DNA from: Lunularia cruciata
Taxonomy: Eukaryota; Streptophyta; Marchantiopsida; Lunulariales; Lunulariaceae
Assembly (NCBI GenBank): GCA_948567375.1
Contig: OX419762.1
Span: 38,917,034-38,981,033 of the forward strand
Direction of reading: 5' to 3'
DNA length: 64,000 bases
Under the pieces are notes generated by a model, which saw nothing but the letters and a program-made list of their open reading frames with translations, searched no databases and was not told the origin of the DNA. Position 1 is the stretch's first letter. Every line of letters starts with the position of its first letter. Below, piece by piece: positions 1 to 64,000 of this stretch. A program made the position numbers and the translations under genes.

Positions 1-330
1 TGGTAAGGTAATCAGTAACTACCACAATGTACCAATTTTTCCTTTGGGTTCTATTGAGAGAACCTACAAAATCAATTCCCCACTTCTCAAAAGGTCTTAG
101 CAATGGAATTGATCCAAGTGGTGGAGTGGATGTAGACTTTATAGCAAAAGCTTGACAAACATGATAAGTTTTGCAATAATCAAAACAATCCTTGAAAATC
201 ACTCTCCAATAGTAAATTGCATTTAGAATCTTGAAAGCAGTCACCTTTCATGCAAAGTGTCATCCACACACTAAACCTTCATGAAACTCCCTTATGAGTA
301 GGATAGACTCTTCCTTACCCACTGCTCTTT
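1..330 (-). pseudogene. gypsy-1 integrase, N-terminal part
   Basis: Read on the minus strand, the segment after RNase H carries a zinc-finger-like HHCC pattern (EFHEG, a second His about eight residues on, then CKTYHVC, approximately 150-300). It is followed by GIDFVG at about 63-80, which holds the first catalytic Asp of the DDE core. Integrase inserts the cDNA into the host chromosome. In-frame stops lie between the two histidines. The remainder of the core is beyond the window edge. Confidence 0.8.
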
Positions 331-599
331 GAAGTAGACCATCTGCTCCTTGGTGAAAAAGAATATCCTCCACCATTGTGTAAGGTCTAGATCTTGCTGC
401 AAGGGCCTTCCTCTCCCTAGCATGCATCCCTTCTTGATAGTTACCTCTTGTCACAAAATCCACAATCTCCTTATATTCCATTGGAACCTCTTGAGTGATT
501 GAGATTGTCATGAGCTCCTCATCCGGGAAAGAATCATCCACTAGTTCATCTCCATCATGATCATAGGCCCTAGATAACAAATCAACATTTGCATGTTCC

Positions 600-1860
600 T
601 TTCTTGGCCTATCCTCAATGGTGTAGCCATATTAAGACAAGAGTATCATCCACCTTGCTAGCCTCCCTTCCACATTAGTCTTGTTGAAGATGTACTTCAA
701 AGGCTTGTGATCCATGACAATTGTGGCTTTCCCTCCAATCAAGTAGTGTCTAAACTTCTTGAGACCAAAGATCATTGTCAACCCTTCTCTCTCTATGACA
801 AAGTAATTCATTTTTGCTGAGACCATCTGCCTACTAGCATAAGCTATTAGATGATTATGCCCATCTTGGTCTAATTGACTAAGAGTTCATCCTATAGCTC
901 CATTAGAAGCATCATTGTAGAGGATGAAAGGCTTACTCTGATTAGGTTAAGCAAGAATTGGAACTACAACAAGGGATTGCTTGAGCTCCTCAAAAGCTTT
1001 GAGAGCCTCCTTGTCTTCCAAAATCACCATGTAATCTACACCCTTCTTCATGTAGATGGTCAATGCATAAGCCTTGTTGAAAAATAATAAGATGAACCTC
1101 CTATAGTACAAAACCATCCCCAAGAATTGGCATAACTTTTTCAAGCTTGAAGTGAATAGAAGGTCTGAAATTTTCCTTACCTTCTCAAGATCAATTGCTA
1201 TTGAATCCTTGGAGATGATGTGCCCCAAAAGTAGACCTTTTTCACATCCAAAAATTCACTTTTCTAGGTTGAGTGATGCATTTGCCTTATCCAAGCATTG
1301 CAAGACCTTGATTAGGTGCTCAAAGTGCTCCTCCTTGCTCCCATAGATACAAAAGTCATCAATGAAGTCTCTCATAAATTTCCCAATGAAAGGTTCAAAT
1401 ACCTTGTTCATGAATCATTGGAATGTGTCTAGAGCATTGTAAAGCCCAAAAGGCATGACCTTGAAAGCGTAAGTTCCCCAAGGTGTGGTGAATATGGTGA
1501 GTTGTTGATGCTATGGTGCAATCTTGATTTGGTTATACCCACTATAACTATCTCCAAAACTGTACCTCTCATGACCTGCAACCTCCTCCAAGATCTCATC
1601 AATGAATGGAAAAGGGTAATAGTTCTTCTTGGTAACAACATTAAGCTTCTTGTAATCCACACATACCTGAAGCTTGCCATTATTTTTCTTCTCAATCACA
1701 ATGGGAAATATATATTCCAAATTCTCCACCTCAAAGATAAATCTAGGCTCCTTGAGCTTATCTGTCTCTTCTTTCACCACCAAAGATATCGGTGGGCTAA
1801 TGCAACATTGCTTTTGGCGGATTGGTCTTACATGTGACTCCACCTCAATCTTGTGCTCCT
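600..1860 (-). pseudogene. gypsy-1 reverse transcriptase and RNase H
   Basis: The RT palm appears as CVDYKKLN, then SFGDSYSGYNQI (about 1514-1561), which carries the first catalytic Asp. FIDDFCIYG at 1341-1366 is the YxDD-type motif with Phe in place of Tyr. The thumb and connection region follow (947-1228), then RNase H around 632-826, with EREGL, KFRHYLIGG, DHKPLKYI and RLARWM motifs of Ty3/gypsy RNase H. RT and RNase H copy the RNA genome into double-stranded cDNA. The reading frame changes near 1511 and again near 1230, and stops are scattered, so no functional enzyme can be made. Confidence 0.9.
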
Positions 1861-2923
1861 CCAAGGTGGCTTCCTTTAGATCCTTGTGACTAAAAGTAAA
1901 CACATGGATGAACTTATGGAAAATCTCCTCAAATCTCACTTTCTCCTCCTTGGTAACATTTGGACCATACTTGAGAGTAGATAACCTTCTTTTTATCTCC
2001 TCAAGTGTCAATGTTGATTTATCTGGGTCCTTCAAAACCTCTGGTTTAGGTGCAAAATCCATAGCACACAAAGGATACATATCTAAATTAGATTCATCCT
2101 CCTGCTTGGAAGTATTCTCTTCCATGCTTGTGTCCACACTTGAAGCTCCTTCTTCAGAATCTGATTCTAAATAATCAAAAGATGGTGTATCTGAATGTGA
2201 AGTGTTGGTGATGTTAGTCACAGGAACTGTGACTCTATGGTTTGATGGCCTAATCCTCAAGTACCCTTTGTGCCATCGATCAGTTATGTGTGTTGCTCTC
2301 AACCATGGCGTCCCAAGAAGAAAGTCATAGCTTGCATCTGTCAAGACTTGGAAAGTCATGAGATTTTGAACTCCCATAACTAAAACTACCACCTTATCTA
2401 TCACCCATATTGGTCAAACTTGTTACTTGTTTGCCATGCTCACCACAAATGTTGAAGGTCTTGAGTGTATCATACCCAACTTCTTCATCAAACTTTCTGA
2501 CATGGCATTCATTGCTGATCTTCCATCAACCAATGCATCCTTGATGTTGTGACCATTCACTCTCACATCAATCTTGGAGGCATATTCACAAGCTTCCCAT
2601 GGTGTTGACTTGGCATCCACCACCCCCATTGATACTAGAGCTTTTACCTTCTTCTTCCTCTTGCTCCTTGTAGAACTCAAACCACCTCTAAGCTCCTTTC
2701 TCAAAGTAGGATTCAAAGTAATTAGTTGGCCCACAGTGATGTTAGCCTTGTGACTACCAACATCCTCCAAGACATTGTAGTTCCATTGTTGCTTTGAGAT
2801 CAAGAAGTCCTCCATCCCCAACTTCTTCCTTGGATTCTTTGTTGTTGATGGTGTTAGAGTGCTTGTGAGAGTGCTCCTAGTAGGCAAAGGAGTATCTTGG
2901 CTAGGAGTAAATCCTTGAGACAA
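1860..2923 (-). pseudogene. gypsy-1 aspartic protease and RT N-terminus
   Basis: The protease region shows VDGRSAMN at about 2505-2530, where plant gypsy elements usually have D-[ST]-G-[AS] or VDGGSAVN; here the Gly after DG is Arg. YDFLLGTPWL (about 2300-2330) is the conserved C-terminal flap/ILG motif. A stop and frame break near 2404-2423 separates the two halves. The protein continues into an acidic spacer (about 2030-2200) and then the RT fingers. The enzyme would cleave the Gag-Pol polyprotein inside the particle. Confidence 0.82.
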
Positions 2924-3042
2924 TTACACATCCTCTGCAAAACAAGCTCTCTTCTTCTCTTGTGCCAAAAGATCCAAATAAAAACATTTGGAGTTTGAGC
3001 ACTCCTCCTTCTCATACTTGCTCTCAACCACATCTATGGATA

Positions 3043-4053
3043 CTATCTCCTTACCTTTGTTTGGATTAGGAGCCACTTGAGTTTCACTTCCTCCCTCTTT
3101 CCCTCTATTGGCTCTCCCATAACTCCTTCTTCCATGGTAAGTGGAATTTGGGCAATTCCTTTGGACATGGCCTCTTCCTCCACAACCAAAAACATTTCTA
3201 GCATTGAAATTGTTGGCTGGTTGGCCTCCTCTTTATGGATAGTTTCCATAACTCCTAGGCTCTCTCACTACATTCTGATCCACCTTTGTCTTCTCCCAAA
3301 GTAGCACCACATTGATCTTGAGATCTATAAGTTGTTCTGTGATGGTTTTCAGTGGATCATTTGGTAGGTTTGCAAGAACTAGAGCAACTAATACTTGTGT
3401 TGCAACCCTTGTCACCAAAGTATTCAAAGTTCCACCATACTTGTAACCTTGAGGAGAATGCATAACCTCTTTCACCACCAAAACACTCTCATTCCCTTCC
3501 AAACTCTCTTCCATACAAATTGTGATCTTGATAGCTTCAACCTTGGAAGAAGGTTTCTCATATCTCACCTTGCTTCTAATTTGTGGTCTCAATCCTCCCA
3601 CAAAATTTTTGGTGAACATAGTTCCTATGCCAAACATAGTTCCTATGCCAAACATAGTAGTCTCCACATCATCTCCCCCTTCCTCAAAACTATGTGAAAT
3701 CTGGACTCTAACTTCTCCACTCTTTCCACATAGACTCTCACTTTCTCTCCATCTCCTTGCTTGAGAAAGATAACCTCACTCATCAATCTCTCTTAACCCT
3801 CATCTAGAAGAGAGTTCTCAATGAGTGTTGAAGTCAAACTCTCCTAAGACTCTTCTTGCCCATCTCTCATCTCTCTCTTTTGGTATTCTGACTCATACCA
3901 TGTAAGTGTGGCATCCTCAAAGAAATCTGGTAATAATAAGGACCACTCATTCTTCCTCCTTTCATTGTTTCTTATGCAAGCTCTCTTGAAGTTTCTTAGA
4001 AAGGCCTCTACTTCTTCCCCGTCCTTGCCAAAGAAAATTGGAAGTTTCCACAT
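3043..4053 (-). pseudogene. gypsy-1 gag (capsid and nucleocapsid)
   Basis: The N-terminal block (3844-4053) contains GKDGEEVEAFLRNFKRAC and TLTWYESEY, typical of the Retrotrans_gag capsid domain. The C-terminal capsid part (about 3480-3620) reads FVGGLRPQIRSKVRYEKP. Around 3130-3190 one frame gives FGCGGRGHVQRNC, a CCHC zinc knuckle whose first Cys has been lost next to a T run. Frames are broken at about 3250 and 3840. Gag forms the particle and binds the RNA genome. Within 3600-3660 a short phrase (MFGIGT) is repeated in tandem. Confidence 0.85.
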
Positions 4054-4282
4054 CTTAACCCCTCACTATTTTTCTTTTCTCTCATAATTTTTTTTATCTT
4101 CTCTTTTCTATCACTTTATAACTAATAGAGTACATACTTGACTAACATCATTCAAGAATAATCCACCCTAGGGAAAACAAAAGGTTCAAGTTGCTCCAAG
4201 ATTTCTATAGCAATATAAAATCCTAGAGTTCATTTTAATCAAACTCTCATGGATAGTTTATCCATAAGTTGAAAGATTATCT

Positions 4283-4891
4283 CCATCACTCATCTTGAGA
4301 ACTAGTTGATGAAGGTGGTAATATTTCTGTAGCTGTACTAAGACTCTCTCCAAGTTCCTTCACCAAAGTCTCCAAAAGTGCTTTTACTCCATTACACTCA
4401 TGTCCTTTTGGAAGTCCTCCAACTCCACAAACCTCACACAACTCCTTGGTCTTAGATCTTCTCCCTCCCAATCTTGGTAGAAAAGGTCCAACATGCAAAC
4501 CCAAGCCAAGTAATCTTCTCCTTTCCCTCAATCTTTTGCTCTCAAAAGTCAATGGACATGAACTTACCTTATGCCCCTTCTTTCCACATAGAAAGCACTT
4601 AGACTCACTTTTTCCTCCAAGTGGTGTAGGTTTTGGATCCTCTCAACACTCTCTTCAAATTCTATTCTACATACTCTTTTCCTCAAATCCACCCCTAAAA
4701 TCACCTTAAAACCTTGGGGAACCTTGCATAGTCTCAATTTCCACTCTTGATGACTTTCCATGTTCCCAAGATGAAACTAAACACTCAAACATGCTTTTTG
4801 TTGCTCTCAAACTCCTCATGCATGAGATATCAACTCTGCAGAATTGACCCTTCCTCACAATGTCACTCAAATCTCTCAATTGGTATGTCAC
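4283..4891 (-). pseudogene. extra zinc-knuckle reading frame in the gypsy-1 leader
   Basis: Between the 5' LTR and gag lies an additional broken reading frame. It contains an intact CCHC box, CFLCGKKGHKVSSC (about 4555-4600, spacing C-x2-C-x4-H-x4-C). A basic stretch (RLRERRRLLG) follows, then a second Cys-rich patch, CEVCGVGGLPKGHEC (about 4395-4440), and a Ser-rich C-terminus ending in SSTSSQDE. The gag of gypsy-1 has its own knuckle 1.4 kb downstream, so this one is extra. Several stops between 4620 and 4706 split the frame. It may be a lineage-specific accessory ORF or part of an older gag; I cannot name it. Confidence 0.5.
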
Positions 4892-5597
4892 TGTCCTTGA
4901 AAATTTTTCACACTTAATTAAAGCTTTAGAAGGTCTCCTCCTGCAAAATTTCAGATCTTTTCAACAACCCATTTGGGCAGGGCATCTTTCTATTCAGCAC
5001 ACATATTTCAGATTTGGTTTGAAAACAACCCGCCTCACTTTAAAAACTCATTACTCTTGGTGCAAGAATGTTATCTCCCTAATTTTTGTGTCAATAGGTA
5101 GGATAAAATGCATTGAATTGTTTTGAAAATTTTCAGCAAAATTCATTGGAAAGTGAAGACATGGCAGTTTATGTATAATTTTCTAGAGAACATGCAGTTG
5201 CGGGAGCAATTTACCCTATCAATTTTCAAACATTTTAGTCCAGTGTGCATAGTAGCTCTTACATTAATTTTAAATGTGCTAACTGAAAGATAACCCAAGC
5301 TATCATGTGTAGAAATTTCAAGTCCAGATCTCAAACTTGAGATTTTGCCCAAAATCACTTTAATCTCCAAAATCTGTAATCCACTTCACACAATTTTTCC
5401 GAATCTTCTCATGTGTACAAGATATAAAATATCAACTCAAAGACATCCTAATGAAAAACAATGTATAAAAATGGATCAAAGTTCTCTTACATAAGTTCAA
5501 CCCTCTCTTCACGTAAAGTTGTTTCCAAGTGAGCTCTCATAGCCTCCTTTTGTCCAATATAGAATTGTACGTGGAACATTATCTTGCCTTCTAGAGA
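4892..5597 (-). other. gypsy-1 leader, no gene recognised
   Basis: AT-rich leader between the primer site and the leader reading frame. Only short open stretches are present and none resembles a known domain. Confidence 0.6.
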
Positions 5598-5616
5598 GGT
5601 CCTGGCAACTGAACCA
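5598..5616 (-). promoter_or_regulatory. gypsy-1 primer-binding site, tRNA-Asp type
   Basis: On the minus strand the sequence just inside the 5' LTR reads TGGTTCAGTTGCCAGGACC. The canonical plant gypsy primer site complementary to tRNA-Asp is TGGCGCCGTTGCCGGGGA. The differences are mostly C-to-T or G-to-A, several at former CpG sites, as expected of methylation decay. It would prime minus-strand cDNA synthesis. Confidence 0.6.
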
Positions 5617-5620
5617 AAAA

Positions 5621-6311
5621 TGTGAGCCGGCTTGTGTCTCACTCAAGATGAGCCTTTGATGATTATTATGGTAGCACACAATGGGCTAAGAAGGCAAAGA
5701 ACACCAACTCTATCATACTCCTCCAAGGCTAACACTCCAAGACTCAAGACATTGCTCACTAAAGAACTCAATGAGAGAAAGATAGTTGCAAATGAAAGGA
5801 TGATGAGTACCTCCTCATCCCTTGTTTATATACTTGTGAAATAGTTATGCACTAAAGTTGCTTTTTACCATAGTAACTCAAGTTACTAGGCTAAAAGTCA
5901 AATAAAGTCAAAAGTATACAAGAATATCCATCTACATGGGCATATTCCATTAAGCATGTGATCTTATATTGACCCAACAACTAAGTCAAGGATTCCTTCA
6001 CATGGGCTATCCTTGGACTATAGAAGAATCCAAAAGAAAAAGGTTTGCGGAACCAAGAGTTCTCAACTCTTTTCTCAAAGCCAAACACCTAAGAATAATA
6101 CCAAGTCAACACACTAGAATCCAAAATAGTGATACTCATCTTTTCTATTTCCTCTAAAGTAAGGTCCCCACTGTCTTAGCTATGACTTACTTTAGCTAAT
6201 CATGACTAATATAGAACCATCATTTATTTTTATATAAATAATATCTCTCAAGTATTTGTTATACCAAGCTAAATATCATAATACCACACACATGCACAAA
6301 TGGGTGTTACA
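5621..6311 (-). repeat. gypsy-1 5' LTR (about 690 bp)
   Basis: On the minus strand it begins TGTAACACCCATTTGTGCAT and ends at GGCTCA or GGCTCACA, next to the primer site. Its boundaries are supported by two other copies (31812-32522 and 51165-51853) that start and stop at equivalent points. Minor uncertainty of about 2 bp remains at the left edge. Confidence 0.85.
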
Positions 6312-7030
6312 GGTCCACCCATGTGTGGCATTTTTGCCTGATAATGTTGAGGTGGAACCAATCCTTCACCTCTACCCAATGCCTCTACTATTTTATGCAC
6401 ACAAGCAATGGCTTCAAATACCATGCGAGGATTTTGAATCATGACTTCTTGGCAAATCTGCTCCTTCAACCTTCATTTGAAATTACCGAGAGTCTCTGTT
6501 GGACTCATGGTGACTTGTAGATCCATAAATGCATCCACATAATCTTGTATGTTATTCTTGTGTTTCAATCCCTATAGTTGGATCTGAGCCATCTGCATGA
6601 AATCTACCAACTAGAAATTGTTTAGCAATCCTTCTTGCATTGCTGTCCACATGACCTCCCTTCTCTTTGCCAACATGGATCGTTCCCAAGCATTGTACCA
6701 TGTGAGGGATTTATCAATCAAGTACCCACATGCAAACATGCATGTTGCATGCTTGGTGGTCTTTGTTGAAAATAATTGGAAATAAAGATTCATTCTCAAG
6801 ATCTAGTTCTTCACTACTCCCATTGTACACTACCCTTTGTAAGGCTTGATGTTGCAAGTCTTCTTCATCCGGAGTAGCAATGTGGCTTCATTGTTGACTA
6901 GGTTTGTAGGCAAGGGTGCCTCTCCAAGTACTTCAATCACACATACTGGGTTTTGAGATGACTCTTCTTCTTGCATTGCTTGATCATTCCTAAGGGTCTG
7001 CACTTGACTTTGTAATGCCTCCATGGTCAT
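6312..7030 (-). pseudogene. gypsy-2 gag remnant
   Basis: An N-terminal helical segment (MEALQSQVQTLRND, about 6985-7030) precedes YFQLFSTKTTKHATCMFACG and SLTWYNAWER (about 6680-6800). Next come MQEGLLNNF, the DYVDAFMDLQ stretch (about 6500-6560) and LKEQICQEVMIQNPRMVFEA (about 6400-6470). This order matches the Retrotrans_gag capsid fold. Stops occur near 6608 and 6575. The knuckle region would follow but is missing beyond 6312. Confidence 0.7.
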
Positions 7031-7679
7031 CTTAATCTCTCAAAATTTGTTCAACATCCCCTACATTCCTTGCACCAGCTCTTGCAACTACGGATCCATG
7101 GTTCTTACAACACTCAATTGCTATTGTCTACTTCAATAGAGAGTTAATATGATCACTCTAGCGGGCACACAAACTATAGGAACTACCATTGGGACCTCAA
7201 AAGCTATCACTCATTGATAATATTCCTCATTAAAATTTCTGATCATGAAATCTCTAAACATCACTTTTGGTCTCACTACATAACAAATTTCTACTTGAGT
7301 GTTGCAAGGGAGAGAATTTGGGGCATTCAAATCAATCACAACTAAATGTAGATTGTCAAATCCTACTCTCTATTGTAAAAAACTATACGTAGAATCACCG
7401 GGTTTGGCAAATTCATCACTATATCCATGAACTCTGCTCTGAAGTGAAAAACAAGATACACTCTCACTTGCTCACGCTGAATGTATATAATCTTGATGTG
7501 GAATGGATTCAAGAATGGAAATCAAGGTTTTGGATATTGTCCTCTCGGAGCCCCTTTTCCATCCTCCCTCTAGCTCACTTCAAATCTACCAATTACACCA
7601 GGATGTCTCTTCTCAAAATTACTGAGTCTCAATAGCCTATGTTCTTCCAAGAGGGGTGATCCGCTCTCTTGGATGACAC
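7031..7679 (-). other. gypsy-2 leader region
   Basis: Sequence between gag and the primer site. No domain was recognised and open frames are short. Confidence 0.5.
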
Positions 7680-7695
7680 AACCGCTCTGATACCA
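7680..7695 (-). promoter_or_regulatory. gypsy-2 primer-binding site, tRNA-iMet
   Basis: The minus strand reads TGGTATCAGAGCGGTT, matching the standard plant LTR-element site complementary to the 3' end of initiator Met tRNA. It lies two bases inside an LTR ending in TTTCA. Confidence 0.9.
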
Positions 7696-8088
7696 TTGAA
7701 ATACTCTGAGGATAGGAGACCTGAAGAGAACCACCACCATGAGAATACACAATTTCACACTCAAAACCTCCGATGCCCCAAAGAAACACCTTCTCTTTAT
7801 TATATAGACAAAGAGGATCTCCTCCAAGGAAGCTCCACCATAGGATTAGCCACATAGATTGGTGACATGTCAGCAAGCTCCACATTTGGATTACTTACTT
7901 GGATGGGTGACATGTCGGTCTTGGTCCTATCTGTTTGGTCAAACAAGCTTTTACTAGAGGGAATCTTTTAGGGAATCTTCTTATAGAAATCTCAAAATCA
8001 CTTAGGTGAGATACCGTTGGAAAGCTCTTAACAAGACCAAGCAAGGGAGGGAGGGGAGGAAAGCCAACCTTTTCTCTACTGTTGGGGC

Positions 8089-8107
8089 GGGGGGGGGGGG
8101 GGGGGGG
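8089..8107 (+). repeat. homopolymer run of 19 G
   Basis: Nineteen consecutive G, preceded by GGGGC and, 20-40 bp upstream, by a G-rich stretch (GGGAGGGAGGGGAGG). It is capable of forming G-quadruplexes. Its exact length is prone to sequencing error. Confidence 0.85.
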
Positions 8108-8164
8108 AACTTATACATTTTTGAGGCCTAATTCATCCGTTAAGGCCTCCAAAATTACATTCAA

Positions 8165-8477
8165 AGATTTCAAGCATATTTCTATTCCTACTCTTTTAGT
8201 AAAAGTCCCCTTTTGGTGATACCTCTTTCTGGTCTATTAAGTACATCATGTGTAACATCTTTCTAGATGTTACCAAACCAATTCTCACCTTTAAATCATA
8301 TGTCTAACTATTGGTTCTAAGGTTTTAAAGTCTATTTTGATTTCTTCCTTATTAGTAGAAGTACTCTTTTGGTGATACTTCTATATGATCTATTTAGTCC
8401 ATCATGTTTAAAATCATTTCAGATACTACCAAACCAAATTTCATATCTAGATCATATGGCTAGCTCTTGGTATTACA
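8165..8477. repeat. 156-bp diverged tandem duplication in LTR
   Basis: The phrase TTTTGGTGATAC recurs at 8211 and 8367, and the flanking sequence aligns throughout both units (for example CATCATGT, then TACCAAACCAA, then ATCATATG), with moderate divergence. Two units. Confidence 0.8.
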
Positions 8478-9081
8478 CTTTGGATCACTTTTTTGGACTA
8501 GAATTGAAACTTAAATTTTCCAAGTTTCATGGCAAAAATGGCTGCTAGTAATTGCTGAGATGGTCCCAAGATAGACAAGAAGAGAGGAAATATGGCTTGA
8601 TGGACTAAGTTAGATTGGAAATTAGTTTTGGGGAGAGAAGTTGGGGATACAAGAGGAATCATCTTCTATTGGAAGTGTAATTTGTAAGAAGAAACTGCAT
8701 GTGGTGCCCACATTTTTTGTTTTTTTTTAAATAGAGAAGAAGAAGTGTATAGAGAAGTCAGATTGCGCCTGTATGGCCAAAGAAGGCAAAGAAAAGAGTC
8801 TTCGAGATGAAACCCAAAGTAAAGTGACTTTGGGTCATAAGGCGAAGTACTCGGAAATGCCCTATCAGCATACAATCTGAAGTAAGGAGTCTTTGTATCG
8901 GGGGAGCTCAACCCAAGGTGAAGTCAGTCTAACAACCTTTTGTCGGGGCAAGAAATTCAAGAATGGACGTTCAAAACCGGCGGCCCATACGCGCACAGTA
9001 CGATTGACAGTGACGAGCGCATGCAAGAGGTGTGATTTCTTTGAGAAACTCGAATTGAAGAGAGACGAAGAAAGTGCAACT

Positions 9082-9091
9082 CTATAAAAAT
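9082..9091 (+). promoter_or_regulatory. TATA-like box of A1
   Basis: CTATAAAAAT followed by CGGGC. It is conserved in position and sequence in A2 (16601-16610) and, weaker, in A3 (CTATAAGAAT near 21918), always 20-30 bases before the conserved ATG. If it is the true TATA box, transcription would start almost at the ATG. Confidence 0.6.
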
Positions 9092-9109
9092 CGGGCTCGC
9101 AACAAAGCA

Positions 9110-11672
9110 ATGTCGAGCAATTTTCCTTTGCCGTTGAGAAGTCATCCTGTAGGTGATCATGGGAAGGGAAATAGAGTTGAAGACGCGCTAGTGTGTAAGG
9201 GAGAAGTTGGGAGAGTGAAACTGAGAGACAATGAGAAAGCAGGAGAGATGGGAGGAAGAAAGAAGAACTCCAAATTTGCAGTGAGGAATCATGCGATTTG
9301 GAGGTTAGACGTAATCGCAAGAATTGAAGTCATGAGCCGACTTTGGATTACGTTCTTGGCATGGAACTGGAATGTTAGTTTTCTAGGTTTCATGACTAAG
9401 ATCATCGAGAGCAAGTGTCTTGATGGCCCCGAGGAAGAGGGGAAGAGAGGAAATCCGGCTTGCTGGATAGAGTCAGATTGGAGATTAGTACTCGGAAAGG
9501 AAGCAAGCACAGAGCAGGGTACCACGTTCTTGCGGAAGGGAGAGATAGCCAAAGAAACCCAAGAAGTGACGGATGCATTCTCGTCAAAGCAGACAAAGAA
9601 TGGATACAAAGTAGAGAGCTATAAAGATCCTGTCAAGAAGGGGATTGTGAGTGCTCTAATGGCAATCTTGAAGCCGGAGAGAACAATGTATGTGAAACAC
9701 CAAGCGGTATTCTTTCACAAATTGTTTGCAAGAGAACCAATAAATTGGGCGAGGTGCTTCCATGGAAGGACGTGACAAATGGTGTGGAATTGGCGGGATA
9801 AGTCACCTCCACATTACATTGTGCCATTTGCAGCACACTTCTACCTCGGGTTGAATTTGCTGAACTCGGCGGAGCAGATGCAAATGGTGTCACATTTCCA
9901 TCCCGACTTAAGAAGAGAAGTTGATATAGAGGAGCAGCAATACATCCTTCAAATCCAAAGCACAGACGAGTACTACAAGAAGACGGGGAAGAACGTGGAG
10001 ATAGAAGCAAGTACTCCAAAATCAAAGAAGCAAAGTCGGCAGGCCAAAGCCAAAGACAAGACAAAACCTTGGAAGACCAAGAGAGGAAACTTAGGGCGAG
10101 GCATGGTGGTGATCTGAGTCAGAAGATGAAGACTCGGAAGGTGAGGCCGAGTGCAAGTCCGAAGACTCGGAACGCAAGGAGGAACCCGAGCTAACGCTAC
10201 AAAGTGGAGATACAAGTAGCAACAGCGATGAAGGTGGAGAAATGACATTGGTGCCAGCTACTGTAGAGGAGGAAGAAGAAGTGCAGGCAGAGATCGAGGC
10301 CGAGGACAACACGAAGTTGGAGGATGAGATACCCAAGGCTGAAGAGAAGAGATTGCAATTCAGAGGGGAGTTCGCTCAAGACACAAGGCGAAGTGTGAGG
10401 CAGGTCTGAGTAAAGTAAAAGAAGAAGTGAATGAAAGCTCAGGAAGTGAGGCGTTAGTTCCGATACGAAGACTGCAGAGACAAAGGCAAGTATCGAGTGA
10501 ACAAGAAGTGAGAAGGGAGATTGCTACGCAAGAGGAGGTAGTAGTGAGGGATGGAGTAGAGTACCTACGGGAGATCGTGTGTCCACTGTTGGTGAAATTG
10601 GAGCACAAGAAGAAGGAAATGCAATCAACTTGTCTAGAAGTGAAGACTGTTTTGCAGGTCTTATTGAGATTAGAAGAAGAGAACTCGGAGTTGAAGAAGA
10701 TCATAACCCGAGGTGAGGAGGAAGGTGAAGTACTGCAAGGAGAGGCAGTAGTGAAGACTCAGGTAATTGAAGACTTGAAGAGAGAAGTGATATATCGAGA
10801 GGAGCTTGTTAGGAAGAGTGACATAGCAAGGGAGAGACAAGTAGCGGAGTATGAGATTTTGAAGCAGCAGTTTGTTGATTCAAGAGTAGAACTTATCCAT
10901 GCTATGGTGAGGGTAGCAACAAAGGAACAAGAGCTCGATAGAGTCATGGAGAGTGTAGAAGAGAATAAGCAACTCTGGCAAAGGGAGTTAGCAACACACT
11001 ATAGGGAAGAAGAGAGGTTACAAGAGTTACTTTGTAATCAGGAGGAGAAGATTGTATAGAAGGAGAAGGAGAAAGAAACGGTGAAAGCAGAGTTGGTGAT
11101 GTACAAGGAGGATTGGCTTGCAGATCGAGAGCGAGAAAGAAAAATGTGATTGCAGCCATTGAAGGAGATTGTCCTCAGGATGAATGCGATGTTAAGTATA
11201 GAGGCCAATGTTTGAATTGAAAAAATGAGGCTGCACAAGTTGAAATTGTTGGTGCAGGAGACGAGGCAAAGACATGCAAAAAATACTAATTTGAACGCAC
11301 TGTTGATAAATCGCATGACTCGTGTAGATAGGAAGATATTAGAGGTAGAAGATAATATCGTGGTTGGATTAGACTTAGTAAAGTTGGAGAAAGATAAACA
11401 TTGGAAGGATGTTAGAGTTAAACCCAAAGTAAGAGAGATAGGAGTGCAGGTGTCTTCGGATTTGACATTTGACACTTTAGAGAAGAGTGGGTCGGGAGAT
11501 AGAGATTTAGAAGGCTTAATTATGATAGGAATTGCAGATCAGGAAGGAGAAGTGTTAGAATTAGTGGAGGAATTGGGAGTTGTGAAACCCGAGGACAGAG
11601 TAGTAGGAAGTAAAATTTACTTCGGGTTTGGGTTTGAAAGCTGATGACAAAGTAGACATCGGATCGGATTAG
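9110..11672 (+). pseudogene. A1 coiled-coil protein gene (broken)
   Basis: Unfamiliar protein, about 850 codons if unbroken. The ATG at 9110 was chosen because A2 (16629) and A3 (21946) have an ATG at the same place before a similar ...NFPLPLRSHP start. The N-terminal half contains FLAWNWNVSFLGFM, then WIESDWRLVLG (about 9464), EPINWARCFHGRT (about 9733-9772) and VPFAAHFYLGLNLL (about 9820-9865). A Lys/Ser and acidic linker follows (about 10000-10400), then about 250 residues of heptad-rich coiled coil (10560-11060), and a C-terminal domain with DRKILEVEDNI ending in VDIGSD. Breaks: TGA at 9773 (CGA in origin), a frameshift near 10115, TAG near 11057, and others. No enzymatic motif and no Gag zinc knuckle is seen. 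A Gag-like structural role is only a guess. Confidence 0.75.
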
Positions 11673-12465
11673 TAACAATTTTGAGATTTGAAGAAGCAGA
11701 TATGAAGAGGTGCATTGTCATTTTGGATCTGCAGGTTAGAAGAGTTGTTGTAGAACGGTATAGTTGTTAGAATTGTCTATTTGTTCACTACTTAAGAGTG
11801 GCATTCGCAGTCAAATGTTGTTTAGTGCTCATAATTTTGAGAATAGATAAAGCAAAGTGCTGTGAAGTAGTGCTCGTCGCTTAAGCTTGATTCCAAGTAT
11901 CAACGTTGTACTTGTGTTTGTGAGTATGTGTAGAAATTTGAAGTGCAAGTCAGTGTGCTTGTTGGATGTTGGATTCCACGGCCTTGATCTTCATTTTGTG
12001 TGTTTGATCATGAGTGAAGTGCAATCAAAGCAATGCCTTGACAGATCTGAGAGGAATTGTAGTGTTGGTAGTATTTTGCATTTGTGAGTGCAGTGCTGTG
12101 TTGATGTGAAGCAATTTTGATCAAGGAAGTTGTGCCTTCATTGGAGGGGTGGAACAAAATTCTGAGGCAAAGTCGTTTTGTAGTGAAGTGCCATTTTTGG
12201 GAGAGCCTGAATCATCACAATCCAGATTGTTTGGAAAGAATTGAAGGAGTTGTGATTAAGGAGTGAATATTCATGACAAGACTGCAAGTCAGTGCTTGTT
12301 ACTCTCTTTTGGGTGTGGTTTCTACTTGAGAGATTAAAGACGCAACCAAGAAGAACTACATTGCTATTGTTTACTTTGTATTTGGACATTTCTGACTTGT
12401 ATCTCTGCGGGAATGAACTTTACTTACCCGATTACCGCAAAAGTGATATTTGCCAAGTTATCACA
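11673..12465 (+). other. A1 3' tail with U5-like end
   Basis: Non-coding tail conserved in A-old, A1, A2 and A3. It contains a short hairpin, CTCTC near 12302 pairing with GAGAG near 12328 across TTTTGGGTGTGGTTTCTACT. It then has ATCTCTGCGGGAATGAAC (about 12400-12417), resembling the motif close to the 3' end of many plant gypsy LTRs, and a terminal AAAGTGATATTTGCC. B1 and B2 end in recognisably similar sequence. Confidence 0.7.
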
Positions 12466-12504
12466 CTGTAGAGGTGAGGAATTCCTTCAATGCTCCTAGC
12501 ACTT

Positions 12505-14613
12505 AGAACAAGTACAAGGTTGATAGTTATAGAGACCCAACAAGGCAAAGTATTGTCAAGGATTTGATGGTGATGTTTAAGTGAGAGCAAACCACCTATA
12601 TAACAAAGAAGCATGTGATATTCTTTGACCAAATGTTTGTAAGAGAGAAGGTGAATTAGTCAAAGTGCTTGCATTAGAGAATGGGGCAAATGATTGGGAA
12701 TTGGAGAGTGGACTTGCCACCCTACTTGTTTGTGCCATTTGCAACCCACTTCTATTGAGGCTTGAACATGCTTAGCTTGGAGGAGAAGGAAAAAATGGTG
12801 TAACACTTCCACCCCAATCTATGTCAAGGTGTAGTGCGGATGAGCAATATTATTTAAGGTAGATCCAAGATGGTTCAGAACACTTTGTCAAGATGGAGCA
12901 AGAGAAGAAAGTGGTGGTGAGTATCTTGAGGCCAAGGAAATGGGGTAGACCCAAGGAGGTAATATCGCCATGAGAGACTAGGAGACTGAACCCAAAGTGA
13001 GAAATGGCGGTAGTGGACCTATTGTTAGGTGCAAACTCTGAAGGAGATGTTGATTCTAAGTACAAAGACTCAAAAGAAGAGGAAGGAGAGCTCATGTTGT
13101 AGAGTAAGTAGTCGAGCAGTGAGAGTGAGGGAGATCTGAAGTCCAACAGTTGGTTGAAGAAGGAGGGCTGAGGAAGATGATCAGGAGTTCCATGCGTAGA
13201 TTGCATGCATGGAAGGAGGAGATAGCCAATACTTGGAGTTGCCCTAGGTGGATAGTCCAAAGGGAAGAGAAGAGGAGCCAATACTGGTGTTTCAAAGAGG
13301 AGTGAGATCTGTAGCTCGCAATTGTAGGGACGAGCAGAGCCAAGGAAGAAGAAGAAAGCTTGGAGGGAATCAATTTGAAGATATGAAGATTGAGACTTTG
13401 GAGTACGGCATCAATAGAAGAATTTCCTACCAAAGCCGAAGATAGAGAAGAGGACGTATAAGAGTACAGTAGAGTAAATTATCTGTCAAAGATTGTGTGT
13501 CTGCTACTGTTGGAGTTGTAGAAGATGAGGAAGGAGATACAACAAGATCATTCCGAAGTCAAGGATGAGTTGCAAGTAGTGAGGTACCTGATCACAAGAG
13601 TCTTTTAGTTGAAGGAGAAGTTAACCAAAGGAGAGGATGAAACAGAAGTACGTTGGGGTGGATGCGGTACTTTGGAGGGAGAGTTTTGAGAATCTACAAG
13701 AGAATTTTGTGAAGTGTGGTGGTGAACTTGAACAAGAAGCTAAAGAATTGCAGAACCAAAAAGCAACATGCAAGATGTTGAAGAAAGAATTTGATGAAGT
13801 GCAACTCGATGCAATGCATTCAAAAGCCATTAAAGTGGTAAGGGAGCAAGAGTTGGAGAAGCTAAGATTGGTTGCAGTGGAGAAGGATCGGGCCTGGCAA
13901 AGTGACCTATCAATAGAGACCAGGAAGAAGAAATTTTGAGAGGTTTGATAAGGAATGTAGAGGCTTAACTTATTCACTATGCAAAAGAAAAGGAAGCATT
14001 GAAGGTAGAGTTTGAAGAAGAGTTGAAGATGTACCAAAATGAATTGGAATCAAAGAAGAATCAGGAGGATTTACTTCTTGAGAAGCCATTGGTATCAGTA
14101 GGAGAGATCATTGTGAGGATGAAGGCAATGCTAAGTACTAAAGCCAAGGTGAAGTTGGAGGAATCAAGATTGCATGAGTTGAAGTTGCTTGTGCAGGAGA
14201 CTAGAAAGTGGAAGGTGAAGGATACCAACATGAGAAAATTTTGGGTTTTCCTGAGAGAGAGAGTAGATAGGAAGAGGATAGAAGTAAGAGACAATGGGAG
14301 TCTTAGATTAGATTTAGTTAGATCAGAATTAGATGAAGTTTGGAGTAGTGCAAAGGAAATCAGATGCAAAGTAGTTGAAGTAGGAGTGTACGTGACTTTG
14401 GGGGAATTACCAGAGTTCACTTAAGCAATCACAACAGAGAAGGAGAATGTAGTTAAGGGTAGGTGTAGGAGAAAACCAATATCAATATAGACCAAAGAAT
14501 TATTAGGTGTAGGAGAAAATGTAAATGTTGTAGATAGATCTAAAATGCAAGAGGCGCTTGAAGATACATCGGGTGTAGAAGCCAACATCAATGTAGACAT
14601 TGGTTTGGATTAG
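12505..14613 (+). pseudogene. A-old coiled-coil protein gene remnant
   Basis: Continues the family-A frame after the A1 insertion. Decayed forms of the KVDSYRDP and KHVIFFDQMF segments occur near 12510-12640, and FVPFATHFY near 12730. Coiled-coil stretches remain open at 13637-13939 (KQEAKELQNQKATCKMLKKE type) and 13999-14424, which keeps LHELKLLVQETRK and the DRKRIEVRDN block. The frame ends in VDIGLD at 14596-14613. Many stops and indels make it clearly older than the A1-A3 copies. Confidence 0.7.
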
Positions 14614-15402
14614 TAATACCAATTTTGAAATTTGAAGAGGTAGATATGAACAACTGGAGTGACACTTCAAATCTACAAATTTCTAAGTAGTGGTTGGAGC
14701 GGTTTAGGTAGTTTAAATAACTATTGAATGTGCTGCCTATTTAAAGGAGGCATTTGCAATGTATTATTATTTAGTATTCATGTTTTTGAAGTTGAGTAAA
14801 GCAAAGTGCTATAACTCAATGCTCATCATTTTAGCTTAATTTTGAGTATCAATGTTATGTGTGTGATTGTGAGTGTTTGGAGAAGTTTGAATTACAATCA
14901 ATGAGTGTTAGATGTTGGGTTTTGCAAAGATGATGTTCATTTTGTGTGTCTGATCTTGAGTGGAGTGCAATTAAGGCAACGCCTTGACAAATTTGTGAGG
15001 AATTGTATTGTTGGTAGTATTCTTGAATTGTGCTCACACTGCACGATTGCAAAGCAACTTTGATTGAGGGAGTTGTGCCTTGAGTGGATGGGTGGAAAAA
15101 AATTATAAAATAAATTTTTCTCATGGTGAAGTAGCCTTCTTTGGGAGAACTAAATCATCACAATATATATCAATTTGGAAAGGATTTGAAGAATCATGAT
15201 TGTGGGTGTTATTTATTTGTGACAAGACTGCAAATTGAGCAATTGTTACTCTCTTTTTGGTGGCATTTCTACCTAAAGACATAACCAAGAAGAACTACTT
15301 TGTGTCATTTTACTTCATATTTGACCATTTTTTATCAGTATCTTTGTGGGAAGAAAATTACTTATTGATTACCACAAAAGTTATACTTGTTGGGTTCTCA
15401 CA

Positions 15403-16236
15403 ACATCCTTCAATATCATCCTTGATGTAAAAGTAGGATGTAGTGGAGGTTTCATGAGCATGCTATTGTGTGTATGGTAAGGGGAAATTTGATCTATTGT
15501 AGGTAGCATTGCTAAAGTTAGGGGATTTTGTGCATGGAGTCTAAGCAAGGGTCAAGATCTATCAAGGAAGTAGGAATAGTAAGAACATGTTGTGGTTCTA
15601 GGGATATGAGAAAGAATCTAGTTAGGGGATCAAGAGAAATGCATTTTTGCATTGCAAGATAGCTCATTTTGACTTCCGTAATGAAGAGGCAATTAGCAAT
15701 GTTCTCTATGACATCTTCATTACTATTATTGTGAGCTAGACTGCACATATCATTGTTAAAGCTTGGTTTTCCCTCTTGGTCTGAGCTTGATAGTGATGCT
15801 ATTAGGTATATTGGGATTGTCAAATGTTCAGATTCTTTTCCAAGTGTAGCTTCCTTCTCTAGCAAGAGGTGATGGCATCAACCTCAACCAACCATAGGAT
15901 GCCAATCACAAGGTGAATTGTGCCAAGGTGGGTGTATCCATGATCAACTAAGAAGGTTGGTTTGCCAATGAGTATGGGGACCTTTGATAACAATCCAAGG
16001 AAGAAATGCCATCTCTCATCTTCCATTCAAAGAAAATTAGTAGTCTTAGTCACTCCTAAAAGTTCCAATGTCTCCATGATTCCCTTGGTCATTATATTGA
16101 CTAAAGACCTCAAGTCTTTGTGATAGTTTGGAATGATATTGCCTCAATTGTTACGAGAATATTGAGATCATGGACTAAGGTATATAATACTTGGAGATTT
16201 GGTGACCAGATATCTTTAAAAGTAGCGTGGAGGCTT
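15403..16236 (-). other. unclassified repeat remnant (gypsy-4), left part
   Basis: Follows the end of A-old. The minus strand holds a 115-residue open frame (15518-15865) and further coding-like pieces (KVPILIGKPTFLVDHGY near 15930-15980), but no domain I can name with confidence. The A2 insertion interrupts it, and the flanks share GGCTT. It may be part of the same element as 19725-20474. Confidence 0.35.
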
Positions 16237-16600
16237 TGTGGTACCCACTTTTTTGTTTTTTTTGGAATTTGGAAGAAGAAGTGTATAGGGAAGTCAAATT
16301 GTGTCTATATGGCCAAAGAAGGCAAAGAAAAGTGTCCTCGGGATGAAACCCAAGGTAAAGCAAGGTAATTGGAATTACCTTGTCAGCAAACAACCCAAGG
16401 TAAGGAGTCTTCGTATCGGGGGTGCTCAACCCGAGGCAAGGACAATGTAACAACTTTCCTTTGGGGTGAGACATTCAAGAAGGGACCGTTCAAAAACGGC
16501 GGTCATATGCGTGATGGACACTTGATAGTGACAAGAGCATGCAAGAGGTCTGATTTCTTGGTAGAAACTTGAAGTGAAGAAAGATGAAGAAGGTGCGACT

Positions 16601-16610
16601 CTATAAAAAT
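16601..16610 (+). promoter_or_regulatory. TATA-like box of A2
   Basis: CTATAAAAAT followed by CGGGC, identical to A1, 18 bases before the conserved ATG at 16629. Confidence 0.6.
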
Positions 16611-16628
16611 CGGGCTAAAGACGAAGTG

Positions 16629-18930
16629 ATGACGAGCAATTTTCCCTTGCCGTTAAGAAGTCATCCTGCAAGAGATCGTGGGAAGGGAAGTAGAGTTGAA
16701 GATGCAATGGTGTGTAGAGAGGAATTCAAGAGAGTTAATCCAAGAATCAATAGGAAGAACAGTCCCCAGCCCAGAGTAGAAGAGAGAAAGATGGGAGGAG
16801 GGAAGAAGAATTCTGAATTCGCAATGAGAAATCATGCGATTTGGAGGTTAGATGTGATCACAAGAATTGAAGTCTTGAGCAGGCTTCGGATCACATTCTT
16901 GGCATGGAACTGGAATGTTAGCTTTCTAGGGTTCATGACTGAGATCATCAAGAGAAAATGTCTCAATGGCCCCAAGGAAGAAGGGAAGAGAGGTAATCCG
17001 GCTCATTGGATAGAGTCGGATTGGAGTTTAGTACTCGGAAGAGAAGCAGGCGTGGAGCATGGTGCCATGTTCTTGGGAAAGGGTGAAGTAGCAGAAGAAA
17101 CCCAGGAGGTGAGAGATGCTTTCTCTTTCAAGCAAACAAAGAATAGTTACAAAGTAGAGAGCTATAAGGATCTTGTCAAGAGAAGAATCATGAGTGCTCT
17201 AATGGCGATCTTGAAGCCAGAGAGAACGACTTATGTGATGAAGCACCAAGCGGTGTTCTTCCATAAGATGTTTGCAGGAGAGCCGATTAACTGGGCAAAG
17301 TGTTTTCATGGGAGAACAAGATAGATGGTATGGAATTTGTGGGTTAAGTCGCCTCCACATTACATTGTGCCATTTGCAGCTCATTTCTATCTTGGGCTGA
17401 ACTTGCTCAATGCGGCAGAGCGCAATAGGATGGTGTCGCATTTAAATCCCGACTTAAGAAGAGATGTTGACGCGGAGGAGCAGCAATACATTCTTCAGAT
17501 CAGGAGCAGTGATGAGTATTGCGCGCAGACGGGGAAGAGTGTGCAGTTGGAAGTGAGTACTCCGAAGTCGAAGAAGAGGAGTCAACAAGGAGAAGGAGAA
17601 AACATCGAGAAAGTAAGACCTTGGATGGCTAGAATGGTAAAGTGTGGAGTTGGGCCAAGTAAGGTAAGAGAAGAGGAGGATGAAAGTTTGGGGAGCAAAG
17701 CATCCATTCCTATAAGGCGACTGCGGTTTAGAAGGTGAGTGTTGAGTGAGGAAGAGGTGAAGAAGGAGATCACTCCGCAAGTCAAGGTAACTCCAAGTGA
17801 AGGAGTGGAGTACTTGCGGGAGGTTATGTGCCCATTATTAGTAAAGTTAGAGCACAAGAAGAAGGAGATGTAGTCGAAGTGTCCGGAGGGGAAGATTGTG
17901 TTGCAAGTGTTAGCAAGATTAGAAGAAGAGAACTTGGAGTTAAAGAAGAGTACAGTCCGAGGTGAGGAGGAAAGGGAAGTACTACAAGTAGATGCAGTAG
18001 TACAGAATCAAGTGATTGAGAACTTGAGAAGAGAAGCAAAGAATCGGGAGGAACTAATAAAGCAGAACGTCATAGCAAGGGAAAGACAAATAGCAGAGTA
18101 TGAAATCTTGAAGCAGCAGTTTGTTGATTTGAGACTAGAAATTATCCATGCTATGGCAAGAGTAGCAGAGAAAGAGCAAGAGCTCGATAGGGTGATGGAG
18201 AGTGTAGAGGAGAAGAAGCAGTTGTGGCAACAAGAGTTGACAGTGAGGCATAGAGAGGAAGAAAGGTTGAGAGAGTTACTTTGCAATCAAGAGGAAAAGA
18301 TTGTGCAGAAATAGAAGGAAAGGAAGCTATGAAAGCCAAGTTTAAAGCAAAATTGGCAATGTACATAGAAGATTGGCTTGCAGATCAAGAATGGGAGAGG
18401 AAGATGAGATTGGAGCCATTAAAGGAGATTGTGATCAAGATGAATACGATGCTAAGTACAGAGGCCAGTGTGCGCATTGTAGAGACAAGACTGCACGAGT
18501 TGAAGTTGTTGGTGCAAGAGACGAGGATGAGAAATGCGAAGGACAAAGACTTGAATGCCTTACTGATTAGTCTCAGAACTTGTGTAGATAGAAAGATATT
18601 GGAGGTAAAGACAATATCACAATCAGATTAGACTTAGTCAAATTAGAGATAGATAAACTTTGGAAGGATGTCAGAGCAAAACCCGAAGTAGATGAAATAG
18701 GAGTACAAATGTCTTCGGAGTTACCATGGGAGATATTAGAGAAGAGTGGGTTGGGGGATAAGGAGTTAGAAAGATTACCCACTAGTGGAATTTCAGATCG
18801 GGAAAGAGAACTGTTAGATTTGATAGAGGAATTAGGAGTTGTGAAACCAGAGGATAGAGTAGTAAGGAGTGAAGTTACTTCAGGATCGGGTTTGAAAGCC
18901 AAAGAAGAAGTAGACATCGGATCAAAGTAG
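16629..18930 (+). pseudogene. A2 coiled-coil protein gene (broken)
   Basis: Same protein as in A1, about 767 codons. The start ATG at 16629 begins MTSNFPLPLRSHP. It keeps the FLAWNWN, WIESDW, EPINWAKCFHGRTR and FAAHFYLGLNLL motifs. A TAG at 17322-17324 interrupts the frame directly after HGRTR, close to where A1 has a TGA. The acidic linker present in A1 and A3 is largely absent. The coiled coil is open at 17898-18314, and the C-terminus ends in VDIGSK with TAG at 18928-18930. Other breaks lie near 17737, 17871 and 18314. It is the least decayed of the three in its N-terminal half. Confidence 0.75.
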
Positions 18931-19724
18931 TAACAGTTTTGAGATAGGAAGAGGTAGATATGAAGAAGTGCATTGTCATTTTGGATTTGCAGGTTTGTAG
19001 AGTTGTTAAGAAATGGTATTTTTGTTAGAATTGTCGATTGCTTCACTATTTAAGAGTGACATTCATAGGAAAATGTTGTTCAGTGCTCATTATTACTGAG
19101 AATAGATAAAGAAAAGTATTGTGAAGCAGTGCTCGTCACTTGAGCTTGATTCTGAGTATCAACATTGTGATTGTGTTTGTGAGTGTGTGGAGAAATTCAA
19201 AGTGCAAGTCAATGTGTTTGTTGGATGTTGGATTCTGCATCCTTGATCTTCATTCTATGTGTTTGATCCTGAGTGAAGTACAATCAAAGCAATCCCTTGA
19301 TAGATCTAAGAGGAATTGTAGTGTTGGTTGTATTCTACATTTGTGAGTGCAACGTGAAGTTGATGTCAAGCAATTTTGATCAAGGAAGTTGTGCCTTCAG
19401 TGGAGGGGTAGAACACAATTCTAAGGCGAAGTCATTTTGCAATGAAGTGCCATTTTTGGGAGAGCTTGAATCATCACAATCAAGATTGTTTGGAAAGATT
19501 TGATGGAGTTGTGATTAAGAGGTGTTAATCTGTGACAAGACTGCGAGTTAGTGCTTGTTACTCTCTTTTGGGTGTGGTTTCTACCTGAGAGACTAAAGAT
19601 GCAACCAAGAAGAACTACATTTTTACTGTTTGACTTTGGTTTTGACCAATTCTAACTCATATCTCTGCGGGAACAAACTTTACTTACTTGGTTAAGCAAA
19701 AGTGATATTTGCCGGGTTGTCATA
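18931..19724 (+). other. A2 3' tail with U5-like end
   Basis: Colinear with the A1 tail. The hairpin (CTCTC near 19560, GAGAG near 19586) and ATCTCTGCGGGAACAAAC near 19660 are conserved. Confidence 0.7.
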
Positions 19725-20474
19725 GGCTTCCTAGAGCTAAGGTCTATGGGCGTCATTGAGTTAGAGGATATAGACTAGTTGGAGGTGTGGATGTCTGTTT
19801 GGGATTTTGTTGAAAGGAGTGCAAGGCTTGGGATGCCTTTCTGATCAGCAGTTTCTTGAAGCATATTATGGGTTGCCCCTTCAATAGAAAGTTCTCCAAT
19901 TTTCTTTGTTCCATAGCAATATACTTTGTAGAGCTATTTGAAAGTAATTGGGGCTTTCACATTACCCAAGTTGGTCATGATGTCACAATTATGTATGACA
20001 GAGGTAGGTGGTTGCCTTATGAGGGTGTCAAAAGTATGGATGGCTGCCTTGTGAGGATTTCAACCATAAGGATGACTGCCTTGTACATTTCCAAGATTGG
20101 CTGAGTAGTTTCTTCACCTATGGTCTCCTCGGCAGAAATTTCAGAGTAGCTCTTGAAGTTGGAAGCACTATCAAGATCAAGTACATCATACATGTAGGAA
20201 TACATAGAAGATATGGTTCTACAATAGTACTTCCACAAATGTGACATGCATCTCCAAAAATAGAAACATTTTCTACTCCAATGAAATGCACACTCTTGTT
20301 ACAACTAACATTGTTATGTGGGTCATTTGGAATAGGTGCTTGCAAAGTTTGGGTTATAAAGCTCATGTAATGTAGACATTGTGCCATAGTGTGAGTGATA
20401 GAGCAAAACATGCAATGGGCAAGCCTATTGGGACATTGATTTGATAGTGTATGTTGGGTCTCAATGGTCCCTAT
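19725..20474 (-). other. unclassified repeat remnant (gypsy-4), right part
   Basis: Lies between A2 and the gypsy-3 LTR. On the minus strand near 20375-20415 it encodes CMFCSITHTMAQC, a knuckle-like CCHC with one residue fewer than usual between the second Cys and His. Further Cys-containing sequence follows (CHICGST near 20225-20245). A gag remnant is plausible but the family is not established. The gypsy-3 insertion truncates it on the right. Confidence 0.4.
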
Positions 20475-20794
20475 TGTAAAAGACCAAGGAGAGAAATAAG
20501 ATAATGGAAAACCAAAGTGAAAGATCACATTGGGACTCTTGAATGAGGTAAACTCCAAATCCTTAGCATTAACTTGGGCTTTGGTATTTATAGGGAACAT
20601 ACAAGGCTCTTAAGAAGCTTTTCAAGATATTTCTTCCTAGAAATCACCTACTTGGTATACATGTTACCCACTACGGAAGGTTCCAAGAAGCTTCCTAGAT
20701 GCTTCTAAAACATTTCTATAATTCTTGGCTAATTTGGCCTATTTGCTGCTTTGTTAGTCTCAACTAACTTGAGTGTTAACTCCATATTGTTACA
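20475..20794 (-). repeat. gypsy-3 3' LTR (about 320 bp)
   Basis: On the minus strand it runs from TGTAACAATATGGAG, next to the polypurine tract, to CTCCTTGGTCTTTTACA. It is homologous to 29068-29290 over its inner half. Confidence 0.75.
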
Positions 20795-20808
20795 TATTCT
20801 CCCATTAC
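20795..20808 (-). promoter_or_regulatory. gypsy-3 polypurine tract
   Basis: The minus strand reads GTAATGGGAGAATA immediately before the LTR start TGTAACA. This is the usual position and composition of the plus-strand primer. Confidence 0.6.
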
Positions 20809-21531
20809 TTATTGGTGGATTTCTTGTTACCATGGAAGTTGCAACCTCTTGGATGGCCATTTGTGTATTGTGGAGATGAGAAAGAGGCTCCTAGATGGCA
20901 CCATGAAGGGTATATCCTTTCAAAAGAACTTTGTACTCAATTTTTTGTTGATGGCCACATTGAATGTTATGATGTGCAAGGATGCAATCAACTTCATACT
21001 CCTCATGATGGGAGGAGTAGGTTGGACACAAGTGGAAAATGAAGATGGATTAGAAACAAAGGGTTTCAACTTTGAGACATAAAAGACAAGGTGGATTTGC
21101 ATATGACTAAGCAAGTCAAGTCGATAAGCAACAAGAGAAATGATTTGGGTGACATCAAATGAACCTATCCAATTAGGAGTAAGTTTAAGAACTTGGGTAC
21201 TAATGGGAGGGGTAGGTTACTAAAAGAAAGCATGACCTTATCACCTAGTTGAAATGTGAGATCACTATGATGTTGATCTATGTATTGCTTTTGACAATTT
21301 TGAGCAACAAGGAGATGAGATTTTGCTTATTGTAGGGAGGGAGGTATTATGGACAAGAAGGGGGAAGTATGAGGAATGTGAGATAGTAAGGAGCAACAAG
21401 GGAATCTAGAACGAGTAAATCTTGGCCAAAATTAGGGAAGAAGGAAGAGAATCCAATACTTGCTTGGCAAACGCAACAACCACAAGGTATTTGTCCTAAA
21501 TAGTACAAGGAATGTTGATAAAGCATGAAGC
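20809..21531 (-). pseudogene. gypsy-3 integrase C-terminus and chromodomain-like tail
   Basis: The minus strand encodes QHHSDLTFQLGDKVML (about 21240-21290), then SLVAYRLDLL and IHLVFYVSKLKPF (about 21060-21130). This is the GPF/Y-type module at the end of chromovirus integrases (xxxVAYxLxLP...IHxVFHVSxLKPF). A shorter, weaker chromodomain-like segment follows to about 20850. In chromoviruses this tail guides integration toward particular chromatin. Stops and frame changes are present. The upstream half of integrase is at 25201-25720 beyond A3. Confidence 0.75.
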
Positions 21532-21945
21532 ATACCGGTGGTACCCACATTTTTTTTTCTTATTTTGGAAGAAGAATTGTATTGATGAAGTTGTATTGCA
21601 CTTGTATGACATCAAAAAGCAAACAATGATGTCTTTGGGTTGTAACCCAAGGAAAAGTGACTTTGTATCAGAAGATGAAGTACTCGGCTTGGCCCTGCCA
21701 GCATTCAACCTGAAGTAAGGAGACTTCGGTTTGGGAGTGCTCAACCCAAGGCAAGGATAGTGTAACAACTTTCCTTCGGGGTTGGACATTCAAGAAGGCA
21801 CCGCACACAAAAACAGCTGGCCTATGAGCAGGAGAAAATTGATAGTGATAGGAGCATGAAGGAGGTGTGATTTCTCGGTAGAAACTCAAAATGAAGAAAG
21901 ACCTAGGAAGCATGCCACTATAAGAATCGGGATAAAGATGCAGAG

Positions 21946-24403
21946 ATGATAAGTAAATTTCCATCACCATTAAGGAGTCGTCTTGAGGGAGATTGTGGGA
22001 AAGGAAGTGTAGTAAGAGACACGCTGGTGTGTCAAGAGGAAGATAGGAGTGTTAGTCCGGGAATCAGTCGGAAGAGTAGCCACCAACCCAAAGTAGAAGA
22101 GGGTAAGATGGGAGGTGGGAAGAACAACTCAGAATTTGCAGTGAGAAATCTTGTGCTTCAGAGATTAGATGTGATTGCAAGAATTGAAGTCTTGAGTAGG
22201 CTTTGGATCACATTCTTGGCATGGAACTGGAACCTTTGTTTTCTAGGTTTCATGACCAAGATTATCAAGAGCAAATATCTCAATGGACCTGAGGAAGAAG
22301 GTAAGAGAGGAAATCTAGCTCATTGGATAGAGTCAGATTGGAGAGAGGCGGGTGAGGAGCAGGGAGCCACATTCTTGGGGAAACGGGAAGTAGCTGAAGA
22401 AACCCAAGAAGTGAGAGACACTTTTTCTCCAAAGCGCACAAAGAATTGCCACAAAGTTGAGAGCTACAAGGACCCTATGAGGAGAGGCATCATAGGAGCA
22501 ATGATGGCTATCTTCAAGCTGGAGTGAACTACTTATGTGATGAAACATCAAGCGGTGTTCTTCCATAAGATGTTTGTAGGAGAGCCAATCATTTGGGCAA
22601 CGTGCTTTCATTAGTGTACAAGACAAATGGTGTGGAACTTGCGGGACAAGTCACCTCTGCATTACATTGTGCCATTTGCTGCCCACTTCTACTTGGGATT
22701 GAATTTGCTGAATGCAGTAGAGAGACACAAGATGGTGTTGCACTTCCATCCCGACTTGAGGAGAGAAGTTGATGTGGAGGAGCATCAATACATTTTGCAA
22801 ATTAGAAGCAATGACAAGTACTACGCACAAACAGGGTAGAGTGTGCAGTTGAAGGTGAATACTCCAAAGTCAAAGAAGAGGAGTCGACAAGGAGAAGAAG
22901 ACAAAGTAGCGGCAACAAGACCTTGGAAGACTAGGAAGGTAAACCCGAGGAAAGACCTGGTAGTAATTGCATTGTCAAGTGAAGAATCAAAAGGTAAAGC
23001 CAAGTATAAGTCAGAAGACTTGGAGAAGGAAGAAGAACTATAACTCATGTTGCAGAGTGGTGAAGCGAGCAGTGAGAGTGAAGATGGCATGGAGACAAAG
23101 CCGGTACTAGAGGAGGAGGAAGAAAAGCTGGAGATGGTAGAAGAATGGAACCAAAGACAAGAAGATGAAGTTCTAGAGACGGAGGAGAAGAGGGTTACCA
23201 TTCAAAGAGGAGTCCGTTCTAGAAGGAAGGAGATGTATGAGGCGGGACCAAGTAGAAGAAGAGGAGTGGAGAGTGGAAATTTGGGGAGCAAAGAATCCAT
23301 TCCCATAAGGCTACTGCAGCTGAGAAGAAGAGAGTCCAATGAAGAAGAAGAAAAGTAGGGGAAAAGCCCACAAGTCAAGGTAAAACCTAACGAAGCAGTA
23401 GAGTACCTGCAGGATGTTGTATGCTTGTTGTTAGTGAAGTTAGAGGAGAAGAAGAAAGAGATGTAGTTGCAATGTCCAAAGGTGACAACTGTGTTGCAGG
23501 TGTTGGCAAGATTAGAGAACTCGGAGTTGAAGGAGAGCAAGTAATAGAGAAGAATGTCATAGCGAGGGAAAGACAAATAGTTGAGTATGAAATCTTGAAA
23601 TTGTAGTTTGCTGATTCATGATTAGAAATCATCCATGCTATGGCAAGAGTAGTAGAGAAAGAGCAAGAGCTTGATAGAGTGATGGAGAATGTAGAAGAGA
23701 AGAAGTAGCTTTGGCAAAGAGAGTTGACAGTGAGATATAGAGAAGAAGAGAGATTGTGTGAGTTACTTTGTAATCTGGAAGAGAATATTGTTCAGAAAGA
23801 GAAGGAGATAGTGAAAGCCAAATTCAAAGCAGAGTTGGCAATGTAAAGGGGAGATTGGCTGGCGGATTGAGAATGTGAGAGAAGGATGAGACTCGCGCCA
23901 TTGAAGGAGATCATAACAAAGATGAATGCAATACTGAGTATAGAAGCCAGTTTGCAAATTGAGGAAACAAGATTGCACAAGTTGAAGTTGTTGGTGCAGG
24001 AGACAAGGAGTAGATCTGCAAAGGATAAAGATTTGAATTCATTATTCATCAGTCTCAGAGCTCGTGTAGATAGGAAGATATTGGAAGTGGAAGACAATAT
24101 CACAATCACATTAGATTTGGTTAAGTTAGAGATAGATAAACTTTGGAAAGATGTAAGAGAAAAGCCCAAAGTAGATGAGAGAGGAGTATAGATATCTTTG
24201 GAGTTACCATTGGAGATATTAGAGAAAAGTGGGTCAGGAGATAAAGAAGTAGAGGGTTAACTATGACACAAATGGTAGATCAGGAGGAAGAAGTGTTAGA
24301 ATTGGTAGAAGAATTAGTAGTTGTGAAACTTGAGGATAGAGTAGTATGTGAGGTTACTTCAGGTTTAGAAGCCAAAGAAAGAGTAGACATTGGATCGGAG
24401 TAG
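21946..24403 (+). pseudogene. A3 coiled-coil protein gene (broken)
   Basis: Same protein as in A1 and A2, starting MISKFPSPLRSR at 21946. FLAWNWNLCFLGFM, WIESDWRE, the SYKDPMRRGII segment and VPFAAHFYLGLNLL are present. The frame is broken by TGA at 22525, TAG at 22614 (within the CFH..RTRQ segment), TAG at 22838 and more. The linker contains basic KSKKRSRQ and acidic stretches (22850-23200), matching the part missing in A2. Coiled-coil pieces remain around 23400-23870, and the conserved C-terminus ends in VDIGSE with TAG at 24401-24403. The coil is more disrupted than in A1. Confidence 0.72.
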
Positions 24404-25200
24404 TAATAGTTTTGAGATATGAAGAGGCAGATATGAAGAGGTGCATTGTCATTTTGGATCTGCACATAGGAAGAGTTATTAGGAAATGGTATAGTTTTTA
24501 GTAATTGTCAAGTGCTCTACCTACTTAAAGGTGACATTTGTAGTATGTTTTTGTTTAGTATTCATTATTTCTAAGAATAGATAAATCAAAGTGCTGATTT
24601 TAGTGCTTGTCACTTGAGCTTGATTTTGAGTATCAATGCAGTGTTTGTGTTTGTGAGTGTGTGAAGAATTTTGAAGTGCAAATCAGTGTACTTGTTGGAT
24701 GTTAGATTCCGCAGCTTTGATCTTCATTTTTTGTGTTTGATCCTAAGTGAAGTGCAATCGGAGCAATGCCTTGACATATAGGAGACAAATTGTAGTGTTG
24801 GTAGTATTTTGCAGTTGTGAGTGCAATGTAGTGTTGATGTGAAGCAATTTTGACCAAGGAAGTTGTGCCTTCAGTGGAGGGATGGAACACAATTCCAAGG
24901 CAAAGTTGTTTTGCAATGAAGTGCCATTTTCAGGAGAATCTGAATCATCACAATCAAGATTGTTTGGAAAGATTTGATGAAGTTGTGATTATGGGTGACA
25001 AATTTTTGTGACAAGACTACGAGTCAATGTTTTTTACTCTCTTTTGGGTGTAGTTGCTACTTGATAGATTAAAGATGCAACCAAGAAGAACTACTTGTCA
25101 TTGATTGACTTTGTATTTGACCAATTCTAAATTGTATCTTTGCAAGAACAAACTTTACTTACCTAATTACCGCAAAAGTGATATTTTCTAAGTTGTCAAA
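24404..25200 (+). other. A3 3' tail with U5-like end
   Basis: Colinear with the tails of A1 and A2. The hairpin region at 25036-25069 and the terminal AAAAGTGATATTTTC are retained, with more substitutions. Confidence 0.65.
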
Positions 25201-25720
25201 ATACCCTCTAAGGTGCAATTTGCATGTTTTGTTTTTCTATCAGTTTGAGGATGATAGGCCATGGAAAAAGCAAGTTTGATGCTAAGTAGCTTGAAAAAAG
25301 CTTGCTAAAATTTACCAATGAATCAAGGATCATGGTTGGAAATGAGTACACAAGGTAGCCTATGATGCTTGAAGATATTATCAAAGTAGATCTAGGTCAA
25401 CATTGGAGTATCTACTATATCAAAGGGTGGTGCCAAAAAGATTTGTTAACTAAGCTTATCAATAAAAATCACAGTCATTGTATGACCTTGCTTTGTCCTT
25501 TTTAAGGATGTGATGAGATCTAAGCTCACTTGTTCCCATTGAGCAGATGGAATTGGAAATGGTTGGAGTAGTCTACTTGGTTTTTTGGTTGGTAGCTTTT
25601 TTGCATTGGCAATCACAAGATCAAACAAAGTATTGAAATTTATGTGCCATGTTTGCACACCACCATTTTTGTTGTAGAGTACTCAAGGTCTTGTTTACTC
25701 TTTTGTGTCTCCCAATTGGT
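25201..25720 (-). pseudogene. gypsy-3 integrase core
   Basis: The minus strand shows HxCxTC-type zinc-binding remains, then KPSRLLQPFPIP and WEQVSLDLITSL (about 25530-25590), which holds the first catalytic Asp. Next comes LPCVLISNHDP (about 25320-25350), where the usual catalytic SDRDP Asp is Asn, and then AYHPQTDRKTK, the region of the third catalytic residue. A stop follows DP. The substituted catalytic Asp alone would inactivate the enzyme. A3 interrupts the gene after TLEG. Confidence 0.82.
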
Positions 25721-25989
25721 AAGTCATGAGCCGCTTGAAATTGCACCAAACATAGATCACCTAAAGTTAGAACATAGATGCAATTTGTATAACATAGAAG
25801 TCTATCTTTGAGTGAAAAGGCCTTGTTCTCCTTGTTATGTTGCTTTAAAGCAATGTTGCTTAGATGTTGCTTTAAAGCAATTTAAACCTTCAAACTCAAC
25901 TTAGACCTTCAAGTCAATTGCTATTGTGATAAGAGATTCAAAAAGAGTCTCCAAATCTGGTCATCATGATGGGGCATTTGGGATGACAT

Positions 25990-27440
25990 GGAATTTTTTG
26001 AGGTTGTACTCAAGCTTGATGTTGAACAATTAATGTTGTTCCTCCCATCAATGATGTCAACTATTCATGTGCTCCGAATGTAACATTTGCAACCAAGGTT
26101 TGTGATTGGTTTACATGATCATTTTTTACCCCAAGAGATAATGTCTCCATACCTTGGTGGCATAAATCATTGGTAGTTGTTCTTGATCCTAAGTAAAATA
26201 ATTCTTTTTTGTGGTGTTTTTTCAACAAGACACAAAGGAAATGGGATGTACCCCATCTGGAAATTCTTGTTGCAACACCACTCGAATGGTAATTTAGAAG
26301 CATCAAAATCAATCACACAAGGTATTTGAGGAGCATATAATTGAAGAATAGGTTGTGATGACACTATATGCTTTAGTTTATTGAATTCTTATTTGTGCTT
26401 GGTGGTACATTAAAAGCTATTGAATGAGGCTTTTCCTAATAAATTAGTCAATAGTGCAGCTACATGAGGATATAAATGGATGAATTGTTGGTAAAAACTT
26501 ACCAGTCCATTAAATGATAGCACTTATGTGGCATCCTTTAGAGAAAGCCAATCAATAATGGCCTTGATTTTCTCCTTCTCCATCTTAATCCCCTTTGGTG
26601 AGACCTTATGACCCAAGAAGGTAAATTCTTATTGCCAAAAGGTACACTTTGACTTATTGTAGTAAAAATTCCATTGAGATAGTTGTCTTAGGACTTCTCA
26701 TATGTGATTCATCTATTATACCTCCATCTTGGTGTAGATTAAAATAGCATCCAATAACACCACCACGTACCAATCTAATAACCCATCCAATACTTCATGC
26801 ATCTGATTCATGAAGACCATTGCAGCATTAGTGAGCCTAAAAGGTAAAACTCTCCATTCAAAATGTCCATACCTTGTGCAAAAGGTAATCTTCTACACAA
26901 TCCTCCTTGTTAATTGGAATTTTCCAATAACCACTTTGAAGATCCAACTTGGAGAAACATTGTACTTTGCTCAATTGATCTAGCAAGTCATCAATTCGAG
27001 GTAAAGGATATGCATTCTTCAGAGTTTTTTTATTGAGGCCATGGTAGTCAATAAAACAGTTAAGTCCTCCATCTTTCTTTGGAACAAATAGTACCTATGT
27101 TCCCCAAGGAGATGTACTATATTGTATTAAATTCTTCTGCAACAACTCTATCAATGTTGTTTGAAGCTCTTCCAACTCCTTTAGTGAGAGCCAATAGAGT
27201 GCTCTACTCATTGGAGTGCTTCTTAGCAATAACTTGATCTTGAAGCACATACAACAATCAGAGGGTAATCCCTTTGACAAATCATCCAAAAAAACATTTT
27301 CAAACTCTTGACTTATCTTATCAACTATTTCTTGATAAGGCTTTTGGAAATCATCAGATTCTTTATGCCCAATCAACTTGATCACCACCACAAAATTAGA
27401 AGTATCTTTCTCCAAAGAATGCTTTATTGATAAACTTCCC
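25990..27440 (-). pseudogene. gypsy-3 reverse transcriptase and RNase H
   Basis: RT fingers and palm: SRALYWLSLKELEELQ (about 27140-27210), then [31 protein letters not shown] (about 27000-27060) and [17 protein letters not shown] (about 26930-26985), which carries the first catalytic Asp. The YxDD motif has decayed to LLDA (about 26740-26770). RNase H begins with CVIDFDASKL (about 26300). This is the expected chromovirus arrangement. The lost second Asp in YxDD and the in-frame stops make it non-functional. Confidence 0.88.
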
Positions 27441-27490
27441 ATATCGGGACCAAGTATTCTTAATTGTCTTATTCAAAGGTGTAGACCACC

Positions 27491-27877
27491 TCATTGGGTC
27501 CAATCAAATTGAGCCTTATGAGGTTCAAGCCAATGTTGACCTAAAATGCCATCATTGTGTAGAGGCATTATTACAAACCTCATACACTCCAAATACTCCT
27601 TCCTAATCTTGAATGTAACTAGATGTGAGGTATGGGATGCCAAATCTATTCTACTATCCACCATCATCAATCTGCTTGCAAATACTAGCTTGATAGGAAT
27701 ACTTAACTCCTTTGCTAATTGCGTGGAGATGCAATTCTTTGAACTTCTAGAATCAACCAAAATCCTATAACCACAATCAAATATCATACCTTGCAAGTGA
27801 GGCAAACTTGCATAAATCAAGCCTTCAATCCTATTGGAACTTATCAAGTTACTAATAAGTGGCTCAATATTTCCCAT
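27491..27877 (-). pseudogene. gypsy-3 aspartic protease
   Basis: An open frame of 128 residues. YRILVDSRSSKNCIS (about 27715-27765) corresponds to the DSGSSHNFIS active site of gypsy proteases, with the Gly replaced by Arg. DGILGQHWLEPHKAQFDW (about 27495-27550) corresponds to the conserved VLGMDWLxxHxAxxDW end. The size and both motifs fit a pepsin-like retroviral protease domain. Confidence 0.88.
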
Positions 27878-28900
27878 TGGGATTCTTTATTTGTCTAATC
27901 ATCATGCTCCATGAACTCCATTTAGGGAATTTGTCAAGGTCATCCATTCTTGAGTGTACATTCAATAATACAATGTTCAATTTGGTGACAATAAAAGAAA
28001 CAACCATTTTGCACAATCTCTCCTTATTTGTAGTGTCAAGTGGTCTCCATTGGACAACATCAATCTCAATTATTGCCAGCTCCTCCACTAGTCTGTAATG
28101 TGTTGGCAAGCTATGTGAAGGTTGAGGTCAAGACCAAGTTGTGACAACGAAGGCATCAAAGCATTCAACCAACTCCATGGCTTCTTCCAAATGTTTGGGC
28201 TCTTGCATGGACACTTCCAGTGTAGTACATGACTTTGAGCCCCTCACAAATCAATCCAAAGCTTTAACTTTTGATATATTTAGAATTTGCATTATGGTGT
28301 TCTATAATTGAGTGATGTAGCTTTCCACAAAACTAGTCTACTTCAATTTTGCCAATTTATCTTGTGCGGCTTGTGTAGTATTTATAGCTTAGAATCTCCT
28401 AATTATTACTCTTGAATTCTTCTCATGTCTAGATTGGCACAACAAATTTCCATTTAGCTTGCACCACTTGGAATTGCTACTATAGTTTTGCCACTCTATC
28501 CAATTGGCTTGAAGCCAAGAAAAATTTATCTTTGTTCATCTTGAAGATTTGTAGCTTCAAAATAACATTTGTAATCACAAAAAATTCTCGATTGCATTCT
28601 TGAGATTCTTGCTTTCAAATACCCTGGGCTATGATAATTGGATTTGCTCTTATCCTTCTCAAAAAGGTGCTCTCTTTACATGCTCTTGTCATTGATTATC
28701 TCTTTCTTCCACCAATCAAGTAAGGTGCTTCATTTTTTGTTGCATAATAATGATTACTTTGGGTATCTTTGCCATGGCCACTTCTCTATCAAACAACCTA
28801 CAATTATCTAAGTTATTATATAGATGCAACATGTTCACTAGTCCTTGTAAGTTACAATTGAAGTATCAATGGTTCATCAAACAAGATGTCCAAAAAAAAT
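27878..28900 (-). pseudogene. gypsy-3 gag remnant
   Basis: Near 28135-28260 the minus strand encodes FVRGSKSCTTLEVSMQEP and EEAMELVECFDA, equivalent to the end of the Retrotrans_gag capsid domain. Near 27965-28010 it encodes CFFYCHQIEHCIIEC, a CCHC knuckle with one inserted Phe (C-x3-C-x4-H-x4-C). The upstream part (28300-28900) is open only in short pieces. Confidence 0.65.
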
Positions 28901-29017
28901 CTATCCAAAGCGTGAGATGATAAACTAAAAAATTGATGCTTAGGTAATATATGGACATCAAAATCCAAATGGTTTGGGAAAAATAGATTTGGTGGTCCAT
29001 AAATTCCATGTACTCTA

Positions 29018-29067
29018 TTCTTGCTCTGATGCCAATTCCATGTATTTTATTCTTGCTCAGATGCCAA
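29018..29067 (-). promoter_or_regulatory. gypsy-3 primer-binding site, duplicated
   Basis: On the minus strand TTGGCATCTGAGCAAG follows the LTR end directly. A second copy, TTGGCATCAGAGCAAG, lies 34 bases further in, each followed by AATA and ACATGG. Both resemble TGGTATCAGAGC, the iMet primer site, with T-to-C in the middle. Confidence 0.65.
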
Positions 29068-29290
29068 TGTAAAAAACCAAGGAGAGAAATAGGAGAATGG
29101 AAGATTGGAGTAGAAGCTCACATTGGGACTCTTGAACAAGATACTCTGAAAATGTCTAGCATGAGCTTGGTCTTTGGTCTTTCTAGAAAACATATAAGGC
29201 TCATGAGAAGCTTCTGAATAAGCTTCCTAAAAACTTTCTTAGAGTGCAAGCTAAGCTAACCAAGAAAATTCTTGGTGCTCCCATTTCTTC
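29068..29290 (-). repeat. gypsy-3 5' LTR, truncated
   Basis: Inner end at TGTAAAAAACCAAGGAG (29068). It aligns with the 3' LTR until about 29290, after which similarity is lost, so the outer end is missing or rearranged. Confidence 0.6.
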
Positions 29291-29478
29291 AAAATTTGCT
29301 TGAATTGATCATATCAAGCATAAGTGCTAAGAGAATCTATCATTCTTATACACAAAGAATGATAGAATTATTGTAGGATTATCCCAAGTATTGATAGGAC
29401 AAAGGAATTTGGAGGTCACATGAGCTCCATGGCCAAGTATCAGGGTGGTAAGAAAAGTTGTGTCACACAGGAGATGAA

Positions 29479-30045
29479 AAGCACTTGGAGAGGTGTAGAA
29501 TGACCCCAAGTGCTTGAGAATGGAATAACACTCAAAGTGATGTGGGACCATTCAGAGTGCTTGTAGGAGTTGAGGCATAGTGCCAGTAGGTGAGGCATAC
29601 AAGCCCTAGTGCTAAGTGCCACCATGGCACTCAGAGGGAAGTGTTTGCTGCAATTTGAACTTACCTCCAATGGCACTTACCTATGATGACACTCACCACC
29701 AAAGGCCGTTACCTACAAGATAATGTTGGCACTTAGTGTCAAGTGTGGCATAAGAGAAAGTGGTTGGCAAATGGATTTTTGGCACATGGGAAAGTGAATT
29801 TGCTTAAGGACAACAACACAGACCTTTGCTTATATAATAGTGTGTGCCTACCTACGTTGTAACCATAGAAGTGCTAAAGAATGACCAGATTCAAGGTGTA
29901 TAAATCAAAGTGCTTGGCCTATAGTGATACTTTTTGCAATCCAACTTGTCTTCTTAGCTGATCAAGTAGTGATTTGAAAACTTTGTGACGTAGTGAGTGC
30001 TTGGAGTCATTTCCAAGAGTGGCACTTGGCACAATTTTAGGCACT
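29479..30045. promoter_or_regulatory. cluster of AGTGC/GCACT motifs in the B1 5' region
   Basis: Fourteen occurrences of AGTGC or its complement in about 565 bp (29481, 29509, 29556, 29579, 29608, 29615, 29627, 29673, 29729, 29870, 29909, 29997, 30022, 30041), against roughly one expected at random. They often extend to AGTGCTTGG or GGCACTTA. The cluster lies upstream of a TATA-like box at 30494. A repeated regulatory motif in the U3-like part of the element is possible. Confidence 0.5.
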
Positions 30046-30493
30046 CAATGTGAAGAGGAGTACTCAACATAGTACAATAGTAGCTTGTAACATATTTTGT
30101 GTGCATGAATAATGGTAGTGTCCTAGCCAGCCTGATGTTCACTTAGGCAGATTTTATATTATTATTTATGTTATCCCCAAATAAGCATATCATGTTGAGT
30201 AGGATGATGCTTGAAGATATAAAGTATTGCTTATACCTCAGCCACCAAAAATTTCCTAAAGAGTCACCCAAAGGGAGGGAGTGAATGTTCAAGTTCAAAG
30301 TACCATGAACACAAGTGTGGGATGACATGTTGGAGGCTGCAATCAGTTGGTAACTTCTTGCTTAATGAGGAGCTGACTTGTAGGATAAAGAACCAGTTTT
30401 GGTCTCCATCAATCATTGTGCAACTTCACACATGTGCAAACCATGATGCATCACCAAAAATGCCTACCAAAATCTTGAATGGATTGATTACAT

Positions 30494-30500
30494 TATATAA
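30494..30500 (+). promoter_or_regulatory. TATA-like box of B1
   Basis: TATATAA in ACATTATATAAATGC. It lies about 420 bp before the WIExxW motif, close to the 380-bp spacing in A1. Confidence 0.35.
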
Positions 30501-30892
30501 ATGCAGCACCTCACAAGAAGGTAAAGTTAAATTGAATTGTCTCAATGCTCTATCCATTCTTGGAGCATTTGAAGTTGTGCGGGTGCGAACATTTTTGGAG
30601 CAAGAAGAGATTAGAACCTTTGAGCCATTTGAGACAATGTGAGAGAAGGTGATAGGGATTGAGTGCGTGGAATGAGAATTAGGTCTGAGGTGCACTTTCA
30701 TACCATGATGTCTCCCATGAAGCAGAAGACTGGTGTTGTGTTGTGGTATCAAAGTAGAGAAGTGGGCACACTAGTGCTATGCAAAGAACTTGAGTTTAAC
30801 TCATCTACACTTTCTATTATGGATTTTTGATTTTTCATACCTCCCAATGGTAGTAGAGATTTAGGAGAAGAAGAACCTGAATTTCTCCTACT

Positions 30893-33800
30893 TGAGAGGA
30901 GATTTGTTTGCATGGATTGAGGACCATTGGCAGAAAAAGCTTGGGTCTGATTTAACACCAAGAGCAATGTACATTGATCAAGACTGGCCCTAACCAATGG
31001 AAGAAATTTACCAGGAAGTTTGAATCCTCATTCAAACACAAGAAGACACCTAGCTTGGTGCACCATGGTTACTTTGGTCATGAACAATGGGCAGGCAACT
31101 TTCTTTCAATTGCTGCACAAAGGAAACCTATAGATTGGGCAAAGATGTTCTATCATCAAACCTGAGAACTTACAGAGCAGTTGCAAATGACAAGAGGGCC
31201 TACTTCTCTCTCACCATTTGTGGTGCAATTTTACATAGGGATGAGATTGCTGCAAAAGGTTAGAAGGAAGCTCTTCCCATTGCATTACTATCCCTTCGGA
31301 TTATCAGTGCCAATGGCATATGAAGGAGCAATCAAGAAGTACAAGGAAGCTTTCATCAAATACCAAAAGATGGGTGAGTGGGTATGCATAGATAACGCTC
31401 ATGGAGAAGGAACCAACAAACAAAAGGCGGTCATGACTCCACCAAGGACAAGGAGGAGACAAAGACCAAATCCTCAAGTAGTGGACTCTTTGGATGAAGA
31501 GGCTTCCCAAGCCAATGATGAATCAAAATTAGGAACTGGTGGGAGACTGACCAAGATACCCAAGGTGCACCCAATGAAGCCATGATGCTTGTAGCACAAG
31601 AGAGAGAACTTTTTCAAGTTGTAGAATAAGTACTCCTAAAGTAGAAGAACTCCTTCTCTAAGATAGAGGTATCTTCCAATAGTGTAGGAGGAAGAGAGGA
31701 TGTGGGAGTGGAGGTTCAATATGCTCTCACAATGGTGTTAGAGTCAGATGGGCTAAACCCAGCCACTTCTGACCAAACAATGTTGAGATAGGTGACAAGG
31801 AGGAGGTCCTATGAACCAGCCTCTCTCTCACTCAAGATGAACATTTGATGGCTATTGAAGTAGTGCACCATGGACTAAGAAGGCAAGGAACCCCAGCTCC
31901 ATCAGATTCCTCCAAGATTAGAACTCCAAGGCACCTCCAAGATTCAAGACATTGCTTACTAGAGAACTCAATGAGAAAAGATAATTTCAAATGAAAAACT
32001 GATGAGGACCTCCTCACCCCTAGCTTATATACTTGTGAAAAAGTTACATATCAAAGTTAGTAATTACCAAACTAACTTAAGTTATTATTCTAAAAGTCAA
32101 AACTCTAAAGGAATATCCAAGCACATGGGAATAATCCCATGGGTAGGTGGTCTTATTCTCACCTTCCAACTAAGTCAAGGATTCTTTCACATGGGGTATC
32201 CTTAGACTATAGAAAAATTTGCACCAACAAGGTTTGTGGGCCCAAGAGTTCTTAACTCTTTCCTCAAAGTCAAATAACTAGGAATAATACCAAGTCAATA
32301 CACTAAAAGTCAAAATAGTGATGCTCACTCTTTTCCCTTCCTCTAGAATAAGGACACTTTTATTTAGCTAAGACTAACTCTAGCTAATCATGACTAATGT
32401 AAAAGCTTAGCTAAACTCCATATAGATAATATTTATCCATAACTTGCAAGTAATGGATAAATACCAGCCTTAATATCCCTATTTATCCCTATAGAGCATA
32501 CATGCATCAATAGGTGTTATGATCCCAATATCATGATTGCAAAAAAATCCTCCCCTAACACCAATACACAAAGATGGGGCAATTGAAGTTTTGGCTGTCC
32601 CTCAAAGAGAAAATCACCAAGTGGTAACTCCACCTTAGGAACAAGTGCCCAAGATTGTCCTATACTCACCGTCTTGGGTGAGCGGAAGGAGACTTTTGCA
32701 GGAGGAGAAGTGTAAGGGACCAAGGAGATAGGCATCCTTGGACCTGGATAGGATCATCACCTCCCCCCCTAAAACTATCAAAACCAAGGAGATAGTGGTG
32801 AGTGAGTCTCTACCCAAAGAAGGAGGGCCAGTTAGTTCCAAGAGCATCAAGAGTACAGAGTGCCTCAATGATCCTCACCCCAACTTGGAGTCTTCTAGAA
32901 GCAAGCGTAGCCATGTAGGCCCCACCACAAGAGGCACCATTGCCCAAGCCAAGTCTGCCAATTTACATGAAGAGGCCCTGCATCTACACACTCAACTATC
33001 CTCCATTGTCATCCTTGGTTGTCTACATGTTGGGGCAGGTATTGAAGACCTTAGAAGAACTACTCCTTGCCTACCAAGAAATTGACCTTGTGGTGACAGG
33101 CCACAAGGTCATTGATTGATTTTTTGCATTAGTGAAAGCCAACATCCACATTCTGCACCTGAAGACCCAATTCATAGAAATGAAACATGAAATGTGGTAT
33201 GCATGACAAACAATGTTGTGACCTAGGAGAATCTTGGGAGATAGCACATCTTTGGAAGAGACAGGCATGCGTATGAGGAAGAAGTCAGTATGATAACTAT
33301 GGCCATGGAGGCCAAAGAGGTAGTAGAGCACCACAAAGAGAAGAGGGCTTGACTTCCACAATGGCTTAGATTTTTCACCTTGAAGCTGTTGTAGAAAATT
33401 GGGAAGCCTCTCTAAGGACAAAGTAGGGTGAGAACTTCCAACAACTACAAGGCTTGGAAGCATGAAAGTGAATCCATGCTAATAAAGCACAAGGAGGAAT
33501 TATGGAGTTTAAAGGAAGACCTTGTTGTGATGAAGGCAAGTTCTACCCAATGAGAGAAGGCCTTTGTGGGCCACAAGACCACAAAGGAGGAGGTTATGCA
33601 GGAAAAGAATCAAGAGATGGTCAACGTGAAGGAGTAGATAGCAAGCTCAAGTCAGCGGATTACCCAATTGGACTCCAACTTAGCAACTATCAAGGATAGA
33701 TTAGAGTGGTGAGTGGAGGACATGAAGAAGAAGCCTGCATAGGAGTTGGATGCTAGGGACAAGAAGGTAATGTCCTCTTTCAAAGATGAAGCTGTGGACA

Positions 33801-35071
33801 TTGAAGCTGATATAGATGATAGACAAGGAGCGGCAGGGGTCCTTCACTATGCAAGGATTGACCTCCACCTCAAGAGATAATGAAGAAGGACAAGAGAATT
33901 GGGAGGATGCTTAGTCTGCTCACCAAGTGCAGGACCAAGACATGGATGAGGCCCTGCATATGAAGAGGAAAACATTATAGAAGAAGAGGCAGCACCTGAG
34001 TAGACACCTTTGAGCCCCAAAGTTCCAAAAGAAGAAGTTGTAGTAGAAGAGGAAGTTTGGACTGAGTGCTCAAAGGACCAAGAACTTTGGCCAAGAGTAG
34101 AAGAAGAGGCCAATGATTGAACAAAAGAGGAAGATCACATCAATGACAATGTCAAAGAAGAGAAGGACATTGACATTTTAAATGATCTTTGTGAGGCTGC
34201 ACCAAAATTGCAGTTCAAAGTAAGGGAGGCACTTGCAACATCCAAGTTGGTGTAGGTGCAGGGTGGTGCAAACTTCATCATCCACTTAGTGGATCCTGCC
34301 CTGCACTTGATGGAAGTACTAATGCCCAAGTACTAGGCCAAGTGCCTTGATGTGTTGGACTAGACCATGCTGATCAAGGCCATGTGCAAGCAGGTTTACG
34401 CTTGGAAGGCTAGAGAGGACTTGGTGAAGGAGGAGGTGGCAAAGGCCAGAGACCTGTACAAGGTAGAGGCTTTGAAGGTTAGTGGCTTGATGTAAGAGTA
34501 CTAGGAGCTAAAGAGGAGAAAAGCCACTATTGAGAATGAAAAATATCTTTGGGTATCCGAGACCAAGAAGTTCAAGAGGGATTGAAAGGCACTCCAACTT
34601 GAGTTTGAGCAGTTCAAGGAGGAAGCCAAAGACCAACTTTGTAGCAAGTGCTACAAATAAGACAACAATTGGAGTGCCTTGCACAAGAAACATGACCAAG
34701 TGGTGACATTGGAGCTGTAGATGCAAGAGTACCAGATGGAAGTGGCAGTTCAACTGGAATGTCTTGGCAAGGAGGCAGCAAAAGAATGAGTGAAGCATGT
34801 GGAAAGCCTCCAAGTGCTAAAGGAAAAAAAGGCCAAATGGAGAAAGAAGTCTTAACAAAGAGAGGAAGATCAAATCAAGGCAGTGCACTTAGTAGAAGAA
34901 ACCCAAGTCCTATTGATGGAGATGCTTAAAGAAGAGTTAGCAGTGTGTGCCTTGAGAACTAAACACCATGAAACGAGGTTACAAGTCCAGCGCTTGCAGA
35001 ATCAGGTCTATGAGGAGGAACACATGAACGTCCTGTCTATGTACTTGAAGGGGCATTCAGATAATATATGA
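30893..35071 (+). pseudogene. B1 coiled-coil protein gene (broken)
   Basis: Diverged relative of the family-A protein. AWIEDHWQKKLG (about 30910) matches WIESDWRLVLG of A1. RKPIDWAKMFYHQT (31121-31162) matches EPINWARCFHGRT, with a stop following in both. LSPFVVQFYIGMRLL (about 31205-31250) matches VPFAAHFYLGLNLL. Next come a KYKEAFIKYQKMGEWVCID segment, a basic TRRRQRPNP patch and an acidic linker interrupted by the solo LTR. Glu/Lys-rich helical remnants run through 33.5-35.07 kb, the last open piece being 34883-35071. Many stops. The function is not known. Confidence 0.65.
31812..32522 (-). repeat. solo LTR of the gypsy-1 family in B1
   Basis: Aligns over its full length with the gypsy-1 LTR (from TGAACCAGCCTCTCTCTCAC to AGGTGTTATGA, where the other copies have GGGTGTTACA). 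It is flanked by TCCTA (31807-31811) and TCCCA (32523-32527), a probable 5-bp target duplication with one change. No internal gypsy sequence, so a solo LTR formed by LTR-LTR recombination. Confidence 0.8.
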
Positions 35072-36023
35072 AGTATGCTAAAACTTCTTGTTAGAAATTG
35101 CTAGGTATCAAGCCCGGACAGATTAATTGATTAAAGACCTAAGAGGTGAATGAAGCCCTCACCCTCCAAGCTCCAACCCAAGGCACTCCTCGAAAGGAAG
35201 TCATTCAGTTGGAGAGGCACTCTTAAGAAAGGATAAACTAATCAGAATTGTATTGTAGTCAAGCACTCTAACTAGGCCAGTCATGCTTGCACTCAGCATT
35301 ACATGTATTTTAGAGGAGTTTAGTAGCACCTGTATGTAAAGCATAGTGATGCTTGCACTTGTGTTTGTTCACTCATTCTTTTGGATTATAAGCAATTACA
35401 ACTAAAGAGTGCTCTCATTTCTTTGAAAGTTTTCTGTCCTACATTTTGCATGCTACTTCAATGTCTAATCCAGAGTAGAGGTGAGGAATTTCAAAATAGG
35501 TCTTCAATGCTTAGTGCTATGTAGGAACTTGCCCTTGATCAGGGTGTGCACTGAAGAATTTGAAGGAGTGAACTTGTGCAACGAGTGAATTGGGAAGCTC
35601 ACCACACAAGCAATACCACAGAATCAAAACCTTTCGACAAGAAGTAGCAGAAAGCTCAGTCTTGCAAGTTGTGCCAATTGGGAAGGGTAAAACACATTTA
35701 CAGACACTGCATCCTTAGAATGGAATGGCACTTAGAGTTGAATGAACAGTCATCACCTTCAAGAGCAATCAAGGCTAGATCTTAGAGTGAAAGATCTTAG
35801 GTTGATGGTTTTCTTTTTGCTGCAGTCTGCAAAAGAGGGTGACACTACCCTCTTATGGGAGTGGTTTCCGCCCAAGAGGTAAAACAAGAGATAATAAACA
35901 GACTGAGATTTGGTGACAAGTGTGTGTTTCACTTCATTCCCAAGCATTTCCAAACAATATCCTTGTGGGAATGAACTGTTCTTATTGACTTTACTATAAG
36001 TATGCCAACATTGAGCTGTCATA
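35072..36023 (+). other. B1 3' tail
   Basis: Non-coding tail. Near 35848-35880 a better hairpin than in family A forms: CCTCTTATGGG against CCCAAGAGG. It is followed by GTAAAACA and, at about 35960, by CCTTGTGGGAATGAAC, the same elements in the same order as in the A tails. Confidence 0.6.
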
Positions 36024-36490
36024 GTGACATCACACAGCCATGGATGTGCCCCCATCTTTTTGTAGTAGAAGGCATAAGAGGATTCACCCTGACACAATAC
36101 AAGTTTATGATGCCTCTGCAAAAGTCTAGTTTCATCATATTTTTGTCCACATTTGTGTTATGCTCAGTCTGCAATTGCCTTTCTATGCATGAATTGGATT
36201 TTGTATTAGGGACGGTGCAATGGGGACCTCCATGATCCTTATTGTATCAATATAAGTATTGTGTGTGTTTCGTGTTTGTTGGGTGGAGTAGTGGTGAGGA
36301 ACTCAAAGTAGGAATGCAAATGCTGAGGGGTGGGATGACAATCAAGCTTGACTAGGGTGTTGGATCCCAAGGTGTTTTGAAGGATCTGGACAATGAGCTG
36401 ACCAGCCATAAGTGCTGTTGACATTGTGAAGTACCACATGTAACAAAAAACTCAGCATGCCACTAACCTGCAATATAGTGGTGAGGTTCT
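36024..36490 (+). mobile_element. B2-like fragment after B1
   Basis: Aligns with 57165-57620 of B2, the part preceding the B2 U5-like end: ATGTGCCCCCATCTTxTTGTA, then CACCxTGAC, then AGTGGTGAxxAACTCAAxGTAGGAATGCAA, and so on. Its own terminal part is missing. It may be the resumption of an older B copy into which B1 inserted. Confidence 0.55.
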
Positions 36491-37370
36491 ACTTGGGTCC
36501 CTTACGGCCTGCTAGTATAGGACTTTGTTTTGGTAGCTTGTGAATGTTGTGCCTTGAGCTCTTCTTTCCTTTCTCAATTGTTTGTCTCTTGTATTCCTCC
36601 CCCCTTCCTTACTGGGTACTTTATATATCTTTGTGTATAAAACCTTCAACCACCCTGGAATGAGCAATGACAGCTCGTTTTGTGTGTAAATGCCTTTCTG
36701 CACTTTTGGTTTTTCAAACCGGCAAGCTCACTTTCCATCCTACCCAACTTGGATTTGGTCCACCTACCTGCTGGCATGACCTCTTGGTAGAATCCAAAAT
36801 CCCAATAAGAACCCCTCGACCTCCTTCAGTTGAAGGTTTCACATGAGGAATAAACTCCTACAGATTTATACAGAATTATACTTTTGGAAGAGGACCCATG
36901 ACAATGACAATGACAGCAGCAGCTCCTATAATGACAAGCTTGATACGCTCAACAACACAGCAACTCCTGTAGGAAACCCCCAGAATCAGTTATTTCTACA
37001 TAACTCAGAATTAGGCATTGAAAACAGAGAAACACCAGAGGGAGCGGCAACAGCCACTCCAGAGACTCACTCTGAATACCCACCCCTGGAACATTTAAGT
37101 CGCCACCACACACAAAACCTGCAGCATGGAGGACAAGAGGAAGATGAAAGAAAGCTGCGGTCACCAACGTTGAGCGTAGGCGCTCAACCAGGACAAGGCA
37201 GTTGGATATGTTTCCTTAAATAGCTATCTACAGTTGAGGATATTTAATGTTACGCTTGTGAGCAAGAGCTGAGTTTGTCATCTCGTGTAGAACGGACAAT
37301 CCATCTGCCCACGAAGTGATGCAACCAAATGGCTGGGGAAGAAACACTCTTGATTGCATAATGTCCTACT
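36491..37370. other. unclassified sequence up to the copia insertion
   Basis: No recognised domain. The stretch contains TATATATC and TATAAAACC near 36620-36650 and an open frame 36843-37223 (+, 126 residues, rich in Asn, Asp, Thr and Pro, low complexity at the start). I cannot say whether that frame is real. The last 150 bp look like low-copy DNA and continue on the other side of the copia element at 42058. Confidence 0.35.
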
Positions 37371-37694
37371 TGTTAGAAAAACACAGTCCCTAGGACCTCT
37401 CACAATAGCACATCACAACCACCTTAAACAGAAATCAGAAGACTAAGAGGAAATAAAGTGGTTCACTCCTTGTCCCGGAAGCTACCTCCACGACTGAAAC
37501 AGGCTCACACCAGCCTTCTTGAAGCTTTATTTCTCATTGCACATATTTATACATTATAAACAGGTCCATCATTGTCCATCACTGCCATGCACTTGAACTT
37601 CTAGACAAGTGACTGCCACTTGAACTTCTAGACAAGTGACAAGCAATGGCCATCAGTTACATTTGCCTTTGCTCTTGACAAGTCAAACATAACA
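37371..37694 (-). repeat. copia-1 3' LTR (324 bp)
   Basis: TGTTATGTTTGAC...TTTTTCTAACA on the minus strand. A 36-bp segment (CACTTGAACTTCTAGACAAG and flank) occurs twice in tandem at about 37590-37660. The other LTR has it once. Confidence 0.93.
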
Positions 37695-37709
37695 ATCTCC
37701 ACCTTTTGC
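37695..37709 (-). promoter_or_regulatory. copia-1 polypurine tract
   Basis: The minus strand reads AGCAAAAGGTGGAGAT immediately before the 3' LTR, the expected plus-strand primer. Confidence 0.7.
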
Positions 37710-40080
37710 TTGTATCCACCATATCATCCCAAAGAGCACAATTCAAGGTTGAGCAAGTTCATGCATAACTTGAACTTCTCAACAGGAACAGGTTTAGTCA
37801 ACATATCAGCTGCATTTACCTCTGTGCCAATCTTTTGCAAATTGATCTCACCATTTATCACAGCTTCCCTGATAAAATGATGTCTCACATCAATATGCTT
37901 TGTCCTTGAATGATATACTTGATTTTTTGGCCAAGTGAATAGCGCCTTGGCTATCACAAAAAAGTGTGGACTTCATGTGAGGGAGTCCTACATCCTTGGC
38001 TTATCTTTGTAGCCATATTGCTTCTTTGGCAGCCTCAGTTGTTGCCATGTATTCCGCCTCTGTAGTAGCAAGAGCAACTATAGATTGGAGAGTAGACTTC
38101 CAACTTACTGCACCACCAACAAGTGTAAAAAATGGGTCTACTGTTGTAGACCTTCTCTTATCCAAGTCTGGGGCAAAGTCAGAATCTACATACCCTATAA
38201 TTCGTCCTTCTTGGTTCTTCTCCACATCAAAGGTAATGCCAATATTTATAGTCCCTTTCAAGTAACAAAGTATCCACTTCACAACTTCCCAATGTTGTTT
38301 CCCTGGATTTTCCATGTATCTACTCACCATACTCATAGCATATGAGATGTCTGGTCTTATGCAGACCATAGCCTACATTAAACTCCCAACAGCACTTGCA
38401 TAAGGAATATTTGACATTACTTTTCTCTCCTCTTCATTTGATGGACATTGCTTCAATGATATCTTGAAATGACTTGCCATTGGAGTGCTCACTGGTTTTG
38501 CATTCTCCATGCCAAACCAAGCAAGTAATTTTTCCAAATATCTCCTTTGAGATATCCATAACTTTCCCTTGCTCTTGTCCCGATGGATTTCAATCCCAAG
38601 CACCCTCTTTGAAGAACCCAAGTCCTTCATATCAAACTCCTTACCAAGTTGTGCTTTCAATTTCTCCACCTCAACCATATCCTCCGCAACAATCAGCATA
38701 TCATCCATATATAGTACCAAGATGATTAAATCAAATACACTAGGTCCATGTAGCTTCTTGAGGTACACACAACAATCTGATTCACTTCTGTTATATCCAT
38801 GCTTCAACATGAAAGTATCAAATTTCATGTACCAAAGTCTTGGACTTTGCATTAGTCCATATAAAGACTTTTGTAACCTACAAACCAGGTTCTGATTCCT
38901 TGGTACCGCAAACCTTCAGGTTGATGCATGTAAATCTCCTCCTCCAATTCTCCATGTAAAAAGGCAGTTGTAACATCTGGTTGCTCCAACTCCAAGTTAT
39001 GCAATGCAACTATTGCCAATAGTGCACGAATTGAAGAGATTTTTACCACTGGTGAAAAAACTCATTGAAGTCAATACCTTCTTTTTGGCTATAACCCTTT
39101 GCTACAAGCCTTGCTTTGTATCTATCTCCACCTGATTTTGGAAGTCCTTCCTTCTTTCGGAATATCCATCTGCAACCAATTGCCTTCTTTCCCATAGGCA
39201 ATTTTTCAAGTCTCCAAGTTTGGTTTTTGGCCAAAGACTTCATCTCCTCGTCCATTGCACAATGCCACCTTTGACACTCTTGATCTTGCATTGCCTCTAC
39301 ATATGAAGAAGGCTCACCATTCTTCGTAAGAAGAGCATAAGCTATGAATGAATCATCAAATCTCTTTGGAGGTCTCCTATCCCTATTTGGATACCTACGT
39401 TCATGAATCACTTCTGGACTTTGCTCTTCTAGTGGTTCACTTGGTAGATCTACAAGAGATGATATCTCTTCATTTCCAAGTTCAATATCTATCTTAACAA
39501 AATTGGATTGAATTTGTTTTTTCTTTTCTTCCGCTATAGTAATAGTCTCCATCGTACTCTTCTCATCAAAAACTACATCCCTACTCACAACAAGACAACA
39601 CCTTTATGGATCCCATAATCTATATCCCTTTGTATCCTTCTCATATCCCAAGAATATACATTTTCTAGATTTGGGATCTAACTTTGTCCGTTGTTCTTGT
39701 TGAATATGAACATAAGCAATGCATCCAAACACTCTAAGTGAAGAGTAATCAACATGCCGACCTGTCCATTTTTCCATAGATGTCTTACAATCAATAGCAG
39801 TAGAGGGAGAAATATTTACCAAATGACAAGTTGTATTTATAGTTTCTGCCCAAAAACTCTTCTCCAATCTGGCATTGCTTAACATACTTCTTGCTTTCTC
39901 CAAGAGTGTAGGATTTATCCGCACTGCCACTCCATTTTGTTGAGGGGTACCCAGAACTGTAAAGTGATGAATTATCCCTTCACTCTTACAATATCTATCA
40001 AACTCTCCAGATTTGTATTCTCCACCATTATCAGATCTCAAACACTTCACTTTCCTTCCAGTTTGTTTCTCCATCATCAC
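37710..40080 (-). pseudogene. copia-1 integrase C-part, reverse transcriptase, RNase H
   Basis: The integrase second Asp lies in LRSDNGGEYKSGEF (about 40010-40060). The third catalytic position, normally NGVAERxN, reads NGVAVRIN, so Glu is Val. RT includes WRLEKLPMGKKAIGCRWIFR, YKARLVAKGYSQKEGIDFNE (about 39060-39120), then HGELEEEIYMHQPEG, LYMDDMLI (catalytic YxDD, 38695-38720) and PYASAVGSLM. RNase H has GYVDSDFA and TTEAEYMATTEA (about 38010-38190), then LLNLELCSLG at the end. Breaks: stop after RLWDP near 39603, frameshifts near 39045 and 38870, stop near 38370, and more near 37980. Confidence 0.92.
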
Positions 40081-40086
40081 TTTCCA

Positions 40087-41751
40087 TTATTTAAAGATAG
40101 AGAAGACCTCTGATTTTTGCTTCATGGTGTAGACCCATACTCTTCTAGAGTAATAATCAACCAAAGACACAAAATATAATGCTCCAGATTTTGAAGCTAC
40201 AGGTGCAGGGCCCCAAACATCAGAATGCACATATTCTAAAATTCCCTTTGTGCAATGAACTCCTGTGGAAAAGCTTACCCTTTGTTGCTTTCCTATTACA
40301 CAATGCTCACAGAATTTAAACTTACAACTTTTAAGGCCCTTCAGAAGTTGTTGCTTGGACAATTCACTTAGACCTCTTTCACACATATGACCGAAAAGCA
40401 GGTGCCATAACTGAGTAAGATCTTTGGGATCTTCACTTTCTGAAGTGGTACTTGCCACTCCTCCAGTAATGGTCTCTCCAACAAGCTCATAAAGATTTCC
40501 TATCTTCTTGCTCTTCATTACAACCAATGCTCCTTTTGATACCTTGAGTGTTCCATTTTCTGCTCCCCACCTCCAACCATTTGAGTCCAAAGTGCCTAGT
40601 GATATCAAATTCTTCCTTAACTCAGGAAGATGCCTTACATCAGCAAGAGTCCTCACAATACCATCAAACGTCTTAACGCGTATTGTACCAATGCCAATAG
40701 CTTTGCAAGCCATGTTGTTCCCCATTATTACAGATCCTCCATTGAATGGTTTGTACTCATGAAACCACTCCTTATTTGGACACATATGGTAAGAGCAACC
40801 TGAGTCCAATATCCATGACTCCTCAAATTTATCTTTGTCTTGGGTAGCATATAGAACATCATCCACAATACCAAATGACTCAGCAATACTTGCTTGATCT
40901 GAAAGTTGACCTTTATCCTTATTGAGCTCAAGCCTCTTGTTGTCACAATCCTTCTTGAAATGTCCAACTTTCCCACAAATCCAGCATTTGCCTTTGAAAC
41001 CTCCAGTTCTAGACTTGGATCTTGATTTACTCCTGATCTGATCTCTCTCTCTTGTCCTTCCACTGATAAATAGAGCCTCTGAATTTGTCTTTTCTTGGTT
41101 GGGTCTTTTTTGCATCTCATTGGAGAATAATGCTGAAGTAACCTCCTCACAGTTTATATCATCCTTCCCATATAGAAGAGTTGTGACCAGATGCTCATAT
41201 GAAGGAGAAAGTAAAGTCAATAACAGCAATGCCTTATCTTCCTCTTCTAACTTGACCTCTATGCTCATCAATTCACAAATGATTTTGTTGAAAGCATTGA
41301 GGTGCTCCATAATACTTTGGCCTTCCTTCATCCGCAACATATACAACTTCTGTTTAAGATATAGTCTATTTGTCAATGACTTGGTCATATAAAGATTCTC
41401 CAGTTTGGCCCATAGTTTTGGTGCAGATTCCTCATTCATAACATTGTATAGCACTTCATCAGCAAGGTTCAACCGAATAGTGCTGATAGCTTTGAGATCT
41501 GCATCTTCATCAACTTCATCTTCATTACTTTTGTCCTCCTGTTTTTTCTTCAGTGCTTTATGTAGTCCTTGCTGGACAAGAAGGTCCTTCATCTTCACTT
41601 GCCAAAGTCCAAAATTTTTTTCCCCATCAAACTTCTCCACTGAAAATTTAGCATTTGATATAGATATCACCCCTGCCATTACTTTGCTGGGAACTTGCTT
41701 CTTGACCCTCTTCACAGCCCCCTCAGATCTTAAGTCCCTCTTCAGGACCAA
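40087..41751 (-). pseudogene. copia-1 gag, protease, integrase N-part (open 554 codons)
   Basis: A long open frame. The gag capsid (SVEKFDGEKNFGLWQVKMKD near the start; SLTNRLYLKQKLYMLRM) is of the copia UBN2 type. The nucleocapsid CWICGKVGHFKKDC is an intact CCHC knuckle (about 40945-40990). The protease active site is WILDSGCSYHM (about 40790-40825). The integrase zinc-binding region has LWHLLFGHMCERGL and CKFKFCEHCVIGKQ, then YVHSDVWGPAPV with the first catalytic Asp. A TAA at 40084-40086 ends the frame inside integrase. The start chosen is the Met at 41751, just inside the primer site. Confidence 0.93.
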
Positions 41752-41767
41752 CTAACCTCTGATACCA
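41752..41767 (-). promoter_or_regulatory. copia-1 primer-binding site, tRNA-iMet
   Basis: The minus strand reads TGGTATCAGAGGTTAG two bases after the LTR end (TCTAACA). This is the standard iMet site, and a match of this length makes the LTR boundary certain. Confidence 0.93.
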
Positions 41768-41769
41768 AT

Positions 41770-42057
41770 TGTTAGAAAAACACAGTCCATGAGACCTCTC
41801 ACAATAGCACATCACAACTACCTTAAACAGAAATCAGAAGACTAAGAGGAAATAACATGGTTCACTCCCTGTCTCGGAAGCTACCTCCACGAACTGAAAC
41901 AGGCTCACACCAGCCTTCTTGAAGTTTTATTTCTCATTGCACATATTTATACATTATAAACAGGTCCATCACTGTCATGCTCTTGAACTTCTAGACAAGT
42001 GACAAGCAACGGCCATCAGTTACATTTGCCTTTGCTCTTGACAAGCCAAACATAACA
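41770..42057 (-). repeat. copia-1 5' LTR (288 bp)
   Basis: TGTTATGTTTGGC...TTTTTCTAACA on the minus strand. It matches 37371-37694 apart from scattered differences and the missing 36-bp duplication. Confidence 0.93.
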
Positions 42058-42553
42058 CTATTCAAGATCTCCCGCCTACTCGCGTCAGAATTTACAGCGG
42101 ATGCGAGGAACAGTTAATCCTATATGGGTCATGATGAAGCACGTGGACGAAGGAAATCGACCATGCGTTATGCTCTGTTTCTTTCGAGACAAGTTCACAC
42201 ATAAATATTCCACTTGATGGATGACAAAAGTAACTATTCTAGGCCGAGTTAGTCGTGGAGTTTTGTTAGTAACAGATGATGAAAACTCAGGAGGATATGC
42301 TCAAAAAAATGCAAATTGTCACGAGACCATTCCAAGCTTGCACGCCTCGTATATGTAGAACGTTAGCTTCCTAAACATCGACAAGCATTGCACTACAGAT
42401 GCACATCCTAGCTCCAACTTAAGCGTAATCTGAAGCTCTCCATCTTGCGTTAGCACAGAGCATAGAAGACCCTCCTAGCAGATTATTGCAGTTCACATAC
42501 AATTGGAGAACCTAGGTAGACAAGTATCTGATAGTCTAAGAAGCCTGCACAAA

Positions 42554-43150
42554 ATGGCGAAATGAGCTGTGTTTTCTGCACTATTCATCATTGCAGCCCA
42601 TGTCAGCGTCGACCGTTCTGAGGCAAAGACGACAAAGACCATGAACTCGGTGGCCCATGACATTGGCAGACCAATTGGTAAGGCTCCACAACAATTTCAA
42701 CTTGTCAAACTCGTGTGCATGTGGTCTAGATTCAGCCAAAGCTCTAGCAACCATGATCATGACACATCTGGTTATTAGATTTTATACCTGGTAGACCTGG
42801 TTACCCAGAACGAGAATTCAGAGCGCAATTGGTCTAAACGGATTAATTCAATCCAATTGCAGAAACCGCATGCCATGGAGATGATATAAGCTTTCAAGCG
42901 GACACTGGTGGCTTGTACGTTGGAGTACCAACTTCACTTTTCATCGGAGACAATGGCGAAAACAACTGCGGAAAGAAGGTTCGAGTGTCATCCGTAGGAG
43001 GCTCAAAAATATGCAAGGGTAAGAAGACTGTTCCATTGACCATCATCGATACGTTGGTCAGTGATTTTATCGAGATCTCAAATAAGTCTTTTAACACTGT
43101 CTCCAACTTCGATTAAGGAATCATCACAGTCAAAGCTACGAATGATTGAC
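42554..43150 (+). pseudogene. EG45/barwin-like (plant natriuretic peptide type) pseudogene
   Basis: A start MAK, then a TGA, then AVFSALFIIAAHVSVDRSEA forms a signal-peptide-like leader (42554-42625). Downstream (about 42868-43140) one frame encodes ACHGDDISFQADTGGLYVGV, NNCGKKVRVSS and KTVPLTIIDTLVSDFIEIS, ending SNFDxGIITVKATND. This follows the order of EG45-type double-psi beta-barrel proteins: ACxG, then CGxxYRVxC, a TVxVxIVD strand and a DxGxIxIxY end. Most barrel cysteines are missing. The TGA after codon 3 and another stop after NFD mark it as a pseudogene. Such proteins are secreted and expansin-related. The segment 42626-42860 is an intron or diverged. Confidence 0.55.
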
Positions 43151-44044
43151 GTCGAGTTTGTAAGAATACACCTACTTCACATTGCTATGGAGGTTCAAAT
43201 ATCATACTGCGGGTTTATATTACGTAGACAGTAAGCAAGCAGGCAGCGGACCCTAGTTAGTAGCTGCAGCATGAGAAACTGGGTTCCGAATAAACCATCT
43301 ATTCCTTAATATTTATTGAATTGCGAAGACGAAAGAAATTTCTAACTCCTCATTGGTTCTGAAAAGAAAAGAACTGTTCAATATTCCTAATAGAATGGGA
43401 AAGCATCAGATCACATGAATGGGTCAGGCAGAAAGAAATTTGCAAGATCTGTCCAAAGAGAGTAGAAGAAAGCGGTTGCCATTCTTGGCTATCGGTATCA
43501 TCAGCAGAATTATCTTACTCCCACATCCTGCTATCATATTCGTTCTCGTGCATCTTCACCTGAATTGGCCGTGGTAGTCTCAATTGCTAACATACATATT
43601 GATATTACACACATGTGTGAAAGTATCTAAGACCCTCAAGGAACAAAGACTTACATCAGCGGTGTCTTTCAGTTATAGATCCACTACAGTATCATCCTTG
43701 GCTTATTCATTGTTGATGCCGACATCGACATACTTCTGCCTTTCCATACTACATACCCTTTTATATATGTTTCAATCTGGAAGTCTTCCATATGTGGAAT
43801 ATCTGACTGAATTTTCTAGGAACTATCAGCATAGATAGATCCCGGCAGCTAGATCCGGAGATTTTGATATGGTCCAAAGAAACAGTGAGAGAAAGCGTAA
43901 CATTCTGAATCACCGGAAACGCGGTGTGAATGGAACTTGTTATTCATTGCTAGTGCCTTAAATATGGGAAGGATCGAAGCCTCACTCAGGCTTTATCACC
44001 TCTCAATTAAGATAGACAAACATTACTGGCTAGGAATTCAGTTT
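43151..44044. other. intergenic, nothing recognised
   Basis: Low-copy sequence upstream of the peroxidase gene. Open frames are short and show no recognisable domain. Confidence 0.5.
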
Positions 44045-44290
44045 TTCTAATTGATGGCCATTTTGCTACAGCGTTTTCACGGGTTAAGTACATTCAAGGA
44101 TACTGTATAAATGCTAGATCCAAAATTGAAACATGAAAACCATGCGTGCCAGCGATCACACTATTATATTAGCTTCTGTAAGTTTTTGGAAGTAAAGTAT
44201 ATGCAATCGGTGACCAAGCACTGCTTGAACACCAAGGCTCTTCAGTGTTTTAGCATGGGTATAAAGACCCTAAGTTTACACAGACATAGC
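44045..44290 (+). repeat. peroxidase 5' flank block, copy 1
   Basis: Diverged match to 46815-47030: CACGGGTTAAG (44079 and 46849), AAGCACTGCTTG (44217 and 46944) and AGCATGGGTATAAAG (44252 and 46991) occur in the same order with similar spacing. The last includes a TATA-like sequence. Confidence 0.65.
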
Positions 44291-44452
44291 ATCTTCGTCT
44301 CCAGATTTCCTCACCCCAAGCATAGCTTGGGATAGAAGATCTCTAAGACGGTTATCAAGTCCCTCTCAAACTTCAAGCATCTAACTCATTTGTTCTTTTT
44401 TCCTCATTCCTTCTGAGATACCTTACATAGATTTAGATCGACTAGTTTGTGT

Positions 44453-44461
44453 TTATATATA
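44453..44461 (+). promoter_or_regulatory. TATA box of the peroxidase gene
   Basis: TATATATAG, 52-60 bases before the ATG, giving a short 5' leader of about 25-30 bases. No other TATA element lies closer. Confidence 0.65.
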
Positions 44462-44513
44462 GCTCACTTATCCCAGTTCCAGTCTATCTTTTCAATAATT
44501 ATAGGAACCAAAT

Positions 44514-46222
44514 ATGGCTTCAAAATGGTTGTTATGCATATTCGGGGCCCTTGCTTTTGCGGCTAGTGCTGTTGATGCCCAGCTCTCGACGACGTTCTAT
44601 AACTCTACATGTCCTAACGTGACAGCCAGGGTGGCTGAGATAATTCGAGGACATGTTCAAACCGACAGGGGATTGGCTCCGGCTCTGCTTCGTTTGCACT
44701 TTCATGACTGCTTCGTCCGTGTATGTATCGGCAACTGATCACTAGCTAGAGCTGCTGTGGTTATGAAGTGTTCCTTTTCTTGTGTTTCTGCGTTGAAGCA
44801 ATGATTTCAGCTCTGTGTTTAGTGGTTGATGCCATGTGTACCTTTGCCCTTCCAGAGAACATAAGTGGACCATGCACATTCAAGTTCACATCTATCTTTC
44901 ATCACCTGAAAAGAATGGCGTGTATGTTGCTGATTCCAGGGTTGCGATGCGTCGGTACTACTGAATGGGAGTCAAGGGGAAAAAGAAGCGTTAGGTAACA
45001 AAGACTCCATCAGAGGTTTCGAGATTATCGACGATGTTAAAACCAAAATTGAAACAGAGTGTCCGGGAGTGGTGTCTTGCGCTGACATTCTCGCTCTTTC
45101 GGCGCGAGATGCAATGACAATAGTAAGCTTCTTCTTCTCTTATAAGTTCTGAACCTTGGCATGTGAACTCTCCTCTCAATACTTATAGGAACATACTGAC
45201 GTACGTTTCTTAGAATGCATCCACTTCCAAATATTTTAATTTGAGCCAAATTGGATTTGGTCCATCCGAAATTTTGGCGAATCCTCGAGTTAAAGCGTTC
45301 ATATAACTGAGAGAGGTACAGATTTCCTACCGTGAAGATTAATGCGGTTATTTGATGCGGATGACTTGTCAATAGTTCGGAAACATCACCAGATGGAGTG
45401 TGCCATTGGGCAGAAGAGATGGAACTACGTCATCAGCCACTGAAGCTAACAACGATCTTCCACCTCCCTTTGGAACCTTCAGCGGTTTGTCGGCCATCTT
45501 CAGGAGGAAGGGTCTTACAGAGAAGGATATGGTTATCCTCTCAGGTAAAGCATCTAGACTTCAGATGATACGAGATTTGCTTTCCTGAAGAGAACAGACA
45601 GTTCTGCGCCTTATATGCATAAAGGTGAAGTGGTTCGGGCCGCTGTATGAGGGAGGTCAATATCACGGTTCTAGATACTAGTAAACTAAGACGATGACTA
45701 GCACCTGCGCGCGTTTTAAACAGGGAGTCGAGACCAGCTTGATCTTCGTCTCCAACCATAGTTGATCATGCGTATGAGAGTTAACTTGATCGTTCACGTC
45801 AATTTTTAATTACAGGTGCTCATACCGTCGGTGTTGCACGTTGCGCAAGCATGCAAACTCGCTTATACAGCTTTTCGTCGACAGCTGCCACTGATCCAAG
45901 CATTGACCCCACCTTTGCCACTATCTTGAAAAGCCAGTGCCGCCAAGGTGACAACGATACTCTCATTAACCTCGACCAAACAAAGCCATTTGACACATGG
46001 GATTATAACTATTACTCCAACGTTCTTCGAAGCAAGGGCCTCTTCGGATCCGACGACGCAATGAAAAGAGATTCCGGAGCCCGCCGGACTGTACTTTCAC
46101 TTAATAAACCAGGTTCTTCTTTCAGTAGCGAATTTGCAAAAGCAATGGAGAAGATGGGGAGGATTGGTGTTCTCACAGGCACCCAGGGCCAAATCAGACG
46201 GAGATGCAGCAGAACTAACTAA
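44514..46222 (+). CDS. class III peroxidase, intact, four exons
   Basis: Secreted heme peroxidase that uses H2O2 to oxidise phenolics in the wall or apoplast. Exons: 44514-44720, 44940-45122, 45376-45544, 45816-46222; all three introns are GT-AG. The joined frame is 966 bases, 321 residues plus stop, normal for the family. The signal peptide covers about residues 1-22 (cut before QLSTTFY). Distal site RLHFHDCF has Arg60, Phe63 and His64; the proximal heme ligand is His189 in [15 protein letters not shown] and GRRDG are present. All eight structural Cys are found (33, 66, 71, 110, 116, 196, 228, 317), matching the standard disulfides. Three introns at these points are the ancestral plant arrangement. 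Exact isoform and substrate cannot be told. The ATG was chosen as the first Met of the signal peptide. No defect seen. Confidence 0.95.
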
Positions 46223-46458
46223 GGCGCAGCAGTTTCTAGGAAGATGAATTGCTGATTGGACGAAAGGGCTGCAGAAAATATTAAGAGAACAGCAGCTCGT
46301 ACATAGATAGACACATTTTTTGATGGTGGTCTGTCATGGAACTTTTACTCCTGCTTCCAAAATTGATATCTTGTGGTTCTTTCCTCCTCCATGTATAGAA
46401 TTGAGGTGATGAGCTCACACTCTTTTACAATTTCTGTATAGTTTTCGTCAGAGTAACC

Positions 46459-46464
46459 AATAAA
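46459..46464 (+). terminator. polyadenylation signal of the peroxidase gene
   Basis: AATAAA, 237 bases after the stop codon, followed by T-rich sequence (CTCATTTCATTCC). Confidence 0.55.
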
Positions 46465-46489
46465 GAGTTTCAGAGTATAGAATCTCATT

Positions 46490-46756
46490 TCATTCCTTTA
46501 TCGACAATGGAATTAATGATGCTGCCACTAATAACTCACTTTGGCACTGACAAATCTTCTGAATAAATTCGGCGAAGTCAGGCCACATTTCTGTAGATTT
46601 CTTAAGAGTGTCTGGATCTAGAACTTCTTCCCAGATTCTTCCATTCCCTGCCCAGAAAAACTCATCTATTGAAGGAGTGCACGCAATCATGATGAGCTGT
46701 AAACGTGATGGGAACAGTTCGTTCCTTGTTGGTGCCTTGAATCTCGGAAGACACAA
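46490..46756 (-). CDS. hypothetical 88-residue open frame
   Basis: An open frame convergent with the peroxidase gene (MCLPRFKAPTRNELFPSR... ending LIPLSIKE). It has balanced composition, with internal runs such as IWEEVLDPDTLKKSTEMWPD that look protein-like. No family recognised. It could be a terminal exon, a gene fragment or chance. No matching promoter or splice sites were established. Confidence 0.3.
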   Translation of the reverse strand: MCLPRFKAPTRNELFPSRLQLIMIACTPSIDEFFWAGNGRIWEEVLDPDTLKKSTEMWPDFAEFIQKICQCQSELLVAASLIPLSIKE

Positions 46757-46814
46757 GCCTGATTCTTGCTTAGCCTCCCATTATGGAAGACACGGACCAT
46801 GCCTAGATTAGACT

Positions 46815-47030
46815 GAATTTAAACTGATCCATTTTCCTACAGGGATATCACGGGTTAAGCATATAAAGTCATTGCTGTAGAGATTTTAAATCCAAAACTC
46901 AAATATCAGGAGTATACATGCTACAAGACTGAATTAGCGATAAAAGCACTGCTTGGAACATCAAGCTAGGCTCATCAGTAGTAGTTTTTAAGCATGGGTA
47001 TAAAGAGCTTAGCGTAAGACAGAAATAGAA
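46815..47030 (+). repeat. peroxidase 5' flank block, copy 2
   Basis: Downstream copy of 44045-44290, about 2.75 kb away. No second peroxidase coding sequence follows; family-A/B-like material starts instead at about 47.1 kb. Confidence 0.6.
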
Positions 47031-47099
47031 ATAGAAATTCTGAGATAGAAATTCAGCCAAATGAATTTGCCTCAAACACATTTCAGCCCAGGTCCGACA

Positions 47100-48180
47100 G
47101 ATATCAAGAGCATATACACATGATTGAATGCGTCACCACCTTGTTCAAAGATGATCACCAAAACCTGTTTCATATTCAAGAACAGTGGTTTTCATTCATT
47201 AGAAGACCATTAGTATACAGTGAAGTACCTGCATCAGTGACCAAGACCTTTGAAGAGGATATTTTACATGTGTGGAAGGTACTCTGCACTAAATATGTGA
47301 CATGTAAGGAGAAGGAGTGTCCAACCACTCCCTAATCATTGAATGACCAAAGACTTTGCTCATAAAACAAAGTAGGTAGATGCCCAATCCCACCTTTCCT
47401 AAACTCAAGTGTTTGTGTGGTCCTTATTGTACCCTATTACTTGCGAAGAACACTTAGCCTTTGCAGTTTCTTGGCTTCCAGCCTACCCACTTTGGCCTTG
47501 TTCCCTTAGAAATTTTAGAAGAAAGATGGTGTTCTTCCAGAAGCGAATGTGGAGAATCCCCGAAGCCATCCTTAAAAACTCCTTAGCAAGCAAATGTGCA
47601 GTTTGTTGTAGAAGAGATGCGACTAACTTCGAGATTATCCATGAGTGGATGGGAAGAGGAGAGAAGAACATGGGAGTTTGAGAGAGAACATTTAACCCAT
47701 ATGGTTGGACTAAAGAGCACTGAAAGAATGTGCTTGGACTAGATGTTGGCCCATTTGGGATAAGTACAATTGACACAAAGTACTCCAACAAGGAATTGAC
47801 AAACTAAATTAAGGCCAGTTTTGATGAACTGTGTAACAAGAACAATGGGTGGTAAATCCTCAATTACAAGGATCTAGTCAGAAATGCAATTGTCCAAGTG
47901 GTAATGAAGTTGTTGTATACACACCTTTTCCCAGACGTGCAAGTTAATTCCATTTTCCTACATTTTCTGTTAGGGATAAAGAAGCATATTGTTATGTTTT
48001 GGTGAGAAATCTCTCAGTTGGATATTATTCAGCTTCACCCTTACATATGCCCAAGGTACCAAGAAGATTGTCCAAAAGACCTTCAATTCCAACTACCTTT
48101 GGCTCCAAAGACCTAGATGAAGAACTTCAAATAAGGATACTTGTTGCTGTCATCATGAAAATAATCTACGGGTTGCATTA
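47100..48180 (+). mobile_element. possible fragment of an A/B-related element (family C)
   Basis: Open pieces at 47120-47335 and 47409-47681 are unfamiliar. Near 47865-47920 one frame gives NYKDLVRNAIVQVVMKLL, similar to SYKDPVKKGIVSALMAIL of A1 in the segment before the INWAxxFH motif. Around 47690-47730 a WTKEHxKNVLGLD phrase sits where A1 has WIESDWRLVLG. The similarity is short and the rest does not align, so this is a suggestion only. Confidence 0.35.
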
Positions 48181-48690
48181 GTCCTATTTGGTGTAATAGA
48201 GAAACAGGGAGAATAGTATTTAGAAATATTTAAAAGTGCTAGTTGCAAGCAGTATAAACTTCCCAAGTAGAAACTTGATAATTGCCAAAGTAGTGGGGCT
48301 GCTTCTGTTGGGCTGTAGCAAGAATTTTGAGAGTTGACATAAAGGCAATGGATTTAGGTTTGAAACTTGGAGAGAATCCAATGCAAGAGCTGTAATGTTT
48401 CTTCAAACTTGGGAGTTTATTATGTTACTGTAAGGAAGGAGAAAGAAAAAAAACTCAAAAACAAGGAAACAAGGAACTTGAATTTTAGCAACTACATAAA
48501 CAAGGCCTTTGGGAGGTTGATATGAGTAGTTGGGACAGGCCAATATGGGTCAGCTGAAGCAGGGAAAATGGGAGTGAGTTGGCATAATATCGAGTTTGGT
48601 ATTTTGGACTGTGGAAGGAGAAATTTCTCAAGAAGAGAAGAGTTTTGGGACAAGGGAAGCTACACTATAGGAAATATCAAAGGAGGACCC
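48181..48690. other. spacer, nothing recognised
   Basis: AT-rich, becoming purine-rich toward 48.6 kb. A 72-residue open frame (48568-48786) runs into the minisatellite. Confidence 0.4.
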
Positions 48691-48699
48691 TCTACAAGA

Positions 48700-49240
48700 G
48701 GAAGGTTCAAAGGAGAGAGAAGGGATAGGAAGGAAGAACTCAACAAGGAAGATGAGGAATTAGCAGGAAGGAAGGAGGGTTCTTGAAAGATAGGAAATTA
48801 TCAAAGAGGGATTTTGGAGTTTGCAAGAGAGAGAAGGTTCAAAGGAGGGAGAAGGGACAGGAAGGAAGAACTCAATGAGGAAGTAGCCGGAAAGAAGGAG
48901 GGTTCTTGTAAAGACATGAAATTATCAAAGAGTGATTTTGGGGTCGGCAAGAGAGAGAAGGTTTGAAGGAAAGAGAAAGGACCAGAAGGAAGAACTCAAC
49001 AAGGCAGATGGGGAATTAGCAGGAAGGGAGGAGTGTTCTTGAAAGACATGAAATTATCAAAGAGAGAAATTGAAGTATTGAGAGAGAAGGTTCAAAGGAG
49101 AGAGAAGCGACAGGAAGGAAGACCTCAACAAGGAAGATGAGGAATTAGCAGGAAGGAAGGAGGGTTCTTGAAAGACAAGAAATTATTGAAGAGGGATTTT
49201 GGATTTTGCAAGAGAGAGAAGCAACAAAGGAGAAAAGAAG
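48700..49240 (+). repeat. purine-rich minisatellite, about 128-bp unit, four to five copies
   Basis: The anchor GAGAGAGAAGG-TTCAAAGGAG recurs near 48705, 48836, 48959, 49088 and, weaker, 49215. Between anchors the units share GGAAGGAAGAACTCAACAAG, TTAGCAGGAAGGAAGGAGGG and AAATTATCAAAGAGGGATTT. The plus strand is strongly purine-rich (GA). Units differ by substitutions and small indels. Confidence 0.85.
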
Positions 49241-49590
49241 AATTTGGGAAACAAGAAGAAGAACTCTGGAAGGTTTTTGGACACGGAGGACAGAGAGGAT
49301 TGAAGGAAGAGTATTGCAAAAGGGAACAAGAAAGAGTTATCGAGAAGAAGTCAGGTCAGAGAGAAATTCTTAAGGAGAAGGGTTATGGGTTCTGGGACAG
49401 GAGAAAGAACCATCAAGGGAGAAGAAGAAGTGGTGAAAGGACAAGAGAGAAAACTATTGAAAGAAGAGAGAGTCCAGACAGGAGAACTCTCCAAGGGAAA
49501 GTCTGGACAGGAATAAGATATTGAGAGCTTTTGGGGTTTTGCAGGAGTGAGGTCTCAAAGGAAGGACTGAGAAAAGGAAAAGTTTTGGAC
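49241..49590. other. purine-rich flank of the minisatellite
   Basis: GA-rich sequence continuing from the tandem array to the start of copia-2. An open frame (49168-49524, +) is rich in Lys, Arg and Glu, which is what the base composition alone would give. Confidence 0.4.
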
Positions 49591-49695
49591 TTTGCTTATA
49601 AAATCCATATAAAAACTCTTGTAACCTGCAGACTAGGGCTCATTGGTACCATAAAACCTTTAGGTTGATGTATGCAAATCTCTTCCTCCAATTCT

Positions 49696-52600
49696 CTATG
49701 TAAAAAAGTATTTGTAACATCTTGTTGCTCCAAGTCCAAAATTATGCAATGCAACTATTGTCAATAATGTACAAATTGAAGAGATTTTCACTACGGGTGA
49801 AAAAATCTCATTGAAATCAATACCTTCTTTTTGGCTATAACTCTTTGCTACAAGCCTTGCTTTGTATCCATCTCCACCTAATATGCAAGTCCTTCCTTCC
49901 TCCAGAATATCCATCTGCAACCAATTACCTATGGGAACTTTCCCATAGGTAATTTTTCAAGTCTCAAAGTTTGGTTTTTTGGCCAAAGACTTCATCTCCT
50001 CTTCAACTGCACAATACCACTTTTGACACTCTTGATCTTGCATTGCCTCTTCATATGAAGAAGGCTCACCATTCTCCATAAGAAAAGTAGAAGCTAAAAT
50101 GAATTATCAAATCTCGTTGGAGGCCTTCTATTCCTATTTGAATACCTATATTCATGAATGACTTCTAGAATTTGCTCTTCTAATGCTTCACATGGTAGGT
50201 CTACAAGAAATTAGATGTCTGCATTTCCAAGATCAATATCTATCTTAATGAAATTTGATTGATTTTCTTTTCTTTTCTTCTGCTATAGTAATAGTCTTCA
50301 TGGTACCAGTCTTATCAAAAACTACATCTCTACTCACAACAAGATAACACCTTTGTGGATCCCATAATTTATATCCCTTTGTATCCTTCTCATATCCCAA
50401 GAATATACATTTTCAAGATTTGGGATCTAACTTTGTCCTTTGTTCTTGTTGAATACAAACATAAGCTATGCATCCAAATGCTCTAAGTGAAGAGTAATCA
50501 ATCAACATGCAGACTTATCCATTTTTCTATAGGTGTCTTACACTATATAGCAATAGCGAGAGAAGTTTACCAAATGACAAGCCATATTTATAGCTTTTGC
50601 CCAAAAACTCTTCTCCAATCCGGCGTTGCTTAACATACTTCTTGATTTTGTCAAGAGTGTATGACTTATCCTCTCTACCACACCATTTTGTTGAGTACCC
50701 GGTATGGTCAGTGGATGAATTATCCAAAATTATTATACTTCACTATCATTCCCAATTTTTTCTCCATCATCACCTTCCATTTTTTAAAGACAAAGAAGAC
50801 CTCTGATTTTTGCTTCATGGTGTAGATTCATACTCTTCTAGAGTAATCATCAACCAAAGATATAAAATATAATGCTCTAGATTTTGAAGCTACAATTGTA
50901 GGGCCCTAGACATCAGAATGCACAAAGTCTAAAATTCTCTTTGTGCAATGAACTCCTATGGAAAAGCTTACCCTCCATTGCTTTCCTATTACACAATGCT
51001 CACAGAATTTTAAGGCCCTTCAGAAGTTGTTGCTTGGACAATTCACCCAGACCCCTATCACTCATATGACCCAAAAGTATATGCCATAGCTGAGTAAGAT
51101 CTTTGGGATCTTCATTTTCATAAATTGTACTTGACACTCCTCAAGTAATGGTACTCTCAAACGGTGAACCAGCTTGTCTCTCATCCAGAATGAACCTCTG
51201 ATGGCTATTATGGTAGCGCACCATGGACTAAGAAGGCAAGGAACCCCAACACAATCATACTCCTCCAAGGCTAACACTCCAAGACTCAAAACATTGCTCA
51301 CTAGAGAACTCAATGAAAGAGAGATAGTTACAAATGAAAGGATGATGAGTACTTCCTCACCCTTGTTTATATACTTGTGAAATAGTTACGTACCAAAGTT
51401 ACTAATTACTAAAGTAACTCAAGTTACTAGGCTAGAAGTCAAGTAAAGTCAAAAAGTAGAAAGGAATATCCATTCTCATGGGCATATTCCCCTAAGCATG
51501 TGATCTTATCTTGACCCAACCCCTAAGTCAAGGATTCCTTCACATGGGCTATCCTTGGACTATAGAAGAATCCAAAACAAAAAGGCTTGCGGGCCCAAGA
51601 GTTCTCAACTCTTTCTTCAAAGCCAAATGCTAGGAATAATACCAAGTCAACATATTAGAATCCAAGATAGTGGTGCTCGTCTTTTCCACTTCCTCTAAAG
51701 TAAGGTCCACTCTATTTTAGCTATGACTAACTTTAGCTAGTCATGACTAATGTAGAACCATCCTTTATCTTTATATAAATAATATCTCTCAAGTACTTGT
51801 AAGACCAAGCTAAATATCACAATACCACACACATACACAAATGGGTGTTACAGAACAAGCTCATAAAGATTTCCTATCTTCTTGCTTTTCAATGCAACCA
51901 ATGCCCCTTTTGATACCTTGAGTGCTCCATTTTTTGCTCCCCACTTCTAACCATTTGAGTCAAAAGTGCCTTGTGATATCAAATTCTTCCTTAACTCAAG
52001 AACATGCCTCACATCAGCAAGAGTCCTCAAAATACCATCAAACATCTAAATGTGTATTGTACTAATGCCAATAGTTTTATAAACAATGTTGTTCTCCATT
52101 ATTACAGGTGTTCTATTGAATGGTTTGTACTCATAAAACCACTACTTATTTGGACACATATGGTAAGAGCAACATGAGTCCATTACCCAGGACTCCTCAA
52201 ATTGATCTTTGTCTTGGGTAACATGTACAACATCATCCACAAAACCAAATGACTCAACAACACTTGCTTGATTTGAAAGTTGAATTTTATCCTTGTTGTT
52301 ACAATTCTTCTTGAAATGTCCAACCTTCCCACAAATCCAGCAATTGCCTTTGGAACCTCCATTTCTAGGCTTGGATTTTGATTACTCATGATTTGATCTC
52401 TCTCTCTTGACCTTCTTTTGATAAATAGGGCTTATGGATTAGTCTTTTCTTGGTTGGCTCTTTTTTGCATCTCATTGGACAATAATGTTGAAATGACCTC
52501 CTCACAGTTTATAAAATCCTTCCCTATAGAAGAGTTGTTACTAGATGCTCATATAATGGAGAAAGTGAAGTCAATAACAACAATGCTTTATCCTCCTCTT

Positions 52601-53090
52601 CTAACTTAGCCTCTATGATCGTCAGTTCACAAATGATTTTTTTCAAAGAGTTGAGGTGCTCCATAATACTTTGGCCTTCCTTCATTCGCAACATATACAA
52701 CTTTGGTTTAAGAAACAATATATTTTTCAACTACTTGGTCATATAAATATTCTCCAATTTGGCCTATAGTTTTGGTGCAGATTCCTCATTCATAACATTG
52801 TATAGCACTTCATCAGGAAGGTTCAACCTAATAGTGCTAACAGCTCTGAGATCTGCATCTTCATCTTTCCCATCCTCATCACTTTTGTCCTCATATATTT
52901 TTCTTAGTGCTCTAAGCAGTCCTCGCTGGACAAGAAGGTCCTTCATCTTCAGTTGCCAAAGTTCAAATTTTTTTTCCCATCAAACTTCTCCACTACAAAT
53001 TTAGCATTTGACACGGATATCACCCCTGGCATTGCTTTGCTATGGACTTGCTTCGGGACCCACTTCACTGCACCCTCAGATCTCAAGACC
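49696..53090 (-). pseudogene. copia-2 gag-pol remnant
   Basis: Only short open pieces remain. Aligned motifs: YMLRMKEGQSIMEHLNS (gag, about 52650-52700), a knuckle region at 52300-52350, the protease region near 52180, LLKGL and CEHCVIGKQ (about 50980-51030), and RT near 49700-49920, where FNEIFSPVVKIS is intact at the point at which copia-1 is frameshifted. The last point shows that copia-1 carries its own later frameshift. Confidence 0.8.
51165..51853 (-). repeat. solo LTR of the gypsy-1 family in copia-2
   Basis: Full-length match to 5621-6311. It is flanked by AACGG (51160-51164) and AACAA (51854-51858). The intact copia-1 has TCTCCAACAAGCTC at this point, so the empty site contained AACAA and the left copy has changed at two bases. 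Confidence 0.85.
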
Positions 53091-53122
53091 CTCTACATGA
53101 CCAGATAATCTATGATAACAAT

Positions 53123-53294
53123 TGTAAGAAAACATAGTCCTTAGGACCTCTCACAATAGCACATCATAAACCTCATTAAACAGAAATCAAAGGACAATAG
53201 GAAATAACATGGTTCACTTCCTGTCACGGAAGCTACCTCCACTAATGAAACAAGCTCACACCAGCCTTTAAACCTTTATTACTCTATGCACACA

Positions 53295-53334
<40 letters not shown>

Positions 53335-53592
53335 AACATACATACATACATATAAACAAGTATAGTTCCTCATCAATGTCATCCTAGTGAACTCCTGAAT
53401 ACAGACTTGCATGACTTCCTGAATATTGACCACTCAAGATATCTAGTCACTTCAATACTTTGCCATAGTAGTGACTGAACATATCTAGACAAGTGATTGT
53501 CCCACATTGCATTAAGCAGCAAGGTGTTTCATCAGTCATGTTTGCTCTTGCTATTGTTCAGTCAAGTCTTGGATTACAAGCCAAACATAACA
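53123..53592 (-). repeat. copia-2 5' LTR (about 470 bp)
   Basis: Starts TGTAAGAAAACATAGTCC (plus-strand reading) and ends AAGCCAAACATAACA, matching the copia-1 LTR ends. It is longer than the copia-1 LTR because of a CA/CATA microsatellite and extra repeats of the GAACTTCTAGACAAG-type segment. Confidence 0.85.
53289..53344. repeat. CA/CATA microsatellite
   Basis: About 40 bp of CA repeat followed by imperfect CATA repeats, within the copia-2 LTR. Confidence 0.9.
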
Positions 53593-53800
53593 AAGTGCTT
53601 AGGGAGAAATGCACCTCAATCAATAATGGTCCTGACCATCAGAAGAGGAATTTGGAATCCTTTTTCAGACACAAAAAATGGTTGGAAGGTGCAAGGATAT
53701 CACTACCCTGCTCAGCGCATCATTGTCTCCTTGGTGATGAAGTTATTCAGATTTTTGCAAATGACTTATGTGGACAGCGGGAAGCAACCTTCTTCTAGTT

Positions 53801-54170
53801 ATTGCATGAAGGCAATCCCATAGACTGCAAAAGATAATTATTGCATGAAGGCAATCCCATAGACTTCATGAAGATGTTCCATCATCACACCCAAGAGTTG
53901 ATAGAGCAGTTATAAATGATGGGAGGACCAACCTTCCTCTCACCATTCATGCTGCATTTTTCCATAGGGATGAGATTACTAAGGAGGGAGGAGAAGAAGC
54001 TCTTCTTGGCACATTACTATCCCCTAAAGATGTTTTATTGTCACAATTGAGACCTTATAGAGCAGTTATAAAGGATGAGAAGACCAATCTTCCTCTCACC
54101 ATTTGTGCTGCATTTTCCAGCAGGAGGGGAAGAAGCTCTTCTGGGCAGATTACCATCTCTTTGGGTGTTA
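53801..54170 (+). repeat. two local tandem duplications in B2
   Basis: TTATTGCATGAAGGCAATCC occurs twice 33-40 bp apart (about 53801 and 53838). A longer segment, TAGAGCAGTTATAAA to GGAGAAGAAGCTCTTCTTGG, occurs at about 53900-54010 and again, diverged, at 54050-54150. B1 has a single copy of each. Confidence 0.75.
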
Positions 54171-54812
54171 CCAAGGCCAACTGGGATATGAAGGCGAGAT
54201 CAAGAAGTATGAAGATGCCTTAATGAAATATCAAAAGACATGCAAGTGGATGCCAATTGACAAGGCTGCTAGAGAGAGAACCAGAAAATGGAAGGTGGTT
54301 GTGACTCTGCCAAGGACTGGGAAGAGACATAGGCTGAACCCTCAGGTAGTGGAGTCTTTGGAGGATGAGACTTCCTAGGCGCACAATGAATCCCTATCAG
54401 GAAGTGATAGAAGGGCTGACCAAGACTCACAAGGTGGCCCTAGTGAGGCCATTGTGCTCATAGCACAGGAAGAGGAACCTTTGCCAGCTGTGGTAAAAGT
54501 GCCCCTAGAGCAAGAGAACTCCTCCAAGATCAAGGTGTCTTCCAACAAGTCTGAAGTAGAAGAAGATGTGGGAGTGGAAATTCAATCTGCTCTTGTGATA
54601 GTGTTGGAGTTGGATGTGCCAGACCAGGCCGCCCTAGACCAAGGAGGTGTCATGATGGATGATGAGGAGGATGTTTTGATATATTGGTTACAGAAGAGGA
54701 CTCCTTCCCCAACACCAATACATGAAGAAGAGGTGATAGTGCAGGTTCCAACTATCCCTCAAGAAGACACTTGTTAGCTGGTAATTCCACCTAAGGAACC
54801 AATGTTTGAGAC

Positions 54813-55015
54813 TGTCCTACCCTCACCATCCCAAGCAAGTGGAAGGAGGTTTTGGAGTGAAGAGAAGAAAAAAGGACCAAGAAGATGGGTGTCCTTGGGC
54901 CTAAACTTATGCTTAAGACAGTCCTACCCTCACCGTCTTGGTTGAGTGGAAGGAGATGTTTGAGTGAGGAGAAAGGTAAAGGACTAAGGAGACGGGCATC
55001 CTTGGACCTGGATTG
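54813..55015 (+). repeat. 108-bp tandem duplication in B2
   Basis: GTCCTACCCTCACC recurs at 54813 and 54921, followed in both by AGTGGAAGGAG, AAAGGACxAAG and TCCTTGG. B1 has one copy near 32655. Confidence 0.78.
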
Positions 55016-56780
55016 GATCAGTATGGAATTTGGACCTGCTAGTGAACATGGAAGGAGCCTTTATGTACCATGTCAACTATCCTCTGTTGTCACCTTGAGT
55101 TGTCTACATGTTGGGATCAGTATTGAAGACACTAGAAGAACTACTCCGTGCCTGTAGAAAATTGACCTTGCAGTGATTGATCACAAGAGATTTATCAATT
55201 TCTTGCACTTCCACACCCAGATTGCCATATGGGAAAAATAATTAGTAGAGAGGGAGTTGGTCAAAGCCAACACCCACATCTTGCACCTGGAGGCCCAACT
55301 CATGGAAATCAAGGGGTATGGTGTGCAGGATGACCAGCATCAGGACATAGGAGAATCTTGCAAGATGATCCATCTCCAAGAATAGCTGGCACAGGCAAAA
55401 GGGAGAGGTCAATAAAGTGATTATGGCCGTGGAGCACCACAATTGTATAGACTTTGCCTTCAATTTTTCCGGGACCTTATTACCAAGTCGCAGCAAGTAG
55501 CTACCACTGACAGGGAAGAAACCTCACGCTTCTCAAAGTGGAGGATCCAATCATTGCTATCTATAACAAAAGTGATCATTCCCGGTAACCATTGTCTCAT
55601 GGACCTTTTTGGTGGGGTCAACAATAACTACATTCCTGTCAAGACACAAATGTTCTACTGCAGACTTAGCTACAGGAAAGCTAAATACTCTTTACGTGAA
55701 GTAAAGAGTACCAATGACAATGGCCAATATTCAAAGCCAAGTTAGGCTTCAACTGAGAGAGGATCCACCAAAATAGAAATGCATCATTGGGAAATGCACC
55801 AGCTAGCTACATTGGAACTGAAACCTGTACATAGCTGTAAATTAATTTTTGGAAGGAACTAAATATGACCTCAAAGGGAAGAAAACCTGACTTCTATCAA
55901 TGCACAAATTTGTCACCTTGAAGCTGCTCAAGAATATAGAGAAGCCTCCTTGAAGACAATGTTGTGTGAGTTCAGTATGTTGTCCAGCAACTACAATGCT
56001 TGGAAGCATGACCATGAACCCCTTCTAATGAAGCACAAGGAGGAATTATGGAGCATCAAGGCAAACCTTCCAGTGATGAAGGCAGGGTATGCTCAATAAG
56101 AGAAGGCCTTCACGGGTTACAAGACCTCACAAGAAGAGAGTTTGCAAGAGAAAGATCAAGAGATCTCTAGAATTAAGGAGGAGATAGCAGGCCAAAGGCA
56201 GCAAAGTACAAAACTGGACTCCAATTTGACAATTATCAAGGGTAGTTCCAAGCAACAAGTGGAGGAGATGAAGAAGAAGCATGTCGAGGAGTTAGATGCT
56301 AGGGACAAAGAGGTGATGTCCCTAAAGAAGGAGGAGGAGGGTCTACAAAAGGAGAAGGCCGCAGAGGAGAAATCTTGTGATGCCACCTTGGAAGTAGCCA
56401 AGATGTGCATCAAGGAGTTGCCCATGATTGTGTCGGACCATGAAGACAGGGCACACATCTTCTGAGTACAAATCAGACAGGAGGTGGAGATGGAGTTGCA
56501 ATCCATCTGTGATACTCTAGACGAGGAATGAACATGAATTCCTATAGTTTTGGAAGACATTGCTAATAGGCTGAAGACTCAAGTGGAATTGGCTGTTATG
56601 ACCTAAGCTCACCAAGCTAAGCTGCATGAGCTGAAGTCAGAAATATGCACTTTAGAAGCCAAAAACTACTCCATTGAACAGTTAACCAGGCTGGTAAAGA
56701 AGTTGTGCAAGCATGGTGATGCCAAGCTCAAGAGTGTCTTAAGCAATATCCATCACAAACTAGAAGAGTATAATGAACAT

Positions 56781-57960
56781 GTCATTGAATTGGAGGTGTA
56801 AAGGATAAGGAGGTCAAGGAAGTAGATCATGATGTACAATACCTGTGCAATTGTAGTTTTGGACCATTGCGTTGGGGACTTCATTGTGATGGAAACACTA
56901 TCAATTTGGGGTCTTCATTGGGTTGAGGACTTCACATGATGAGATGTCTATGTTCGATGACATGTAGAGGATTTCTTTGAGCAATTAAGGCTTTGTATTG
57001 TAAATTGATTCTTTTGTAAATATCTGATTTTTGGGACCATTCTCATGATGTGTAGCTTGATTCATAATATTGGTTGAGTGTATAATAAGTGCCTCTCTGT
57101 AGGTGGCAGCACCACAGCAATTATGGGATCATAGCAGTGCCATAGTGTTAATTTGTTGTTATGGGATTGTGGCATTGCACAACCGTAGATGCGCCCCATC
57201 TTGTTGTAATGGAGAATGTAAGGGGAGTCACCTTGACTTAATATAGGTTCAGTCAACACAGATTGGAATTTCATCCCGTACCATTTATTGAAACTCGTAA
57301 ATGTGCAATCACTTTGCTTGTGTGTTTGTGAAGTTGACTTTGTTGTGGAGATGATGTCTTAGGACCCCTTAGATACTGAGTGTACCAATGTCAGTATGGT
57401 GTATGTTGAGTGAGTGTTGAGTTGAGTAATGGTGATAAACTCAATGTAGGAATGCAATTGCTAAGGTGGTGGAGGGCAGTCAAGCTTGTGAGTTTTGAAG
57501 AGTCAAGGTGATGTGTGAGAGCAGTGATGGCTGTGAGTGTCATAAAGTATTGTGTGTAATGAAAAGCTCAATGTATCACAAATCTGTAGTATAGCAATGA
57601 GGAATGCCTTTTATAAAGGGAAGAATGCCCTCATTGGCATTGTGGTATGCATTGTATAGGTAGCTACAAGAGAAAGACCTTCAAGGCCGCTGACCATCAT
57701 GACAGACTAAATCATCACCTTCATGAGCTCATGCAGTGGGGTGTCATTCCTGAATGTAATTTTGGGACTTTGTTTTTGCTGTAGTGTGCCGCAAAAAGGT
57801 ACTCTACTCTCTTCTAGGAATTGTCCTGCCCAAGAGATTAAAAACTTAACAATAGCTGACTTGTGATAAAGTGATACTTTCCCTTCAACCCTAGCCGATT
57901 CCATGGGAATGACGTGTTCTTGTCAATTATATTGCAAGTACATTGACATTGCACTGTCAA
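56781..57960 (+). other. B2 3' tail
   Basis: Non-coding. The part 57165-57620 also occurs after B1 (36024-36490). The terminal 180 bp has the hairpin and GGGAATGA motif shared with family A. Confidence 0.6.
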
Positions 57961-58035
57961 AGTCTTTATCTAGAATGAAATACTTTATCTCTCAAAGGTG
58001 ATACCTTAATAATCTAATATTAAATAATGTTGCAG

Positions 58036-58036
<1 letters not shown>

Positions 58037-58095
<59 letters not shown>
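58037..58095. repeat. (TA)n microsatellite, about 59 bp
   Basis: Uninterrupted TA repeat between B2 and copia-3. Confidence 0.95.
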
Positions 58096-58098
<3 letters not shown>

Positions 58099-58129
58099 AT
58101 ATCAATTCCACATGTATTACCGTTTGAAA

Positions 58130-59992
58130 TGTAGTTTCAAGTGGTAATACCTCCACTCATTGAAGAAATGGTAGTACTCCAATCAAATTTCTAAACTTAC
58201 AAAACTTATCTCTTGGTAAAGTTTTCAAAAAAATATTTGAATCTGATTGTTGATGTAGCTTAAAAAGATCGCCTTTTTCTCTTGCTGCTCTCACATAATA
58301 ATCCTGGATTTCTATGTGCTCTGTTTCTTTATTGAACTCTATAGTATAGACCAGCTTGATAGCACTCTGATTGTCCTATATATCTGCAGTGGACCATCTT
58401 GCCAAAACTTCAATTCCTTGAGTGACCTCACTAGAAGTCATCAGACTTTTGGTTTCATTTCCTTGAGGTTTGCTATAAGCCATAAAGGCTCTTTAGCAAT
58501 CTGCAAACACTTTCTTCCTTTCTAGATTCTTTGTATCCTTGTGGCTGTTCCATGTAAATTTCCTCATGCAAATCTCCACTAAGAGAAATTGTTTTGGTAT
58601 CAAATTGTGCTATCCCCATGTCTTCTGCTATAACTAGAGAAAGGATAAATCTGATGGGACCAAACTTAACTACTGAAAAAAATGTCTCAAAGTATATTCT
58701 TTCAAACTATGAATATCCCTTGGCTACAAGTCAATCTTTGTGCCTTGAGACGTTGCACGTAGTATCAAGCTTGGTTCTATAAGCCAACCTAGATTTTATC
58801 ATTTTCTACCTTCTTGTTATGTTGTCAACTTCCAAGTCTTGTTTTGCTTTAGTGTCTTGAATTCTTCATACATTGCATTAACCCACCTGAGTCTTGCATT
58901 ATGTCTTGGACATAAAAAAGATCTGAATCTTCATCTCCTCCATCAATCTTATGTGCAACAATGTAAACATAACACGTGTTACCATAATCTCACTTACCCA
59001 GTCTTTGTAGTGATCTTCTCATTCTCCCACTTGTACAATTTTCTCCATCTTGAGTGGTTGAAGTTGAGCTCATTTGTGAATTAGATTGTTGTTAGCTCTC
59101 ACTTTTTCTTGAAGTGGCCAAATGTTAGTCTCACTTGTTGATTCCTCAGTAGCTTGTTTTATATACTCCCTAGAAGCTTATGGGAGAACAAATGATAGTC
59201 TCACTTGCTTATTCCTCTATAGCCTGCTCTGTGGACTCCCTAGAAGCTTGTAGGAACTATTGATCAACTTCTATCTCATTAATGCTCATTCTAGCATTGG
59301 CTTGCTTGTCATCTCTCTTGAAGATAATGTATGTCTAAGTTTAGCATTTCTAATCATTGATGATCAGGTTGCTCCACTCTGAACATGACATCTCTACTTT
59401 CACATATCTTGTTCTTATTTCCATCCCACAATCTGAAGGGTTTGGATTCTGAAGTACATCCAACAAAAGGCATCTCTTGTCCCTTTAGATCTAACTTCTT
59501 TACAATATAGTTGTTAGGGTTCTTTGCTATCTCTTTTCTTGGTTACCTTTGTAATTGAAAAAATCTCTGCTAGAGAATTTTCTTGCTATACGAAGCACAT
59601 TGCTCATGTAATGTAATCAATCTACTCCATGTCTGGTTTGCGGTTCTACAATTGATCAATCTCTATAAATACTTCTCTTCTATGACTCCAAAGATGTATA
59701 TTTTTCAGTATCATTCTTGCTCTGTCAGTTTTTCTCTTCCCCATCTACTATGGCTTCTTCTATAGTCTCTATCCCATGAACAATCTTTACAAGTCTCTTT
59801 GACTTGAAAAATTTCCAAATCAAACATTTTCCCTATTGAATGGACTGCTTTGTACTATGTCTCACATTGCTCCTTGTTATTATTGTATCCCAATCTATTC
59901 TCAAATCTTTTAGTCTCTCAACTGTCTAAAATCTAACGAAAAGATTAATCTTCAATCACTCTTAGGTGCACCCAGAAACATGGGTCATCACT
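58130..59992 (-). mobile_element. Ty1/copia relic copia-3
   Basis: Minus-strand pieces, in order from right to left: integrase-region fragments (about 59400-59900, weak); RT around 58600-58760 (LVAKGYS, then SVVKFGPIRF, SLSGDLHEEIYMEQPQG); RNase H around 58330-58420 (DNQSAIKLV); and the C-terminal segment ending in SFVSLEI and LEYYHF (about 58150-58210), equivalent to the KFCKFRNLIGV end. Multiple stops and internal deletions. It is a different copia lineage from copia-1, judging from these motifs. The 3' LTR is not found. Confidence 0.7.
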
Positions 59993-60448
59993 TGTTGGAA
60001 ATTATCATAAATATTAATACAAATCTGCATCAAATGTACAACATACAAGAAATGTAAAAAGATTAAAAAATCATTTCGATCAAATTACTCTTATTATAAA
60101 TCTGAATACATGAAGTGAATGAATGAAATACCTACGGGTTGGTATGCAAGTTCAAAGTTAATGAAAAGCTCGATCATGTTGCTTAACTTTGCTTTTCAGT
60201 ACTTCTGCTCACACGTCCCTCTACTCAAGTATCTTGATTATACAACAAACATCGAAACTTGACTATGCAACAAACATATCGATGAAATGAATTACTTGCT
60301 CTCGGACATAAAATCTAAATACTCTAACACTAACTGATGATAGTCAATCAATATCTCGATAAAATGAACCACTTGTTCTACGAGAAAAAATCTCAATACA
60401 CGAACACTAACTTATGTTAACGCTGGGCGCCAGGTAAAAACCCTAACA
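59993..60448 (-). repeat. probable copia-3 5' LTR (about 456 bp)
   Basis: On the minus strand it begins TGTTAGGGTTTTTACC and ends TGATAATTTCCAACA. TG...CA ends and the position right of the copia-3 coding relic support the call. It contains a diverged internal duplication of about 125 bp (AACAAACAT...CGATGAAATGAA...CTAACACTAACT occurs twice). No clear primer site follows, so the call is tentative. Confidence 0.5.
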
Positions 60449-60741
60449 CCTATATTAAATGTACTTTCAACACTAGACAGACCTCCCAAGGTCACCTCTG
60501 CCAATCCAAGGGAATGTTCTTTGAATAAAGCATTTATTGCCACCCCGTCCACGATTGCGAGGTCACTCTGCGGATTCTAACATGTGGGAATGCAACCAGT
60601 GAACTCACGGAAACATTTCACCACACGAAGGCCGCAGCTGTAGCTGTAGCTGTTACTATTTGTTCTGGTGGCTGCGCTGCTCGTCCCGAAACAAGTAGTG
60701 CGGTTTGTTGTTTGACTGATGTTTCGGCAGTCAAAGCTTGA

Positions 60742-60960
60742 CTAGCCTGGTGATGTAGGTGCAGGACTAGCACGAGTAGCACTGAGGCCAGGTGCAGGCG
60801 CTGGAACGGGACTTGGAGTAGGAGTTACTGGAGCAGGAGCGGCAACTGGAGACGTAACTTGACGAAATGTACTCCTTGTGTAACCTTCATGCTCATCTGG
60901 GGACTCATAGGCTGCTACAACTTCTATCAAGACTGCGGCAGCATATATAGCACCACTCAA
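60742..60960 (-). CDS. Pro/Ala-rich, arabinogalactan-protein-like open frame (partial?)
   Basis: 72 codons: SGAIYAAAVLIEVVAAYES followed by a region rich in AP, SP, TP and VP dipeptides (VAAPAPVTPTPSPVPAPAPG). This dipeptide pattern is what arabinogalactan proteins use for Hyp-glycosylation. No convincing signal peptide at the available Met and no GPI-anchor tail, so it may be one exon of a longer gene, a fragment, or chance. Confidence 0.3.
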   Translation of the reverse strand: MSGAIYAAAVLIEVVAAYESPDEHEGYTRSTFRQVTSPVAAPAPVTPTPSPVPAPAPGLSATRASPAPTSPG

Positions 60961-61419
60961 TGTGTTATGATTAGCTTTTTGGTGAATAAGAAGTTTGGAA
61001 CTGTTAGCTATTAGGTCTTGAGAGCGATATTTAGTCGACGTTCTGCATCGTCAGAGCGTGCAACCGGAGAAAGAATAACTTGGAGGAGGATGGTTGAGGC
61101 TTGATGATGCGGTTAGGATCTAGCTTGTTTAAATCGATGTCCTAACATGAAGAAATCTATTCGGGACAAGACGACGCTACGCTACAAAAATCTGGCGGTC
61201 GACAAATCGTGGAGAAGAAGTGCAATATTTGACAACTTTAATCCCCCCTAACCTGAGGAGTGGAGAAACCAAGATATTTACTAGGACGGTTGATTCAAAT
61301 CAGTGCATGAAACATGTTTCTAACTTACATTTGGCAAGATCACATAAGGAACTGCTAGAGCGAACTTCGATCTGGGATTCTGCATTTTGCATTTAATTTC
61401 AATAGTGAGATTTTTACAG

Positions 61420-61538
61420 TTTGGATCCGGTGAAGGTCACATCAATTCGAAGAAGGTTGCAACTACTTAGAAATGCAATTGGAACAATTGCAGATGCAGA
61501 GAAAGCACTAGGTGATGTTTCTTGTCAGTTTCAAACAG
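61420..61538 (+). other. candidate internal exon, gene not recognised
   Basis: TTTTTACAG precedes and GTAAGTAAG follows a 119-bp stretch, both close to plant splice consensus. One frame is open throughout (DPVKVTSIRRRLQLL, then ADAEKALGDVSCQF) and looks protein-like. No neighbouring exons could be joined and no family was recognised. Confidence 0.3.
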
Positions 61539-64000
61539 GTAAGTAAGACTCTTCGACTATGATCATGAACGCAGGTACTGAATTCGTCCAGTTGTGTTGA
61601 ATTCCAACTGACCACGTAGCCAAGACTAGCTGACAAGGAGAACTGTCCCCGGGAATGTCACAATCCGCTATAAGAGTTGAACTTAGACTCAAGAACTCCT
61701 GCTGTACACATGGCCGTTATATTTCCGAAGCTTTCTGCACAGCCTTAAACCCGAACTAGCTACATAGTATCTTGTGCATTCAATCGTCTGAGTACTACCG
61801 TAGTTTATATAGTACGCTCTTTATCTTGAGTAGTAGCTTGCCCCAATCTAGTGGTCAGAGAAGAACTTCTGTACTTAGTCTGGAGCTTAATATCTGGTAC
61901 CTAGAGTTCACACTTCCAGTGATGCATACAGCGCTGGCACCTTAGCTACGATTCTAGGCGCCATCCCTGGTCATGATGAACTTGAAGGATTTGGTCAATG
62001 TGCGCAGTGGCGGACGAAGAATCAGACTGAATTACATAACTTCCGGTCTTGGTTGTGAACTTGACAAGAATTAATACACGTGGCATGACAGGTTGACCGT
62101 TTCTATGACAGTGCCCTAGATGCACAAAAGATGATTTGTCCTGTGCAGGTGTAAACACTAACAAGCTGGACGCAAAAGATGTTGGTTATTCTTTACTGTA
62201 CTGTCGTTTTGAATCCGAAGACGGAGATTCAAGAGATCTGTATAGCCATAGGTCGAAGCAAAACAAGTGAAGGAACTTCACCAGGAAAAGCGGGGGCATG
62301 TAAGGATTGAATCGACTGTTCTCATGGTCCTCTGATGTGCGAAACTACGAATTTACAGTCTGCGTTAACATTTCTCGGTCTACTCATCTTGACTTATCTT
62401 CATGAACTTCTTCTCGTCCATCATATCTCAGTGCGGTGAGCCAAGATTTGGAAAAGGTTTTTGGCCAATGGCCAAAAGATCTTACGGGCAGATAGTAGGA
62501 CACCCTCGAACTGCTAAGCATTTAAGTAAGCACGCTGTCTCGTGAATGCGCAGAGCAGGAGGTAACAGCTACTCGGTCACACGCCTTACATTTTGTCCTC
62601 ACCATTACCTCACCGCAAAGCGCTTTTGACCCTGTAATCATTGTCTTTTACCATCAGAAGAACAACGGAATTGAACAACTACAACTTCATCACCGATGAC
62701 CACAGCTACGTGTACACTGCTGCTTTACTGTTTCGATGTTCAAAAGTCCCGTTCCCGGAGAATTGTAATAAATAAGTTCTGCTGAATGACCAATTGTATC
62801 TGCTTGGTTTAATCATCGCAATTTAAAGCACCAAGGCGAGTCTATACTTAGATCTTCAGCATGCGATTCGATAGGTGTGCAGCGAAGATTTCCCATTCTA
62901 ACGGTCGAGATGTGAACCTGCTCCGACATGACATGAATAAATTGGCACGGTAGAATACATACATACTGTGCTCGAGACAAGACTGATTATGGGAACAATT
63001 TGTCAATTCTGAATAATTTCCTATAAAGGCTAGACACTTGCTGTGTTTGCTGTGCATCACATGGATGCAATCTTGATTCATGATCAGGTCACTCATTTAT
63101 AAACAGCACCTAGCATGAGTAGCTTTTCAGTAAACACTTGGTACTTCTTTGTGCCTCAGAACGTCACAAATTACACAACTGTACGTAGAGAGAAGTAGTG
63201 TAAAGTTTACTTCAACCGCAACAACTTACATCTACTGTAAATAACGAAGGATCGAACAGTGAAGAACCTCCTCACGAAGTCACCTTCTACCTTCTGAGTG
63301 ATCGTTAACTCCCCCAGTTCTGATTTAGAATTTACTGTTAAGATAGGCTGTAACATATATATCAGTCCCATAGCGACTTGAAAGCAACAGTAAACCCTTG
63401 TTCAGCACCTTGATCGCTATTGTAGAAGATCCTTGGATCCACAATGGATTACTGGGAAACAACTCCCGAATGGAGCCGATTTCACATGGTTGAGCGGACA
63501 CAGAAAACATCAACGCTGGAACACTCTCCTCGGGAGAGAAAAGGAGTTCCTGTCCAATTCTCCCCGCTCCAAATAAGAGGCTGCCAAACACAAACTTGTC
63601 AGTCGTATTCCTATCCGCATTCTCAGAAATTATATGGTCTATGAAGCCGTGCGTTAGTACTTGATCTTGCTAATAGCCCGTATAAATCCACACCAAGCTG
63701 TATAATGTTTGGATTTTCCCTTCAGTCAACGCCAAGATGATTCAAATTTGTTACCTCAAGTTTAGTGAGAACCTACCAGTGGTCATTGCCATCAGCTTCC
63801 TGTTTGCAGAGGGGGTCTCAGTACCGGGCCTGCAACAGCATCGTGCTGGGACTGGACAACTTGGTGTATGGATAGGACGGCCATCATCAGTGTCGCAGCA
63901 GCAATCAAAAGACCTGCAGCCTTTCGGGATATACATGGAATCATGCAAGAGATTAATGTGGGAGCAGAGAATTTATAACGTTATTCCTCATCTTTGAAAA
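61539..64000. other. low-copy sequence, no gene recognised
   Basis: No transposon domain and no long open frame. A minus-strand open piece at 63325-63591 and a plus-strand piece at 63737-63997 have ordinary composition but no recognisable motif. CpG appears less depleted than in the transposon-rich part, consistent with unmethylated or genic surroundings. Confidence 0.4.

Follow-up and report, generated by a model that had tools for sequence, protein, structure and literature searches.

A Ty3/gypsy retrotransposon family that very probably carries a selectively conserved protein gene within its LTRs

Solo LTRs are usually regarded as non-coding relics, and the nearest analogue of the gene described here is the superantigen gene sag of MMTV, which lies in the LTR of a vertebrate retrovirus. 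Among plant Ty3/gypsy elements, extra open reading frames, often 3' of pol, are described in the parts of the literature available to us for Athila (env-like), Retand, Grande and Ogre (aORF/eORF) (PMC7264820, PMC11963269, PMC6317226). The same partial sources depict the Athila/Tat (OTA) elements as having large LTRs and, in many members, extra ORFs, with an additional RNase H between RH and INT defining Ogre/Retand (Tat) (PMC6317226). Rice Retrosat2, listed in an excerpt under the Tekay/Del chromoviruses (PMC6317226), is summarized as having LTRs of more than 3.2 kb, an extra ORF0, and 429 solo LTRs versus 162 complete elements (PMC3485330). The beet element Coe1 was considered as a possible gene within LTRs and was set aside, its gene being placed, in the portion of the paper at hand, in a central region between two 169-bp LTRs (PMC2426827). 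At the level of titles and abstract openings, we found no plant protein gene borne by an LTR.

The window (the whole stretch of DNA analysed, 64,000 nucleotides) contains three units of a family termed A, together with the remnants of an older copy, A4:

8700 to 12465, plus strand: unit A1, a solo LTR with ends TGTGGTGCCCAC...GTTATCACA (flank reading, alignment, genome copies with the same ends)
8695 to 8699, plus strand: left target duplication of A1, CTGCA (flank reading)
12466 to 12470, plus strand: right target duplication of A1, CTGTA, with one mismatch (flank reading)
16237 to 19724, plus strand: unit A2, a solo LTR with an internal deletion (GGCTT at 16232-16236 and 19725-19729)
21537 to 25200, plus strand: unit A3, a solo LTR, the most diverged of A1, A2 and A3 (ATACC at 21532-21536 and 25201-25205)
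about 8470 to 8699, plus strand: left remnant of A4, cut by A1 (empty-site alignment; protein match at 8478-8696)
12471 to 15402, plus strand: right remnant of A4 (LTR end GTTCTCACA at 15394-15402)

The preliminary description had placed three A units with shared exact ends at these positions, each between 5-bp duplications, and this is borne out: matches in the window self-comparison (74-81% alike over matched stretches) stop at the unit ends, and the duplications are exact at A2 and A3 and carry one mismatch at A1. Two outcomes that would speak against solo LTRs were looked for, and the self-comparison revealed no homology past the ends of A1, A2 and A3, nor was a shorter LTR found within the unit. 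The older, truncated A4 is the insertion site of A1, and the ends of A1 are supported because joining the A4 flanks in alignment restores the empty site as continuous A sequence. A1, A2 and A3 are solo LTRs, each consisting of one LTR with exact ends and a target duplication and having no adjacent PBS or PPT.

Genome searches covered 566 Mb of plant-type assembly and scored the best 37 of 15293 candidates for the A unit, the best 149 of 33624 for the integrase and the best 90 of 26676 for the LTR frame. Flanks were examined in 27 units including A1, i.e. 28 rows minus one (L016) that was a second head paired with the same tail. A 5-bp duplication is present at the unshifted ends in 22 of these 27 scored copies (15 perfect, seven with one mismatch), against a chance expectation of about 0.4 of 27 (16/1024 each). 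Five units lack it: a sequence resembling the start of the internal region (PBS side) of the element C14 described below comes after one of them (L018), a polypurine tract precedes two (L019 and L026), a decayed polypurine tract precedes another (L011), and L022 is the fifth. The unit ends share only a short TGTG...CACA inverted match.

Direct copies of the unit, predicted earlier to lie 5-15 kb apart, are indeed present. Among the best 90 of 26676 LTR-frame hits there are 11 direct pairs with spacings of 9004-10233 bp (9.0-10.2 kb), nine of them at 9940-9961 bp, and a scored integrase match lies between the LTRs in 9/11. Approached from the integrase, 149 loci were scored; of the 30 that ranked highest, 28 have an A head that starts at A1 base 1-4 and lies roughly 400 bp beyond the integrase match. 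One element, C14:77472-90257, was read at both ends; it is flanked on both sides by the duplication AGAGG and has LTRs of 3636 and 3782 bp that are 98.2% identical over 3427 bp and 99.1% over 214 bp. Seven bases past its 5' LTR is the PBS-like sequence TGGCGCCGCTGCCGGGGA, the reverse complement of which ends in CCA like a tRNA, and the polypurine tract GAGGGAGGGGGTA stands immediately upstream of its 3' LTR; a polypurine tract also precedes four of 20 further heads. The PBS-like site of C14 is of the TGGCGCCG...GCCGGGGA type, which would fit the Athila/Tat (OTA) lineage. A further pair on C8 (L011/L012) was rejected as a full element: the pol pieces between its units come from two families in opposite directions, so that it is a complex nest, and its integrase served only as a search probe.

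Pfam matches in locus L041 run RVT_1, RT_RNaseH, H2C2 and rve, giving the order RT-RNase H-integrase upstream of the unit, in a pol frame that stops some 15 bases short of the LTR; the best PDB match of pol is Ty3 Gag-Pol (7q5b, E 2.1e-74). The element is thus placed in Ty3/gypsy by its direct TG...CA LTRs, its polypurine tract, this domain order and its Ty3-like sequence, and pol between the LTRs sets it apart from LARD and TRIM elements. The chromodomain of chromoviruses and the additional RNase H of Ogre/Retand were both looked for: no Chromo match was obtained at E 1 in the L041 pol frame, although an exotic domain could escape, and L041 and L036 have one RNase H region only, with none between RH and INT. 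With an LTR of about 3.78 kb, the whole element measures about 13.7 kb; the earlier reading of the units as solo LTRs of a very large retroelement therefore stands as to solo LTRs, the element being large but not giant.

These data bear on whether the unit could be the mobile element itself, without any LTR, either as a DNA transposon or as a single-unit retroelement with integrase-type ends. The many single copies with 5-bp duplications (22/27) would suit such an element, as would the absence of a polypurine tract before 16 of 20 unpaired young heads. Integrase and polypurine tract before the unit, the PBS-like site after it and a duplication spanning the whole element all speak otherwise, as do the 11 direct pairs with nine at one spacing and the lack of any transposase domain above the Pfam cut-off in the A unit; as a sole explanation it is refuted by C14, and we consider it hardly conceivable. 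A DNA-transposon origin in particular is ruled out by the polypurine tract, PBS-like site and integrase. The A units are very probably solo LTRs left by a Ty3/gypsy retrotransposon that is abundant in this assembly, and the same high confidence extends to the LTR containing a selectively conserved protein gene, a conclusion drawn from architecture and coding evidence together.

The LTR frame has about 878 codons, and the gene about 857. It is open in both LTRs of C14 (878 and 862 codons), in agreement with the proposal that a full element carries the gene twice. An unbroken frame of 874-879 codons is reported in 10 of the 90 scored hits (the best 90 of 26676), the sequence being read for C14 only. 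Both flanks were read for six of the unbroken copies, each of which proved to be a solo LTR between exact duplications, their unbroken state being taken from the search table and not from reading frames; this is the outcome expected if, as had been suggested, the gene is left behind when an element collapses to a solo LTR. Across the aligned copies the first ATG is kept in 62/63 rows, the second in 58/63 and the stop codon in 34/35, and the full frame is present in none of 27 older units. In the window the gene is decayed:

9110 to 11641, plus strand: LTR gene of A1 (tblastn with an intact genome copy, 67% identity, residues 1-848 of 857)
16629 to 18924, plus strand: LTR gene of A2, four matched pieces (tblastn with an intact genome copy)
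21946 to 24254, plus strand: LTR gene of A3, two matched pieces (tblastn with an intact genome copy)
12471 to 14610, plus strand: LTR gene of A4 (pieces 12456-12833, whose first bases overlap the A1 end, 13324-13650 and 13924-14610; 36-43% identity at the protein level)

A long frame might also stay open simply because a purine-rich LTR strand has few stop codons, and the strand is strongly purine-skewed and charged residues are abundant in the C-terminal half of the protein. Substitution patterns argue for a gene. Fixed subfamily differences fall 61/36/164 on the three codon positions, and this third-position excess is absent from single-copy changes (205/187/225). Synonymous and non-synonymous counts are 155/106 for fixed versus 169/448 for single-copy changes (p 8e-19), in a test whose young side is three rows, two of them both LTRs of one element, and on whose older side two copies probably stem from a single segmental duplication. 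Measured against the C14 copy, Ka/Ks is 0.136-0.195 (median 0.15) in 32 comparisons, comprising all 29 genome units and the three window units, with whole-frame synonymous divergence of 0.64-1.43, which approaches saturation in A2 and A3. Pieces of the much older A4 gene keep 36-49% protein similarity, and the failure of the full frame to persist in older units also counts against a frame held open by composition, which we judge very improbable.

At the same loci, with 72 of 81 pairs kept, Ka/Ks is 0.12-0.25 (median 0.15) for the first 246 codons of the LTR frame and 0.14-0.31 (median 0.19) for pol; median synonymous divergence is 0.73 for the LTR frame versus 0.32 for pol, about twofold, indicating that their histories differ. 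Changes between the C14 LTR frames are near neutral (17 synonymous, 32 non-synonymous), suggesting that it is on the replicating lineage, rather than on resident copies, that selection is seen. The host might instead have co-opted intact-gene solo LTRs and now maintain the protein, and six of the ten unbroken frames do sit in solo LTRs flanked by exact duplications; copies could, however, be intact just because they are young, and we regard co-option as unlikely.

The TATA-like box that had been noted about 0.4 kb into each unit was located in all three, and A1 also shows the slowly diverging LTR tail:

9080 to 9092, plus strand: TATA box CTCTATAAAAATC of A1 (sequence reading)
16599 to 16611, plus strand: TATA-like box CTCTATAAAAATC of A2 (sequence reading)
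21916 to 21928, plus strand: TATA-like box CACTATAAGAATC of A3 (sequence reading)
11545 to 12465, plus strand: slowly diverging LTR tail of A1, gene end plus R-U5-like region (left border approximate)

This TATAAAAA box lies 27 bp upstream of the first ATG, and 57 of the 61 rows without gaps retain it. Subfamily divergence steps at LTR position ~2860, and the 0.92-kb tail beyond differs little between subfamilies; the U5-like motif recognized previously falls within it. Each LTR may be organized as a self-contained gene, with a TATA box at 389, an ATG at 416 or 554, a stop at 2987 and termination probably within the slowly changing tail, in which case either LTR of a full element, or any solo LTR that is still intact, could supply the protein. 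Such an arrangement could have arisen if the polypurine tract came to adjoin the end of pol, so that a downstream accessory gene fell inside U3; each round of reverse transcription would then place a copy of such a gene in both LTRs, and the gene, lying within the end repeats, could be left behind whole when the element is lost.

We tentatively propose from these sequence features that the LTR is both element end and complete gene cassette, and that every intact solo LTR would be a promoter-driven, free-standing helper gene supplying an accessory factor in trans after gag and pol have been deleted; other families of this genome (at 31.0, 47.7 and 53.7 kb in the window) may perhaps follow the same plan, their proteins being distantly related. 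It is a serious possibility, on the other hand, that solo LTRs are silent gene fossils and that expression of the gene is confined to complete elements, by way of their genomic RNA or a spliced 3' subgenomic RNA. A second TATA-like site lies past the stop codon at LTR position 3105, and if the genomic RNA started there, the gene would belong to U3 and come last on that RNA, at its 3' end; the near-neutral divergence of the C14 LTRs since insertion is also in keeping with silent copies. Conservation favours the box in front of the gene, which ranks at the 98th percentile of the 8-mers in LTR positions 1-1085 (kept in 93%), as against an unremarkable 70th percentile in its own stretch (74%) for the second site.

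The predicted protein has an aromatic-rich N-terminal part, a basic and acidic linker and a long heptad-like C-terminal part. Two protein searches, one of which scored the 7995 candidates sharing most words, gave no homologue at E 1; there was no Pfam match above cut-off (weak scores being taken as chance), no PDB match with a 473-residue frame and no relative in viral contigs, and structure prediction from three window fragments gave a mean pLDDT of 37 and was unusable. Since no domain was recognized and the structure model could not be used, the role of the protein is judged from composition; the role we would favour, doubtful as it is, would be that of a nuclear oligomer aiding the element in trans (e.g. 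in anti-silencing or targeting).

At the six places examined, deletion of this element has left an uninterrupted protein frame with a conserved promoter box in front of it. If the gene is expressed, the annotation of solo-LTR repeats would change, and there would be a route for element genes to turn into host genes. The family also offers a case in which one can test how displacement of the polypurine tract may bring a gene into an LTR, and its solo LTRs provide a natural control that could reveal the effect of the accessory protein without gag-pol.

Like MMTV sag, the A gene is a protein gene inside an LTR and is therefore present in both LTRs; the likeness is one of gene position, sag being a smaller gene of a vertebrate retrovirus and the A element a Ty3/gypsy element of a plant-type host, with a 3.8-kb LTR and about 857 codons. 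The Athila/Tat elements differ in that the A element has no additional RNase H between RH and INT and has its gene inside the LTR. Like the extra ORFs of plant Ty3/gypsy elements, the A gene is an additional protein gene without an assigned function, but aORF and eORF are internal, either ahead of gag or in the interval that separates pol from the 3' LTR, in the descriptions available in part, whereas the A gene is within the LTR (PMC7264820, PMC11963269, PMC6317226). Retrosat2 resembles the A element in its long LTRs, extra ORF and many solo LTRs, but its ORF0 is upstream of the gag-pol ORF, and the sections of that account available to us mention no LTR-borne gene (PMC3485330); Retrosat-2 is moreover, as excerpted, a Tekay/Del chromovirus, and the A element is one without a chromodomain match whose gene lies in the LTR itself (PMC6317226).

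The units A1, A2 and A3 lie where the preliminary description placed them, as comparison of the units and their flanks confirms, and each is enclosed by a 5 bp duplication, with one mismatch in that of A1. A1 itself interrupts an older fourth copy, A4; the parts of A4, once joined, give uninterrupted A sequence, and A1 is thus an insertion with exactly these ends.

A units and their flanking duplications (window coordinates)
8700-12465: A1, solo LTR; CTGCA/CTGTA
16237-19724: A2, solo LTR; GGCTT/GGCTT
21537-25200: A3, solo LTR; ATACC/ATACC
about 8470-8699 (left) and 12471-15402 (right): A4, older copy split by A1

The assembly searched comprises 565.8 Mb in 74 contigs, the window being C12:38917034-38981033; its copia and gypsy frames look plant-type. 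A DNA search with A1 as query, in which the best 37 of 15,293 first-look candidates were scored, gave 28 rows; after one was dropped, 27 units could be compared at both ends. A 5 bp duplication flanks 22 of the 27 (15 exact, seven with one mismatch; about 0.4 expected); among the other five, one is followed by the start of an internal region on the primer-binding site (PBS) side, two follow a polypurine tract (PPT) and one a decayed PPT. The ends of these units are TGTGGTGCCCAC...GGGTTGTCACA, with single changes. For 61 matches to the protein frame inside the unit that were neither paired nor previously examined, the heads of the first 20 by rank were read; all begin at the identical base, one with TA instead of TG, and a PPT precedes four.

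The A unit is the LTR of a larger retroelement, as had been proposed. A Ty3-type integrase frame near one unit served as query, with the best 149 of 33,624 genome candidates scored, and the 30 loci that ranked highest were fetched. In 28 of these an A head beginning at base 1-4 lies approximately 400 bp past the integrase match; the exceptions are L039, with a head from base 55, and L059, with only the LTR tail. At locus L041 a gap of only about 15 bases separates the end of the pol frame from the LTR. The Pfam order in pol is RVT_1, RNase H, H2C2 and rve, neither a chromodomain nor a second RNase H was found by Pfam, and the best solved relative is yeast Ty3 Gag-Pol. One element, read at both ends, occupies C14:77472-90257 (12.8 kb by coordinates) between AGAGG on both sides, with LTRs of 3636 and 3782 bp that are 98.2% identical, the anticipated PBS-like site after the left LTR, and a PPT. 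The direct pairs whose search had been suggested were also found: among 90 scored LTR-frame matches, 11 pairs lie 9.0-10.2 kb apart, nine of them spaced 9940-9961 bp, and nine of the 11 have a scored integrase match between the members. Spacing and LTR length (9.95 + 3.78 kb) therefore suggest a usual element of about 13.7 kb; the internal sequence of the C14 element is about 0.8 kb shorter than this spacing implies. At C8:40331000-40407153, two places each carry an A-type integrase and a 3' LTR with identical downstream flank, probably a segmental duplication.

The protein gene lies inside the LTR and hence occurs twice in a full element, as predicted: in C14 the open frame of the 3' LTR spans LTR bases 353-2986 (878 codons, or 857 counted from the first ATG), and that of the 5' LTR has 862 codons. 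An unbroken frame of 874-879 codons is reported by the genome search for ten of the 90 scored matches, the C14 sequence being the one read; in the older A1 subfamily none of 27 units has a full frame, the longest having 539 codons. Identity of 36-49% persists in frame pieces within A4, and the gene is therefore older than the three window units. That it can be left behind in a solo LTR is borne out by six of the ten copies reported unbroken, chosen for flank reading because no paired frame or integrase match was known beside them. Each of the six proved to be a solo LTR between exact duplications (AGGAG, TGGTT, GCTTT, ACTTT, CACTT and ATGGC), and the other four are 3' LTRs.

Unbroken frames in 3' LTRs
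C14: element read at both ends
C2:62832941: PPT before it
C2:37667643: PPT before it
C1:31685078: integrase before it

The LTR frames at C2:37667643 and C2:37670549 (minus strand) are direct and 2.9 kb apart, under one LTR length.

Of 61 gap-free rows, 57 retain the TATA-like box TATAAAAA at LTR 389-396, which is conserved above 98% of 8-mers in LTR positions 1-1085; a second TATA-like site at LTR 3105 is less distinctive. The ATG at LTR 416 is present in 62 of 63 rows, that at 554 in 58 of 63, and the stop codon in 34 of 35. If transcription begins about 30 bp past the box, translation would more likely initiate at the second ATG (811 residues).

When 30 rows of the A1 subfamily are set against three rows of young LTRs from two elements, fixed differences at codon positions 1/2/3 number 61/36/164, against 205/187/225 for single-copy changes; synonymous to non-synonymous changes are 155:106 and 169:448 respectively (Fisher p 8e-19). 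Relative to the C14 copy, whole-frame Ka/Ks is 0.136-0.195 (median 0.15) and Ks 0.64-1.43 in all 29 genome and three window units, and Ka/Ks is 0.25 and 0.48 for the two sequences closest to it, L061 and the second LTR of its own element. For loci with both pol and LTR frame (72 of 81 pairs kept; nine with too short an LTR part dropped), Ka/Ks is 0.14-0.31 (median 0.19) for pol and 0.12-0.25 (median 0.15) for the first 246 LTR-frame codons. Change within the C14 LTR pair since insertion looks near-neutral, with 17 synonymous and 32 non-synonymous differences. Most simply, the protein would be required by the replicating lineage, while resident copies decay.

Fixed subfamily differences amount to approximately 7-28% per interval as far as LTR base ~2860, and from there to the LTR end they affect 21 of 822 sites (2.6%); variation within the A1 subfamily is level across the LTR, with no step there, and older window copies show a comparable, less sharp rise in similarity. 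Either constraint on the R-U5-like tail or subfamily exchange by template switching in reverse transcription would account for the step. Members of one LTR retrotransposon family are reported to recombine frequently (PMC5668417). Synonymous divergence in shared loci is about twice as high in the LTR frame as in pol (medians 0.73 and 0.32), which speaks for mosaic LTR and pol histories.

No sequence relatives of the LTR protein were found in protein searches, Pfam, PDB or viral contigs. By composition and a simple heptad scan, the N-terminal part (~55-290) holds most aromatic residues, a linker (~300-420) is basic and then acidic, and heptad-like stretches occupy 536-629, 635-664 and 689-775; the protein may be a nuclear, self-associating accessory factor. 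Weak matches to it in the window, with E values from 1e-9 to 4e-5 and 29-40% identity (53650-54023, 31061-31294 and 47694-47975), the first two in surroundings similar in layout by eye, are distant relatives in other repeat families ('B') and possibly further LTR-borne genes. A unit at ~33790-36020, which on visual inspection sits within a B copy, has a tail (match within 35665-35984) resembling that of the A LTR, with a local score of 55.5 against 37.5 for the best of 100 shuffles, and is perhaps a distant cousin of A; B tails tested likewise gave no match above shuffles. The window also contains remnants of other Ty3/gypsy elements at 2-1552 (39% identical to A-element pol) and 26102-26892 (26-35%), with further gypsy-like frames up to 3775; two copia elements (37370-42003 and 49579-53292; 86-91% alike in matched stretches); a 0.6-0.7 kb repeat at 5622-6312, 31812-32401 and 51164-51853, the last interrupting the second copia element; and overlapping direct repeats beside that element (48697-49232).

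Extra ORFs are frequent in plant Ty3/gypsy elements and, in the parts of the papers available, are described in the internal region (PMC7264820, PMC11963269, PMC6317226), unlike the A-element gene. Retrosat2 likewise has long LTRs (>3.2 kb), but its ORF0 lies upstream of gag-pol according to the portion available (PMC3485330). Our literature search, which covered sources in part, turned up no LTR-internal protein gene in a plant retrotransposon; the nearest by title, beet Coe1, carries its gene between the LTRs as far as the available text describes it. Mouse mammary tumour virus (MMTV) sag is a gene inside an LTR, as in the A element.
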